Assembly: GCF_042453785.1 (NCBI RefSeq)
Contig: NC_091674.1
Span: 28,345,501 to 28,409,500, forward strand
Reading direction: 5' to 3'
DNA length: 64,000 nucleotides
Source: Malus domestica
Lineage: Eukaryota; Streptophyta; Magnoliopsida; Rosales; Rosaceae
The translations under genes were made by a program, and so were the position numbers. Positions within the stretch are counted from its first letter, which is position 1. Every line of letters begins with the position of its first letter. Below, piece after piece: positions 1-64,000 of this stretch. The notes under the pieces are model-generated. The model did not search any database. It was not told the origin of the DNA and was given only the letters and a program-made list of their open reading frames with translations.

Positions 1-160
1 GAACTCATCATCCATGAGAGTCGAGCATCTTTCACTCTTCCATCAAACTCAACGATTTTTTATTTTTGCTAACATGGAATAACGTTCGTGTATATGAAAA
101 ATTCAATGTTATTCATGATCAAACAGTTACAACAACGGTCATATATCACAAGCTACAAAC

Positions 161-2901
161 CTAGAACTCATCGTAACGATCGACCAGCTTAAGACCCCAG
201 CTCATATCCTCACAATGCCTCACATGAGGAACCAATGCACCTGTGTCGATTCCTGTCTTGGCCTTGCAATCGTAGAAGGGAGGTGCGTGGAAGCAAGGCT
301 CCATTGACATTGCTCGTCGACAAGGAGGATTGGGTGCTGTACTGTTCTCCGGTTTGTAGAGTATCCACGGTGTCAGCCCCCCAAGACTCTGCGCGACATA
401 CCCAAATGTTGACCATGAGCTTGTGACCAACACATCTGTCAAGCTTAGTAGATACATTTCGGCCCATGCCTTGCGGTTGTGCGTATGCTTCTCAGTTTGT
501 TGATACTCCTCGTGACTCGGCTGGAAAATGCCAACCACCTCCCCTGTCACAGTAGGATGCTCCCAGTACATGTCTCTTAGCTTCTCAGAGTAACCAGAGC
601 TTAAAGATGTCATCATCACAGCTTTAGACTTTGGGTTTCCCGATGGACTGACGATGAAATCCTGCCGGTTGAGTTCAGGTAGCAGCTTCTCCTTCAATGC
701 ACAGGATAGGATCTGATCAAACACGTGTTCAAAGGGGCCAATCCCAGTATCAAAGACTCTGATCTGGATGCCTATTCTTTCATCTGCTTTTGCTAAATAA
801 GCTTGATAGTATCTAGTAATCAATCCCCATACGACATTTGTGGGGTGGAACAGGTATCGACCCAAAAAATGGAAGGCTGTTTCCTTCCTTGGGAAGAGTT
901 TATGTAGTTCCTGCTCGAAAGATGGGATCAAGAAAAGAGACGGGACAAAATAGTTATCTGTTTTCATGATCAACCACGGTATCCTTTCAAGGAAAGCCTG
1001 ATCTTGATTGCAGAAGAAAAGCTTATCTTGATCATCGTAATCATGAGCTAGATGGAGATACACAAAAGATGGCCTCACCGAATCATCTGAATTTGTAAAG
1101 TTACTAGTCTTCAGCATCTTCCCATAACAGTGAGGAGATTTCTGATCCAAGCTGTTGAACTGGTCCTTAAGGGGGAAATCCGTGGGAAGAAACCATGAGA
1201 CTTCTGGAAATGGTTCACAGAAGAGGTCAACCATGTCAACTCCAGGGTCCACTAGTAGAACCCGGTTTGTCAGGAGAGCGTAAAGAAACACTGAAGCTAG
1301 GGTCAGTATCCTATTCCCTAATCCACTAAAGGAAATCCATACCACATAGTTACAATCCAAGGAGCTTGTGCCATGGCCAGACTTGAGTTGTTCCAGGGTT
1401 TTGTTATAGGCTTTGGTGTAAGGTCCACAACGTTTATGCAGAGCTTCATAGCTTCGTAACTTGGATATAAGGTAAGAAGAAGGTCTGTAAGGCAGTTCTT
1501 TACGATATGAAGCTGACTGGTACCTGCTGACACAATATCCTTCATCAAATCCATCAGCGAGAAGGCCGCCAAGCAATTTATCCTCTGGCACCTTAACAGA
1601 CTGAGAAAACTGATCTTCTAAACCTACGGATGGCAAAAGGAAAAAAGAACGATACAATTCTTAGAACCTATGAATATTCAAATAACATACGGAGAGCTTT
1701 ATCACCATCATGGTTGCATCATATAACTCACAAAGCAGTCAGACCAGGATCTTTACATGAATAGGATACTTGAAAGCAAAAGAAAATAATTGAACCACGA
1801 GATCAAAAACAAAGAAGTGTGATAACACACATATATAGGAAATTTGGTTATAAACAAAGTAGTCGGAAATCGGAACAAACAGACAACTAAACAACCTAGT
1901 TGAAAATGGAAAATAGCAGTTGGTAAGTAATCAAGCGAGCTAAGTTGGCTTTCACCAACTTGGATAATTCAAAGATCTGAATACAGCAAATCAGCCACGA
2001 GAACACTAATCTAATGACCCGAAAACAAAAAATAAAACAACACGAGACTTCATAAACAAGAGACTAGAGAAAACCAGCCAATGAAGCTGATGAAGTGCAG
2101 GACTTGATCCAAGCTGGAGGCACTAGGACAACAAAATGCCAAGCAGTTGAAAAAGGACAAAACTTTAGCCCAACCCGAACTAGTAAAATTGTTCAGCATA
2201 TCAGATCAAGTAGTTCCAAGTTCACCTTGCTCCCCAAACTACCAGAATATATGGGTCTGTTTGTAAGTTCTTTTAAAATAACCGAATTCGCTTTCTGATC
2301 ACCAAAATCGCTTTTGACCATGTTCGGCAGGAAAAGTTCAAAGTTCTTTTTCAAGATTCAGGAAGCGCATGCATTGTTATGAAAAGTTTTCATGTGTTTC
2401 TAATAGATTATAAAAGCGCTTTTGAAAGAAGCATTTCCAAACGAGAACTGCAATGCAGCTGAACCAAAAAGCTTCAGAAATGTCAATCTGATAGCTCTTC
2501 TTTCAGCATACGACCCAACAAACAAAATCTCAAATCCAGTCAAAACAAAGACAAAAACTTGGTGCAAAAATCACAGTGAAAGTAAAACCCATAAGCCAAA
2601 GTTAACCAAAACCCACTACATAATATTAAAATTTGAGCTTAAATCTGTTACCTTTTCTGGGTTCCACTTCAAGAACTGCAGCTTTTGAAGTTTCGAAAAC
2701 AGCATCCGAAGGCGGGTCTCTGAGAACCACATTCACCGAGAACAAAACCGAAAACAGAATCAAGGCAGCCACAAAGATCCCCATCACCTTCATCGAACCC
2801 GACGCAGATTTCCTATCCGGGTCCCTCAGAGCACTACGGGTATCCAAATCCAAATGCTTCGACAAATCATCAGCATCAAGGTTTTGCTTGAACCTCTTCA
2901 T
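161..2901 (-). CDS. FUT1-like: Galactoside 2-alpha-L-fucosyltransferase (GT37, xyloglucan FUT1-like)
   Basis: Two exons, complement(2652..2901) then complement(161..1623), joined by a phase-1 GT-AG intron, give 570 residues, the usual size for plant GT37 enzymes (roughly 530-560). Residues about 36-60 form one hydrophobic segment after a short basic N-terminus, the type II Golgi signal-anchor layout. The catalytic part shows SGLGNRIL (about 182-190), the alpha-1,2-fucosyltransferase motif IGIQIRVF (367-374) and TSSWSTFGYVAQSLGG (484-499). Known family role: moving L-fucose from GDP-fucose onto galactose of xyloglucan or arabinogalactan side chains in the Golgi lumen. The start ATG at 2899-2901 is the first in the exon 1 frame; exon 2 extends in-frame upstream of the acceptor only through an intron-derived TTG. 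The 1-kb intron holds a piece (about 2290-2480) resembling the Tourist-like MITE near 5 kb. Which of the paralogous FUT genes this is cannot be told. Confidence 0.93.
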
Positions 2902-3181
2902 CTTCTGAAAAACTTCATCTGGGTACTGCGGAGACCCGGATCAGCGTTCGCTTCGAGGAAATGGTATTCTGATCTGGGTCTATTTGGATCGATGTGTGGG
3001 TCGGGTCGTAGAAGTGTTTCTTCCAGTGACTGGTGTCGGACTTTGGGGCGAAGAAGAAGTAGCAGCCGTGGGATGGGATACACTGTAGCCGGTATTGTGT
3101 GAGATTTTGTGCAATCGGACAGCTGGCCAATAGTGGCAGGCACGTTACATCTAATTTGTCGGTGCTTGCACCATTGACCAT

Positions 3182-4199
3182 GGCTTTTATATATTAAATT
3201 AAATCTACGGCAAATGCTACGACGATTAAAATTTTAAATCAAATGAATAAGAAATAATTATGTTAATTAATATTTAAATAATAATTACATTATCAATAAT
3301 TATATTATTTGGTTTATAAAATTTGATATGAAAATTTACACACCCTTGTTAACCATCACACACATCGCTCGCTGTCAAATCTAATAGATTGAAGATGATT
3401 AAATGACAAAAATTAATAAAAAATGTGTAAAATGATGTATAAATAGCACCACTCTATATTTAAAGTCCCAACATTTTCTCAATTTTTTTGTTTTTAGAAA
3501 AACAAAAAAATGATTGCACGAAACTCCCCTTGCGAAACCTATTTGGGCAAAAGAAATTTGGTTTTGTTTTTGGAGAAACTTTTTTCAACTGTTCGGTATT
3601 CAAGCGAATACTCTACTTTATGCGTTATAAAATAAGTAGAGGTACAGAAAAATATATATTATTTCCTCCAATTGTACTACAATATGTGAAGTTCAAGTAT
3701 TGCTTGATGCTAGATACTTGAAAAAATCTCTCATATCATACCATGTATTAGTGCATCACACTCCACTTTAGTAAATAAATTTTCTACAAAAATATCTACA
3801 TTTTGACGGGCCATGATGTTCATGTAAGCGTTTCGAGCTTGCAAAAAGGATATATGTGATTAGCGCCAGCTCGGGTCTTGAACTTCATACATCATAATCG
3901 GAGCTGATCAAATATAATTTTTGAGAAGCAGTTACCAATGTCTACGCATGGATAGAGAGATAATGTTGGTTAACTCTCTCCTCTTTAGATGATCAATCCC
4001 TTGAAATATTCCACACTAAAACTCCACTTTTATTGAATCATAAGCTTATTTCAGTTACAAACATGTTATTCTTTACCCCCCGGGGCGGGGGGGGGGGGCG
4101 CAAGGAGCTTTGATGTTGCCGCATTTGTTGGAACAATCAAGGAAGAGGGGGGCTCGGATGCTTGAAGTTGCAATTGTTCGAGCAGTGTTGTATGCACCT
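3182..4199. other. Intergenic, AT-rich, no gene seen
   Basis: This stretch lies between the divergent upstream region of the fucosyltransferase gene and the 3' side of the first thionin-like gene. It is AT-rich with no codable exon that I can recognise. From about 3810 it begins the tandem-duplicated thionin-like unit: the block around 3820-3895 (cgtttcgagcttgcaaaaag...cagctcgggtc) recurs near 5795-5858. A short C/G homopolymer run at 4076-4100 may be a sequencing or assembly weak spot. Confidence 0.6.
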
Positions 4200-4609
4200 T
4201 TACACTTTCTCTTCATCTGAGGCGATAAAACTCAAGTATAGTTAGCGTTGTATTCACTTACTAATTGATTAGCGCTTAATGTTTATATATGTGAGATAAT
4301 AAGAGAAATGAGAGGATCAAATAACGATACAGATCGAGAAAGGAAATGGTATATACCGACGGCAAACTCGACACATTGGTGAACTGAACAACCAAGTTTG
4401 CAGTGGTGAATTGCTTGATCATTGACATCAACATTTTGAAGCTGCGGAGGGCACTGCCCCAAGCATAGTGTAACACATAGTTGAGGTAGCAATGGGCAAG
4501 GGCTTAGGCAATTTATGTAACAAGTACTAACTGCGCTAGTTTTATATCCAGTAACTATCAGGATTATCATATCCATAAAAAAGCTTGCTTGAACACTCTT
4601 CCTCTCCAT
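4200..4609 (-). CDS. Thionin-like cysteine-rich secreted peptide, copy 1
   Basis: Exon 1 complement(4357..4609) and a tiny exon 2 complement(4200..4216), spliced phase 1 across a 140-bp intron, give 89 residues. The N-terminus has a basic start and a hydrophobic stretch (about residues 9-24), consistent with a signal peptide. The mature part has nine cysteines in spaced pairs (CYINC, LSPC, QLC, TLC, GQC, HHC, LGC, HQC) and a conserved PPQLQNVDVNDQAIHHCK block. This pattern matches plant thionin-like peptides, proposed to be secreted defence or signalling peptides; function here is inferred from family only. Copy 2 at 14899-15370 is a paralogue in the same orientation, and the second exon is chosen because both copies then end in a similar short acidic/basic tail. 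Without splicing the frame runs on into the intron, which is less likely. Confidence 0.75.
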
Positions 4610-4884
4610 TTTCCGAATTTTTTTAATATTTCACTTATGAGAACTCTTAATATCTTGGTTAAATCAAGAACTAGAGTACACCTTTTAATTGGTCTCATTT
4701 TCTAAACCTACCATTGAATTATTAGGCAAGTAAATCGGATTCGATATTTACAGATTTTGTTCATAACTCAGATAATCTAATGACTACTAGTATGAAGAAG
4801 ATGAATGGTTCATGGTTTTAACGAAATTCCAATTGAGGAAGATTTCAAAATTAATTGCAGATTGTGCTTACAAATGAAGTCTAA

Positions 4885-5120
4885 GGGCACATTTGAATAT
4901 ACTTTTAAAATGACTGAAAGCGCTTTTAGAGAAAAATATTGTTGGGCTCCAAAATCACTTTAAGTGCTTTCTGCAAGAAACACCAGTTATGTGCTGCTTC
5001 CAGGAAACATTTTAAGTGCTTTTCTCTAAGATTTACTTGTATCTTTACTAAATATTGGTTCTAAAAATATTTTTACTAAAAACGCTTTCAATTATTTTAA
5101 AAGCACATCCAAACGAACTC
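4885..5120. mobile_element. Tourist-like (PIF/Harbinger) MITE
   Basis: A 236-bp element bounded by TAA direct repeats at 4882-4884 and 5121-5123. Its ends are inverted relatives: GGGCACATTTGAATATAC on the left and, read on the other strand, GAGTTCGTTTGGATGTGC on the right, with AAGCGCTTTT subterminal blocks. It is absent from the paralogous position in the second thionin-like unit (about 15630), where the flanks are continuous. TAA target duplication and GGG-type termini fit Tourist MITEs. No coding capacity. Confidence 0.8.
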
Positions 5121-5784
5121 TAAGTTGTTGCATCCACCTAACCGTTGGTTTTCTCCCCATTTGTTTAAGGGGTTGTCTTAAATTGTTTTTGTTAGGGGAA
5201 AAACCTTCATTAGAAGAAAAACATACAAATTTCTTCCTTTTCAAACTCATTTTCGTAGTGGCTCAGACTGGATATTATTGGAACTGAATTCAAACTAATT
5301 TTATAGAGCCTCACCCTTAAGAGACAATATGTTATTTCGTCGTCCAATTTAATAAGTTCAATATCAACGCAGATAAATTCCTAAAACAACAACCATAACA
5401 TTGGCCAAATTGAATGAAAAGAGTCGAGTCCAAAAAGGCCTTTCCAGTATGCGCTAATTATATATCTCATCTTTAAACCAAGGTTTTGATTCAACCATAA
5501 TACATAAGCAAGCATAAATTTTTAAAAAACCCCTTTGGAACCTAAAGCATTTTCCTCTATGGAGCAAATTTTTCGTTTTGATCTTTCAAGTACTCAATCT
5601 TGTGTACTTTTGAGTACTTATTCACCGAAAGCGAGAAAATTCACACAGCATAATTGACCAAATTTTATTTGCAACACAAAAATTCATCATAATTTTGATC
5701 CTGCTATGTATTTTTAGATGCACAAAGTTCGCTTTGGTGCCTCTACAGACTCTTCTTCTGTGTCATCTAAGACCAGGACGATAT

Positions 5785-6322
5785 TCACGGAAACGTTTCT
5801 AGCCTGCAAAAAGGATATGACCACCGCCAGCTCGGGTCATGTACCGTACATTGTGTGCACGTATAGATTTTGACAGCATTGCTTAAGCCGTACATTGTGT
5901 GCACAGAACGAACTCAGTCTGAGCTGTGATTGTGCAGCCATGCCTTATGCTGCAATGGATTATTGTTGAAAGTGTTGAGTATATTTCGGCCTCTAGAGTT
6001 AGCTACCATGTTCTCTAGGGTTAGTCTTTTCTTTGATTTAATTAAGGGAGATGATTGATTGGTGAAAGTTGTTGTAAGGCTTAGACTAGGCTACTTTCTT
6101 TTCCTTGATTTAAGGGAGATGATTGATTGATGAAAGTTGTTGTAAGGCTTAGACTAGGCTAGTTAGCTTTGCTTTTTCTTTGTCTTTGTCGGCTGCTTGC
6201 AGCAGCCATCTCACCCTTCTTTCTTTCTTCTTTCTTTCTTTCTCCACTCCTTCCTCATATATACCTGAACCATTGTACATTGAACTTATGATATATATTA
6301 CAAATTAAAGCCATAATTTCTA
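5785..6322. other. Start of thionin unit 2; local tandem repeat, microsatellite, LINE target site
   Basis: No gene is visible. A roughly 65-bp block (agggagatgattgatt...aggcttagactaggct) is repeated in tandem at about 6031-6093 and 6102-6162. A pyrimidine microsatellite of TTTC units follows at about 6216-6243. The last 13-16 bases (6307-6322, aaagccataatttcta) are the left target-site duplication of the LINE and recur right after its poly(A) at 14421-14436. Confidence 0.7.
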
Positions 6323-6388
6323 AAAGTTAATACTTCGTCTCTCTAGCCTTTTCTCTCCTCCGTGAGAGCCATTCCCTCCTCCGTGAGG

Positions 6389-8326
6389 GTCCCTCCTTTG
6401 TGGGGGTCTGCCAGTGACTCTGAACCATCCTCCGGTTTTTGTCCTCAGTCTCTTAATGAGATCTATTCCTACCTCCTGGACTTCAATTTTCTTCCGATTT
6501 AATTCTAGAGTCTTAGTATATTTTACCCTAATCTTAGTATATTTTGGTTAATATATTGGAAGAATTTTAATACTTTGAATTGTATTTTCAATATAGGAAT
6601 TTCAACTTCCTCTGGAGCAAAACAGGACCAAATGGACGAATTTTGGAGTAATTCCAGTTGGAGGACGTTCGTTAGTCACTTAGCGTGATCGTATCAAAAT
6701 TTGGGATTTTTCCCCGGCAACGGCGCCATTTTCTTGATAGGATTTTTACTACTCATGTGAACGGGCTTAAATCTCCTATTTTACTTGCAAGAATCACAAG
6801 GTTATTGTAGTATAAACGAATCTCGCAAGGTCGTCTCCACATGAATTATTAAATAATTTGAAACTAATCAGATTTCATTTAATTATTGTAGAGTAGAAAT
6901 TGAGGTGATTGCTTTTATAACCTAATTAAAATAAAACGAAATTAATGACTTAAAATAAACAATCTGCAATATTAGAGCTAGAGAGAAAAGAAAACAGTTT
7001 TGGGAGAATAAAATTAAGAAAGCACTAGGGTTCCACCATCACCTAGCAATCCTATGAATTTTTACCGATTACTTATGATCTACACATGCCACTTTGAAGG
7101 TTAGATTTTCCTAATTCATATTTTACTTGGAACCTCCAACATAGAACGTATATCTAACATGCAACCCATCCGGACGTTCGGATCAAATCTGAACATGAAA
7201 GACTCATTATGCTTTATGAAAATCCTTTGAAAAACCATGCAATCATCAAGACGTGATATTCATCCTAAGTGAAATTACAATTATTAATCACAAGAAGCCA
7301 GCGTCAATTTCAGGGAACCTTCCGACCAAAATTGCATCAAATTACTTTTCTAAAGATCCTAATGGTGATCAGGCATTAAGACAATTAGATAGTTTATATC
7401 CCGGTGATTAACAATTCAAAGTATGCATGCAATCAATCATAAGTAATTGAATAAAAATCACATATTCATGCTAAGGCTCAAGGCTTCGCCCTAGCAATAG
7501 AAATTAGTTCCGCATATTCATAATTGAAATCATAGAAAATATATTCAAGAAAATGATTGAAAGCACCTTCAAGTAAAAAGTCTTCAAAACCCTAACAATT
7601 CTCTGTCTCCAAAATTGCATCAAAGAAAGCGTAAGGAAATATGGTAGACGGCCAAGCCATATATCTGCCAAGCCTCCCACACAAACCCTAGGAAACTAAA
7701 ATTAATTCCAATCCCCACAAAAACTTAGGAAACATAACCCTAAATTAAATGATAAAATTCGTCTAAAATCTGAACAGCCACTTTTTGACGCATAAGCTGC
7801 TCCAAAACTGGCCCAATATAGCTGGATTTAATGTTTGGAATATTCTGAACACTTTTCCAGAAGGCCACGAACCCATCCGATGTCATCTTGGGCTCCAAAA
7901 ATGCAATTTAAGCCCAAAAACGTCATTTTCCAGCACTGCGCACTGCTTCTTTATTTTATAGCCAGAAAATAACCGCTTGGTGGAAAAATCTCAAATTTTA
8001 ATAAGATCACGCTAAGTGACTAACGAACGTCCTCCAACTGGAATTACTCCAAAATTCGTCCATTTGGTCCTGTTTTTCTCCAGAGGAAGTCGAAAGTCTT
8101 ATATTGAAAATACAATTCAAAGTATCAAAATTCTTCCAATATATTAACCAAAATATACTAAGATTAGTGTAAAATATATAATATAAAATCTACTCATCAG
8201 TCCCTCCTTTGTGGGGTTCTGCCAGTGACTCTGAACCATCCTCCGGTTTTTGTCCTCAGTCTCTTAATGAGATCTATTCCTACCTCCTGGACTTCAATTT
8301 TCTTCCGATTTAATTCTAGGGTCTTA
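6389..8326. repeat. 127-bp direct duplication flanking the inverted-repeat element
   Basis: The segments 6389-6515 and 8200-8326 are almost identical: both run from gtccctcctttgtgggg to ttctag(a/g)gtctta, with only two or so mismatches seen. They lie exactly on either side of the 1.68-kb inverted-repeat element. They could be a very long target duplication made during repair, or two tandem monomers of the LINE 5' leader with the element placed between them. Confidence 0.85.
6516..8199. mobile_element. Foldback-like element with about 195-bp inverted terminal repeats
   Basis: The left arm (about 6516-6710) and the right arm (about 7990-8185) are reverse complements over nearly their whole length. 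For example, ggacgttcgttagtcactta (6663-6682) is mirrored by taagtgactaacgaacgtcc (8013-8032). The interior of about 1.3 kb has no long open frame. Just inside the left arm is a GC-rich motif, ccccggcaacggcgcca (6712-6728). Long inverted arms without coding capacity suggest a foldback or Mutator-like non-autonomous transposon, but no clean short target duplication is visible, so the class is open. Confidence 0.75.
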
Positions 8327-8433
8327 TTCCAACCCCTTTGCCTTTCCCCTTATTCTTTTCCGCGAATTTACTCCTCACCTACCTAAATCTTTTAGAGTAA
8401 CTCCTTGATCCCTCTGCCTCCTTCAAGCTTTAA

Positions 8434-9840
8434 TTGTACTTTCCAGAAACGCTCTCTCCGCCCCGAGTGTCAGTTTATCCCATCCAGGTCAGATCTAGGT
8501 CTGCGGGTCTTGTCTCTGGGATGATAGGAAGGTGGACAAGAGGATCTCTTCCTCTCAGACATAATTACCATGGCAAATCGAAGAAAAAAGATAGCACAAC
8601 CCCACAGTGGGGTGGGTCGGGCCTTAACTTTCTCCCACCAAATCCAGGCAAAAAAGTAATATCTCCAAATCCTCTTCAGCAATCTTCACCAACAACAACA
8701 GCCAACTACCCAAGAGTATTCAATGGTGGTATTAATGAAGAGGTATGTTGCAATAATGGGATACAATCCTCTATTTGCCTGCTTGTGGTTATTTTATACA
8801 CCCAGTTATTCCTTAACAGATTGAAGAACAGTGAGAGAGATACGGGAAAAAACAGGAAAAACAAGGGTAGAAAGTCTAATCGTTTACTGTGTTCTACTGG
8901 GTTAATTATTCCCTGGGAAACCTACCAAGTGCAACAACAAATGGCAGGAGATGGAGTGGATGATCTTGTGGTCCACTTGGAGAAAAGCATGGATCTATCT
9001 ACTGTGGAACAAGGAATTAAATTGGTGGGTACTGCTTTGGTCAGTAAAACGCTTAACAAATGGGGGGTTCGCAACATTCTCAAATCTGCCTGATAGAGGT
9101 GGGGAGACATAGAGATTAAGTGGGTCAAAGATAATACTTTTGTTATTAAGGTTAATGATGAAATTACTGCTGCTAAAATTATTAACCAGGTCCCATGGGC
9201 GATTATGAAGCAAAATTTCTCTGTTAAAAGATGGCCCCTAGAGCTAGCCTTGGAGGAAATAGACTTGCATACAATCTCGTTTTGGATTCAAATAAGGGGA
9301 GTGCCGCCTTCTCTGAGCTCTGAGGCGAACATCAGGCGATTGGCATCCAAGATTGGGAAAGTCCAGGCAGTGGAAGATCCAGCCAAAACTAGGGTTTTTT
9401 TAGAGTGAAAGTGGAGGTGGATACTGCAAATCCTTTAACTACAGGGTGTTGGCTACCCAGGGAAAACAATACAGAATCGTGGATTGAATTTAGGTACGAA
9501 AGGCTACAGGATTTTTGCTATCGATGTGGGAGAATTGGACACCCAAACACTGAATGTACCTTTGAAGCAGTTAAATGTGAGATGGCTGGATATGGAGAAT
9601 GGACTAAAACGGCTCCAATTAGGGATATCAGTGAGTATCCAAAGCCGCTGCCCATTACCTTGGGGGAACACAGTTTTGCATGAGCATCGCGTGTGGGCCG
9701 AATGCATCCGAATAGAAAACAAGGGGCTTATGGTAATGGAGATGGAGATGCCACATGAGGAGAAAGGAAAAGAGCAGATGGGGGGAAGGAATTCCCCAGA
9801 ATGCAGATCTTTTACTCTCAACCTGAGCAGACAAGTCAAA
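8434..9840 (+). pseudogene. LINE ORF1 remnant (DUF4283-like plus CCHC zinc knuckle)
   Basis: A broken ORF1. One frame reads through 8434-9408 apart from an adjacent TGA-TAG pair at 9091-9096, then shifts frame near a T-run at 9395-9400 and continues from 9405 to 9683. The middle holds the DUF4283-like region of plant LINE ORF1 proteins (SFWIQIRGVPPSL). The end holds a zinc knuckle CYRCGRIGHPNTEC at about 9516-9557 (CX2CX4HX4C). The protein would bind element RNA. The true initiator is uncertain, and the part after 9683 is again out of frame. Confidence 0.8.
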
Positions 9841-10105
9841 TGACATCCCTCAGTAGGGGCAGTTCGAAAGTTGAGTGTAACTTGGATCCAATTGTAGTGG
9901 GGGCAGGAATAAAAAATAAAAGGGAGTGGGAAGCAACCAACAGAGATGTGGGGCAATCACCTCGAAAGAAATCCAAAGTTGTGGAAGGAAATAAGGGGGC
10001 TAATGACAATGAAGGGGAAGGCGATAAGAATGCCTTGTTCACGGAAAATGCGGGATCTTCTTCCCGAGGCGGTGGCGGCTGGCCTTCAACAGCCACAACA
10101 TCGCC

Positions 10106-13100
10106 ATGACACACTTATTTTGGAACTGCCGTGGTCTAGGGTCTGACATGGTAGTTCGAGCCCTTCATGGGCAAATGAGGGAACACAGACCCTCTATGAT
10201 TTTTCTCTCGGAAACAAAAATGAAAGATCATAGAATAATAGGGGTGAGAAGGAGAATAGGATATGCTAATGGTTTTAATGTTGCACCAATTGGCAGAGCG
10301 GGTGGCCTCAGCCTATGGTGGGACGACTCGATTCAGGTGGAGATTACAGATTCTTCTAAGCATCTCATTGATGCTCGCTGCTGTATTGTTGAATCGGGAG
10401 TGGTGTTTCGGTTTACCGGTACATACGGCACGTCTTACAGGGCTGAGAAAAAAGTCATTTGGAGGGGAATGATTCAAAATTTCAGACCGGATAGTATCCC
10501 TTGGATTTGTGGTGGTGATTTCAATGAGTTCTTATGGGATCATGAGAAAGTGGGTGGTGCTGAAGTAAGATACAACCGGCCAAGGTACTTGGAGGAATTC
10601 ATGAATAAGGTGGAGGTCTTGGATTTAGGCTTCAATGGCCAAAAATTCACTTGGCGGGGGACTCAAAATGGGCAACTAGTTGAGGCCCGATTAGATAGGG
10701 TTCTGGTCAACGATCGTTGGTTGTTTACTTGGCCGGACTCTTTTGTTACTAACGCCATGACTCTTGGGTCTGACCATTGTCCTGTTTTACTGCATTGTGA
10801 ATAGAAAGCTGTTATAAAGAAAAAGATGTTCCGTTTTGAGGCTTTCTGGACCAAGGATGCCGAGTGTAAAGAGATCGTGAGGAAAGCTTGGGAGAGGAGC
10901 TGTGATGGTAATCTGTTACAGAAATGGAATAAAAAGCTGCATTTATGCCGTACCACTTTAACTAGCTGGAGTAAGGCAAAATTTCATCAGAGGGGGAGAC
11001 AGATTAAGGATATGATGGTTCAATTGGGACGGTTACAAGAGAATTGGGGTCGAAATGCGAAAGAGATTGATTCACTTTCAAAACAGGTTGATCTCTTGTG
11101 GAGACAAGAAGAGTGCTATTGGCAGCAAAGATCTAGAGTTCAATGGCTTAGGGAAGGGGATGCTAATACGAAGTTTTTTCATCAGTCTACTCTGCATAGA
11201 AGAAGAAGAAACAAGGTGGTTTCTTTAAAAAATAGCAACGGGAATTGGATCGAGAACCCTAATCATGTCCGGTGTTTGTTTGATGAGTACTTCATGGAAC
11301 TCTTCACGTCATCGGGTCATCGGGAATGGGGTAATTTATTAGACTGTGTTTCCCAAAAAATTTCAGATGAAATGAATGTGTCTCTTTTGGCAGTGGTCTC
11401 GAGCGATAAAGTCAGGGCAACTGTCTTGCAGATGGGGAGTTTAAAAGCTCCGGGCCCAGACGGCTTTCCTGGAATCTTTTATCAAGCTAATTGGGATATC
11501 ATTGCTACGGAGGTAAATGAGATTATTTGGGAAATGATGAATGGAACGGAAAACCCAGGGCGAATCAACGCTACTCACTTGGTGCTAATTCCGAAGGTTC
11601 TTAAATCGGAATCTGTTGCTCAATTTCGTCCGATTAGCTTATGTAACTATTCTTATAAGGTGTTTTCCAAGGTTTTGGCAAATCGTCTCAAGGTGGTTCT
11701 GTCGGTTTTGATTTCTCCTTCCCAAAATGCTTTTGTTGCGGAGAGGCAAATACATGACAATATTGGAATTGCACATGAACTTTTTCATTTCCTAAAAACA
11801 AGGAAAGCAAGGAGCCATTTTGAATTGGGAATAAAGTTGAATATGCAAAAGGCCTATGATAGGGTGGAGTGGGATTTTTTAATGGCAATTATGGAAAAGA
11901 TGGGGTTCGATGATAGATGGAGAAAGCTGATTTTTTGCTGTATTTCGTCGGTCAATTTTGCCATCATGCTAAATGGTCAACCGGGACCCAAATTTGCTCA
12001 TTCTCATGGTCTTCGACAAGGTGATCCAATCTCCCCGTACCTTTTCCTTCTGGTCAGTGAAGTTATTTCTCTGCTTATTCAATAGGCTAGTGACAGGAAG
12101 TGGATTGGGGGTGCAGATGAGCCCGTCGGGTCCGAGTATTTCCCACATTCTATTTGCTGATGATACTCTTATCTTTCTTAAGGCGGAGGAAATGAATTGC
12201 AGGCATCTAATTCAGTTGATAGATAAGTTCTGTGCGGCTTCGGGGCAACATGTTAATAAGTCTAAGTCTAGTGTTTGTTTTGGCTCCAATGTGCTTGAGG
12301 AGGTCTCTCGACATCTAGCAGTTATTCTCGGGTTTGAGAGGGTGGGAGATCCGGGGATTTATCTCGGGGTTCCTGCTATGTGGGGAAGATCAAAGAAAGC
12401 CGGTCTTGCCTATGTTAAAGGGAGGCTTTTGGATAAGATGCAAGGTTGGAAAAAATCAACGTTTTCGCAAGCCGGTCGGGAAATCCTGATTAAGGCTGTG
12501 GCACAAGTTATCCCGGCTTATCTAATGAATTTGTTTAAGTTTCCTATATCGTTTTGTCACGAAATGGATGCCTTGATCTCTAAATTTTGGTGGGGTCAAC
12601 AACAGAGTGAAAATAAGATACACTGGGTTTCCAGGGAGAGGATGGGTCGGCCGAAGGAGGATGGTGGCCTCGGCCTTAGGAGCTTTGTGTTATTCAATGA
12701 CGCTCTGTTGGCCAAACAGTGTTGGAGGCTGATTATGGAACCTAATTTTTATGGGCACTTGTGCTTAAGGCCTGTTATTTTCCTAATTGCTCTTTCCTTG
12801 ATGCTAAGAAGGGTGGATGAGCTTCCTGGGTGTGGTCTAGCCTCATAACTGGAAGAGATATTCTTAGGGAAGGTGCTCATTGACAGATCATGGATGGAAA
12901 TGATACGAGGGTTTGGGTGGACAGATGGCTCCCCTCCATTCTTTTGGGTAGACCGTCCCCATTGGGCTCGATTCAAGTCTCGAAAAATCTGATGGTGAAG
13001 TCACTGATTAGTCCTGTGAATGGGGAATGGGAAATTGAATTTTTAAAACCTTTCTTGACGGAATCTGAGGTTAAGGCAATCTTGGCTATGCATACTAGTG

Positions 13101-14242
13101 ATCCGACGCTCAAGGACAGATTGGTATGGCATTATGATAAGAGGGGGTCTTATTCAGTCAAATCAGGCTAGTATTGGAGTCTTTCACGAAATATTGATCG
13201 CTGCCATCAATCTAACAGGTTAGCCTCCATTCCTTCTACCTTATGGAAGATTGTCTGGAAGTTGAAGGTTTCTCCTAAAATAAGAACTTTCATGTGGAGA
13301 ACCCTGCATGCGGCTTTAGCTATTATGAAGAACTTATTTATTCGTAGATCATCTCTTTCTCCCATTTGCCCTCTCTGTAATTCTTATGATGAATCAATTG
13401 AACATCTCTTCCTCTTTTGTCCTTGGGTGGAGGTGGTTTGGTTTGGGGGTTTGCTGAACTTGAGACCTCATCGACAACATGTTTCAAGCTGGGTAACCTG
13501 GCTTGTGCAAATGGGGGATGCGGAGAATGGGTCGATGGAGGTGAAGATTAATCGCCTATCTTATATTGCTTTCACATGCTGGCATATTTGGAAATCAAGA
13601 TGTGATTTTCAGTTCAACAACCAAGTTATATATCCCAGCAAGGTGGTAGCAGCTATCTCCAGTTCAGTCTCGGCTTTTCAGGAATCTATCAATCTGCCAA
13701 GGTTCCCATCTTTGCTCTGTCAACCAAACTTGGGTGAGGGAGTGCAGTGGACTCCTCCGAATCAAGGTGTAATCAAAATTAATGTGGATGCTAGTTGGGA
13801 GGCTAGTGTGGGTGGGGGCTTCACGGGGGTGGTGGCAAGGGATGCGAGTGGGAGGTTTTTGGCAACTTCTAGGCTTAGTGTAAAGGCTTTTGGTGCTACG
13901 ATGGCAGAGGCTTTGGCCATTTTACATGGGTGTAAGTTGGGGGTTGGAAACGGGTGGAATTCCATTTGGATTGAATCAGACTCGTTCGAAGCTATTTCTT
14001 GTCTGAGGGATCCGGCAAAGAAGGGCAGCTGGGATGCTTTTCCCATTCTTAGGAAGTGCTATCGTTTGGGAATGGCTTTTCAAGCTTGCCGCTAGTCTTG
14101 GGTTCCAAGACTAGCCAACTCGGTCACGGACTTTTTGGCGTCACGAAATTGTAAGGAAGCATGTGAGCAATTCTGGGTCCTTAGACCCCCATCTTCCCTG
14201 GTCCATGTCTTAAACAATGATGACCTTCCTTGCCCTCATTAG
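10106..14242 (+). pseudogene. LINE ORF2 remnant (endonuclease, reverse transcriptase, RNase H)
   Basis: Starts at ATG 10106 with an apurinic-type endonuclease (FWNCRGLGSD, FLSETK, GGDFNEF, LGSDHCPVLL). After an in-frame TAG (10802-10804) the same frame enters the reverse transcriptase (FRPISLCN, KAYDRVEWDFL, GLRQGDPISPYLFLL). A frameshift near 12070-12085 leads to the catalytic FADD box (about 12155-12170). Another shift near 12750-12850, a TAG at 13169-13171 and a TAG at 14093-14095 follow. The zinc-binding segment (CPLCNSYDESIEHLFLFC) lies near 13365-13420 and an RNase H domain (INVDASWE...ESDSFEA) at about 13780-13990. The C-terminus ends at TAG 14240-14242. Not functional as it stands. 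Confidence 0.9.
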
Positions 14243-14436
14243 TAGTTTTTGTTTGTTTAGAAGGGACGCTTTAGCATTAGATGCGGCGTCGCAGTTTCCT
14301 TGTACCTTCTTGTTTATCCTTTTGTTGTTGATGTTGGTTGTTTGCCTCTTGGGTAGGCTTTCTTGTATCTTTTTGGCATCTTTGCCCGGTTATATCTTAT
14401 CTGTTTTCCAAAAAAAAAAAAAAGCCATAATTTCTA

Positions 14437-14898
14437 TAATTATATATCGACTGCTCTTTTTAGTGGGGAGGAAGCGCAGGCGAGGAATCGCTTCTCTCTA
14501 ACTAAATCTAAACAAGCTAGAATGCTTCTATCGATAGAGCTTTCAAATCTACACAACCCTTTAAACAATGGAGCAGAAAAGTTTCAAGCTCTATAGATTT
14601 ATTTACTTAATGACTATAAGTTTACTGCATGTAATAATTGACAATTTTTAGCAAGTTGCAGGCAATTTTTCTTCAACTGTGGCAGTGTTTAGGTGTGGAT
14701 AGAGAAAGATAAATGATATCTGATAGAAAATGCTGGTTTACTCCCCCTTAATTAGATGATAAATGCTATGATAATTGAACGTTAAACCCCCACTTTTATT
14801 GAATCATAAACTTATTTCAGTACAATCACGTTACTGTTTTTTTTTTTTTTTTGAGAAAAGTACAATCACGTTACTGTAGTGTTATATAGATAATTATG
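14437..14898. other. Downstream flank of thionin-like copy 2
   Basis: This is host sequence resuming after the LINE. From about 14690 it is paralogous to about 3930-4200, the 3' flank of thionin-like copy 1. It contains a tiny poly(T) insertion (14838-14859). No gene is seen. Confidence 0.6.
14838..14859 (-). mobile_element. Minimal poly(A) retroposition scar
   Basis: Fifteen T followed by gagaaaa are bounded by perfect 18-bp direct repeats gtacaatcacgttactgt at 14820-14837 and 14860-14877. On the minus strand this reads TTTTCTC plus poly(A), with a long target duplication, as expected from target-primed reverse transcription that stopped almost at once. It is probably an extremely 5'-truncated LINE or SINE insertion, with no coding content. 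Confidence 0.75.
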
Positions 14899-15003
14899 TC
14901 AAGATTGAAAATGCTGGTTTTTCTCCTTATCTGCGGTCATAAAACACAAGTATAATTAGTTTCTTATTCACTTACTAACTGGTTAACGTTTGACGTTCAT
15001 ATA

Positions 15004-15102
<99 letters not shown>

Positions 15103-15370
15103 GGTGTTATGTACCGTTGGAAAATTTGGCACATCGGTCAAGTGAACAACCAAATTTGCAATAGTGAATTGCATGATCATTCAAATCAACATTTTGAAGC
15201 TGAGGAGGGCACTGCACCGAGCAGAATGTAGCGCATGTATCAGGTAGCGATGGGCAAAAGCCAAGGCATCTTTCGTAACAACTATCATCTGCTCTAGTTG
15301 CATGTCGTCCAGTAAGAATCAAAATTATCGTTACCATTAAAAAACTTGCTTGAACACTCTTCCTCTCCAT
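14899..15370 (-). CDS. Thionin-like cysteine-rich secreted peptide, copy 2
   Basis: Exon 1 complement(15115..15370) and exon 2 complement(14899..14930), joined phase 1, give 95 residues. The first 13 residues differ from copy 1 by a single substitution (ASFLM here, ASFFM there), and both have a hydrophobic signal-peptide-like core. Nine cysteines occupy the same spacing as in copy 1 (SCYERC, GFC, DTC, TFC, VQC, HYC, FGC, DRC), and PPQLQNVDLNDHAIHYCK is conserved. The short tail encoded by exon 2 differs from that of copy 1 and is longer. The 184-bp intron is half (GA)n repeat, which might affect splicing. Family role: secreted thionin-like defence-type peptide; no activity can be inferred from the sequence alone. 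Confidence 0.75.
15007..15097. repeat. (GA)n microsatellite inside the thionin-like copy 2 intron
   Basis: About 45 perfect GA units (CT on the coding strand) fill half of the 184-bp intron, close to the splice donor at 15114-15113. The paralogous intron of copy 1 lacks the expansion. Such a long pure array is expected to be length-polymorphic. Confidence 0.95.
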
Positions 15371-15648
15371 TTTTTACAAAATTCTTAATATTTCGCTTAC
15401 GAGAACTCTTAATAGAAAAACTGTTAACTTAAAATATCTTGGCTAAACCAGGGATTAGAGACCACCTTTTATATATCTCATTTTCTAAACCTCTCATTGA
15501 GTTATTAGGCAGAAAATTTAATTAGATATATGCAGAGATTTTGTTCATATATAACTCAGAAAATTTAACGAAATTCCAATTGAGGAGGATTTCAAAACTA
15601 ATTACAGATTGTGTTTGCAAGTGAAGTCTAAGTCGTTGCATTCACCTA

Positions 15649-16287
15649 TAGGGATGGATTTTTTTGCAAAATTATCGTGCCAACCGAATTGTCAATTGTA
15701 CCATACCGATTTTGAGCCAAACTTTTTGTGCCAATCGGTAATAGCACGGTAATGTACCGAACCGAAGTTTTTTAGTACGGTATTGGTATTTGATACAATT
15801 ACCATGGTATTACCATACCGTATCGAAAAATATAAATATGTATTTTAGTGTTTAGTACATGAAGTTTATATAAAAAATAATAAATATTTAATGAGTGTCA
15901 ATTACATGAAATCTACTAGGATTTGTGTTGGTGTGCTGCTGCCTGTGCTTTTTACTTTGTGCTTCTTGCCTGCAGTTTTTTACTACTTGTGCTTGCTACC
16001 TGCTGGCTTCAAGTGTGATTAAATCATCTGAAATGTATGAATTAGTTACAAAGGTGATGAAAAAAAATTGAAAAAATTGGCCTTGAATTGGGTTGATGAA
16101 AAAAAAAATTCTTCAGATTTTGACAAAAAAAAGTGGCTCAAGATAAAGTGATAATTACCATTACCATACCATGTCAACCGAAGTATTTGGCATACTGAAA
16201 ATTTGACACGGTAATAGTAATCGATTTTGCAAACCAAAAGTTTGGTATGGAAGTTTTGGTACGGTAACCGTACCGAAACCACTCCTA
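15649..16287. mobile_element. hAT-type non-autonomous element (MITE)
   Basis: A 639-bp element whose ends are inverted relatives: TAGGGATGG at the left and CCACTCCTA at the right. It is flanked by 8-bp direct repeats with one mismatch, ttcaccta (15641-15648) and ttcaccaa (16288-16295). The interior contains many short palindromic ACGGTA/TACCGT blocks and no transposase. The paralogous site in unit 1 (about 5130-5145, catccacctaaccg) is empty. Target size and terminal sequence fit hAT. Confidence 0.8.
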
Positions 16288-16295
16288 TTCACCAA

Positions 16296-16741
16296 ACCAT
16301 TGCCAAATATACGAGCTTGAAAGTTTTCTCCTCATTTGATTCAAGGGTAGCCTTTTTTAAGTTTCTTTCTTCCATTTTCAATTCTTTATCCCGTTTGATA
16401 CCGTCATTGGAGTTTAGACATGAATAATTGAATTTAAGTCAATCTTATACAATCTGACCCCTCTACAAAAAACTTTTAAGACACAATACGTTATTGTTAT
16501 TCAATTTCGTATCTTCAATCTTAACACTCATAAGTTCATTAAACATTATCCATCACATTAATTCAATTTAACCAAAATAGTCAAGTCCAAACCGAACCAA
16601 ACTGTTACAAAACAACCTAAGAAAAGGAGTGAACCAAACCGTGTTTGCCCACTTGCAAGTTTACACAATCACAAGCAAAGCACAAAAGAGCGCCAACCAT
16701 TTCAGATAAGAAAATCCCAACAAAAAACTGCGAGGACGACA
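16296..16741. other. Intergenic upstream of RPE
   Basis: This AT-rich stretch is the end of the thionin duplication unit followed by the RPE promoter region. No exon is seen. A perfect G-box lies at its right edge. Confidence 0.5.
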
Positions 16742-16747
16742 CGTGTC
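16742..16747 (+). promoter_or_regulatory. G-box (CACGTG) upstream of RPE
   Basis: A perfect palindromic ACACGTGT core lies 175-180 bp before the RPE start codon. G-boxes bind bZIP and bHLH (including PIF-type) factors and are common in light-regulated Calvin-cycle genes. Its role here is inferred from position. Confidence 0.5.
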
Positions 16748-16921
16748 GGCCGCACGTTTTTTCTTCCTAAATTTCTCCGAGATTTTCCGATCCTCTGTGC
16801 AGAAAGATTGGTGGGAGGTAAATTGAAGACACAGATAAAAAAAAGACCGAACCTTTCTCTCACACTACGCCGTCGAACTGACCGTTGAAGCTAGAGAGAC
16901 AGAGATTCAGGCGAGGAAAAC

Positions 16922-19830
16922 ATGTCGGCTGCTTCACTTTGTTCGTCAACTCTCAAGTCCCAGCAGATCAGCGGACTCGGGGGAGGTCTTAAGCTTCAAA
17001 AACCATCTGTTTCTCAACCCAGTTCTCTTACCTTCACAAGGTATTGCTTTTTTGATTTGGTTAACGTTGTTTCGTTTGAATTCCAATTGGGTTTGATTTT
17101 GTTTGTCGGATTTTTAAGTCGAGGATAGAAAGATTTGTGCTTTCGGATGAGACCCAGCTGAGGAAAGTAGTATAACGTTAAGAAATTGCTGTTCTTTTAG
17201 ATTTGCCATTTAGAAGTTTGAGATGGGAATATTTTCGAATGTATTCATTTGATTGTTTTTGTAAAAAGCCGAATTCTTTGCTTGGATTGATGTTCTGGTA
17301 TTTGAAATTTGTGCCTGGTGTCTTGTAATTAAGCTTGGCTGAACTCGAAGTGCAAACAATTGACCGGAAAAAGGAAAAGAATGATCATTTCCATTTCTGA
17401 TGCTGCTTCTGTTATCGTTCCGATTTCAGGAGGAGATGTAGGACTCTGGTGAAGGCTTCATCTCGGGTTGATAAATTCTCGAAAAGTGATATCATTGTTT
17501 CACCATCTATTCTTTCTGCTAACTTTGCCAAGTTGGGAGAGCAGGTTCTTTTCTGTTTTTTATCTTTTTCAGCATATATTTCTTTTTTCGGTTTCTGGAT
17601 TATAGGTGAAAACATGGATTCTGTAAACCTTGAATTGTTTATCATATGTTTTACTGCGAAAACTTCGTTTAAGAAAGATGTTCATCAGATTTTCCAATGT
17701 AGAAACATAAGATTGAAACTCTTAGCATTAGAGTTTGACTCTCACTTTATCTAGGTAAAAGCTGTAGAGTTGGCAGGTTGTGACTGGATTCATGTCGATG
17801 TGATGGATGGCCGTTTTGTTCCAAATATTACCATTGGACCTCTTGTGGTTGATGCTTTGCGCCCTGTGACAGACCTTCCTTTGGACGTGCATCTGGTATT
17901 TTTTGTTCTGCTGGTTTTGGTATTTATTAGATACGCTTTGAATAAAAGGCAATGGCTAATGTGAAATTGAAGCGGTGCAGATGATCGTGGAACCTGAGCA
18001 GCGAGTGCCAGATTTTATCAAAGCTGGAGCAGACATAGTCAGTGTTCATGCTGAACAATCTTCCACCATCCATTTGCACCGTTCAGTTAATCAGGTAAGG
18101 TTTCCCTTGTATCCTTGTGATTGCATACTTGTTAAAGAACTGATGTAGCTGCTTTACTGTTCTGAATTTGGTTAGTGTTATCTTGTCTCTGCTTCGAGTT
18201 CATGGGATGTAATATTCCAGTGGGTTGTGAGAAGTGAAGAAGTATGATATACATAGATGGTAAATCGAAGCTAGGGCTACAAGCCTACACGGTCCAATTT
18301 AGTTGTTTTTCTTTTTTTTAAGAGAATGCATTTAAGCGTATCCCTGCAATCGTGAAAGTATTACCAGAAAAGAATATGGTTTGTACCACGAAATCATTTT
18401 AGTAATCCTATACTTTTGCTGTAATTCAGATAAAGAGTCTGGGAGCTAAAGCTGGAGTTGTGCTCAACCCTGGTACCCCTCTATCGGCAATTGAGTATAT
18501 CCTCGATGGTGAGTTTCTCTTTTGGATATAATACACATTCCGATTCTTTTGGGGGATATAATCGCGGCGGTGCTTTATAAAATTGATTCTTAATGACATT
18601 ACATGGTCAAGTCTCGTTCCCCTATGTGGTGTATCTTGCTTGTATGAGATCACAAATGGTTTCGTATCTAGCCTACCCGAGAGACTAAGCTCCAAACAGT
18701 TGAAGTAGAAACTAAGTTGAGCAGAAACTACTTGTTCTAGTACAGGCGAGGAGTATTGATTCTTAACGATATTGACAGGCGAGGAGTTCGACAGAAATTG
18801 AGCAGAAACTACTTGTTCTAGTACAGCTATTGTAGATAAGTAAATTTCGCATAAAGGCAAACTTATATTCGAAATTCTGCCAGAATACTCCTGTTCTCAG
18901 TCAATTTTGCATTTTACATGATGAGTGAATGCACGGGAAGCGAGAGTACAATAAGAATAGACGATTGTTGCTCATTATTTACTCATCTGATATATCATCT
19001 GGTGAAATGGGGTGATATTGACTTTCTTTTTCATGATTCAGTGGTTGATCTGGTCTTGATTATGTCCGTAAACCCTGGCTTTGGCGGGCAGAGCTTCATA
19101 GAAAGCCAAGTGAAGAAAATTGCAGACTTGAGAAGAATATGTGTGGAGAAAGTATAATCCCGATTCACATTGATTCAGTCTCTCTCTCCCGCTGTGGGAT
19201 TCCATGTATACACTTTATGTGAATGCAAGAGATACTCACAGTTTTGCTTGTTATTACTGCAGGGAGTGAACCCATGGATTGAAGTGGATGGCGGAGTTGG
19301 TCCAGCAAATGCATACAAGGTATGAGGACAAGTTTCAATGTACCTGTTATAAATAATGTGACATGTGTCGTGCTGAGAGCTTTCATAGGATGTAACTGTA
19401 TCGACAAAAAGAACAAATTAGTCATGTTGACACAGAACCGAGCGCAATGACGTTCTTAGATTCATATAGCCGACCCCACTTAGTGGGAAAAGGCTTTGTT
19501 GTTGTTGTTGTAGTCGTGTTGACTAATTGAACATGAACGCATTTGTTAAGTGTCAAAGTTGTTGCACGATTTCGGATGTAATGAATCCAGTTTCAAATGC
19601 TTTCTGTCGTGGCAGGTTATTGAGGCCGGAGCTAATGCTCTTGTTGCTGGTTCTGCTGTCTTCGGAGCAAAAGATTATGCTGAAGGTACAGATCACACAG
19701 ATCTCAGAGCCTATATTGTTAGTCCAGATGAGCTAATCGACTTAATATCTTAACATCGGCTTTTATTTTCAATCTTGCAGCTATAAAAGGAATCAAGACC
19801 AGCAAAAGGCCCGTAGCAGTTGCAGTGTGA
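16922..19830 (+). CDS. RPE: Ribulose-phosphate 3-epimerase, chloroplastic
   Basis: Nine exons: 16922-17040, 17430-17544, 17755-17895, 17981-18094, 18430-18508, 19042-19151, 19263-19319, 19616-19685 and 19781-19830. All have GT-AG borders and consistent phase, giving 284 residues, the usual plastid length. The Ser-rich N-terminus (about 50 residues) is a transit peptide. The TIM-barrel shows [27 protein letters not shown] (metal-binding His91, catalytic Asp93), [23 protein letters not shown] (second catalytic Asp) and [11 protein letters not shown]. The enzyme interconverts ribulose-5-phosphate and xylulose-5-phosphate in the Calvin cycle and oxidative pentose-phosphate pathway in the stroma. 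A G-box lies upstream. Intron 5 holds a small tandem repeat and intron 7 a SINE-like tail. Retention of the last intron would give a different short C-terminus ending at 19753; I regard that as unspliced sequence. Confidence 0.97.
18716..18827. repeat. Short tandem repeat in RPE intron 5
   Basis: The block ttgagcagaaactacttg...ctagtacag occurs at about 18717-18746 and again at 18798-18827, with gcgaggagt also repeated beside it, giving a period of about 80 bp. It is intronic and has no apparent coding effect. Confidence 0.7.
19465..19515 (+). mobile_element. SINE-like 3' tail in RPE intron 7
   Basis: The stretch ccgaccccacttagtgggaa followed by aggctttgttgttgttgttg matches the hairpin-plus-(TTG)n tail I associate with plant SINEs of the Au type. 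Only the 3' part is recognisable, so this is a truncated or decayed copy. Confidence 0.45.
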
Positions 19831-20848
19831 AATGACGTCCAAATGATCTTCTTGTTTTCAAAACGTGAATCCATTTTCGTCGTTGCCATGTAAGCCATCT
19901 TCTCGTTCATTCGAGTTTCTGACTGAATGAATTTTTCGGAATATGAAAATTTTCAATCTGTGGTTGGATTACTGCATAAGTTGTCTGCTTAAAATTGATC
20001 TGGTTGACGGACTTGAATCTCCGCACATGACGCGCGGCTCTTTGAAGCATGAGTTTGGTTTCGGTCTGAAAATTTTCGTGACTAACCCAGATAAGTTCTC
20101 TTCGTATCTGCAGACATTTACGTACGGGCTAGGAAGCATACTCATCACATCATCTTCTCCTCTGATGTGCTTTCGGTTCGTGCAATATCTCTTATCAGAG
20201 AATGGAGATAAACTAATAAGCAACTAATCTAAGTCTGCGGTTCGCCTACGATGCATAGGTTCTGCACCATTTCCTTGGCTATGTATGTAACAGATCATTC
20301 CAATGTTAATGAAGCATTTTTCTTGTCTTCCTTCTCTCTTCTTGCTTTAATCGTTTTCCTTATCCCGTCTAAAATGAAACAAAATGTTAGTTTAAATACT
20401 ATATTGTCTGCAAGACGCTTGTAGCTCAAGTAATTAAGAGGATTATCCTCGCCCTGAAGTCCAGTGCTCGGGTCCTCCCTCCTTTGTTTAAGAAGATATC
20501 ACTTGCATTCAAAGATAAACCAAGAAACAAACACGGGACCTTACGGTAATCAGACACAAGACCTCGTTCTCTGTTCAATTCGATGAAAGAAAAGGAATAT
20601 TCATCACACATGCCAAAAGATTCAGTTTCTTTACTATATTTCTGAAATTTTCTTGGTCAATTTTCTTATCGACACGGTTCAATATCTATAAAGGGTACAT
20701 ATACACAAAAGGGAACATCTTCAATACACCACCACAAACCAAGCTATATGCAGTTTTCACAAATCCAAACCCGAATTTACATAATCACTAAGGGGATAAA
20801 AACTTTACTTCGTAACTCCTTTGTGATAAAAACCAACCTGTGTTTTGA
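19831..20848. other. RPE 3' region, intergenic, possible tRNA-derived SINE, RING gene 3' side
   Basis: The first few hundred bases are likely the RPE 3' UTR. At about 20410-20480 (gcttgtagctcaagtaatta ... ccagtgctcgggtcctccc) there is a tRNA-like head resembling a decayed SINE with A-box- and B-box-like words. From about 20640 the sequence is the 3' side of the RING gene. No other gene is seen. Confidence 0.4.
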
Positions 20849-22698
20849 TCACACATCTCGTCGGCATAGAGGGCACGAAGCGTGTTTGCTGAGCCACTTG
20901 TCCACGCACGCCAAGTGAAACGTATGCTGACACAGGGGCAGCGTCCTCGCAATTTCTCCTACTTCAACATCCTGCGGAAACCACATTGTTGTTAAGATTT
21001 CAGATAGTGCGCTTTTCAGTTAATAAGAACTGAATTACATTGACCATACGTGCGTAAGGAAACTGAGCTGTTCGTACCTTGATGATAAATAGAGAGACAT
21101 ACAAAATTAAGATTTAAGTATTGATTAACCAGTTACCATAGTTTAATCTTCCAAATATGTGAATATCTCTACCGTCGTTGCCACAAAAATGCTTGCAAAC
21201 TATAATAGACAAAAAGTTCAAGTCGTCTTAGAAAGAGTTATGACCTGCAAACATATTGTACAGCAGCAACCCCGAGCTGCCTTGGTATCCTTCAAAACCA
21301 CATGAGATGGTAGTTTGTTCAAAACATTCCTTGACAGCCCTCTGGTTTCAGCTCCTCCATAGACATCATGGCGAAGATTAGCAAGGGTAACCTGCTAATT
21401 CCAGCTTTACAAAATCAGATAAATACCAATTGCACAAAGCAACATCAGAGTTTTGATCCCTAAACTTGTTTTTTAACTTTCAAAACAGTAAAATTGGTAT
21501 ACTCGGGGTCAGCGGCTGAGGTTCTGAATTCAACAACTACCGAGTCATACGAAATTGTAGCAATAAAAAGTTTGGGAGGCAAGATGCAATCTGGGAACTA
21601 AAAATAACAGCCGCGATAGAAAGGGAAACCCAAACAACTTGCTAGCATCGAACTAAACTGGACAATTTCTATACGCACCCACAAAATGTTTCATCATTCA
21701 AATGATATTGCTTTTTAAACAAAAGCGTAGGGAAAAAAGAGGGGAAACCTGGTTGGCAAGTACCACTTCCGACGTAGCTAAGTTTACCTCCTCGAATCTC
21801 CAACAAATAAGCTCCTCTGTAATTTCTGCCTGAATGCAAAGATCGATAATCGGTCCAATTACTTCCATAAAACCGATAGAAACCCATGATGATACAACAC
21901 TATGCAAGTATATCCTTAACCATGCGTCCATCGTTGTATCTTCAGCATATATATCATATTTTAAAAATCATGGATCATTCGATTTTAACCTAAAAACCGA
22001 GATCATGTCCGGTTCTTAGCAGGTCAGATTCTCATGAACAGCTACACATGTGAACAAATAAAGAGAAACAGATACCTCAAAGCTTAATAGCTCACCATCA
22101 ATGAAGATCTCCGAGCGCCAGGCCGGCCAAGACACAGTAAATCGCGCGACGCCTCTAAAATCTCAACGGACAGTACCGCCCCAGCAACAGCACCCAATCC
22201 AGCTCCACGGACAACACCACTATCAGAAGCCTTCCCAGCTAAAGCACCAGCAATACCTCCTGTAAAAAATCCAGCTGCAACAAAAAGGAAATTAATGTAA
22301 AAATGCATATCAAACCCCATTAATTTAGATGAATTCATGGGAACAATAACATCAATTATCTAGATATTTAAAATAATTAAATTCCACATTAGTGCAATTA
22401 TAATTCAACCAAAAAAAAAAAAAAACTGACTACCAAATAAAAAAAATTAGCAAAAAAATTATTTCAAGAAATTATCATGCACACCCTTTAAAAATAACCA
22501 AAACCCACAAGCTCAAATCATATTTAATAAACACAACAAAATTAAAATAGAAAGAGGAAAGCAAGAAAAAATAAAAAAATAAATGCAAATAAAAATACCA
22601 AGAGCAAAAAGCAAAACCAGAGCCCCAGCAACGAAGTTGACGATGAGGAGCGGAACGCGTTGAACGACTCCGACCCTTTGGAGCTCTCCGCTCTCCAT
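20849..22698 (-). CDS. NEP1-interacting-protein-like RING-H2 E3 ubiquitin ligase
   Basis: Five exons on the minus strand: 22599-22698, 22096-22274, 21749-21829, 21245-21391 and 20849-20971. All have GT-AG borders, giving 209 residues. The N-terminus has a hydrophobic segment (about 16-35) and a glycine/alanine-rich membrane stretch (about 36-75; [33 protein letters not shown]), typical of the NIP/ATL-like plastid- or membrane-anchored group. The C-terminus is a complete C3H2C3 RING-H2 finger: C164, C167, C183, H185, H188, C191, C202 and C205. The known activity of the family is E2-dependent ubiquitin transfer; NIP proteins bind the plastid RNA polymerase NEP in Arabidopsis, a role only inferred here. 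I chose the ATG at 22698 because family members start just before the hydrophobic segment. An in-frame ATG at 22782 would add 28 residues. Confidence 0.88.
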
Positions 22699-24346
22699 AA
22701 CGGCCAAAAACGGCGTCGGATTGCTCGAAAGTTGGGGGCTTTTTGCTGCTGCTGCTGCAGAGAACCGCTTGTACAGAATCAAGTACAGGTAACAGAGAGA
22801 TTAATAAAGATTAAACATTTGGGATACCATTTATGTGTAATTAATGGATTGGAAACCCTAGGTCATGAATCGTGACAGATAAACTTAATTGCACGGGTAT
22901 GGTAATGACGTAAATGGAGGAGCCGTTACCTTATTGGATAATTTTTTTTGGAATTAACTTGGGTCTCGATCAGGAGTCACTTCTCAATTCACTGATTGAT
23001 TTCTGAAATTGTATGCTTATAATTGAAATAGTTTGTATTGTAGTTTATTCTGTAAAGATTGTTTTTTGTAAAAGTCAGTCAAATATGAGATTATTTGGTC
23101 ATCGAATTTTATAAAAATAGATAGATGAATTTGATAAAAAATTAACTTTAGTTTTAGTTGATTTTTTTGGCTGAGATGATCTTAACGGAATAATTTATAA
23201 TATAAACGATTTCAATTATAAACACGAAATTCTGTAAATCGATCATTGAGTAAACGGTCGCGTGCGGTTGTTTTCAATAGGGGTTGTCCAAACCCAATAC
23301 GGGAGCCAAGTTTGTGTGTATTGGTAGCTCTGCCGCTTAGTTTTTTTTTTTTTAATTTTAAATAAACGATATTATCTACACTAGATTAGTAATAATATGA
23401 TTTTGAATCGTTTTTTACAATAATCAAATCTAAGACCTTTCACTTACTGGTGAAGAGAAATATCACTCCACCGTAGTACTAAATGATCGTTCTGTCACTT
23501 AGTTGCTAGTAAAATATTGGAGTTTTTTAGGGTACAAACTAATATGATAAGTTGCTATCGAACTTATTATACATTAGATTTTGATTTAAGATATTTTACC
23601 TACAAATCTAGAAAAAAAAAAATTAATAGTAGCACAAATTAAATTGAGGTATTTGTCGATTTCTCCTTCGAAATTTTAAGGAGCTATCAATTTTCCTCCT
23701 AAATTTTAATTTTTAACCAATTATCCTCTTAAACTTTATAATTGGTCAATTTCTCTCTTGAACTTTAATTTTAGCCGATTATCCCCTTTAACTTTTATAA
23801 TTGGTCGATTTCTCCCTTGAAAAGGTAAATTTTCCTCTAATGTGGACAATGTATTTTTTTTCTTTTTCTTCTTCTCTTCCGTTAGTTCACTCTGTACACT
23901 TTTTGTTTAAATTTTAGGAGGAAGATTAAAGTTGACGGAGAATTTGGCCAATTATAAAAGTTCAGAAGATGGGGGTAATCGGTTAAAGTTAAAATTCAGG
24001 GGAGAAATTGGTCAATTATATAAGCTTAGGGGTGGGATTAATCGGTTAAAATTAAAGTTCAAAGAAAAAATTGACAACTTCTTACAAGTTCGGAGGGGAA
24101 GGGGGAGGGGGTCGGGGGAACCGGCCAATCTCAATTAAATTTTACCTAATTTATAACTTTTTTTAGCACATAGGTTAACAAATAATATTTATGCACTTAG
24201 CTATTCTTTATTTATTTTTCATTCGAGAACAAGCATAACGATATATTTAAAGGGCCAATAACACCTCAATTTTTTAATGTGTTTCGTGGTTCTTCGGCTA
24301 ATAAAAAATAGTACTAAAGTTGCATTACAACCTTTGTTTTCTCACT
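22699..24346. other. Intergenic with repeat remnants
   Basis: No gene is seen. A reverse-oriented SINE-like head is suggested at about 23390-23510, where aatctaagacctttcactta reads on the minus strand as the common plant word taagtgaaaggtcttagatt. A foldback MITE-like element follows at 23635-24143. The rest is AT-rich. Confidence 0.5.
23635..24143. mobile_element. Foldback MITE-like inverted repeat
   Basis: The ends match in inverse orientation (aattaaattgag at about 23638 and ctcaattaaatt at about 24130). The two halves are built of repeated units: ttaaccaattatcctcttaa and aattggtcaatttctc on the left, and gggtaatcggttaaa and gagaaattggtcaatt on the right. The whole about 510 bp could fold into a long imperfect hairpin. 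No coding frame; exact borders and target duplication are not resolved. Confidence 0.55.
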
Positions 24347-25924
24347 TTAACACTCTTTTAGGCTTGAAAGCTCAGGAGAGTAACCATAAGCTTTCATACT
24401 TGCAATTAACTGCCTGAGAATCTCATATATTTCAGTCCTCAAAGGGTGATCATCATCGGCCGAAACGAATTCACTGATGCTCCTTCCCACCTCGATCGAA
24501 CTGCAGCCGGGCGGCCTCCGTTGCTTCATTTGATCTCTAACAACCATCTTCCTATCCCACATGCCTTTGGCCGCATAGATGTTGGACAAAGTAACATCGT
24601 CGCCAGCATAAGTAGGCTCTAACTCAAGCAACTTTACCCTTACTTGTGAGCCAAGTTTAATATCTCCGTGGAGGCTGCACGCTCCGAGCAATGTCCTCCA
24701 CATCACTGCGTTTGAAGGCCCTGTCATCTTCAGAATAAAATCATACGCGTCTTGTAGAAGCCCGGCTCGGCAGAATAGATCCACCATGCAGCCGAAGTGA
24801 GCTTCCCGGGGTTTCAAACCATATTCTTGGCTCATGCTTCTGAAATGCCACTTCCCTTCCTCCACCATCCCCGCATGGCTGCAAGCCATTAAAACTCCTA
24901 TGAAAGTAACGTGGTTAGGGACAACTAAACCGCTTTCGAAATCACCATTCCTCTTGATCTTCCTGGTGTTTTTACTTGCCTCTTTCATTTGTCCAAAAAG
25001 GGTAAGCGCTTCTTCTGCTTGTCCATGCAGTGCATGCCCCACAATCATCGATGTCCAAGTCATAACATCCTTCTCTCGTATCCTATAGAACAATCTCCTT
25101 GCCGTTCCAATGTCCCCGCATTTCGCATACATGTTGACAAGAGCATTGTTCAAGCATAAATCTGTATCGAACCCATAATTATGACAGACATAAGCGTTAA
25201 TCCACTCTCCCATTTCTAACGCTCCAAGATCAGCGCAAGCTGAGAGAGCAACCGTCAATGTAACTTGATCGGGTTCCACATTGTGCATCTGCATTTGCCT
25301 GAACAGCTGAAGAGCTTCGTTAGGCTTCTGGTTGTCGACATAAGCAGAAACCAAGGTGGTCCAGCAAACTATATTCTTGGAGGGTATTTCATCAAACACT
25401 AGGTGTGCATCCACAACATCACCTGCAGCAGAATACATATTCATAAGAGATGTTTGGAGGTAAACCATGGATTCAAACCCATACTTAAGCACGAGCGCAT
25501 GCAACTGCTTTCCCTCGAGCGAGACGGACTTTTGGGTGCAAGCCTTGAGGACAAACAAGAGCGTGTAGCTATCCGTCGTGGCCGGGCTTGTTCGCAGTAT
25601 GTCTCGAAAGAGCAAGAGAGCCTTGGTGGCGGAGTTGGATTTAAGGTATGTCTTAAGGGTCTGGTTTGCTTTCGGCGGTTTGAGGTGTGTGTGAAGTTGG
25701 GTTTTTGGAAGATGAAAACGCGGAGATGGATTCGCTATCCTTGTTTTGCAGCCGCGGAGTTGAAAAGCTCCACTGCTCCGGTTGAAAATGGTGCTCGTCG
25801 AATCGGATACTGGAGAAGACGAACACCAAGAAGACGAAGAAGAGAGTGGTCTTGAAGTGGTGGCAGTGGAAGTGTGGGAGGTGACAACGAGTGTGTGTTT
25901 TGTACGGAAGAGCTGCTTCAACAT
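24347..25924 (-). CDS. Pentatricopeptide repeat protein (PLS class, E-type C-terminus)
   Basis: An intronless frame of 525 residues from the ATG at 25924. An in-frame ATG at 26059 would add 45 residues, but MLKQLFRTKHTL followed by a Ser/Thr-rich stretch looks like an organelle transit peptide, so 25924 is preferred. Tandem PLS repeats follow, for example YTLLFVLKACTQ, LQTSLMNMYSAAGDVVDAHL, CWTTLVSAYVDNQKPNEAL, LNNALVNMYAKCGDI, TWTSMIVGHALHGQAEEAL and THE HVTFIGVLMACSHAGMVEEG unit. The end (WRTLLGACSLHGDIKLG, NIYAAKGMWD, PPGCSSIEVGRSISEFVSAD) is the E/E+ region, and no DYW deaminase domain follows. Such proteins bind organelle RNA and act in C-to-U editing together with other factors; the target is unknown. 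Intronlessness is normal for the family. Confidence 0.93.
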   Translation of the reverse strand: MLKQLFRTKHTLVVTSHTSTATTSRPLSSSSSWCSSSPVSDSTSTIFNRSSGAFQLRGCKTRIANPSPRFHLPKTQLHTHLKPPKANQTLKTYLKSNSATKALLLFRDILRTSPATTDSYTLLFVLKACTQKSVSLEGKQLHALVLKYGFESMVYLQTSLMNMYSAAGDVVDAHLVFDEIPSKNIVCWTTLVSAYVDNQKPNEALQLFRQMQMHNVEPDQVTLTVALSACADLGALEMGEWINAYVCHNYGFDTDLCLNNALVNMYAKCGDIGTARRLFYRIREKDVMTWTSMIVGHALHGQAEEALTLFGQMKEASKNTRKIKRNGDFESGLVVPNHVTFIGVLMACSHAGMVEEGKWHFRSMSQEYGLKPREAHFGCMVDLFCRAGLLQDAYDFILKMTGPSNAVMWRTLLGACSLHGDIKLGSQVRVKLLELEPTYAGDDVTLSNIYAAKGMWDRKMVVRDQMKQRRPPGCSSIEVGRSISEFVSADDDHPLRTEIYEILRQLIASMKAYGYSPELSSLKEC

Positions 25925-26743
25925 TAGTGATTTTGTTCCTGTTATTTGGGAGACTTTCGTCCCTATAGTTTCAATTTTTATTTTCTTAGTATGAAACAAT
26001 ATTCTTTCGATTTCCGCTACCAACAGTTGTCGTTGGTGTTGATCTGTAAATTCATGCATAAAGTCATATTAATGGTAGCTGGCAGTTAGGTGTTACGCGT
26101 AAATCATTCCGGCTTGAGGTTGTGGGTAATGCCCTGGTGCTAATGGTGAGAATAACCAATCTCCCACTAAACGTTTTGGAACCTAATATTCTTTTACTGA
26201 CTGGAGGGGAAATTGAAGAGATTTCATACATTTATCTTGTCAAATGACTTAACTTACTTATGTTTAGAGTAAAAGTTAAATTTTTGTTATTTACTGATTA
26301 TCGCAATATAAACATAAAAGATTTAATTGCAATGCGATTGCAACTTAAATGATTATGATTGTTTATCCTTGCAATAACATTTCTTCACATATCATATGCT
26401 AGGTGTTGACGTAATCAGATAAACTATCAAACTTAAATCGTGACAATTGAGAAAAAAAAATTCAGTGCGTCAGAAACACGGTCTGATACACCAAATGTAA
26501 TAATAATTTATTGAATTTTTTTTTTCAAGTTTCCAATCAATTATATTATTACGCAAACCAAGCGGTATTCCCAGCACACTGAAAAATCTTTCAACAATTG
26601 AAACTGCAAGGACAGAAGTGGAACTTCACTCAAATTAGGCATCTTGGTGTTGCTAATCCGTAGAGCCAAAACGACGTCGTGGCCGTTCCTGGTGCAACAG
26701 TTGCGCGGTCAAGTTTCTTTTGCTTTCACAAAACAAAGGCTTT
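25925..26743. other. Intergenic; left flank of NEN array unit A
   Basis: Mostly AT-rich sequence without a gene. From about 26540 it is paralogous to 44270-44460 and 48660-48797 (cactgaa.aatctttcaaca, gttgctaatccgtagagcca, gcgcggtcaagtt), the common left part of the duplicated NEN units. The CACTA element starts at 26744. Confidence 0.6.
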
Positions 26744-27589
26744 CACTACTACAAAAGGGCGTATTACTGGCGCTTTAAAACCGACAAGAAACACCAGTTA
26801 ACGTCGGATATTTGGTAAAAATCCGACATTAAATAAAGTAATGTTGGATTGAGTAACCGACACCAATACTACCGTCGCAAAAGGGCAATGACGTCGCTTA
26901 TTCCCCTTAATCCGACACCAAGAAGTAAAGTATTATAAAATAAAAATAAACAATAGCGTCGCTTAAAAGCGACATAAGACCTAACGTCGCTTTTAAGCGA
27001 CATTACCAGTTGACATGATGGCGCTTAAAAGCGACGTTAAGTAAAAATAAAAAATTAAAAAATCAAACCTATTGTCGGTCTAAACCGACGTTAAGTAAAA
27101 ATTAAAAATTAAAAAAATCACATCCACTGTCGGTCTAAACCGACATCATCTGAGTTAAAAAAATAAAATAGTCCCGCTACTGTCATTCCTAAGCGACACC
27201 AAATATATTAATAATAAAAAAAAATCTTTTTTCGTTTTTAATTAATAATAATTAAAATTTTATATAAAAATAAATCTCACCATATGTCAATGAAAAAACA
27301 AACAGTTTTAAGCAAACTTCATATTAAAAATAAAATTTCTACCAATTATATATTAAATTTAACATTCATTACAATTCCTAAAAATGTACAACCCATAAAA
27401 ATTCTTCTTGAACTTTTGCAAAAGATTTTGAACCGATTGTATGGTTCACAGTTTTCAACTGCCGATTATGCTTATTTTTTTTTAGTACATCTCCTGAAAA
27501 ATAAAAAAAATTATTAGACAAATTTCAAGGTTTAATAAAATAAATCATGAAACATTTACCTTTGTTTTTTCTTTATTTCAGTAAGCCAC

Positions 27590-27933
27590 CATTGGAATAT
27601 TTCTATAATCTCTAACCTCTGCCGCTACATGTTTTGAAAACGCACTAGAATTATCACTAATGTATTTTCCAGACGAATCAAACGAACAAGGCTATTCTTT
27701 CCAATTCGAAATTGAGGGTCAGCATCTCCGTTGAGTTGATCCTTGTAAATACAGAAAAAACAATTAAAAACCAAGAAACAAAAATAAATTTTCAATTTAA
27801 GCATGAAACTAGTTAGAATACAAAACAAAAACTAAAATTAATAATCATAATAATTTAAAAATGAACCACCTTCGAGCTCTTCCTCTTCAAATTGGAGTTC
27901 CTCATAATGTTGATCTTCAAAATGGTGATCCAT
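27590..27933 (-). pseudogene. Possible transposase exon scraps within the CACTA element
   Basis: On the minus strand a short acidic exon starts at ATG 27933 and reaches a GT donor after 27870 (residues like MDHHFEDQHYEELQFEEEEL). A second piece around 27590-27741 can read FSKHVAAEVRDYRNIP, reminiscent of the HV..VRD word in En/Spm-type (Ptta) proteins. A TATA-like stretch lies upstream at about 28068-28075. This would be a truncated element gene. Recognition is weak and the frame is not continuous. Confidence 0.3.
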
Positions 27934-29203
27934 AGAAAATTGGGAAGGAGAAGAGGAAAACAGAAAAGGAGGAAGAAAGGGACCTATGGATGAAATAGGG
28001 AAGGAGAAGAAGAAAGACTGAAATTGGGGGAGAAAAGAAGCACGGATGAATAGGTAAGAGAAGGGTTTAAATATAGGTACTTAGCACGGATGAAGGAGAA
28101 GAAAGACTTGACACACTTTACATGGCGTCACTTTAAACCGACACCAACTTGACATACTTTACATGGCGTCGCTTTTAACCGACGCTAACCTAACACAATT
28201 TACATGGCGTCGGTTTAAACCGACGCCAATCTGACATACTTTACATGGCGTCGCTTTAAACCGACGCAAACCTGACACACTTTACATGGCGTCGCTTTTA
28301 ACCGACGCCAACCTGACAACTTTCTGACACTCTTTATTGAAAATACTACGTCAGTTTAAATTAATGTTGGTGTCGGTCTTAACCGACACCAACTTCTGAC
28401 ACACTTTTTGAAATTCATATAACGTCGGTTTAATGAAACTTGCGTCGAATTAAAAGATGATAACGTCGGTTAAAACCGACACTAAGTCTGAGAATACATT
28501 TCCAGCGGGAAATTTCCCACCTAATATTTCAAATTATCCATCCATTTCCCGCCTAATGTTTATCCATCTGTTTCAAATTATCTCATATAACATTTTAAGA
28601 TTTTAATAAATAAAATTTAACTTAAATAAAATACGTAATAAAAAACATAAATATAATTTTATTATAAAATATCATCACATACTAATTGAAACATAGTCTA
28701 ATTAATACTTAAAATTTATAAAATAATTAATATTAGTTTTAAATTGAAATCGAATTCATTCATTGTATTCATATAGGGTCAAGGAGTGTAGATGTCAAAA
28801 GTCATCAAAATCGGAGTTAATAAATTTATTATTTTGATGGGATATGCATCCTATGAAACTCATTTCCACAATCCAACTGTCAAATTTTTTTGTATATGCT
28901 TCGAGATCGCATACGCCAAAAATCGCAAAAAACAAACATTCAGAGATCAAGTAACGGGACAAAACTTTCCGACGGTTATAAAACGAAAAATCACAATTTA
29001 ACGGTTATTTTAACTCCGCTTTTGATTATTTTTTATAGTTACACTCCTTGATCCTATATGAATACAATGAACTAATTTGATCGTCAGTTTAAAATATTTA
29101 TACTTTCATTAACGGTTCTTAGCATTTCACTAACACTTAAAGTTTATTTATACTTTCATTAAGTATAACATAAGATTTTGTGGTATCCACTAGTGTAAAT
29201 ATT

Positions 29204-30840
29204 TTAAATTGAAGATTGAATTCATTCATTGTATTCATATAGGGTTAATGAGTGTAGCTGTAAAAAACATCAAAATCAGAGTTAAAATAACCGTTAAATC
29301 GTGATTTTTCGTTGATAACCGTCGAAAAGTTTTGTCCCGTTACTTAATATTTGAATGTTTGTTTTTTGCAATTTTTGGCGTATGCAATCTCGAAGTATAT
29401 ACAAACATGTTTGACGGTTAGATTGTTGAAACTAGTTTCGTAAAATGCGTATCTCATCAAAACAATAGATTCACTAACACTTACGAGTTTATTCATACTT
29501 TCATTAAGTATAACATAAGATTTTGTGGTATCCACTAGTGTAAATATTTTAAATTGAAGATCGAGTTCATTCATTGTATTCATATAGGATCAAGGAGTAT
29601 AGCTGTAAAAAATCATCAAAATTGGAGTTAAAATAACCGTTAAATCGTGATTTTTCATTGATAACCGTCGAAACGTTTTGTCCCGTTACTTGATCTCTGA
29701 ATGCTTGTTTTTTGTAATTTTTGGCGTATGCGATCTCCAAATATATACAAACATGTTTGACGGTTGGATTGTTGAAACTAGTTTCGTAGAATGCGTATCT
29801 CATCAAAATAATAGATTCACTAACACTGTTTATTCATACTTTCATCAAATATAACATAAGATTTATTGGTATCCACTAGTGTAAATATTTGAAATTGAAG
29901 ATCGAGTTCATTTATTGTATACATATAGGGTCAACGAGTGTAGCTGTAAAAAAGCATCAAAATCGGAGTTAAAATAACCGTTAAATCGTGATTTTTCGTT
30001 TATAACCGTCGAAAAGTTTTATCCCGTTACTTGATCTCTGAATGTTTGTTTTTTGCAATTTTTGGCCTATGCGATCTTGAAGTATATACAAACATGTTTG
30101 ACGGTTGGATTGTTGAAACTAGTTTCGTAGAATGTGTATCCCATCAAAACAATAGATTCACTAACACTTAAAAGTTTATTCATACTTCATTAAGTATAAC
30201 ATAAGATTTATTGGTATCCACTAGTGTAAATATTTGAAATTGAAGATCGAGTTAATTCATTATATTCATATAGGATCAAGGAGTGTAGCTGTAAAAAATC
30301 ATCAAAATCGGAGTTAAAATAACCGTTAAATCGTGATTTTTCGTTGATAACCGTCGAAAAAGTTTTATCCCGTTACTTGATCTCTGAATGTTTGTTTTTT
30401 GCAATTTTTGACCTACGCGATCTTGAAGTATATACAAACATGTTTGACGGTTGGATCGTTGAAACTAGTTTCGTAGAATGTGTATCCCATCAAAACAATA
30501 GATTCACTATCACTTAAGAGTTTATTCATACTTTCATTAAGTATAACATAAGATTTATTGGTATCCACTAGTATAAATATTTGAAATTGAAGATCGAGTT
30601 CATTCATTGTATTCATATAGCGTTAAGGAGTGTAGCTGTAAAAAATCATCAAAATCAGAGTTAAAATAACCGTTAAATCATGATTTTTTGTTGATAACCA
30701 TCAAAAAGTTTTGTCCCGTTACTTGATCTCTGAATGTTTTTTTTTGCGATTTTTTGCTGATGCGATCTCGAAGCATATACAAACAAGTTTGACGGTTGGA
30801 TCGTTGAAATCAGTTTCGTAGGATTCGTATCCCATCAAGT
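29204..30840. repeat. Tandem array of five about 345-bp units in the CACTA interior
   Basis: The landmark cattgtattcatatagg recurs at about 29229, 29574, 29915, 30259 and 30605, giving periods of 341-346 bp. Each unit contains aaccgttaaatcgtgatttt, gtcccgttacttgatctctg, tatacaaacatgtttgacgg and catcaaaacaatagattcac. The last unit is truncated. A related unit at about 28750-29090 carries the same words partly in inverse orientation (gatcaagtaacgggacaaaa). Open frames in these units are fortuitous. Confidence 0.9.
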
Positions 30841-31402
30841 TCAATGGTGTGTGTATATATATATATATTTATTAAGTAGATTTAAATTTATTTATTTTGT
30901 ACGTATAACACTTAAGACATTGAATGGTATGTATATTTAAGCCAATCCAATGGTCACCAATTTTTAATATTTAATTTAATATATATATATATAATTATTA
31001 TTGTTTTTAAGGGTATAAAATTGTTAAATTAATATATATAATTATTATAGTATTTTTTTAGGGTTATAAAATTATAAAATTATTAAATTTATTAAAATAT
31101 TAAATTAATATATATAATTAGTGTCGCCTATAAGCGACACAAATACTTTATGTCGCTTAAAAGCGACGCTGTTTTGTTTAAAGCGTCGCCAGTATTTAAA
31201 ATTATTAAAATATATGTCGGTTATAAGCGACATTAAATGTTTACGTCGGTTTAAAAGCGACGTAGACATTTTATGACGCTTATAAGCGACAGTAAATCCG
31301 ACGTCATATTCCATTAGTGTCGCAACTGTCTTATGCGCCACTACATTATATTAAACCGACACCATCCACTGACACTATAAGTCCCTTTTGTAGTAGTGTT
31401 TT

Positions 31403-31690
31403 AAATATCAGTTGAAGCCGTTCCCGCCGACACCACGGCCTCCAGAGCTCTGCAACAACGCCTCTTCTCTCTACTACAGAGCTGCAACTCGATCAAAAAA
31501 ACTCACCCAGATTCACACCCAAATAATAATTCACGGACTCACACAAAAGAAGCTACATTCTTGTTCCGATTTTATCGTTCTATGTAGCTTCTGGGTGTCT
31601 CCAAAGCTACATTCTTGCATGAAATGGGAACATCATACGGGAAAATTGAAACACATGGCAACATGTGTTAGGTTTGAGACACCGCCACCC
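31403..31690 (+). pseudogene. PPR gene 5' fragment in NEN unit A
   Basis: With frameshifts this reads as the start of a PPR protein of the type ALQQRLFSLLQ...SIKKLTQIHTQIIIHGL and LSFYVASGY. The best-preserved sister copy is at 48800-49050. No downstream PPR repeats remain, so it is a dead fragment carried along with the NEN duplication. It differs from the intact PPR gene at 24347-25924. Confidence 0.65.
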
Positions 31691-32001
31691 TGATGTACCC
31701 GCTTCTCCCGACAGAAGCATGTCTTCAGCTTTCTTGGTGAGTTTTGTTGGAGTTAATAAAAACCAAAGGTTGCTTACCAAGGAAGCAAAAGCCGCATTGC
31801 ATTTGCCCAACGCTTAATATTTTTGGTCACAATTTGAACACTTTATTAAAGCCGCATTGCATTTGCACAAAGCTACCTTTTTTCGTCCATCTGTGATTGG
31901 AGCTACCGCTAATATTTTTCACCAGCAAAGGAGTGTTCTTCTTTTTGGTAGCTTACCAAGGAAGCAACCCGCATTGTACATCTGCTTTAATTTGAACACT
32001 T

Positions 32002-32007
32002 TATAAA
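32002..32007 (+). promoter_or_regulatory. TATA box of NEN copy A
   Basis: TATAAA within gaacactttataaacgagga, 45 bp before the start codon. The same word is multiplied in front of copy B, and its place is taken by TATATA in copies C and D. Confidence 0.5.
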
Positions 32008-33280
32008 CGAGGACTTGGGTTTTGATTTGTACACTTGAAGAATAAAAAAAAATGGCCAGTCGGAGCGAGGACCGTTGCGAAATAGCCTTCTTCGACTTGG
32101 AGACGACGATGCCGACCCGAACCGACCAGGACCTCACCATCTTGGAATTCGGGTCGATTCTCGTTTGCCCCAAGAAGCTGGTGGAGCTCGACAACTACTC
32201 CACCCTGGTCCGACCCGCCGACCCCTCCGTCATCAATTCCCTGCCCGACCGCCGCAACGGCATTACCCGCGCCGCCCTCATCGACGCCCCTTTTTTTCAA
32301 GACATCGCCGACAAGGTCTACGACATTCTCCACGGTTAGCTTCTTTCCTTTTGATTTTTGTTTTCTCAGTTTCTAACTCTGTGTTTGCCTGCCGAGAAAA
32401 TTGAGGGAAAAAATTTGAACTTTTATCTTTAATTTGTATGAGTGAAGTGATAATTAACATGAAGGTTTGATTTTTATGGTTGGTTGTGTTTGGTTGCTGA
32501 GAAATGGAAGGAAAATTAGCTGAAACTAAAGTAGTTCAATTTTAATTTTTGAGGGTTGCTTTGGATTTTTCATTTCTGCGGTTGTTGCTGGTGGATAATT
32601 TGCAATTTGATTTTGTGGTTGTTGTGTATAGGACGTATATGGGCTGGTCACAACATTCTCCAGTTTGATTGTGTGCTGATTCGGCAGGCTTTCGCGCAGA
32701 TTGGTCGGCCTGCACCAGAACCGAAAGATACAATCGATTCATTGGAATTCTTGAAACAGCAGTTCGGAACGAAAGCTGGTAACATGAAGGTATTTATTTT
32801 CTCTCCATCTGTTAGTAATGTAACCGGTTAGATTTTGATCCGAATCAATTATTTAAATTCTCCAAATCCATATTTAAACGACAAAATGAAATATGTAGTT
32901 TTGAGGAGGAGCAATTGTGCATTTTCTAGGTGTTGATGTATGTTACTTGTGAATGTTATCGTTGATACATACAAGACACAAATTATTTTGCGCAGATGGC
33001 CTCCCTTGCAACCTATTTCGGGCTTGGACAGCAGACACACAGGTATTTCTGCAAACCTACTTCGAGTTTAAACTAATTACTCTTGCCTTCAATTTGGTTT
33101 CCTTGAACTAATCCTTTATGTAATGGTTTGTCAGGAGTTTGGATGATGTTCGAATGAATCTGGAAGTTCTGAAATGCTGTGCGGCCGTTTTATTCTTGGT
33201 AATGATATGATTTTGATTTGTACGGAATTTCAATGTTGGATTTTAGATGGTAGTGAGGAGCTCACACGTTAGGGGTGCGG

Positions 33281-33906
33281 TGTTACCAGGTTAGAATGTA
33301 AATCAATAGTATGTCCTCTTCGTTTGTTTTCAATTTTGAAATATACGAGGAGGCACGATGTAGATTTAAGACTAGTCTTTCTAAAACAGTACTTGGCTCA
33401 CATCCTAAAAGTTAGACCTTTTGAAGCTCAAGTTGAGCTGCTCAACTCAACAAGTATATCAATAGTAAGAACTATAGAATTATCAGAGACGGGCCATACG
33501 GCCCACTTCCAACAATACCGATATTGTCCCCAACTTGGTAATTACCACCTGCACAATTCGTCAGGTGTGGGGTTTTATCACAAAAGGCCTCGGTGTTACC
33601 AGGTTAGAATGTAAATCAATAGTATGTCCTCTTCGTTTGTTTTCAATTTTGAAATATACGAGGAGGCACGATGTAGATTTAAGACTAGTCTTTCTAAAAG
33701 AGTACTTGGCTCACATCCTCAAAGTTAGACCTTTTGAAGCTCAAGTTGAGCTGCTCAACTCAACAAGTATATCAATAGTAAGAACTATAGAATTATCAGA
33801 GACGGGCCATACGGCCCACTTCCAACAATACCGATATTGTCCCCAACTTGGTAATTACCACCTGCACAATCCGTCAGGTGTGGGGTTTTATCACAAAAGG
33901 TCTCGG
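33281..33906. repeat. 313-bp tandem duplication in NEN-A intron 4
   Basis: The unit beginning tgttaccaggttagaatg occurs at 33281 and 33594 and runs through ggccatacggcccacttcc to the tatcacaaaaggcctcgg region. The unit includes part of the 193-bp insertion described below, so the duplication followed that insertion. Sister copies B-D have a single version of the leading part and none of the inserted part. Confidence 0.85.
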
Positions 33907-33980
33907 TATTAGTTAGAGTGGGGTTAGGATATTTAAACTCTTCTTTTGTCATTGATACGGTCGATGTGGGACATTTCAAC
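33788..33980. mobile_element. 193-bp insertion with 8-bp target duplication in NEN-A intron 4
   Basis: Sequence absent from the other three NEN copies, bounded by aagaacta at 33780-33787 and 33981-33988. Copy B has the uninterrupted site agtaagaactaactattg at about 47496-47513. On the minus strand the insertion contains TGTCCCACATCG near its start, a word often seen at plant LTR ends, but no TG...CA pair or terminal inverted repeat is evident. Class unresolved. Confidence 0.65.
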
Positions 33981-34569
33981 AAGAACTAACTATTGTCTGA
34001 TCTACTCACAGGAGTCGAGCCTCCCGAACATATTCAAGAAGAATAGTTGGGAGTTTTTACAGCCAGATGAAGTTTCTATTCCTTCCATCCGTCCTACCCT
34101 TTTGATGTTGGATAATGGGAGTCTTAGGATAAAGTTGTTACACAAAGATGAAACTTTGCAGCTTTGCTGTAGGCATATGGAATTGCTGTTTGGAATCAAT
34201 GAAGAGTATTTTGATCTAACTGGCCGATTGGATATTGTTTGTTTCGCATCACAAAATTTATGCGAAGTTCTTGATGCATGTGATGGCGTTGCACAAAAGT
34301 TGTCTATGGATTCTGGTAGCAGCTCCGAATGGCAGCCTGCTGTGATCCGAAGGGAGGGCTTTTATACAGTGAGATTACAGTAAGTTTTAGTCTCTCACGC
34401 ACACGCGCGCACAAGAAAACACATTATTACTGCAGTCTATTGGCTACTGAGAAAGGAGATTCATCTGATCAGATATGTACTGTTTCTTTGTATAATTTGT
34501 TTTTGCAGCATACAGCACGCCACAGAGATATATCAAAAAGAGCCTTCTGGCGCCGAGCAGAGGCTCTTC

Positions 34570-35154
34570 TGTTGGTATATGGTCCAGCCCATGATCAATG
34601 TTCTAGATTATTCTAGTAAGCAAGAGATGAGGCTGGAGCTTGCTAGACAATTCTAGCATGTTATTAAGTTGATGGAAGAAGCTAGAGAGTACTAGCTTCC
34701 TTGGTTGCAAATGGAAAGATCTAGAAGCTACAAGTATGTGGCTAGTCTAGATTTTTCTATACTAGTTTGAAGAAGGAACTAGAAACTAGTAGAATGCCAA
34801 GCCCTCACCTATAAATATGGGTGTGATGTAACCAATAGAGAACTAAGAGTGAGTAGCAAAGGATCAAGTCCAAAGCTAGAGTTCCACTCCAAGAGTGAGA
34901 GTGAGAGTGTTCCACTACACATTGTGTGAGTGAAGTTTAGAGTGATAGAAAGTGTGTGTTATACTTTCTTGTATCCATCAAGCCTTGTCTTTGGCTTGGT
35001 AAGACTACTCTTGTTGTATTCATCTTTTTTCATATAGTGAAGATTCCTTGTTTGGTGGACGTAGGCATAAATTGCCGAACCACATAAATTCTTGGCGTCC
35101 ATTTTCTACTTTACCTTGTGCATTCTCTATCTTGTAGTACCGACATTCCTAACA
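34570..35154 (+). repeat. 5' LTR of Copia 1
   Basis: 585 bp, TG...CA ends, with a TATA-like tataaatatggg at about 34811-34822 that likely drives element transcription. It contains several ctag-rich short words. Confidence 0.93.
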
Positions 35155-35189
35155 AGTGGTATCAGAGCCCGGTTGGCTCGTACTGCGAG

Positions 35190-38100
35190 ATGGAAGGAAG
35201 TGACACTATGATCAAACTCACCAACTCCAATTGGGTAACATGGAAGCCAAGGATGGAGGACATTCTCTATTGCAAGGATCTGCATGAGCCAATTGAAGGA
35301 GATGCCGCTAAGCCAGAGAGCATGTCCGATGCCGAGTGGAAGAAGATGAATCGCAAGGCTATTGGCACAATTAGACAATGGGTGGACGATAGTGTTTTTC
35401 ACCATGTGTCTAATGAAACCAATGCTCGCGAGTTTTGGACAAAGCTTGAGTCCTTGTTCGAGAAGAAGACTCCAGCTAAGAAAGCCTTCTTGATCAAAGA
35501 GCTCATCAATGTGAAGTACAAGGATGGTTTAAGTGTAGCAGAACACTGAACAATTTCCAGAATATCATCAACCAGTTGGCTACTATGAAAATGACGATTG
35601 AGGACGAGCTACAAGCGCTCTTGTTACTTGGATCCTTGCCAGACAGTTGGGAGACCTTTGTGGTGAGTATAAGTAACTCTGCTTCTAATGGTGTTCTTAC
35701 CCTTGATAATGTTAAAAATAGCATGCTCAATGAAGAAACAAGGAGAAAGACTTCTGGCACAGATAGCAGCCAAGTATTTGTCACAGAGAACCGCGGAAGA
35801 AGCAAGAGTAGAGGGCCTAGAGGTCATGGCAGGAGTCCTAGCCAATCCAAGTCAAGGTTCAGGGGTGCATGCCACCATTGTGGCAAAGAAGGCCATATGA
35901 AGAAAAATTGTCGAGTTTGGAAGAGAGAGCAAAGGGAAGGAAACAATCAGAAGAAAGATGATACTGGCAATACCACCGCTGTCATCTGTGGTGATGTACC
36001 AGAAATATTGTCTGTTGGTGAATGTCTGCATATGGGCAACTCTGACAGAGACATTGAATGGATTTTTGATAATGGAGCTTCCTTCCATGCTACGTCCAAA
36101 CGGGAGTTCTTCAGTACATACAAAGAAGGTGACTTTGGCATAGTGAAGATGGGGAATGAAAGCTATTCCAAAATTCTTGGAATTGGTGATATCTGCTTAA
36201 GAACTAATCTCGGCTGCCAATTGATGTTGAAAGATGTGAGACATATTCCTGATATACGTCTCAATCTGATATCCATCGGTACCCTTGATCGACAAGGATA
36301 TTATCACCATATTGGCGAAGGAAAATTGAAGCTTACTAAAGGCTTAATGGTGGTAGCAAGAGCACGACTTTGTTGTACGTTGTACCGGTCAAATGCCAAG
36401 GTTTTGAAAGGTGAGTTGAATGCTGTGGAGGACTCATCTCTAGACTTATGGCATAAGAGGCTAGGCCACATAAGCGAGAAAGGCCTACAAGTTTTGGCAA
36501 AGAAGTCTCACATTCCTTTTGCCAAAGGTACGTCGTTAAACTCTTGTGAGCATTGTTTATTCGGAAAACAAAGAAGAGTTAGTTTTTCTGTTCCATCTAC
36601 AAAGAAAGGAAATTTGTTAGATCTTGTTTATTCAGATGTGTGTGGACCCATGGAAGTCGAGTCACTTGGAAGAAATAAATATTTTGTTACTTATATTGAT
36701 GATGCTTCACGAAAGGTTTGGGTGTATTTGTTGAAATCCAAAGACCAAGTGTTTCAGACATTCCAGGAGTTTCATGCCATGGTGGAGAGGGAAATTGGGA
36801 AACCTCTCAAGTGCCTTCGTAGCGACAACGGCGGTGAGTACACATCTCACCAGTTTAGAGAGTATTGTGTGAAACATGGCATACGTCATGAGAAGACGGT
36901 TCCTGGAACTCCACAACATAACGGTGTTGCTGAAAGAATGAACCGAACCATCATGGAGAAAGTCAGGTGTATGCTGAGGACTGCAAAGTTATCTAAGCAG
37001 TTCTGGGGTGAAGCTGTAAGGACAGCCTGCTATTTGATCAACCGATCTCCATCAGTACCATTAGGTCTTGATGTTCCAGAGAGAGTATGGACTGGTAATG
37101 ATGTGTCTTACTCTCATCTGAAGGTGTTTGGTTGCAAAGCTTTTGTGCATGTGCCCAAAGAGCAGAGATCGAAGTTAGACTACAAAGCTACACCGTGCAT
37201 CTTTCTTGGTTATGGCGGTGAAGATTTTGGTTACAGATTATGGGACCCATACCAGAAGAAGTTTATCCGAAGTAGAGACGTGGTCTTTTATGAAGAACAA
37301 ACAATTGGGGATTCGGATAAAGAGGCACAACCAGATAGCGCAGTCAGAGGAGTTGATCCATTAGCTTCAGATGAAGAAAGTCACGATGACATCCCTGAAG
37401 CAACTGCCAATGAAGTGCCTGCAGAATCAGATAATGCTGATCAAGAGGAGCCTGATCAAGATGTGCCAGACCATGAGATTGCTGATCAGGGGGAGCCTAG
37501 TCAAGAAGAGCAGATTCAAGGAGAATCCAATCAGGGGGAGCCTCTAGCCCCGCAAGAGAATGAAGATCAGGTCAGAAGATCCAGCAGAAGTCGAAGACCG
37601 TCTACCAAGTATTCTTCATCAGAGTATATCATGTTGACTAATTATGGAGAGCCTGAAACTTATGAAGAGGCCAGAGCTCATAATGACAGTGATAAATGGA
37701 TGAAGGCAATGGAGTCAGAGATGGATTCCTTATCAAAGAATGATACCTATGAGCTGGTGGAGCTTCCAAAGGGCAGAAAAGCATTGAAAAACAAGTGGGT
37801 GTTCAAATTGAAAAAGGACGACAACATGACAAGGTACAAGGCTCGTTTGGTTGTCAAAGGTTTTGGTCAAAAGAAAGGAGTTGACTTTGATGAGATTTTC
37901 TCACCGGTGGTGAAGATGACTTCCATTCGAGTTATCCTTGGTATGGCAGCAAGCATGGATCTTGAGCTCGAGCAGTTAGATGTTAAAACTGCATTTCTCC
38001 ACGGCAATTTAGAAGAGGAGATATACATGGAGCAACCCAAAGGCTTTGAAGTCAAAGGTAAAGAAAATTTGGTGTGCAAGCTCAAGAAAAGTTTATATGG

Positions 38101-39202
38101 TCTTAAGCAGGCTCCGAGACAGTGGAATAAGAAGTTCAACTCATTCATGGTGAGTAATGGGTACAAGAGAACTCATGCTGACTCTTGTGTCTATATCAAA
38201 CAATTTTCTGGAGGTACATTCATCATCTTATTGCTTTATGTTGATGACATGTTGATTGTCGGACAAGATGCTTCTATGATTAAAAAGCTCAAAGAAGAGT
38301 TATCTAAGTCCTTTGACATGAAGGACTTAGGGCCAGCCAAGCAGATTTTGGGCATGGAGATAATTCGTGACAGAAAATCCAAGAAGTTGTGGCTGTCACA
38401 AGAAAAGTATGTTGAACGGGTGCTTGAAAGGTTCAACATGAAAGCAGCCAAACCGGTAAGCTCACCTTTAGCCAATCATATCAAGTTGAGCAAAGAGTCG
38501 TGTCCAAAAACATATGAAGAAAAGGAGAAAATGGCAGTTGTTCCCTACTCTTCAGCAGTAGGAAGTATCATGTATGCAATGGTGTGCACACGACCAGATA
38601 TTGCTCATGCAGTAGGTGTGGTGAGCAGGTTTCTCTCTAATCCAGGGAAGGACCACTGGGAAGCCGTTAAGTGGATTCTCAGATATTTGAAGGGGACTTC
38701 TAAGATGTGCTTGTGCTTTGGCGGTTCCAAACCAATCTTGGAAGGATTTACAGATGCTGACATGGGAGGTGACCTGGATGGTAGAAAATCTACATCTGGG
38801 TACTTGTTCACTTTTGCCGGGGGAGCCGTGTCTTGGCAATCCAAGTTGCAAAAGTGTGTTGCTTTGTCCACAACCGAGGCTGAATACATAGCCGCTACAG
38901 AAGCATGCAAGGAGTTGTTGTGGCTGAAGCAGTTTCTCCAAGAGTTGGGTTTGAAGCAAAGTGATTATGGCATTTATTGTGATAGTCAGAGTGCTCTGGA
39001 CTTGAGCAAGAACACTACATATCATTCACGCACTAAGCACATTGATATTCGTTATCACTGGATTAGAGACGCTATCGAGAACAAGTTGCTGCAGCTGAAG
39101 AAGATTCATACCGATAATAATTCTTCAGACATGTTGACAAAGGTAGTCACAAAATCAAAGTTGGAATTCTGCATTAAAGCTGCTGGGATGAACTCCAGGT
39201 AA
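35190..39202 (+). pseudogene. Copia 1 gag-pol polyprotein, single frameshift
   Basis: Starts at ATG 35190 (MEGSDTMIKLTNSNW). The frame breaks at about 35545, where one base is missing (gaacactgaac instead of a frame-keeping gaacacNtgaac). It then continues without a stop to 39202. Order: gag (to about 35840), zinc knuckle CHHCGKEGHMKKNC (about 35870), protease with the unusual active-site word DNGAS (36068-36082), integrase (core near 36820-36960, HNGVAERMNRT), reverse transcriptase (KARLVVKGFGQ; YVDDMLIVG near 38240) and RNase H (DADMGGDLDGRKSTSGY near 38755). Pol looks full length. The frameshift and the protease change make autonomous activity doubtful; transcripts might still be mobilised in trans. 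Confidence 0.93.
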
Positions 39203-39250
39203 CTTGGAGTCATGATCGGAATTCCTCCCTCATGGACTGAAGGGGGAGAT

Positions 39251-39838
39251 TGTTGGTATATGGTCCAGCCCATGATCAATGTTCTAGATTATTCTAGTAA
39301 GCAAGAGATGAGGCTGGAGCTTGCTAGACAATTCTAGCATGTTATTAAGTTGATGGAAGAAGCTAGAGAGTACTAGCTTCCTTGGTTGCAAATGGAAAGA
39401 TCTAGAAGCTACAAGTATGTGGCTAGTCTAGATTTTTCTATACTAGAGGTTTGAAGAAGGAACTAGAAACTAGTAGAATGCCAAGCCCTCACCTATAAAT
39501 ATGGGTGTGATGTAACCAATAGAGAACTAAGAGTGAGTAGCAAAGGATCAAGTCCAAAGCTAGAGTTCCACTCCAAGAGTGAGAGTGAGAGTGTTCCACT
39601 ACACATTGTGTGAGTGAAGTTTAGAGTGATAGAAAGTGTGTGTTATACTTTCTTGTATCCATCAAGCCTTGTCTTTGGCTTGGTAAGACTACTCTTGTTG
39701 TATTCATCTTTTTTCATATAGTGAAGATTCCTTGTTTGGTGGACGTAGGCATAAATTGCCGAACCACATAAATTCTTGGCGTCCATTTTCTACTTTACCT
39801 TGTGCATTCTCTATCTTGTAGTACCGACATTCCTAACA
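39251..39838 (+). repeat. 3' LTR of Copia 1
   Basis: 588 bp, a copy of the 5' LTR with an extra agg-type triplet near 39445. It is followed directly by the target duplication tcttc and the rest of NEN-A exon 6. Confidence 0.93.
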
Positions 39839-40088
39839 TCTTCTTCACCGAGTTTGATGCTTCAGAACTTAGCACCCTTTTCAAACCGCGGACTTTTATC
39901 GATGCATTCTTCTCCTTGGAACCGTATGACTGTCAGTATCAGCAGATGGCAGGCATTAAGTCGGTGGCAAAGAAATTGATTCTTCTTTCCAATTGATGGA
40001 TGAATTTGTATCTTTGATTTATTTGATGGGGGGAGGGGGAAGTTGCTCTGTAAAATAGTTGTTCAATTCTATAAACAAAAGTGGAAAT

Positions 40089-43000
40089 TGTTGAAGATCA
40101 ACACCAGCCCAATTGGTTTGAATTCTAGAGAATTCTAGCAATGGCCGGTGTATGTATATTAAACTAGAAACTTCTAGCAACATGTAAGTCGGTGGGTGTG
40201 TTTGTAATTAGAATGTACTAGAAACTAGGAAAACATAAGGCCAATTAGGAAAGCATGTCGGTGGCAGTGCATGATCACTAGCTAGAAAGATCTAGCTATT
40301 TGTACAATTGTGTGGCCATTATGTAATGCCCATGTCGGTGGGCAAAGGGAAAGTCGGTGAATACGACCTATAAATAGGTGGGTGTGTGTGTGTGTATTGA
40401 AATGTAACAAACAACCAACAAGAAATCAAGAAGGCAACTAAGTGAGAGTGAGAAGCAAGAATAGTCTTGTGAGGAGTGTGAGTGGTCTAGAGGTTGTCTC
40501 TAGAAAGTGAGTGACTGTCATCGCTTCTAAAGTTGTATCCTTGTGAGTGTTGTAATATTTTGTGTGTGTAATACAAGTAATTTGTTTACTTGTGTTGTCT
40601 CTCCAACACTTGTGTTAGAGTTGTGTACTCTAAGTTTTTCCTCAACAATTGGTATCAGAGCGGTATGATCATGGACCATCTCTAGTGAAGTTTTTGAGAA
40701 TCGTGAGAAGTTTAGTACTTCACAAGATTATTCGTTAATCTTGTTCGGCTTATCGAAGTTTTGCCGACACGATGAGAGATCTTTAAGTTGTTGGAGGAAT
40801 CAAGAAGTTGAACAACAAAAATTACAACAGATGGGCGACGTGTATGGATTCTTACCTACAAGGCCAAGATCTTTGGGATGTCGTCGGCGGTAATGAAGTT
40901 ACGTAGCCGGAAGAAGACACCAGCGATGCTCTGCAGAAGTGGAAGATCAAGGCAAGGAAAGCCATGTTCGCCCTAAAAACCACAGTTGAGGATGACATGT
41001 TGGAGCACATACGGAAGACCAAGACACCGAAAGAAGCATGGGACATCTTCGCCACACTCTTTTCAAAGAGGAATGATACAAGACTATAGTTTCTCGAGAA
41101 TGAGTTGTTATCGATGGCCCAACAAGACATGAAGATTGCCGAATATTTCCACAAGGTAAAGTCTATTTGCCGTGAAATTTCTGAGTTAGATCCTAGTGCT
41201 GCCATTGTAGAATCCAGGATAAAAAGAATAATTATCCATGGATTGAGACCCGAATATCGAGGCTTCGTTGCCGCTGTACAAGGATGGCCGATGCAACCAT
41301 CACTTGTTGAGTTTGAGAATTTGCTTACCGATCAAAAAGCTTTGGCAAAGCAAATGGGAGGGGTCTCGTTAAGAGGTGAAGAGGAAGCACTCTACACCAA
41401 AAGTAAAGGCAGCTTTAAGCAACATGTTAGTGGTGGATCTAAAAGAAATGGTGATAAGGAAAAAGGTCATCAAGGAGGAGGGAGTTCTCGACTAGGAGGA
41501 GCTCCAAAGTTTCACGGCAACTATGGTCAGTCCCAAAATAATAAAAGGTTTAAGGGCAAGTGCTACAATTGTGGTAAAAAGGGTCACATGGCAAAGGATT
41601 ACTGGTTCAAAAGGCCTACAGAAAGTAATGTCGCCTACTCAGAGAAGAAAAGTGAGGATGACTGGGACGTCGTTGCGTCTCTAGCTATGGATGAAGAATG
41701 GGACGCAGAAGCATCATCTTGTTGGTGCTCAGAAAATAAGGCGTTGCTCGATTCGAAATAGATTGAGGATACGTTGCAGGGGAAACTGGGAGACCAAGTT
41801 GCCTAAATCCAATCAAGTCCAGATGAGTTTGAAGATTTATTTGCTGGAGACGATGTCGAGCAAGAAGTACCCAAGAGCCTTTAGCAAACTGGTGTGTATC
41901 AACAACTAGGAGAAGTTAGACATAGTGAAGTGGAAGAATCAATTCCACAATCACAACTAAGGAGGTCAACAAGAGTACAAAAGCCAAATCATAAATATGT
42001 CAATGCTGTTATAGTTGATGAAGCAGTAAAAGAACCTAAGACGTTTGAAGATGCATCACAAAGTTCTGAATGGGTAAGAGCTATGGAAGAAGAAATCAAT
42101 GCGCTTAAGCAGAATCAGACATGGGATTTGGTGCCAAAGCCAAGGGATGTGAAACCCATATCCTGCAAATGGGTGTACAAGATAAAGCGTCGTCTTGATG
42201 GTTCAGTTGAAAGGTACAAGGCTCGGTTAGTGACCCGAGGCTTCTCTCAGCAGTATGGACTAGACTATGATGAAACGTTTAGTCCAGTAGCAAAGCTTAC
42301 TACTGTACGAGTCCTACTTGCACTTACAGCTAACAAAGATTGGAATCTATACCAGATGGATGTGAAGAATGCTTTCTTGCATGGAGAGTTAGATCGGGAG
42401 ATCTACATGATGTAGCCAATGGGCTTTAAAAGCAAAGCTCATCCTGAGTACGTGCAAGTTAAGGAAAGCACTTTACGGTTTGAAACAAGCACCAAAAGCG
42501 TGGTACAGTAAGATTGCAGAGTTTCTCACACAAAGTGGTTACTCAGTGGTGCATGCAGATTCCAGCTTGTTCGTTAAAGCTAATGGAGGAAAGTTAGCTG
42601 TCATACTAGTGTACGTGGATGACCTAATCATCACAAGCGATGATGAGGCAAAAATTCGTCGAAAAAAGGAGAATTTGTTAGTTCGGTTCAAGATGAAAAA
42701 ACTTGAACAACTCAAGCACTTTCTTGGATTAGAGGTTGATCGCACACAAGAAGGGATATTTTTGTGTCAGCAAAAGTATGCAAAAGACTTGTTGCAAAAG
42801 TTTGGGATGCTTGAATGCAAGCCAATCTCAACACCGGTGGAACCTAATGCCAAGATGTGTGCACATGAAGGCAGAGGCTTGGAAGATGCAACAATGTATC
42901 AACAATTGGTAGGTAGTCTAATCTACTTGACTCTGACTCGACCTGACATTTCTTATGCAGTTAGTGTGATGAGTCAATATATGCAAAATCCAAAGAAACT

Positions 43001-44145
43001 TCATCTAGAAGCGGTTCGACGAATATTGAGATATGTAAATAGTACAATTGACTATGGTCTTTTGTACAAGAAAGGTGAAGACGGTAAGTTGGTTGGCTAT
43101 TGTGACGTAGACTTTGCAGGAGATCATGACACCAAGAGATCGACCACTGGGTATGTCTTCAAAATTAGTTATGGAGTAGTTTCGTGGTGCAGTAAGAGAC
43201 AACCAATGGTGTCTTTGTCAACCACAGAAATAGAGTATAGAGTAGCAGCAATGGAAGCTCAAGAGAATGCATGGCTGGTACAGTTGATGAGTGATCTACA
43301 TCAACCAGTAGATTATCCAGCACCATTGTACTGTGATAACCAATCAACAATTTGCTTGGCGAAAAATCCAGTCTTTCATGCAAGAACTAAACATGTAGAG
43401 GTACACTATCATTTCATTAGAGAGAAGGTCTTGCAAGAAGAGATTGAGATGAGACAAATCAATACAGATGAACAAGTTGTGGACTTGTTCACTAAAGGTT
43501 TGAGTACCGGCAAGTTTGAAAAGTTTCGTCGTTAACTTAGACTGAAGGAAAGAATGAGTTGGTGTTGAGGGGGAGTGTTAAAGATCAACACCAGCCCAAT
43601 TGGTTTGAATTCTAGAGAATTCTAGCAATGGCCGGTGTATGTATATTAAACTAGAAACTTCTAGCAACATGTAAGTCGGTGGGTGTGTTTGTAATTAGAA
43701 TGTACTAGAAACTAGGAAAACATAAGGCCAATTAGGAAAACATGTCGGTGGCAGTGCATGATCACTAGCTAGAAAGATCTAGCTATTTGTACAATTGTGT
43801 GGCCATTATGCAATGCCCATGTTGGTGGGCAAAGGGAAAGTCGGTGAATACCACCTGTAAATAAGTGGGTGTGTGTGTGTGTGTGTGTGTGTATTGAAAT
43901 GTAACAAACAACCAACAAGAAATCAAGAAGGCAACCAAGTGAGAGTGAGAAACAAAAATAGTCTTGTGAGGAGTGTGAGTGGTCTAGAGTTTGTCTCTAG
44001 AAAGTGAGTGAGTGTCATTGCTTCTAAAGTTGTATCCTTGTGAGTGTTGTAATATTTTGTGTGTGTAATACAAGTAATTTGTTTACTTGTGTTGTCTCTC
44101 CAACACTTGTGTTAGAGTTGTGTACTATAAGTTTTTTCCTCAACA
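40089..44145 (+). mobile_element. Ty1/Copia LTR retrotransposon 2, internally deleted
   Basis: 5' LTR 40089-40647 and 3' LTR 43576-44145 (TGTTGAAG/TGTTAAAG...CTCAACA), with target duplication gaaat at 40084-40088 and 44146-44150. The primer site ttggtatcagagcgg follows the 5' LTR, and the purine tract gagggggag precedes the 3' LTR. The LTRs differ at a number of positions and in a (GT)n run (about 40381-40394 versus 43870-43892), so the element is older than Copia 1. The internal part is only 2.9 kb because protease and integrase are missing. The uninterrupted target is seen downstream of NEN copy B near 48508-48522. Confidence 0.95.
40790..43535 (+). pseudogene. Copia 2 gag and RT-RNase H remnant
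   Basis: Gag is readable from about 40790 (GGIKKLNNKNYNRWATCMDSY) through TAG stops near 40904 and 41087 to a zinc knuckle near 41560, in which the last cysteine is tyrosine (CYNCGKKGHMAKDYW). After 41761 the frame jumps to the linker before reverse transcriptase (RRSTRVQKPNHKY), so roughly 1.5-2 kb encoding protease and integrase is deleted. RT ([25 protein letters not shown]) carries a TAG at 42413-42415 and a frameshift near 42470. RNase H reaches 43535. Several stops are CAG/CAA-to-TAG type changes. Confidence 0.9.
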
Positions 44146-44463
44146 GAAATCAGGGGATGATGATAGTTGTGACATGTAATTACGGCATCTCTGATTTATT
44201 ATTACAAAAATGGTTTTCGAACTCTTCTTTTCTTCTCGTGCGCTCATTCGTTTTGTCTTAGCCTTTGAATTCAACCAATTGTACCGTGTTCCTGACACAT
44301 TGAAGAATCTCTCGATAATTGAAACTACAATGACTGAAGTGGAACATCCTCAAATTAGAACATTTTGGTGTTGCTAATTCGTAAAGCCAAAACAACGTCG
44401 TGGCCTCCTTTATAGTGTTATTTCCGTTCCTGGTGCAACAGTAGCATGGTCTATAAGAATCCT

Positions 44464-44905
44464 ATGTGGACTCAACTAGTTAAAGATAAAGGAGAAATAA
44501 TATGCTGGTAATACAAATTAATAAGAGTTTGGATACGTGGAAAGCTACATCATATAATGAGGGTTATACTTTCATCGTGCATTTGAAAGGAAGCACTAAT
44601 CACAACCTTCTCTACACGATTGAGATTTGAAGCAACGGGAAAATAACCAACCCTCCACGATAGATGGGAGTTGGCTGTCATTGCTTCTATAAGTGCAAGA
44701 GTTCCCTGCTCACAGAGAAATACGTTCTGCAATTAGGGTTCTATCACCATTGGAACATAAGGTCTTGAGTGAGTAGAAGAATTCTTGAGTGTGTTAACAA
44801 TAACCATGGCTGCACTAGGTAAGTCTTTCTTATCTAATTTCAAATCGTGACCTAGTATGCATGGTAATAACTAAGTTTATTCCAACATTTGGTATCAGAG
44901 CCTAG
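44464..44905 (+). mobile_element. LTR plus primer-binding-site remnant
   Basis: Sequence from tgtggactcaactag (44464) to tattccaaca (about 44887) has TG...CA ends and is followed within two bases by tggtatcagagcctag, complementary to the 3' end of initiator tRNA-Met. This is the layout of a 5' LTR and primer site. No matching 3' LTR or coding region follows, so it is a truncated element. It lies where unit B departs from units A and C. Confidence 0.6.
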
Positions 44906-45359
44906 TTAGCAAGCCTTAGATCCGATGAATTAATAAGAAATCCTAATGCTTTAAGAACGTATAAAATTTGTATGGTGATTGCTGCAGTTTATTTCCTTTT
45001 ATCGTGAGCACTATAACTCTTCCACTAATATGTATTTCTCTTCTCTGTGTTTGTGTTGGTTGGTGGAGTAGGGTTTTTTTTTTTTTTTTTTTTTTTTTGT
45101 TGGATCTTTTGAATTGGAGCTTCAAATTCCATCGTGCATGGGTGGTTCAAGCATGTTGCCCAATCTGAAATTCTCACTCTCTCAGTCTGCTCGATGGTGT
45201 CTTGGTTTTGTTGATGCTTGATTGAAGGAATGGATAATCATGCTATTTTTACCATTGGGCAAATGTTTATTAAATCTTTAGCACAGTGGGATTTTATGGA
45301 AATTTTGGTATAGGAAAGGATGCATGTAGTGATTCAATTTTGGTATGGAAATTTTGCTA

Positions 45360-45540
45360 TTTCAACAACGGCTCTTCTCTCTGCTACAGAGCTGCAACTC
45401 GATAAAAAAAAACTCACCCAGATTGACACCCAAATAACAATTCACGAACTCACACAAAAAAGCTACATTCTTGTTCAGATTTTATCGTTCTATGTAGCTT
45501 CTGGGTGTCTCCAAAGTTCCAAACCAGACATATCAGATGT
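45360..45540 (+). pseudogene. PPR gene 5' fragment in NEN unit B
   Basis: Paralogous to 31440-31620 and 48850-48970 (caacaacg.ctcttctctct, cacccagatt.acacccaaa, tcgttctatgtagcttctgg). It reads as broken pieces of a PPR N-terminus. Dead fragment. Confidence 0.6.
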
Positions 45541-46009
45541 GCTTTTCTATGCATAATAGGAAAAGAGCAAGTCCTCAGCTTTCCTAAGACTTGAATCATT
45601 CTTAGCTGCTGAAGGGTATATCAGACGGAAGCTGGACGGACTTGCATGAAACGGGAACATCATGCGGGAAAATTGAAACACATGGCGACATGTGTTAGGT
45701 TTGAGACACCGCCACCTTGATGTACCACTTCTCCCGACAGAAGCATGTCTTCAGCTTTCTTGGTGAGTTTTGTTGGAGTTATATTAATAAAAACCAAAGG
45801 TAGCTGACCATGGAAGCAAAAGCCGCATTACATTTGCCCAACGCTTTATATTTTTGGTAAAATTTGAACACTTTATTAAAGCCAAAGCTACCTTTTTTGT
45901 CCATCTGTGATTGGAGCTGCTGCTAATATTTTTTCACCAGCAAAGTAGTGTTCTTCTTCTTGGTAGCTTACCAAGGAAGCAACCCCGCATTGTACATCTA
46001 CTTTAATTT

Positions 46010-46205
46010 GAGCACCATAAACGAGCGGGGACTTGGGTTTTGATTTGAACACTTTATAAACGAGCAAGGACTTGGGTTTTGATTTGAACACTTTATAAAT
46101 GAGCGGACTTAGGTTTGATTCGAACACTTTATAAACGAGTGGGAACTTGAGTTTTAATTTGAACATTCTATAAACGAGCAGAGACTTGGGTTTTGATTTG
46201 CACAC
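46010..46205 (+). promoter_or_regulatory. Fivefold tandem TATA/leader repeat before NEN copy B
   Basis: A unit of about 39 bp, gaacactttataaacgagc...acttgggttttgattt, is repeated five times. Its ATAAACGAG cores start near 46017, 46056, 46095, 46131 and 46169. Copies A, C and D have one TATA word at this place. The repeat therefore multiplies the core promoter or leader of this copy alone, and the last TATA (tctataaacgag) lies about 50 bp before the ATG at 46221. Confidence 0.75.
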
Positions 46206-46220
46206 TTGAAGAAAAAAAAA

Positions 46221-48460
46221 ATGGCCAGTCGGAGCGAGGACCGGTGCGAAATAGCCTTCTTCGACTTGGAGACGACGAGGCCGACCGACCGCACCATCTT
46301 GGAATTCGGGTCGATTCTCGTTTGCCCCAGGACGCTGGTGGAGCTCGACAACTACTCCACCCTGGTCCGACCCGCCGACCTCTCCGTCATCAGTTCCCTG
46401 CCCGACCGCCGCAACGGCATTACCCGCGCCGCCCTCGTCGACGCCCCTTTTTTTCAGGACATCGCCGACAGGGTCTACGACATTCTCCACGGTTAGCTTT
46501 AATTTGAACTTTTATCTTTCATTTGTATGAGTGAAGTGATAATTAACATGAAGGTTTGATTTTTATGGTTGGTTGTGTTTGGTTGCTGAGAAATGGAAGG
46601 AAAATTAGCTGAAAGTACTAAAGTAGTTACAATGTATAGGACGTATATGGGCTGGTCACTACATTCTGAAGTTTGATTGTGAGCGGATTCGGGAGGCTTT
46701 CGCGCAGATTGGTCGGCGTGCACCAGAACCGAAAGATACAATCGATTCATGGGAATTATTGAGACAGACGTTCGGAAGGAGAGCTGGTGACATGAAGGTA
46801 TTTATTTTCTCTTCATCTGTTAGTAAATGTCACCAGTTAGATTTTGATCCGAATCAATTCTTTAAATTCTCCAAATCCATATTTAAAGGACAAAATGAAA
46901 TATGTAGTTTTGAGGAGGAGCAGTTTTGCAGTTTCTACGTGTTGATGTATGTTACTTGTGAATGTTTTCGTTGATACATACATGACACAAATAATTTTGC
47001 GCAGATGGCCTCCCTTGCAACCTATTTCGGGCTTGGACAGCAGACACACAGGTGTTTCTGCAAACCTGCTTCGAGTTTAAACTAATTACTCTTGCCTCAA
47101 TTTGGTTTCCTTGCACTAATCCTTCATGTAATGGTTTGTCAGGAGTTTGGATGATGTTCGAATGAATCTGGAAGTTCTGAAATGCTGTGCGGCCGTTTTA
47201 TTCATGGTAATGATATGATTTTGAAGGAATGGTGAACCCATAAATTTATACGGAATTTCATGTGTTGGATTTTAGATGGTAGTGAGGAGCTCACACGCGA
47301 GGGGTGCGGTGTTACCATGTTAGAATATAAATCAATAGTATGTCCTCTTCGTTTGTTTTCAATTTTGAAATATACGAGGAGGCGCGACGTAGACTTAAGA
47401 CTAGTCTTTCTAAAACAGTACTTGGCTCACATCCTCAAAGTTAGACCTTTTGAAGCTCAACTTGAGCTGCTCAACTCAACAAGTATATCAATAGTAAGAA
47501 CTAACTATTGTCTGATCTACTCACAGGAGTCGAGCCTCCCGGACATATTCAAGAAGAATAGTTGGGTTCCTTCAAATGCTAACACAAGAATTTGTAGTGA
47601 AAACACCGAACGAGTCTCTAATCTGGTTGAATCTAGCACAGCTCGACCATATGCCTTTGACATGGACCCGCTTCGCGATGAAGTGATGCAAGAGCAGAAT
47701 CAGCCAGACAACGCCATGGTAGAAATGCCTATGCAAAAGTCTGTTGAGAGTTCTTCCTCTTTCGCTGCATCGGGGAGTTCCCATGGCACTATGGAGTTTT
47801 TACAGCCAGATGAAGTTTCTATTCCTTCTATCCGTGCTACCCTTGTTCCGTCGTATAATCGGAGTCAGAGGATAAAGTTGTTACACAAAGATGAAACTTT
47901 GCAGCTTTGCTATAGGCATATGGAATTGCGGTTTGGAATCAGCGGAAAGTATTCTGATCAAGATGGCCGTCCACTATTGGATATTGTTTGTTACGCATCA
48001 CAAAATTTGTGCAAAGTTCTTGATGCATGTGATGGCGTTGTACAAAAGTTTAAGGATTCTGGTAGCAGCTCCGAATGGAAGCCTGCTGTGATCCAAAAGG
48101 ACCGTACTTATACAGTGAAATTACAGTTAAGTTTTAGCCTCTCACGCACACATGCGCACAAGAAAACACATTATTACTGCAGTCTATTGGCTACTGAGAA
48201 AGGAGATTCATCTGATCAGATATGTACTGTTTCTTTGTATAATTTGTTTTTGCAGCATACAGCACACCACAGAGATATATCAAAAAGAGCCTTGTGGCGC
48301 AGAGCAGAGGCTCGTCACCAAGTTTGATGCTTCAGAACTTAGCACCCACTTAAAACCGCGGACTTTTGTCGATGCATTCTTCTCCTTGGAACCGTATGAC
48401 TATCAGCAGAGTGCAGGCATTAGGTGGGTGGCAAAGAAATTGATTCTTCTTCCCAATTGA
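46221..48460 (+). CDS. NEN: NEN-type DEDDh exonuclease copy B
   Basis: Exons 46221-46491, 46640-46797, 47005-47051, 47143-47206, 47527-48125 and 48256-48460 give 447 residues. The exonuclease motifs are FFDLETT, AGHYILKFD (the usual Asn after His is Tyr here) and HRSLDDVR, so acidic residues and the late histidine remain. Exon 1 is four residues shorter than in the sisters (ETTRPTDRTILEFG). Exon 6 shares the 27-nt deletion with copy A and lacks one more codon before TKFDAS. The donor of intron 5 reads GTTAAGT instead of GTAAGT as in A, C and D, a one-base insertion that may weaken splicing; if the intron is kept the frame continues to a stop at 48327. It probably encodes a protein, but reduced function is likely. 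The start ATG matches all sisters. Confidence 0.8.
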
Positions 48461-48799
48461 TGGAGGAATTTGTATCTGTAAAATAGTTGTTCAATTTTAT
48501 AAACAAAAGTGGGAATCAGGGGATGCTGATGGTTGTGACATGTAATTGCAGCATCTCTGATTTATTGTATCTACAATTTATTATTATAGAAATGGTTTTC
48601 GCACTTTTTTTGTCTCCTCGTGCCCTCCCTTGCTTTCGTCTTAGCCTTTGAATTCAATTAATTGTATTATTACACTTGGTGTACGAGCCATGTTTTCGAT
48701 GCACTGAAGAATCTTTCAACATTTGAAACTACAATGCCTGAAGTGCAACAATTGCGCGGTCAAGTTAGTTACTTATGCTTTCACAAAACAAAGGCTTTA

Positions 48800-49050
48800 A
48801 AATGTCAGTTGAAGCCGTTCCCGCCAACCCCACAGCCTCCAGAGCTCTGCAACAACGCCTCTTCTCTCTACTTCAGATAACAATTCACGGACTCACACAA
48901 AAAAGCTACATTCTTGTTCGGATTTTATCGTTCTATGTAGCTTCCGGGTATCTCAATCACGCCCGGAAAGTTTTCGAAAACGTCGAAAACCCAAGTACGA
49001 CAGGTGTGGAACCAGATGATCAGAGGCCAACCAGACAGAAACGCTGCACA
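48800..49050 (+). pseudogene. PPR gene 5' fragment in NEN unit C (best preserved)
   Basis: Reads VEAVPANPTASRALQQRLFSL, then after a small deletion ITIHGLTQKSYILVRILSFY, VASGYLNHARKVFENVENPS, typical of the first repeats of a PLS-class PPR protein. After about 49000 the frame is lost and no further repeats follow. It shows what the A and B fragments once were. Confidence 0.75.
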
Positions 49051-49301
49051 TGGAGACGTGTGATAGGTTTGAAGGGTAAATCAGACAGAATCTGAAAGGA
49101 CTTGCATGAAACGAGAACACCGTGTGGGAAAATTAAAAACACTTCGTCTTCAAGTTTAGTTGGACTTGATCACACAGTAGACGTGGGAGATGGGGACAAG
49201 GCTCCGTGTGGGTTTGCTGCTATTAGGGTTTTGTTTGAATCTTTGGTCACACGCCATGGCAAGGAATTATACCAAATATACATTCCCACATTGGCATATT
49301 C

Positions 49302-49399
49302 CTGTCATTCGTGCAGGCAACAAAAAGCTTTTTGTTGTTACGTACAAACAACCTGTCATTCATGCAGTCAAGTCAAAGCTTTTTGTTGTTACGTACAAA
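49302..49399. repeat. Two-copy about 50-bp tandem repeat
   Basis: The unit gtcattc(g/a)tgcag followed by aaagctttttgttgttacgt and acaaa occurs twice in a row, at about 49305-49348 and 49356-49398. It lies within non-coding spacer. Confidence 0.75.
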
Positions 49400-49889
49400 T
49401 CGCATATACGCAATCTGCCGCATATTTATAATCGTCGAAGCAAAAGGTTCTATACACGTGTCAAATTTTGATTTGTCTGCAAAGAGAAATCACCTGTATC
49501 CTACACAAAAAAATCTCTTGAATACGTGTGATCCTTCAAAATAGACTTGACAATTTATTGCACAAGCCGTAAACCTAACACGAAATGAAGTGAAAATAAC
49601 AGGTTTCAAGTAAATCCGTTAATAAATCGGATCGTTATCGTGCATTAAGAACTTGTTAACGAATTGGACTGTTAAAATTAGACCGTTATCGGATCATCTG
49701 TAAAGAATCCAATCAAATATAATTTGTCAAATCAAAATATTAAACATGATAATTTCTTGCATAACTCGTTAACAAACACGACAAACATTATCCGTTTACC
49801 GGGTCTACTTCAATCGGACACAAGACTTTCTCGTGTGGTCACTTCTTACATTTGGCCAAGGAAGCAGACGCCGCATTGTACAACTGCTT

Positions 49890-49895
49890 TATATA
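49890..49895 (+). promoter_or_regulatory. TATA box of NEN copy C
   Basis: TATATA in actgctttatatacgagcgg, 40 bp before the ATG at 49930. The counterpart for copy D is at 53165-53170. Placement implies a very short leader if this is the active core promoter. Confidence 0.5.
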
Positions 49896-49929
49896 CGAGC
49901 GGGGATTTGGACACTTGAACACACAAAAA

Positions 49930-52057
49930 ATGGCGACTCGGAGCGAGGACCGGTTTGAAATAGCCTTCTTCGACGTGGAGACGACGGTGCCGACCCGACC
50001 CGGACAGGGCTTCAACATCTTGGAATTCGGGTCGATTCTCGTTTGCCCTAGGAAGCTGGTGGAGCTCGAGAGCTACTCCACCCTGATTCGACCCGCCGAC
50101 CTCTCCGCCATCGATTCCCTGTCCGTCCGTTGCAACGGCATTACCCGCGACGCCGTCATTGCCGCCCCTTCTTTTGAAGACATCGCCGATAGGGTCTACG
50201 ACATTCTCCACGGTTAGCTCCTTTCCTTTTAATTTTTGTTTTCTCAGTTTCTAACTTTGTTTGGCTGCCGAGTAAATTGAGGGAAAAATTGGGACTTTTA
50301 TCTTTAGTTTTGTACGAATGAAGTGATAGTTAACGTGAAGGTTTGATTTTTATGGATGATTGTGTGTTTGGTTGCTGAGAAATCGAAGGAAAATTAGCTG
50401 AAACTAAACTAGCTCAGTTTTAATTTTTGAGTGTTGCTTTGGATTTTTCATTTCTGTGGTTGTTGTTGGTGGATAATTTTGAGATCCATTTTTCGATACG
50501 GCATGAAAACTTATTCGATGAGTGAAATTTGATTTTGCGGTTGTTGTGTATAGAACGTATATGGGCTGGTCACAACATTCTGAGGTTTGATTGTTATCGG
50601 ATTCGGGAGGCTTTCGCACGCATTGGTCGGCCTGCGCCAGAACCGAAAGGTACCATTGATTCGTTGGCATTGTTGACACAGCGGTTCGGAAGGAGAGCTG
50701 GTAACATGAAGGTATTTATTTTCTCTCCATCTGTTGGTAAATGTTACCGGTTAGATTTTGATCCGAATAAGTTCTTTAAATTAAGGGGCAAAATGAAATA
50801 TGTGGTTTTGAGGAGGAGGAGCATTTGTGCAGTTTCTAGGTGTTGATGTATGTTACTTGTGAATGTTATCATTGATACATACATGACACAAATTATTTTG
50901 CGCAGATGGCCTCCCTTGCAACCTATTTCGGGCTTGGACAGCAGACACACAGGTATTTCTGCAATCCTACTTCGAGTTTAAACTAATTACTCTTGCCTTC
51001 AATTTGGTTTCCTTGAACTAATCTTTTATGTAATGGATTGTCAGGAGTTTGGATGATGTTCGAATGAATCTTGAAGTTCTGAAGTATTGTGCAACCGTGT
51101 TACTCTTGGTAATGATATGATTTTGAAAGGATGGTGAACCCATTCTTGAATAATAAAGCATTTATATGAAATCTCATGTGATGGTTTTTTAATGGTAGTG
51201 TAGGGCGGGGTGTTACCATGTTAGAATATAAATCAATAGTATTTCCTTCCTTTTTTCCCTTTGTTTTTTCAAATTTGAAATGTATGAGGCGTAAGACGTA
51301 AGACCAGTCTTTCTAAAACAGTACTTGGCTCAACAGAATATTTCAATAGAACTAACTATAGTCTGATCTACTCACAGGAGTCGAGCCTCCCAGACATATT
51401 CACAGAGAATAGTTGGGTTTCTCCAAATGCTACCACAAGAAGTCGTAGTGATGGGAAATCATCTTCTACAAATCAAATAACAGGGGACAATCATCCAATA
51501 ACATCTCTTAGGACTACCAAAGAAGTCTCTAATCTGGTTGAATCTAGCACAGCTCGACCAGATCCCTTTGACATGGGCCCACTTAGCAATGAAGTGATGA
51601 AAGAGGTGAATCAGCCAGATATCGCCATGGTAGAAATACCTGTGCAAGAGTCTGTTGAGAGTTCTTCCCATTTGGCTGCATTGGGGAGTTCCAATGGCAC
51701 TATGGAGTTTTTGCAGCCTGATGAAATTTCTATTCCTTCAATCTGTGCTTCCCTTGTTCTGTTGTATCATGGGCGTCAGAGGATAAAGTTGTTACACAAA
51801 GATGTAAGTTTGCAGCTTTGCTGTAGGCATATGAAATTGCGGTTTGGGATCAATGAAAAGTTTTTTGATCATGCTGGCCAGCCACGATTGAATATTGTTT
51901 GTTACGCATCACAAAATTTGTGCAAAGTTCTTGATGCATGTGATGGCATTGCACAAAAGTTGTCTATGGATTCCGGTAGCAGCTCCGAATGGAGGCCTGT
52001 AGTGATCCGAAAAGAGGGTTTCAATAACTATCCTACAGTGAGATTACAGTAAGTTTT

Positions 52058-52125
<68 letters not shown>

Positions 52126-52448
52126 AACACATTATTCCTGCAGTCTATTGGCTACTGAGAAAGAATATTCATCTGATTAGATGTACTTTTTTGTGTATAA
52201 TTTGTTTTTGCAGCATACAGACAGCAGTATGTGGGGATATTGCAATATACGCCACAGAGATATATCAAAAAGAACCTTCTGGCGCCGAGGAGAGGCTCAT
52301 CTTCACCAAGTTTGATGCTTCAGCACTTAGCACCCTTTTCAAACCGCAGACTTTTATGGATGCGTTCTTCTCCTTGGATCCGTATGACCATCAGGAGAGT
52401 GCAGGCATTAGGTTGGTGGCAAAGAAATTGATTCTTCATTCCAATTGA
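49930..52448 (+). CDS. NEN: NEN-type DEDDh exonuclease copy C
   Basis: Exons 49930-50212, 50554-50711, 50906-50952, 51045-51108, 51378-52048 and 52214-52448, all GT-AG and in phase, give 485 residues. The N-terminal exonuclease domain has FFDVETT (Asp15, Glu17), AGHNILRFD (His101 to Asp107) and HRSLDDVR (His162, Asp167), the full DEDDh set. A Ser-rich linker follows, then a conserved C-terminal domain (EFLQPDEISIPSI, SLQLCCRHMKLRFGI, LNIVCYASQNLCKVLDACDG, IAIYATEIYQKEPSGAEERL). Family knowledge: NEN proteins degrade nuclear DNA during enucleation of phloem sieve elements under NAC45/NAC86. Relative to D it lacks about 21 linker residues after GKSS. A CT/CA microsatellite sits in intron 5. The in-frame sequence upstream of ATG 49930 has no other ATG. 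Confidence 0.93.
52061..52122. repeat. (CT)n(CA)n compound microsatellite in NEN-C intron 5
   Basis: About 16 CT units followed by about 13 CA units lie just after the splice donor at 52049. Copy D has a much shorter version at 55399-55430, so the array has changed length since the C/D duplication. Confidence 0.9.
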
Positions 52449-53204
52449 TGGATGAATTTGGATCTCTGATTTATTTGACGGGGGAAGTTGCTCTGTAAAT
52501 ATGACATGTAAATATGACAAGTAGATTGACATATTCAGGATGATAGTTGTGACGTGTAATTGCAGTTTGTGTTAATGTTAATTCTTTCTTATTAAAATTC
52601 TGTGCTACCATATATGTTCTTTGACTATGCACTCTGATCAAATCAATTTATTAGAACCAAGTTATTATTACAGTTTTCGCACTTCCCTTTTCTACTCATG
52701 CTCCTTCCTTTTGTCCTAGCCTTTGAATTCAATAAATCAAATTAGATCAGACAACTGATACACCGAGAAAGAGAAAACGAGAGTGTGAAAATCACTACGG
52801 TAAACAATTCGAAAAGGAAACTCTTAATAAGTTTGCAACTAATTTGGCAACATTGTCTCTTGTGGCCAAGATGGTACCCACTTTGAGATTTGCGATTGTG
52901 AGCAAGAAAATAGGAAACTTGTATACTAATAAAGCCAAAAATCTCCTTTTAATCAAGCCTTAAAAATTCGTAAGATATGATAATTTCTTTCGTAACTCGT
53001 TAACTACCGTGATTTAAAAACCCGTTAGGACAACAGAACATACTACACAAACACGACAAAGATCATCCGTTTACCGGGTCTACTTCCATCGGACACAAGA
53101 CTTTCTCGTGTGGTCACTTCTTACATTTGGCCAAGGAAGCAGAAGCCGCATTGCACAACTGCTTTATATACGAGCGGGGATTTGGACACTTGGATGCAAA
53201 AAAA
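52449..53204. other. Spacer between NEN C and D
   Basis: The first part is the 3' flank of copy C and is repeated after copy D. The duplication junction lies at about 52975. It is followed by the promoter region of D, which matches that of C (gtttaccgggtctacttc, ggccaaggaagcagaagccg, gctttatatacgagcgggga). No other gene is seen. Confidence 0.7.
53165..53170 (+). promoter_or_regulatory. TATA box of NEN copy D
   Basis: TATATA, identical in context to that of copy C, 35-40 bp before the start codon at 53205. Confidence 0.5.
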
Positions 53205-55755
53205 ATGGCGAGTCGGAGCGAGGATCGGTTCGAAATAGCCTTCTTCGACGTGGAGACGATGGTGCCGACCCGATCCGGACAGGGCTTCACCATCTTGGAA
53301 TTCGGGTCGATTCTCGTTTGCCCTAGGAAGCTGGTGGAGCTCGAGAGCTACTCCACCCTGATTCGACCCGCCGACCTCTCCGCCATCAATTCCCTGTCCG
53401 TCCGTGGCAACGGCATTACCCGCGACGCCGTCATTGCCGCCCCTTCTTTTCAAGACATCGCCGATACGGTCTACGACATTCTCCACGGTTAGCTCCTTTC
53501 CTTTTAATTTTTGTTTTCTCAGTTTCTAACTCTGTTTGGCTGCCGAGAAAATTGAGGGAAAAATTTGGACTTTTATCTTTAGTTTTGTACGAATGAATTG
53601 ATAATTAACGTGAAGGTTTGATTTTTATGGATGATTGTGTGTTTGGTTGCTGAGAAATCGAAGGAAAATTAGCTGAAACTAAACTAGCTCAGTTTTAATT
53701 TTTGAGTGTTGCTTTGGATTTTTCATTTCTGAGGTTGTTGTTGGTGGATAATTTGAGATCCATTTTTCGAAACGGCATGAAAACTTATTTGACGAGTGAA
53801 ATTTGATTTTGCGGTTGTTGTGTATAGAACGTATATGGGCTGGTCACAACATTCTGAGGTTTGATTGTTATCGGATTCGGGAGGCTTTCGCACGCATTGG
53901 TCGGCCTGCGCCAGAACCGAAAGGTACCATTGATTCGTTGGCATTGTTGACACAGCGGTTCGGAAGGAGAGCTGGTAACATGAAGGTATTTATTTTCTCT
54001 CCATCTGTTGGTAAATGTTACCGGTTAGATTTTGATCCGAATAAGTTCTTTAAATTAAGGGGCAAAATGAAATATGTGGTTTTGAGGAGGAGGAGCATTT
54101 GTGCAGTTTCTAGGTGTTGATGTATGTTACTTGTGAATGTTATCGTTGATACATACATGACACAAATTATTTTGCGCAGATGGCCTCCCTTGCAACCTAT
54201 TTCGGGATTGGACAGCAGACACACAGGTATTTCTGCAAACCTAGTTCGAGTTTAAACTAATTACTCTTGCCTTCAATTTGGTTTCCTTGAACTAATCTTT
54301 TATGTAATGGTTTGTCAGGAGTTTGGATGATGTTCGAATGAATCTTGAAGTTCTGAAGTATTGTGCAACCGTGTTACTCTTGGTAATGATATGATTTTGA
54401 AAGGATGGTGAACCCATTCTTGAATAATAAAGCATTTATATGAAATCTCATGTGATGGTTTTTTAATGGTAGTGTAGGGCGGGGTGTTACCATGTTAGAA
54501 TATAAATCAATAGTATTTCCTTCCTTTTTTCCCTTTGTTTTTTCAAATTTGAAATGTATGAGGCGTAAGACGTAAGACCAGTCTTTCTAAAACAGTACTT
54601 GGCTCAACAAAATATTTCAATAGAACTAACTATAGTCTGATCTACTCACAGGAGTCGAGCCTCCCAGACATATTCACAGAGAATAGTTGGGTTTCTCCAA
54701 ATGCTACCACAAGAAGTCGTAGTGACGGGAAATCATCTGCTAAGGGGTCTCGCATAAACATGAATACTGAGCATGAGAATCGTCAGATGTTATCTTCTAC
54801 AAATCAAATAACAGGGGAGAATCATCCAATAACATCTCTTAGGACTAAAGACACTGAAGAAGTCTCTAATCTGATTGAATCTAGCGCCGCTCGACCAGAT
54901 CCCTTTGACATGGGCCCACTTAACGATGAAGTGACGAAAGAGCTGAATCAGCCAGACATTGCCATGGTAGAAATACCTGTGAAAGAGTCTGTCGAGAGTT
55001 CTTCCCCTTTTGCTGCATCGGGGAGTTCCAATGGCACTATGGAGTTTTTGCAGCCTGATGAAATCTCTATTCCTTCTATCTGTGCTTCCCTTGTTCCGTT
55101 GTATCATGGGAGTCAGAGGATAAAGTTGTTACACAAAGATGTAAGTTTGCAGCTTTGCTGTAGGCATATGAAATTGCGGTTTGGAATCAATGGAAAGTTT
55201 TTTGATCATGCTGGCCGGCCACGATTGAATATTGTTTGTTACGCATCACAAAATTTGTGCAAAGTTCTTGATGCATGTGATGGCATTGCACAAAAGTTGT
55301 CTATGGATTCCGGTAGCAGCTCCGAATGGAGGCCTGTTGTGATCCGAAAAGAGGGTTTCAATAACTATCCTACAGTGAGATTACAGTAAGTTTTAGTCTC
55401 TCTCTCTCTCTCTCTTTCTCACACACACACGAAACACATTATTCCTGCAGTCTATTGGCTACTGAGAAAGAATATTCATCTGATTAGATGTACTTTTTTG
55501 TGTATAATTTGTTTTTGCAGCATACAGACAGCAGTATGTGGGGATATTGCAATATACGCCACAGAGATATATCAAAAAGAGCCTTCTGGCGCTGAGGAGA
55601 GGCTCGTCTTCACCAAGTTTGATGCTTCAGCACTTAGCACCCTTTTCAAACCGCAGACTTTTGTGGATGCATTCTTCTCCTTGGATCCGTATGACTTTCA
55701 GGAGAGTGCAGGCATTAGGTTGGTGGCAAAGAAATTGATTCTTCATTCCAATTGA
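53205..55755 (+). CDS. NEN: NEN-type DEDDh exonuclease copy D (longest, intact)
   Basis: Exons 53205-53487, 53828-53985, 54180-54226, 54319-54382, 54652-55385 and 55521-55755 give 506 residues, close to the family's usual 470-510. The DEDDh residues are Asp15 and Glu17 (FFDVETM), Asp107 (AGHNILRFD), His162 and Asp167 (HRSLDDVR). A linker of about 110 residues rich in Ser, Asn and Glu links to the C-terminal domain with the same conserved blocks as in C. All splice sites are canonical. Among the four copies it is the most complete and probably keeps the ancestral function (nuclear DNA breakdown in sieve-element maturation, inferred from the NEN family). Exon 2 appears identical to C, and exon 5 contains 21 residues absent from C (AKGSRINMNTEHENRQML region). 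Confidence 0.95.
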
Positions 55756-57499
55756 TGGATGAATTTGGATCTCTGATTTATTTGATGGGGGAAGTTGCTC
55801 TGTAAATATGACAAGTAGATTGACATATTCAGGATGATAGTTGTGACATGTAATTGCAGTCTACGTTAATGTTAATTCTTTCTTATTAAAATTCTGTGCT
55901 ACCATATATGTTCATCGACTATGCACTCTGATCAAATTAATTTAGTAGTATGAAGTTTATTATTACAGAAATGGTTTTCGCACTTCCCTTTTCCACTCGT
56001 ATGCTCCTTCCTTTTGTCTTAGCCTTTGTATTCAATAAATCAAAGTAGATCAAACAATTGATACACCGAGAAAGAGAAAACGAGAGTGTGAAAATCGCTA
56101 CTGTAAACAATCCGAAAAGAAAACTCTTGATAAGTTTGCAACTAATTTGGCAACATTGTCTCTTGTGGCCAAGATGGGACCCACTTTGAGATTTGCTATT
56201 GTGAGCAAGAAAATAGGAAACTTGTATACTAATAAAGCCAAAAATCTCTTTTTAATCAAACCTTAAAAATTCATAAGACTTGAGCTCCTCCTTGATCACC
56301 AAGTTAATTATGGCTCCTGCATGCCGGCCCTGCCCTGCCATGTTATAAGCATGTGGTTTATATTTGTGAGGATTCAGAATCTTGTCCTTGAGATTTTTCA
56401 GTTCGGTAAAGGATGTGATGGATGACAGCAAAACAGAAATGGGGGCAGACATACTCTGTAAGCTTTGGAGTGTAGGTTATTTTCACTTCCAATTTTGGAA
56501 GGACAACCTTATCCCAACAACTAACTTGTTTTAAGGAACTGTAACAATCATTAGGAGTTGAGAAAATTTGTATTAACTAGTTTGACTTATTCTGCAATAG
56601 GGATTAGTTTCTGCATGATTGAAGATGGCGGCAGACAGACGGGAGGACAAGCCAAGCCATCGCGGGAGAGAGCACGTGTGCGAGAGGAATAAGAGCCGGT
56701 CGCTAGTCCACCGGGCAAGAAGGCAGGTAAGAGAGAGCAAGAGTAGCCAATGTTATGATGTTATATTAAGATTGTCCCTGCAGGCCCTAATTAAACATGT
56801 TTTGCTGAGCATGTGATTGAATTTTTGTTGGTGGCATGTGCTGTGCTTGATATTTTGTCATTTGGTAAAGGATGTGACGGCCACAATGTATTTCATGTTT
56901 GATTCTGTAAGATGCATGTACTTCTTCACTTCTTCTCTGGTAATTTCTAGCTATGTTCACATGATGATTGTATATATAGATAGATACAGATCAATACAAT
57001 GCTCTGCTTCAACGAAAGTGGTGTAATTCTGGTTTACGGTAGGTAACCCTTAATTCCATTTTGATTGTTTCGATCAGATGCATCTCGATTTTGGATTCTG
57101 CAACAGAAATACGGTACTCTGCAGATCCGAACATGTGGTGGTTAAGTCTGAAATGGTTCTGCTTCACTTAGTTTAGCTGTTGTAAAGCACGAGACAATGG
57201 GGGTTAATCCTTAAAATGGAGAAGGAAATAGGAGCTTAATTTAGAACTCTGAAAAAGTGAGATGTTGCAGTTGGGTAAAATCCGAGACATATATATAGAC
57301 ATGTGTTTATAGAATTTACGATGAGATCCTCCAAAATATCTGGCTGGAGGCCGTGAAACCCGACCAAAAGTTTGGTAGACCAAACTTTTTGTTGGGAAGC
57401 TGGTGTATTTGTAGCATGGGAGGGAGTCTGATTGCTGCATTGCATGGATATATGCACTTCTTGAGCCCTTGTGCTTTTTGTGTGCTGGTTTGAATTGCA
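55756..57499. other. Spacer between NEN D and the receiver gene
   Basis: 55756-56283 repeats the flank found after copy C. Beyond the breakpoint lies a minus-strand open stretch (56252-56452) of unknown nature. Around 56826-56915 there is a block similar to 63317-63400 (tttggtaaaggatgtgac.gccac). The last several hundred bases are the upstream region of the PRR-like gene. No further gene can be supported. Confidence 0.5.
56252..56452 (-). other. Unassigned 66-codon open frame
   Basis: An uninterrupted minus-strand stretch from ATG 56452 with protein-like composition (NPHKYKPHAYNMAGQGRHAG). I do not recognise it. It may be a fragment of a host gene left at the duplication breakpoint at 56283, or chance. 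Confidence 0.25.
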
Positions 57500-58749
57500 A
57501 TGGAGAAAGATAAGCAGATAGATATTGGTAACAGCAGCAGGCAAAATGGTGGCAGTAGAGCTAAGAGCAAGAACATGTCTGTGGATCGCAGTGGGGTAAG
57601 AATTTTGCTGTGTGATCGCGATGCTGGGAGTTGCGAGGAGGTTTGCACATTGCTGACAACATGCAGTTATCAGGGTACGTACACAAATGTAAATATTAAT
57701 GTATGCGTGTATATATCAATATGATCAGTCCTTTTTCTTCTGCATTTTTAATTCAAGTTTCGAATCAATTATTTATTTCTTTTGCGTTCCAAGCACCCTT
57801 GACAGTAATATCAGTTGCCTCGGCTGTGGAAGTGTTGGATGCGCTGAATGCCGAGTGGTCATTCATTGATATCATACTTGCTGCAATTGATCTTCCTATA
57901 GAGGCAAGCATGAGCATGCTCAACTATATAATGCAGGATCTGCATTTCAAACACATTCCAGTTATCAGTAAGCTTTACTTCTTGTTTTTGTTTCGCCAAC
58001 TTTCTATGTAACAGTTTTCTGCACTATATTCTTGTATCTAATAGAAACAACTGCACTCGGTTTTGCTCACTTGGGGAGCAGAAAAGTGAGCAACTCCGAG
58101 CGACACTTAAATCTAATGGCTAATTATCCCCTATATCTGGTTTCTGGTTCCCACCGGAGATCTGACCGCTAATATTATCAGGTGCTCACAGACGCTCTTT
58201 TTTGTTTGCTTTAGAGAGCATCCTACATGATGCACTATCTGCACATTATGGAATTCTAAGGATACGTACAATATTTGCTTGGAAAACCATGTAAAAATTG
58301 CCTCACACTTGCTAATCTTCTTGTTTTGAAGTGCTGGCGACGCAGGATGAAAGCCGTTTCCTTTTCAATTTCTTAAAATTTGGGGCCACTGATTATCTGG
58401 TGAAGCCACTGTGCATTGATCAAATACTAAACTTGTGGATGCACACTTGGAGGCAGAGGAAGCAACCTAAGGTAGGCATCCCTCCTTAAGTTTTCGATAA
58501 ATAAACAAGAAAAACGACCACGAACAAAGAAAGATGTAAACATTTGAACCATTGTTTGGAACTGAAACCTCATGGAAATGGCAACATTGTGGTAAAATCT
58601 TTCGATCTTTTCAGGGGCTGGAGGCGCCGCAGAAGAACATTGGTCTGGTGGTTTCGTCTGAAGCAACGATGAACAACATCTTGGTCTTGGATGACACAGA
58701 AGAAGAGTTTGCAGAGGATCCAAAGCCAGCTATGTGTATCAAAAAATAA
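57500..58749 (+). CDS. TOC1-like: TOC1/APRR1-like pseudo-response regulator, receiver domain only
   Basis: Exons 57500-57674, 57794-57967, 58332-58471 and 58615-58749, all GT-AG and in phase, give 207 residues. It aligns from the start with the N-terminus of TOC1/APRR1: RSGVRILLCDRD, EVCTLLTTCSYQ, VLDALNAEWSFIDIIL, IDLPIEASMSMLNYIM, and FGATDYLVKPLCIDQILNLWMHTW. The receiver fold is complete (residues about 33-155), with Lys141 kept. The phospho-acceptor position, already Glu in TOC1, is Ala here (LAAIDLP). After the fourth exon a stop appears at 58747-58749, so the middle region and the DNA-binding CCT domain are missing (full TOC1 is over 500 residues). It may act as a receiver-only partner of clock PRRs or be a decaying duplicate; sequence alone cannot decide. 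Confidence 0.82.
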
Positions 58750-58974
58750 ACAGCGGGATTAGAATTATGATGAGTATTTATATTGCAAATAAAATTTGGT
58801 TATCGGGTGAGAATTTCGAACCAAATTGTTGTCGGAAAATAAGCATATGCTCCACAGAGGAAAGGCTTAGGCTCGAAAGTGCTTTTAGAATCTATTCATT
58901 CTTGTTTAAATTTGATGGTTGTGGCAAAATCTTGGGTTAAACATGAGATGTAATCAGCACTGAAATTTCGTTAT
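58750..58974. other. 3' flank of the receiver gene
   Basis: Non-coding sequence, probably the 3' UTR and beyond, up to the first MITE. Nothing else is seen. Confidence 0.5.
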
Positions 58975-59186
58975 CGAATGAGGATCCTCTCGAGGATCCC
59001 GGAAATCCTCCAATTACGCCTATTTATCGTACATCGTGCGGTCATAAATCATTGTAATTTTTTTTATTTAAAATTGAATATAAATAGTACTTGACGAAAA
59101 TTAGATGCACAATATACGATCAACGGATGTGATTGGAGGATCCTGAGATCCTCACAAAAAGGATCCGGAGAGAATCCTCATTCTTG
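58975..59186. mobile_element. MITE family copy 1 (GAGGATCCTCTC-type ends)
   Basis: About 210 bp with inverted ends: atgaggatcctctcgaggat on the left and, on the right, ggatccggagagaatcctca. Internal arms tatcgtacatcgtgcggt and tgcacaatatacgatcaacg are also inverted. The same family recurs twice within 2.4 kb downstream. No coding content; superfamily not assigned. Confidence 0.7.
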
Positions 59187-59348
59187 GTTATCTATGTGTT
59201 TATCCTATTAATGAAATTGGACATCAGAAAGTATTAGCTAACAATTAACCACATGGCAAGTACAGGGCCTAAAATTCACGGAGAAGGATTCTCGCCGGAT
59301 CCTTTTCATAAGGATCCTAGGAATCAAGCGATCGTGATCGTTCATCGT

Positions 59349-60232
59349 TAGGGATGGGCAATGGTTATGCGGGTGGGTAACCGCGGTTAATTTACCCATA
59401 ACCGTTTATACTCATACCCGCATAACCGTTTACCCGTTGGGTAATTGCTTAAATGGTTATACTCATACCCATAACCGTTTGTAAACGGTTAACCATACCT
59501 ATAACCGCATACCCATTTAACCGTAACCGTTTAATACCCGTTTACCCATTTATCCTTTTTAACCGTTAATCTTTTTTTTTTACCATTACCCTTTTTTCAC
59601 CTATCTACATGTTTTTTAACAACTTGAAAATTAAAAAAAATTGTCATAATTTTTTTTTTTTGACAATTAAACACTGTTATAGGTACATTCATCATACATT
59701 TCCATATTTTAATTTTTTAAGTCCTTATACCATTCCAATAATTGAAATAATAGTTTACGGACGATATTTTTAACTGTTACTAATGAAGGTAAATATAATA
59801 TTTGCTAAGTATTTTTGGGTTACAAAAATTGTTTAGAAGACATTTCTGTCAAAGCATTTCTGTCAATTTCACGGTCACCCGTAAGGAATTTAAATTAATT
59901 TGGCCAATTCCTCGATGATGAGAATCATCATTCCTGTAGTAGTGTTATTGAAAGAAGGACCGATGAATTCCTTGCTAATTTATTTGGTGCTAAGTATTAT
60001 TTGATCAAGAACATGGTTTGTGTTAGTTTTACATATATAAAATAAATGAGTAAACGGTTATCCGTTTATAACCGTGGTTAATACCCATAACCGCTCATTT
60101 AAATTTCGCGGGTAAACGGTTATACCCATAACCGTTTATTTATCTAAACGGTCACCCATAACCGTAACCGTTTAATTTAAATGGACGGGTAACCGCAGTC
60201 ACCCATAACCAATGGGTATTTGCCCATTCCTA
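59349..60232. mobile_element. hAT-type non-autonomous element
   Basis: 884 bp with inverted ends TAGGGATGGGCAA and TTGCCCATTCCTA and a perfect 8-bp target duplication ttcatcgt (59341-59348, 60233-60240). Subterminal regions are dense in ACCCATAACCG/CGGTTATGGGT-type words, as typical for transposase-binding arrays of hAT elements. The middle has no usable transposase frame. It inserted into MITE copy 2. Confidence 0.9.
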
Positions 60233-60365
60233 TTCATCGTACATCATGCGGTCAGTTTTTGTTAGGTACTATTTATATTTAATTTTAAATTTTAAAATGA
60301 TTTATAACCGCATGATATATGATAAATGGTTACAATCACGGGATTTCTAGATCCCTAGGAAATGG

Positions 60366-61023
60366 TGTCACATCCCGGCCAGGGCCCCCACCACATCCCA
60401 GGCTCGACTCTACCGTAGCACGATATTGTTCTCTTTGGGCCTCAACCACGCCCTCACGGTTTTGTTTCTGGGAACTCACACCAGAACTTCCCCGTGGATC
60501 GCCTATCCTAAGATTGCTCTCGCGTGAACTCGCTTAACTTCGGAGTTCCAATGGAACCCGAAGCTAGTAAGCTCCCAAAAAGCCTCGTGCTAGGTAGAGA
60601 TGAGAATATACATATAAGGCTTGGAGGATCCACTCCCCTGGGCGATATGGGATGTTACAATCCACCCCCCTTAGGGGCTCGACGTCCTCGTCGGCACACT
60701 TCCTGCCAGGGATTGGCTCTGATACCAAATTGTCACATCCCGGCCCGGGCTCCCACACATCTCAGGCTCGACTCCACCGTAGCACGATATTGTCCGCTTT
60801 GGGCCCCCACCACACCCTTACGGTTTTGTTTCTGGGAACTCACACGAGAACTTCTCAGTGGATCACCCATCTTGGGATTGCTCTCGCCCGAACTCGCTTA
60901 ACTTCGGAGTTCTTACGGAACCTGAAGCCAGTGAGCTCCCAAAAAGCCTCGTGCTAGGTAGAGATGAGAATATACATATAAGGCTTAGAGGATCCACTCC
61001 CCTGGACGATGTGGGATGTTACA
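60366..61023 (-). mobile_element. Cassandra TRIM retrotransposon
   Basis: Two direct repeats, 60366-60659 and 60731-61023 (TGTCACATCCCGG...GGGATGTTACA), flanked by the target duplication aatgg (60361-60365, 61024-61028). They enclose only 71 bp, in which ggctctgataccaaat on the plus strand is the reverse of a tRNA-Met primer site, placing the element on the minus strand. Read on the minus strand, each LTR contains a 5S-rRNA-like segment (ccgaagttaagcgagttcgg, gcaatcccaagatgggtgat), the hallmark of Cassandra elements with a Pol III-type promoter. It has no coding capacity and depends on other retrotransposons. Confidence 0.95.
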
Positions 61024-61129
61024 AATGGATTCGACGATGAGTATTTTCCCTAATTCACACCCTCTTTTTAATAAAAAATGAAAAAAAAATAAACAATTAA
61101 TCATATGACATCCTACATGAAGCTATTAA

Positions 61130-61352
61130 CAAGGAATCCGGATCCTTCCCGGATTCTCTTTGTGAGGATCTCAGAGATCCGTAAATCTTGTTCATTCATC
61201 ATACATCGTGCAATCAGAAATCAATTTAAATATTTTTATTAAAATTAAACACAAACAATACTTAACAAAAACTGACCGCACAATGTATAATGAACCAATA
61301 CGATTCATAGATCTCTAAAATTATCACCAAAAGGATCCGGAGAGGATCCTGT
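61130..61352. mobile_element. MITE family copy 3
   Basis: About 220 bp with inverted arms: aatccggatccttcccggat ... gtgaggatctcagagatcc on the left, and agatctctaaaattatcacc ... ggatccggagaggatcctg on the right. The inner pair catacatcgtgcaatcag / gaccgcacaatgtataatg is also inverted. Same family as copies 1 and 2. Confidence 0.7.
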
Positions 61353-64000
61353 TTGATTAACAAGCGTCATGGAGGGAGTAAGATGACGCAATATAAGAAA
61401 AATAATTTGTTTTATTTTTATATGTTTCACCGCTATAAAGGGAATTAGAACGTGACTAGTGGTTTTTTGAATTGAGTTCTCAAAGTGTTTTTGTATAAAA
61501 CTTATAGTTCTAAGGGTGTTTGTTCTCATTTACTGATCTTATATAAAAGGTTAATGAAAAAGGATTACGATTGATTAAGACCATTCATCTTTGTACTTGA
61601 GATCTCTAGTTCAAACTCAAAATTATCTAAAACACAAAATGCATTTTCAAGTTTTTAATTTCTAATAATGCTAATACAACCAAAGTCGAGAACATATAAT
61701 TAATCTAATCTCACAATTAATAAATACGATTGACCTCTATTAAACTCGCACTGATATAACAAGAGAAATGCTTAAGGGCACTTGCCCCTCAACCGAGTCC
61801 GAAAGGACTCTCCCTCCACGTAATAGTACTTCAAAAGTTAATGTATTGCGAGTTTGATTGTTATATTTTTTTCAAGGTAATGCTAGAGATACAATTTTTT
61901 AAAAACTTTAATTTTTGGGCCATATGACGCGGTTTTAAGTATTAATTCATTTGATTGTTTCTTATTAATGACACATCACATGGTACTAGTTTACAAATTT
62001 GGTTGGAAAATTAATCTACCTAGCATTATTTTTAATAATATTATGCCCTCTCTATACCTTCAACCTTTCTCCTTTCCAGAAGAACCAAACGTCTTTAAAA
62101 TTTCAGTGGCTCTATCTCTCAAACCTTGAAATGTTCATGGCCGCTAAACTACCAAGACTCCATAAAAAAGAATAATCAAGCAAACCCAATAACTCATACT
62201 CCATATTTAGAAATTATCGTTGTACCAAGAACATGGTTCTTCGACCCAAAAACAAAAACAAAACAAAACATGTATTTACATCAATATTGGATCAAATTAT
62301 CCAGATATTTTTATATCAAAGAGCATAAAGAAGTTACACGGAGAGATCCATAGAAAAATTAACAATTCTGTTTCATTGAAGAGAGTTGGTTTGTACTCCT
62401 TTATGGGATCGTTGTTAGTTCTCTCTATCTTCATCTTGCTCAGGATCGCAGAAGCCCATAAGACATTTGATGCAGACTTCTTCTGTTGTTTTTCGACAGA
62501 TTAGTAAGTTGAACTTGATACGCATGGATCATCAGAATGTTCATTGACTATTATAGGATACTTCGAAGACGGTGTTGAAGGTGTTTTTGGGGGTAAAGAT
62601 GGCGTGGTTGTACTAATCATCAGATATGCAACCACAGAAGATACTCCAACAATGCCTTTAACAAATATCTCCTGTATTTAGCGTGAATGTCCCGACCCTT
62701 ATCTTTCTTCGAGAAATAGGAAGAAACTGAGCCAGCTTGAGTGAGATCAATTTCTGATCGTGCAACTGAGAATGCATGCATCGGCTGAGCTTCCATCCAA
62801 GCGACGGTTACATATCGCTTTAGCTATTTTGATCGATAGGGGCAAGTAGGAAAGCTATCTACAGGTTAATGTGCTTGGTTAGGCAATAACAGCAGCTCAG
62901 CTTCATCCATGTCATGGTGCTGTAAGATGGTCCCAGTCCCCCCAACTCTCAACGTGTGATAGATTTACGTCGATTCTTCTTGAAGTTGGCTTAATTGTGA
63001 AAGCTTTTCTTTGTTGGTTGAGTTTCCATCTGCCTATGAAGTCAGTGTCTTATTGACTACACTTCCTCTTGCATTTATTTTGGCTTCTCCAGCGCACTTG
63101 CTGGTGAGGGCATGTATTTGCACCTAGAGCAGTTCGTCAGATAGAGAGAAAGTTCGAGCAGCAAACCCATTTGGTGAAGAGGGAGGGAGTTGGGTGTACT
63201 TGGCTTTTGTAATTTCTGTTTGATATCAATGGAATTTCCTCGCCGTCTCTGAACTAGCTTTTGCGTGTTATTTGGATTTCTGAATTTATCATATTTTGCC
63301 TTGTTTTGAACAATTCCATGTGCTTAATGTGCTTGAAATTTGATTTGGTAAAGGATGTGACAGCCACCTGCTTGTGATATCATTTTGTAAAAAAGCATGT
63401 GGAGCAAAAATCTTGGAGAAGAAGAGTATACCCTGTATACGCTAGCAGATACATCCCCTCCCATAATACACATGCAGGCATCCTGCTTATGTTTTTTATG
63501 ATTCGAGCGACGGTCCACATTAAACTAGTCTAACTACGGGAAGAGAGATTCAAATTTGTGTAAAGGTAAAGGGCATTGTTCTAACTAACTTGGCTTATCG
63601 CGTTTGCTTATGACTCACCTAAATGTTGTTCTTCTTTAGTTATGGGGGTTGCTCTTGTTTTGTGGTTAGGATGGGTGGGTAGTGATTTTCACGCTTTCAT
63701 TTTCTCCTTATGTAGTACGCCTCATTTTTTCGTGAATCTTAAATTTCTTTTAATTTATTCAATCCAAGAGAAAAACAAGGAGAAGTGCACGGGAAAAAAG
63801 GAATATACACAAATCAATGTAAAATAACAGCGTGAATTGGTTCCATTCATGCATAAAATTAGTTGTATAATATGCCAAATTATTCATTTTGTTAGCAGTT
63901 TAGTTTAGTTCGGTTCAGTTATTTTCATTCATAACTAACTAAGAAAATATTACATATTAATGGCTTTCATACAATAATAATATAACAATAGTTGATAATA
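61353..64000. other. Intergenic, no supported gene
   Basis: AT-rich sequence with only short fortuitous open frames. The block 63317-63400 resembles 56826-56915 (tttggtaaaggatgtgac), suggesting an old duplication around the receiver gene. A short frame near 62402-62504 has a hydrophobic start (MGSLLVLSIFILLRIAEA) but no recognisable continuation. I could not assign any exon with confidence. Confidence 0.5.

What the first reader, a model, noticed from the sequence alone, without database searches (positions are those of the whole stretch)
57500..58749. Receiver-only TOC1-like gene with clean splice sites
All four exons keep phase and canonical borders over 207 codons, yet the protein ends right after the receiver domain and has no CCT DNA-binding domain. 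The acceptor-site position that is Glu in TOC1 is Ala here. A receiver-only clock protein could bind PRR partners and compete with full-length TOC1, or be an early-stage pseudogene.
Basis: partly seen in the sequence, partly recalled or inferred. Interest (0 to 1): 0.7.

Follow-up and report, generated by a model that had tools for sequence, protein, structure and literature searches.

The report
Short TOC1-type plant clock gene
A plant genome carries a shortened copy of the clock gene TOC1 that keeps only the protein-binding half; a similar short copy is already described in rose, so this is probably a relative of a known kind whose role is untested.

Summary
Four exons (57500-57674, 57806-57967, 58332-58471, 58615-58749) with GT..AG borders encode a pseudo-receiver and a short tail. 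The tail still resembles TOC1, so it looks like a TOC1 copy cut short in its fourth exon. No CCT motif was found in the window. The acceptor Asp is Ala85. Neutral drift to 60% identity left the frame open in 8 of 400 runs, to 80% in 60 of 400: against an old pseudogene, not against a young one. Rose RcPRR1b is a described four-exon, CCT-less TOC1 paralogue (PMC9266954), so the architecture is not new. Best reading: a PRR1b-type receiver-only competitor of full-length PRRs. Expression, orthology and binding are untested; the own-genome search did not complete (9 tries).

The parts
57500..57674 (+). exon 1: ATG, N-terminal tail and first part of the pseudo-receiver
   Evidence: translation and donor AGG|GTACGT; in-frame stop upstream at 57491 with no other in-frame ATG between
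57806..57967 (+). exon 2: middle of the receiver; holds Ala85 at the acceptor-Asp position
   Evidence: gapless alignment to recalled TOC1 and alignment to ARR1 of the PDB; residue number
57968..58331 (+). intron 2; holds a small inverted repeat (58056-58072 / 58084-58100)
58332..58471 (+). exon 3: end of the receiver, with Ala115 at the Ser/Thr position and Lys137
58472..58614 (+). intron 3
   Evidence: GT..AG borders
58615..58749 (+). exon 4: TOC1-linker-like tail and the stop codon
   Evidence: alignment to the recalled TOC1 linker; 8 GT sites in exon 4 match a donor consensus at 3-4 of 8 positions, against 6, 5 and 6 for the donors used
58788..58793 (+). AATAAA, possible polyadenylation signal 39 bases after the stop
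5526..5787 (-). decayed relic of a second copy: end of exon 4 and start of the 3' UTR only
   Evidence: 82% over 131 bases plus a collinear 44-base piece; 15 differences in 26 codons, five at each codon position

Best explanation
It is a protein-coding paralogue of TOC1/PRR1, cut short inside its fourth exon, of the same make as the rose gene RcPRR1b. Shown by sequence: a receiver-domain match, an open four-exon frame, a TOC1-like tail, no CCT found in the window, and loss of the acceptor Asp and of the conserved Ser/Thr. Inferred: the protein cannot take phosphate and cannot bind DNA through a CCT. It would bind TOC1, other PRRs or the degradation factor ZEITLUPE through the receiver, and so either lower the active pool of full-length TOC1 or shield it. 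It would probably need a partner to enter the nucleus, since the CCT motif carries a nuclear signal in TOC1.
For: Pfam receiver hit. Recalled TOC1 scores 156 bits against 92 for PRR5 and 90 for PRR7; 75 of 129 receiver residues equal recalled TOC1 without a gap. The two exon joins inside the receiver fall in gap-free stretches. Under neutral substitution the frame stayed open in 8 of 400 runs at 60% identity, 24 at 70% and 60 at 80%. GC at third codon positions is 0.52 against 0.31, 0.39 and 0.36 in the three introns. Rose has a CCT-less RcPRR1b with 4 exons beside a 6-exon RcPRR1a (PMC9266954, section 2.3 read whole). The PR domain is needed for PRR dimers (PMC9486492, passages); PRR9 meets TOC1 through the RR domain and the CCT gives a nuclear signal (PMC2292679, passages); TOC1's repression needs a functional CCT (PMC6378743, passages).
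Against: No transcript, protein or interaction data are within reach. No TOC1 nucleotide sequence of the species was at hand, so dN/dS was not measured. The Ala at the acceptor site may harm pairing: wild-type ARR18 pairs with its D70E form but not with D70N (as told in PMC7534434, passages). Identity to recalled TOC1 is 58% in the receiver and 48% over 178 aligned positions. Eleven ATGs lie in the 500 bases before the start, which would matter if the leader is not spliced. The only other trace of the gene found in the window is a decayed relic, so copies of it do die. In TOC1 the RR domain is not needed to bind PIF4 or PIL6 (PMC2292679, passages).
Confidence: 0.45

Rival explanations
1. A recently silenced pseudogene: a TOC1 copy that lost function, or most constraint, too recently to have gained a stop or frameshift.
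For: Low identity to recalled TOC1; two active-site losses; a decayed relic of the same gene in the window; repeats just downstream.
Against: No stop, no frameshift, three introns with GT..AG borders and a kept receiver signature; long neutral drift rarely leaves this (8 of 400 runs at 60% identity, which did not count indels). At 80% identity 60 of 400 runs stay open, so the argument is not strong for a young copy.
Confidence: 0.3
2. A short TOC1 paralogue with a function of its own not based on competition, for example a scaffold for CO or ZTL.
For: Full-length RcPRR1a binds RcCO (PMC9266954, section 2.8); TOC1 has many partners (PMC9486492, passages). The abstract of the rose paper credits silencing of RcPRR1b with earlier flowering.
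Against: Section 2.7 of the same paper describes silencing of RcPRR1a and RcPRR5, not RcPRR1b, so an RcPRR1b phenotype is uncertain.
Confidence: 0.2
3. The short form is only one splice product, and a downstream exon set supplies a CCT domain.
For: Alternative splicing of clock genes is common (recalled).
Against: No significant CCT match in 2662 pieces of the window, whose end lies 5.2 kb past the stop (one of the 15 listed chance-level pieces begins at 58476, E 3.4); tblastn with recalled TOC1 gave three hits below E 1e-6, all of them receiver exons of this gene, and the next at E 2.1; no consensus-like donor in exon 4.
Confidence: 0.04

Closest known systems
RcPRR1b of Rosa chinensis (PMC9266954)
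   Same: TOC1/PRR1 clade, receiver present, no CCT domain, 4 exons against 6 in RcPRR1a
TOC1/PRR1 (pseudo-response regulator)
   Same: receiver block in gapless alignment, linker-like tail
   Different: stops in the fourth exon; no CCT; Ala in place of Glu (recalled TOC1) at the acceptor position
microProtein candidate for rice Os07g49460 (PMC7534434)
   Same: a response-regulator protein without CCT proposed to target a PRR with CCT (passages)
   Different: that candidate keeps the acceptor Asp; this one has Ala
type-B ARR1 receiver (PDB 8xat, 9h6e)
   Same: best solved relatives by sequence, E 1.6e-14 and 9.8e-13
   Different: ARR1 keeps the acceptor Asp and the Ser and has a GARP DNA-binding domain (recalled)

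Membership tests
Response-regulator receiver fold (PF00072) | match above the curated cut-off | tested here: met
   41.9 bits against 30.2
Phosphorylatable response regulator | acceptor Asp, conserved Ser/Thr and Lys | tested here: not met
   Asp is Ala85 and Ser is Ala115 in the ARR1 alignment; Lys137 kept
TOC1/PRR1 clade | closer to TOC1 than to PRR5/9 or PRR3/7 | tested here: met
Canonical clock PRR | C-terminal CCT motif | tested here: not met
   no CCT found in the window
RcPRR1b-type short TOC1 paralogue | four exons, receiver, no CCT | tested here: met
   against the description
RcPRR1b-type short TOC1 paralogue | orthology to the rose gene by tree or synteny | not testable with these tools
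   no plant collection was offered; the genome search on the own genome unanswered 9 times
microProtein | single interaction domain related to a larger multidomain protein | tested here: met
   203 residues; limit seen in passages, which themselves call it arbitrary
microProtein | binds and inhibits its larger relative | not testable with these tools
   needs binding and expression assays

The most novel reading that the evidence does not exclude
A dedicated receiver-only TOC1 competitor, kept by selection since before the split of rose and this plant, forms an extra post-translational arm of the clock in that lineage.
Probability: 0.2. Interest if true: 0.65.

Novelty: new member of a known kind. 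Interest (0 to 1): 0.35.

Why it matters
A review concludes that angiosperms keep only one TOC1/PRR1 copy (PMC9486492, passages), and an earlier study found one in all plants it examined (PMC2887406, passages). Exceptions are in print: the rose pair and PRR1a and PRR1b of Chinese cabbage (PMC9266808, title in a search listing). A receiver-only copy that stays open would be a natural test of what the pseudo-receiver does without a CCT, and might tune flowering or dormancy (inference).

Tried and rejected
Search for relatives: in genome contigs 21 stretches matched a pattern and 1 encoded a relative, a bacterial receiver at 29% identity in an acidobacterial MAG; in viral contigs 3 stretches matched and none was a relative. 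By their description neither collection holds plants, so these say nothing about plant orthologues. A promoter argument from the evening element (AAAATATCT, name and role recalled) at 57333 was dropped: 5 copies in the window against 1.74 expected, and 4 of 100 shuffles reach 5. Rfam gave no match in 55800-64000. dN/dS against the relic was not tried beyond codon-position counts because only 26 codons align. My first splice script began exon 3 one base late and broke the frame; the next mended the model. Structure prediction could not be run. The main text of the pear CCT-family paper holds neither 'PRR1' nor 'receiver', which is no surprise in a survey of CCT genes.

Literature: nine paper searches. 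Apart from the rose gene and the rice candidate I saw no CCT-less TOC1-like gene in those listings or in the passages that I opened; lists were cut at 4 to 25 papers each and most subscription journals are not held, so this is no proof of absence.

Full report
What is there. On the + strand at 57500-58749 four exons join into one open frame of 203 codons, with GT..AG introns of 131, 364 and 143 bases. The frame starts at the only in-frame ATG after an upstream stop at 57491. One Pfam domain passes its cut-off, the receiver at residues 35-146. Its best solved relatives by sequence are plant ARR1 receivers. Other genes of the window are those of a plant: a xyloglucan fucosyltransferase, a PPR protein, an RNase_T exonuclease exon, copia-type and reverse-transcriptase elements. 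The species is not known to me; a rosaceous plant is an inference from recalled repeats and from the likeness to the rose gene.

Correction of the model. Of five AG sites at 57701-57830, four keep the frame to the stop. I aligned two of these forms. The one at 57806 reads ..CSYQVISVASAVEVLDALNAE.. and has no gap in the receiver against recalled TOC1, PRR5 and PRR7; the 57794 form has four more gap positions and lower scores with all three. I take 203 residues as the main form; both acceptors may be used. Keeping any one of the three introns brings a stop at residue 75, 127 or 165.

Which family. Part of the tail after the receiver still resembles the TOC1 linker. So the gene looks like a TOC1 copy that lost its end inside the fourth exon. 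PRR3 and PRR9 were not compared and no tree was made.

What is missing. Of 2662 stop-to-stop pieces of the window, 15 were listed against a recalled CCT profile at E up to 10, the best at 1.4. tblastn with recalled TOC1 gave three hits below E 1e-6, all receiver exons of this gene; the next was at 2.1. The acceptor Asp is Ala85 and the conserved Ser is Ala115; the Lys is kept.

Is it alive? A neutral simulation on the coding sequence, substitutions only, left the frame open in 246 of 400 runs at 95% identity, 155 at 90%, 99 at 85%, 60 at 80%, 24 at 70%, 8 at 60% and 2 at 50%. Receiver identity to recalled Arabidopsis TOC1 is 58%, but part of that divergence belongs to the Arabidopsis branch and to the time before the copy was made, so the fitting row may be 70-80% (inference). 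This argues against an old pseudogene without excluding a young one. Third-position GC of 0.52 against 0.31-0.39 in the introns is weak support for coding.

A relic. At 5787-5526 on the - strand lies a copy of the end of exon 4 and the start of the 3' UTR (82% over 131 bases plus a collinear 44-base piece). Its 26 aligned codons carry 15 differences, five at each codon position; its stop comes two codons earlier; 8 of 51 bases after the stop differ. It looks like a dead fragment, and it suggests that the short 3' end existed before that duplication (inference).

What is known. In Rosa chinensis five clock PRRs are described; RcPRR1b alone has no CCT domain, and has 4 exons against 6 in RcPRR1a (PMC9266954, section 2.3). 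That is the anatomy seen here. The abstract of that paper says that silencing RcPRR1b gives earlier flowering, but section 2.7 describes RcPRR1a and RcPRR5, so no RcPRR1b phenotype can safely be taken from it. A rice response-regulator microProtein without CCT has been proposed for Os07g49460 (PMC7534434, passages).

How it may work. The PR domain makes PRR dimers (PMC9486492, passages) and meets ZEITLUPE and PRRs (PMC2887406, passages). The repressor activity of TOC1's PRR domain needs a working CCT (PMC6378743, passages), and the CCT carries a nuclear signal (PMC2292679, passages). A receiver-only copy would then bind without repressing: it could titrate TOC1 or PRR5, or shield TOC1 from ZEITLUPE. 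All of this is inferred. The Ala may weaken pairing, by analogy with ARR18 D70N.

Verdict. A sound gene model, ordinary in kind, with an untested but reasonable competitor role: a new member of a known kind.

Noticed in passing
5526-5787 (-): Relic of a second copy of the short TOC1-like gene: exon 4 end and 3' UTR start only, in opposite orientation about 52 kb away.
   Followed up: partly
52394-52975 and 55701-56278: A 91.5% identical repeat at the 3' ends of what look like neighbouring copies of an exonuclease-like gene; RNase_T was found only in the exon at 53205-53489, and the likeness of the open frames at 47260, 51573 and 54760 is judged by eye.
   Followed up: partly
60366-60660 and 60731-61024: Two 90% identical units of about 295 bases, 365 bases apart, downstream of the gene, among other short dispersed repeats at about 59.0-61.4 kb.
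   Followed up: no
56383-56421, 56842-56880, 63317-63367: A short motif around GGTAAAGGATGTGA occurs three times, twice upstream of the gene and once near the window end; it might mark another gene copy beyond the window.
   Followed up: no
35576-39199 (+): A 1208-residue open copia-type polyprotein frame; a second, split copia-like element lies at 41.1-43.5 kb.
   Followed up: partly
10106-14095 (+): Likely non-LTR (LINE-type) element split over several frames: endonuclease and reverse transcriptase domains at 10106-12082, further frames to 14095 seen only.
   Followed up: partly
57001-57500: Eleven upstream ATGs before the start codon, each with a short frame of 3 to 32 residues; a spliced leader would avoid some of them.
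   Followed up: no
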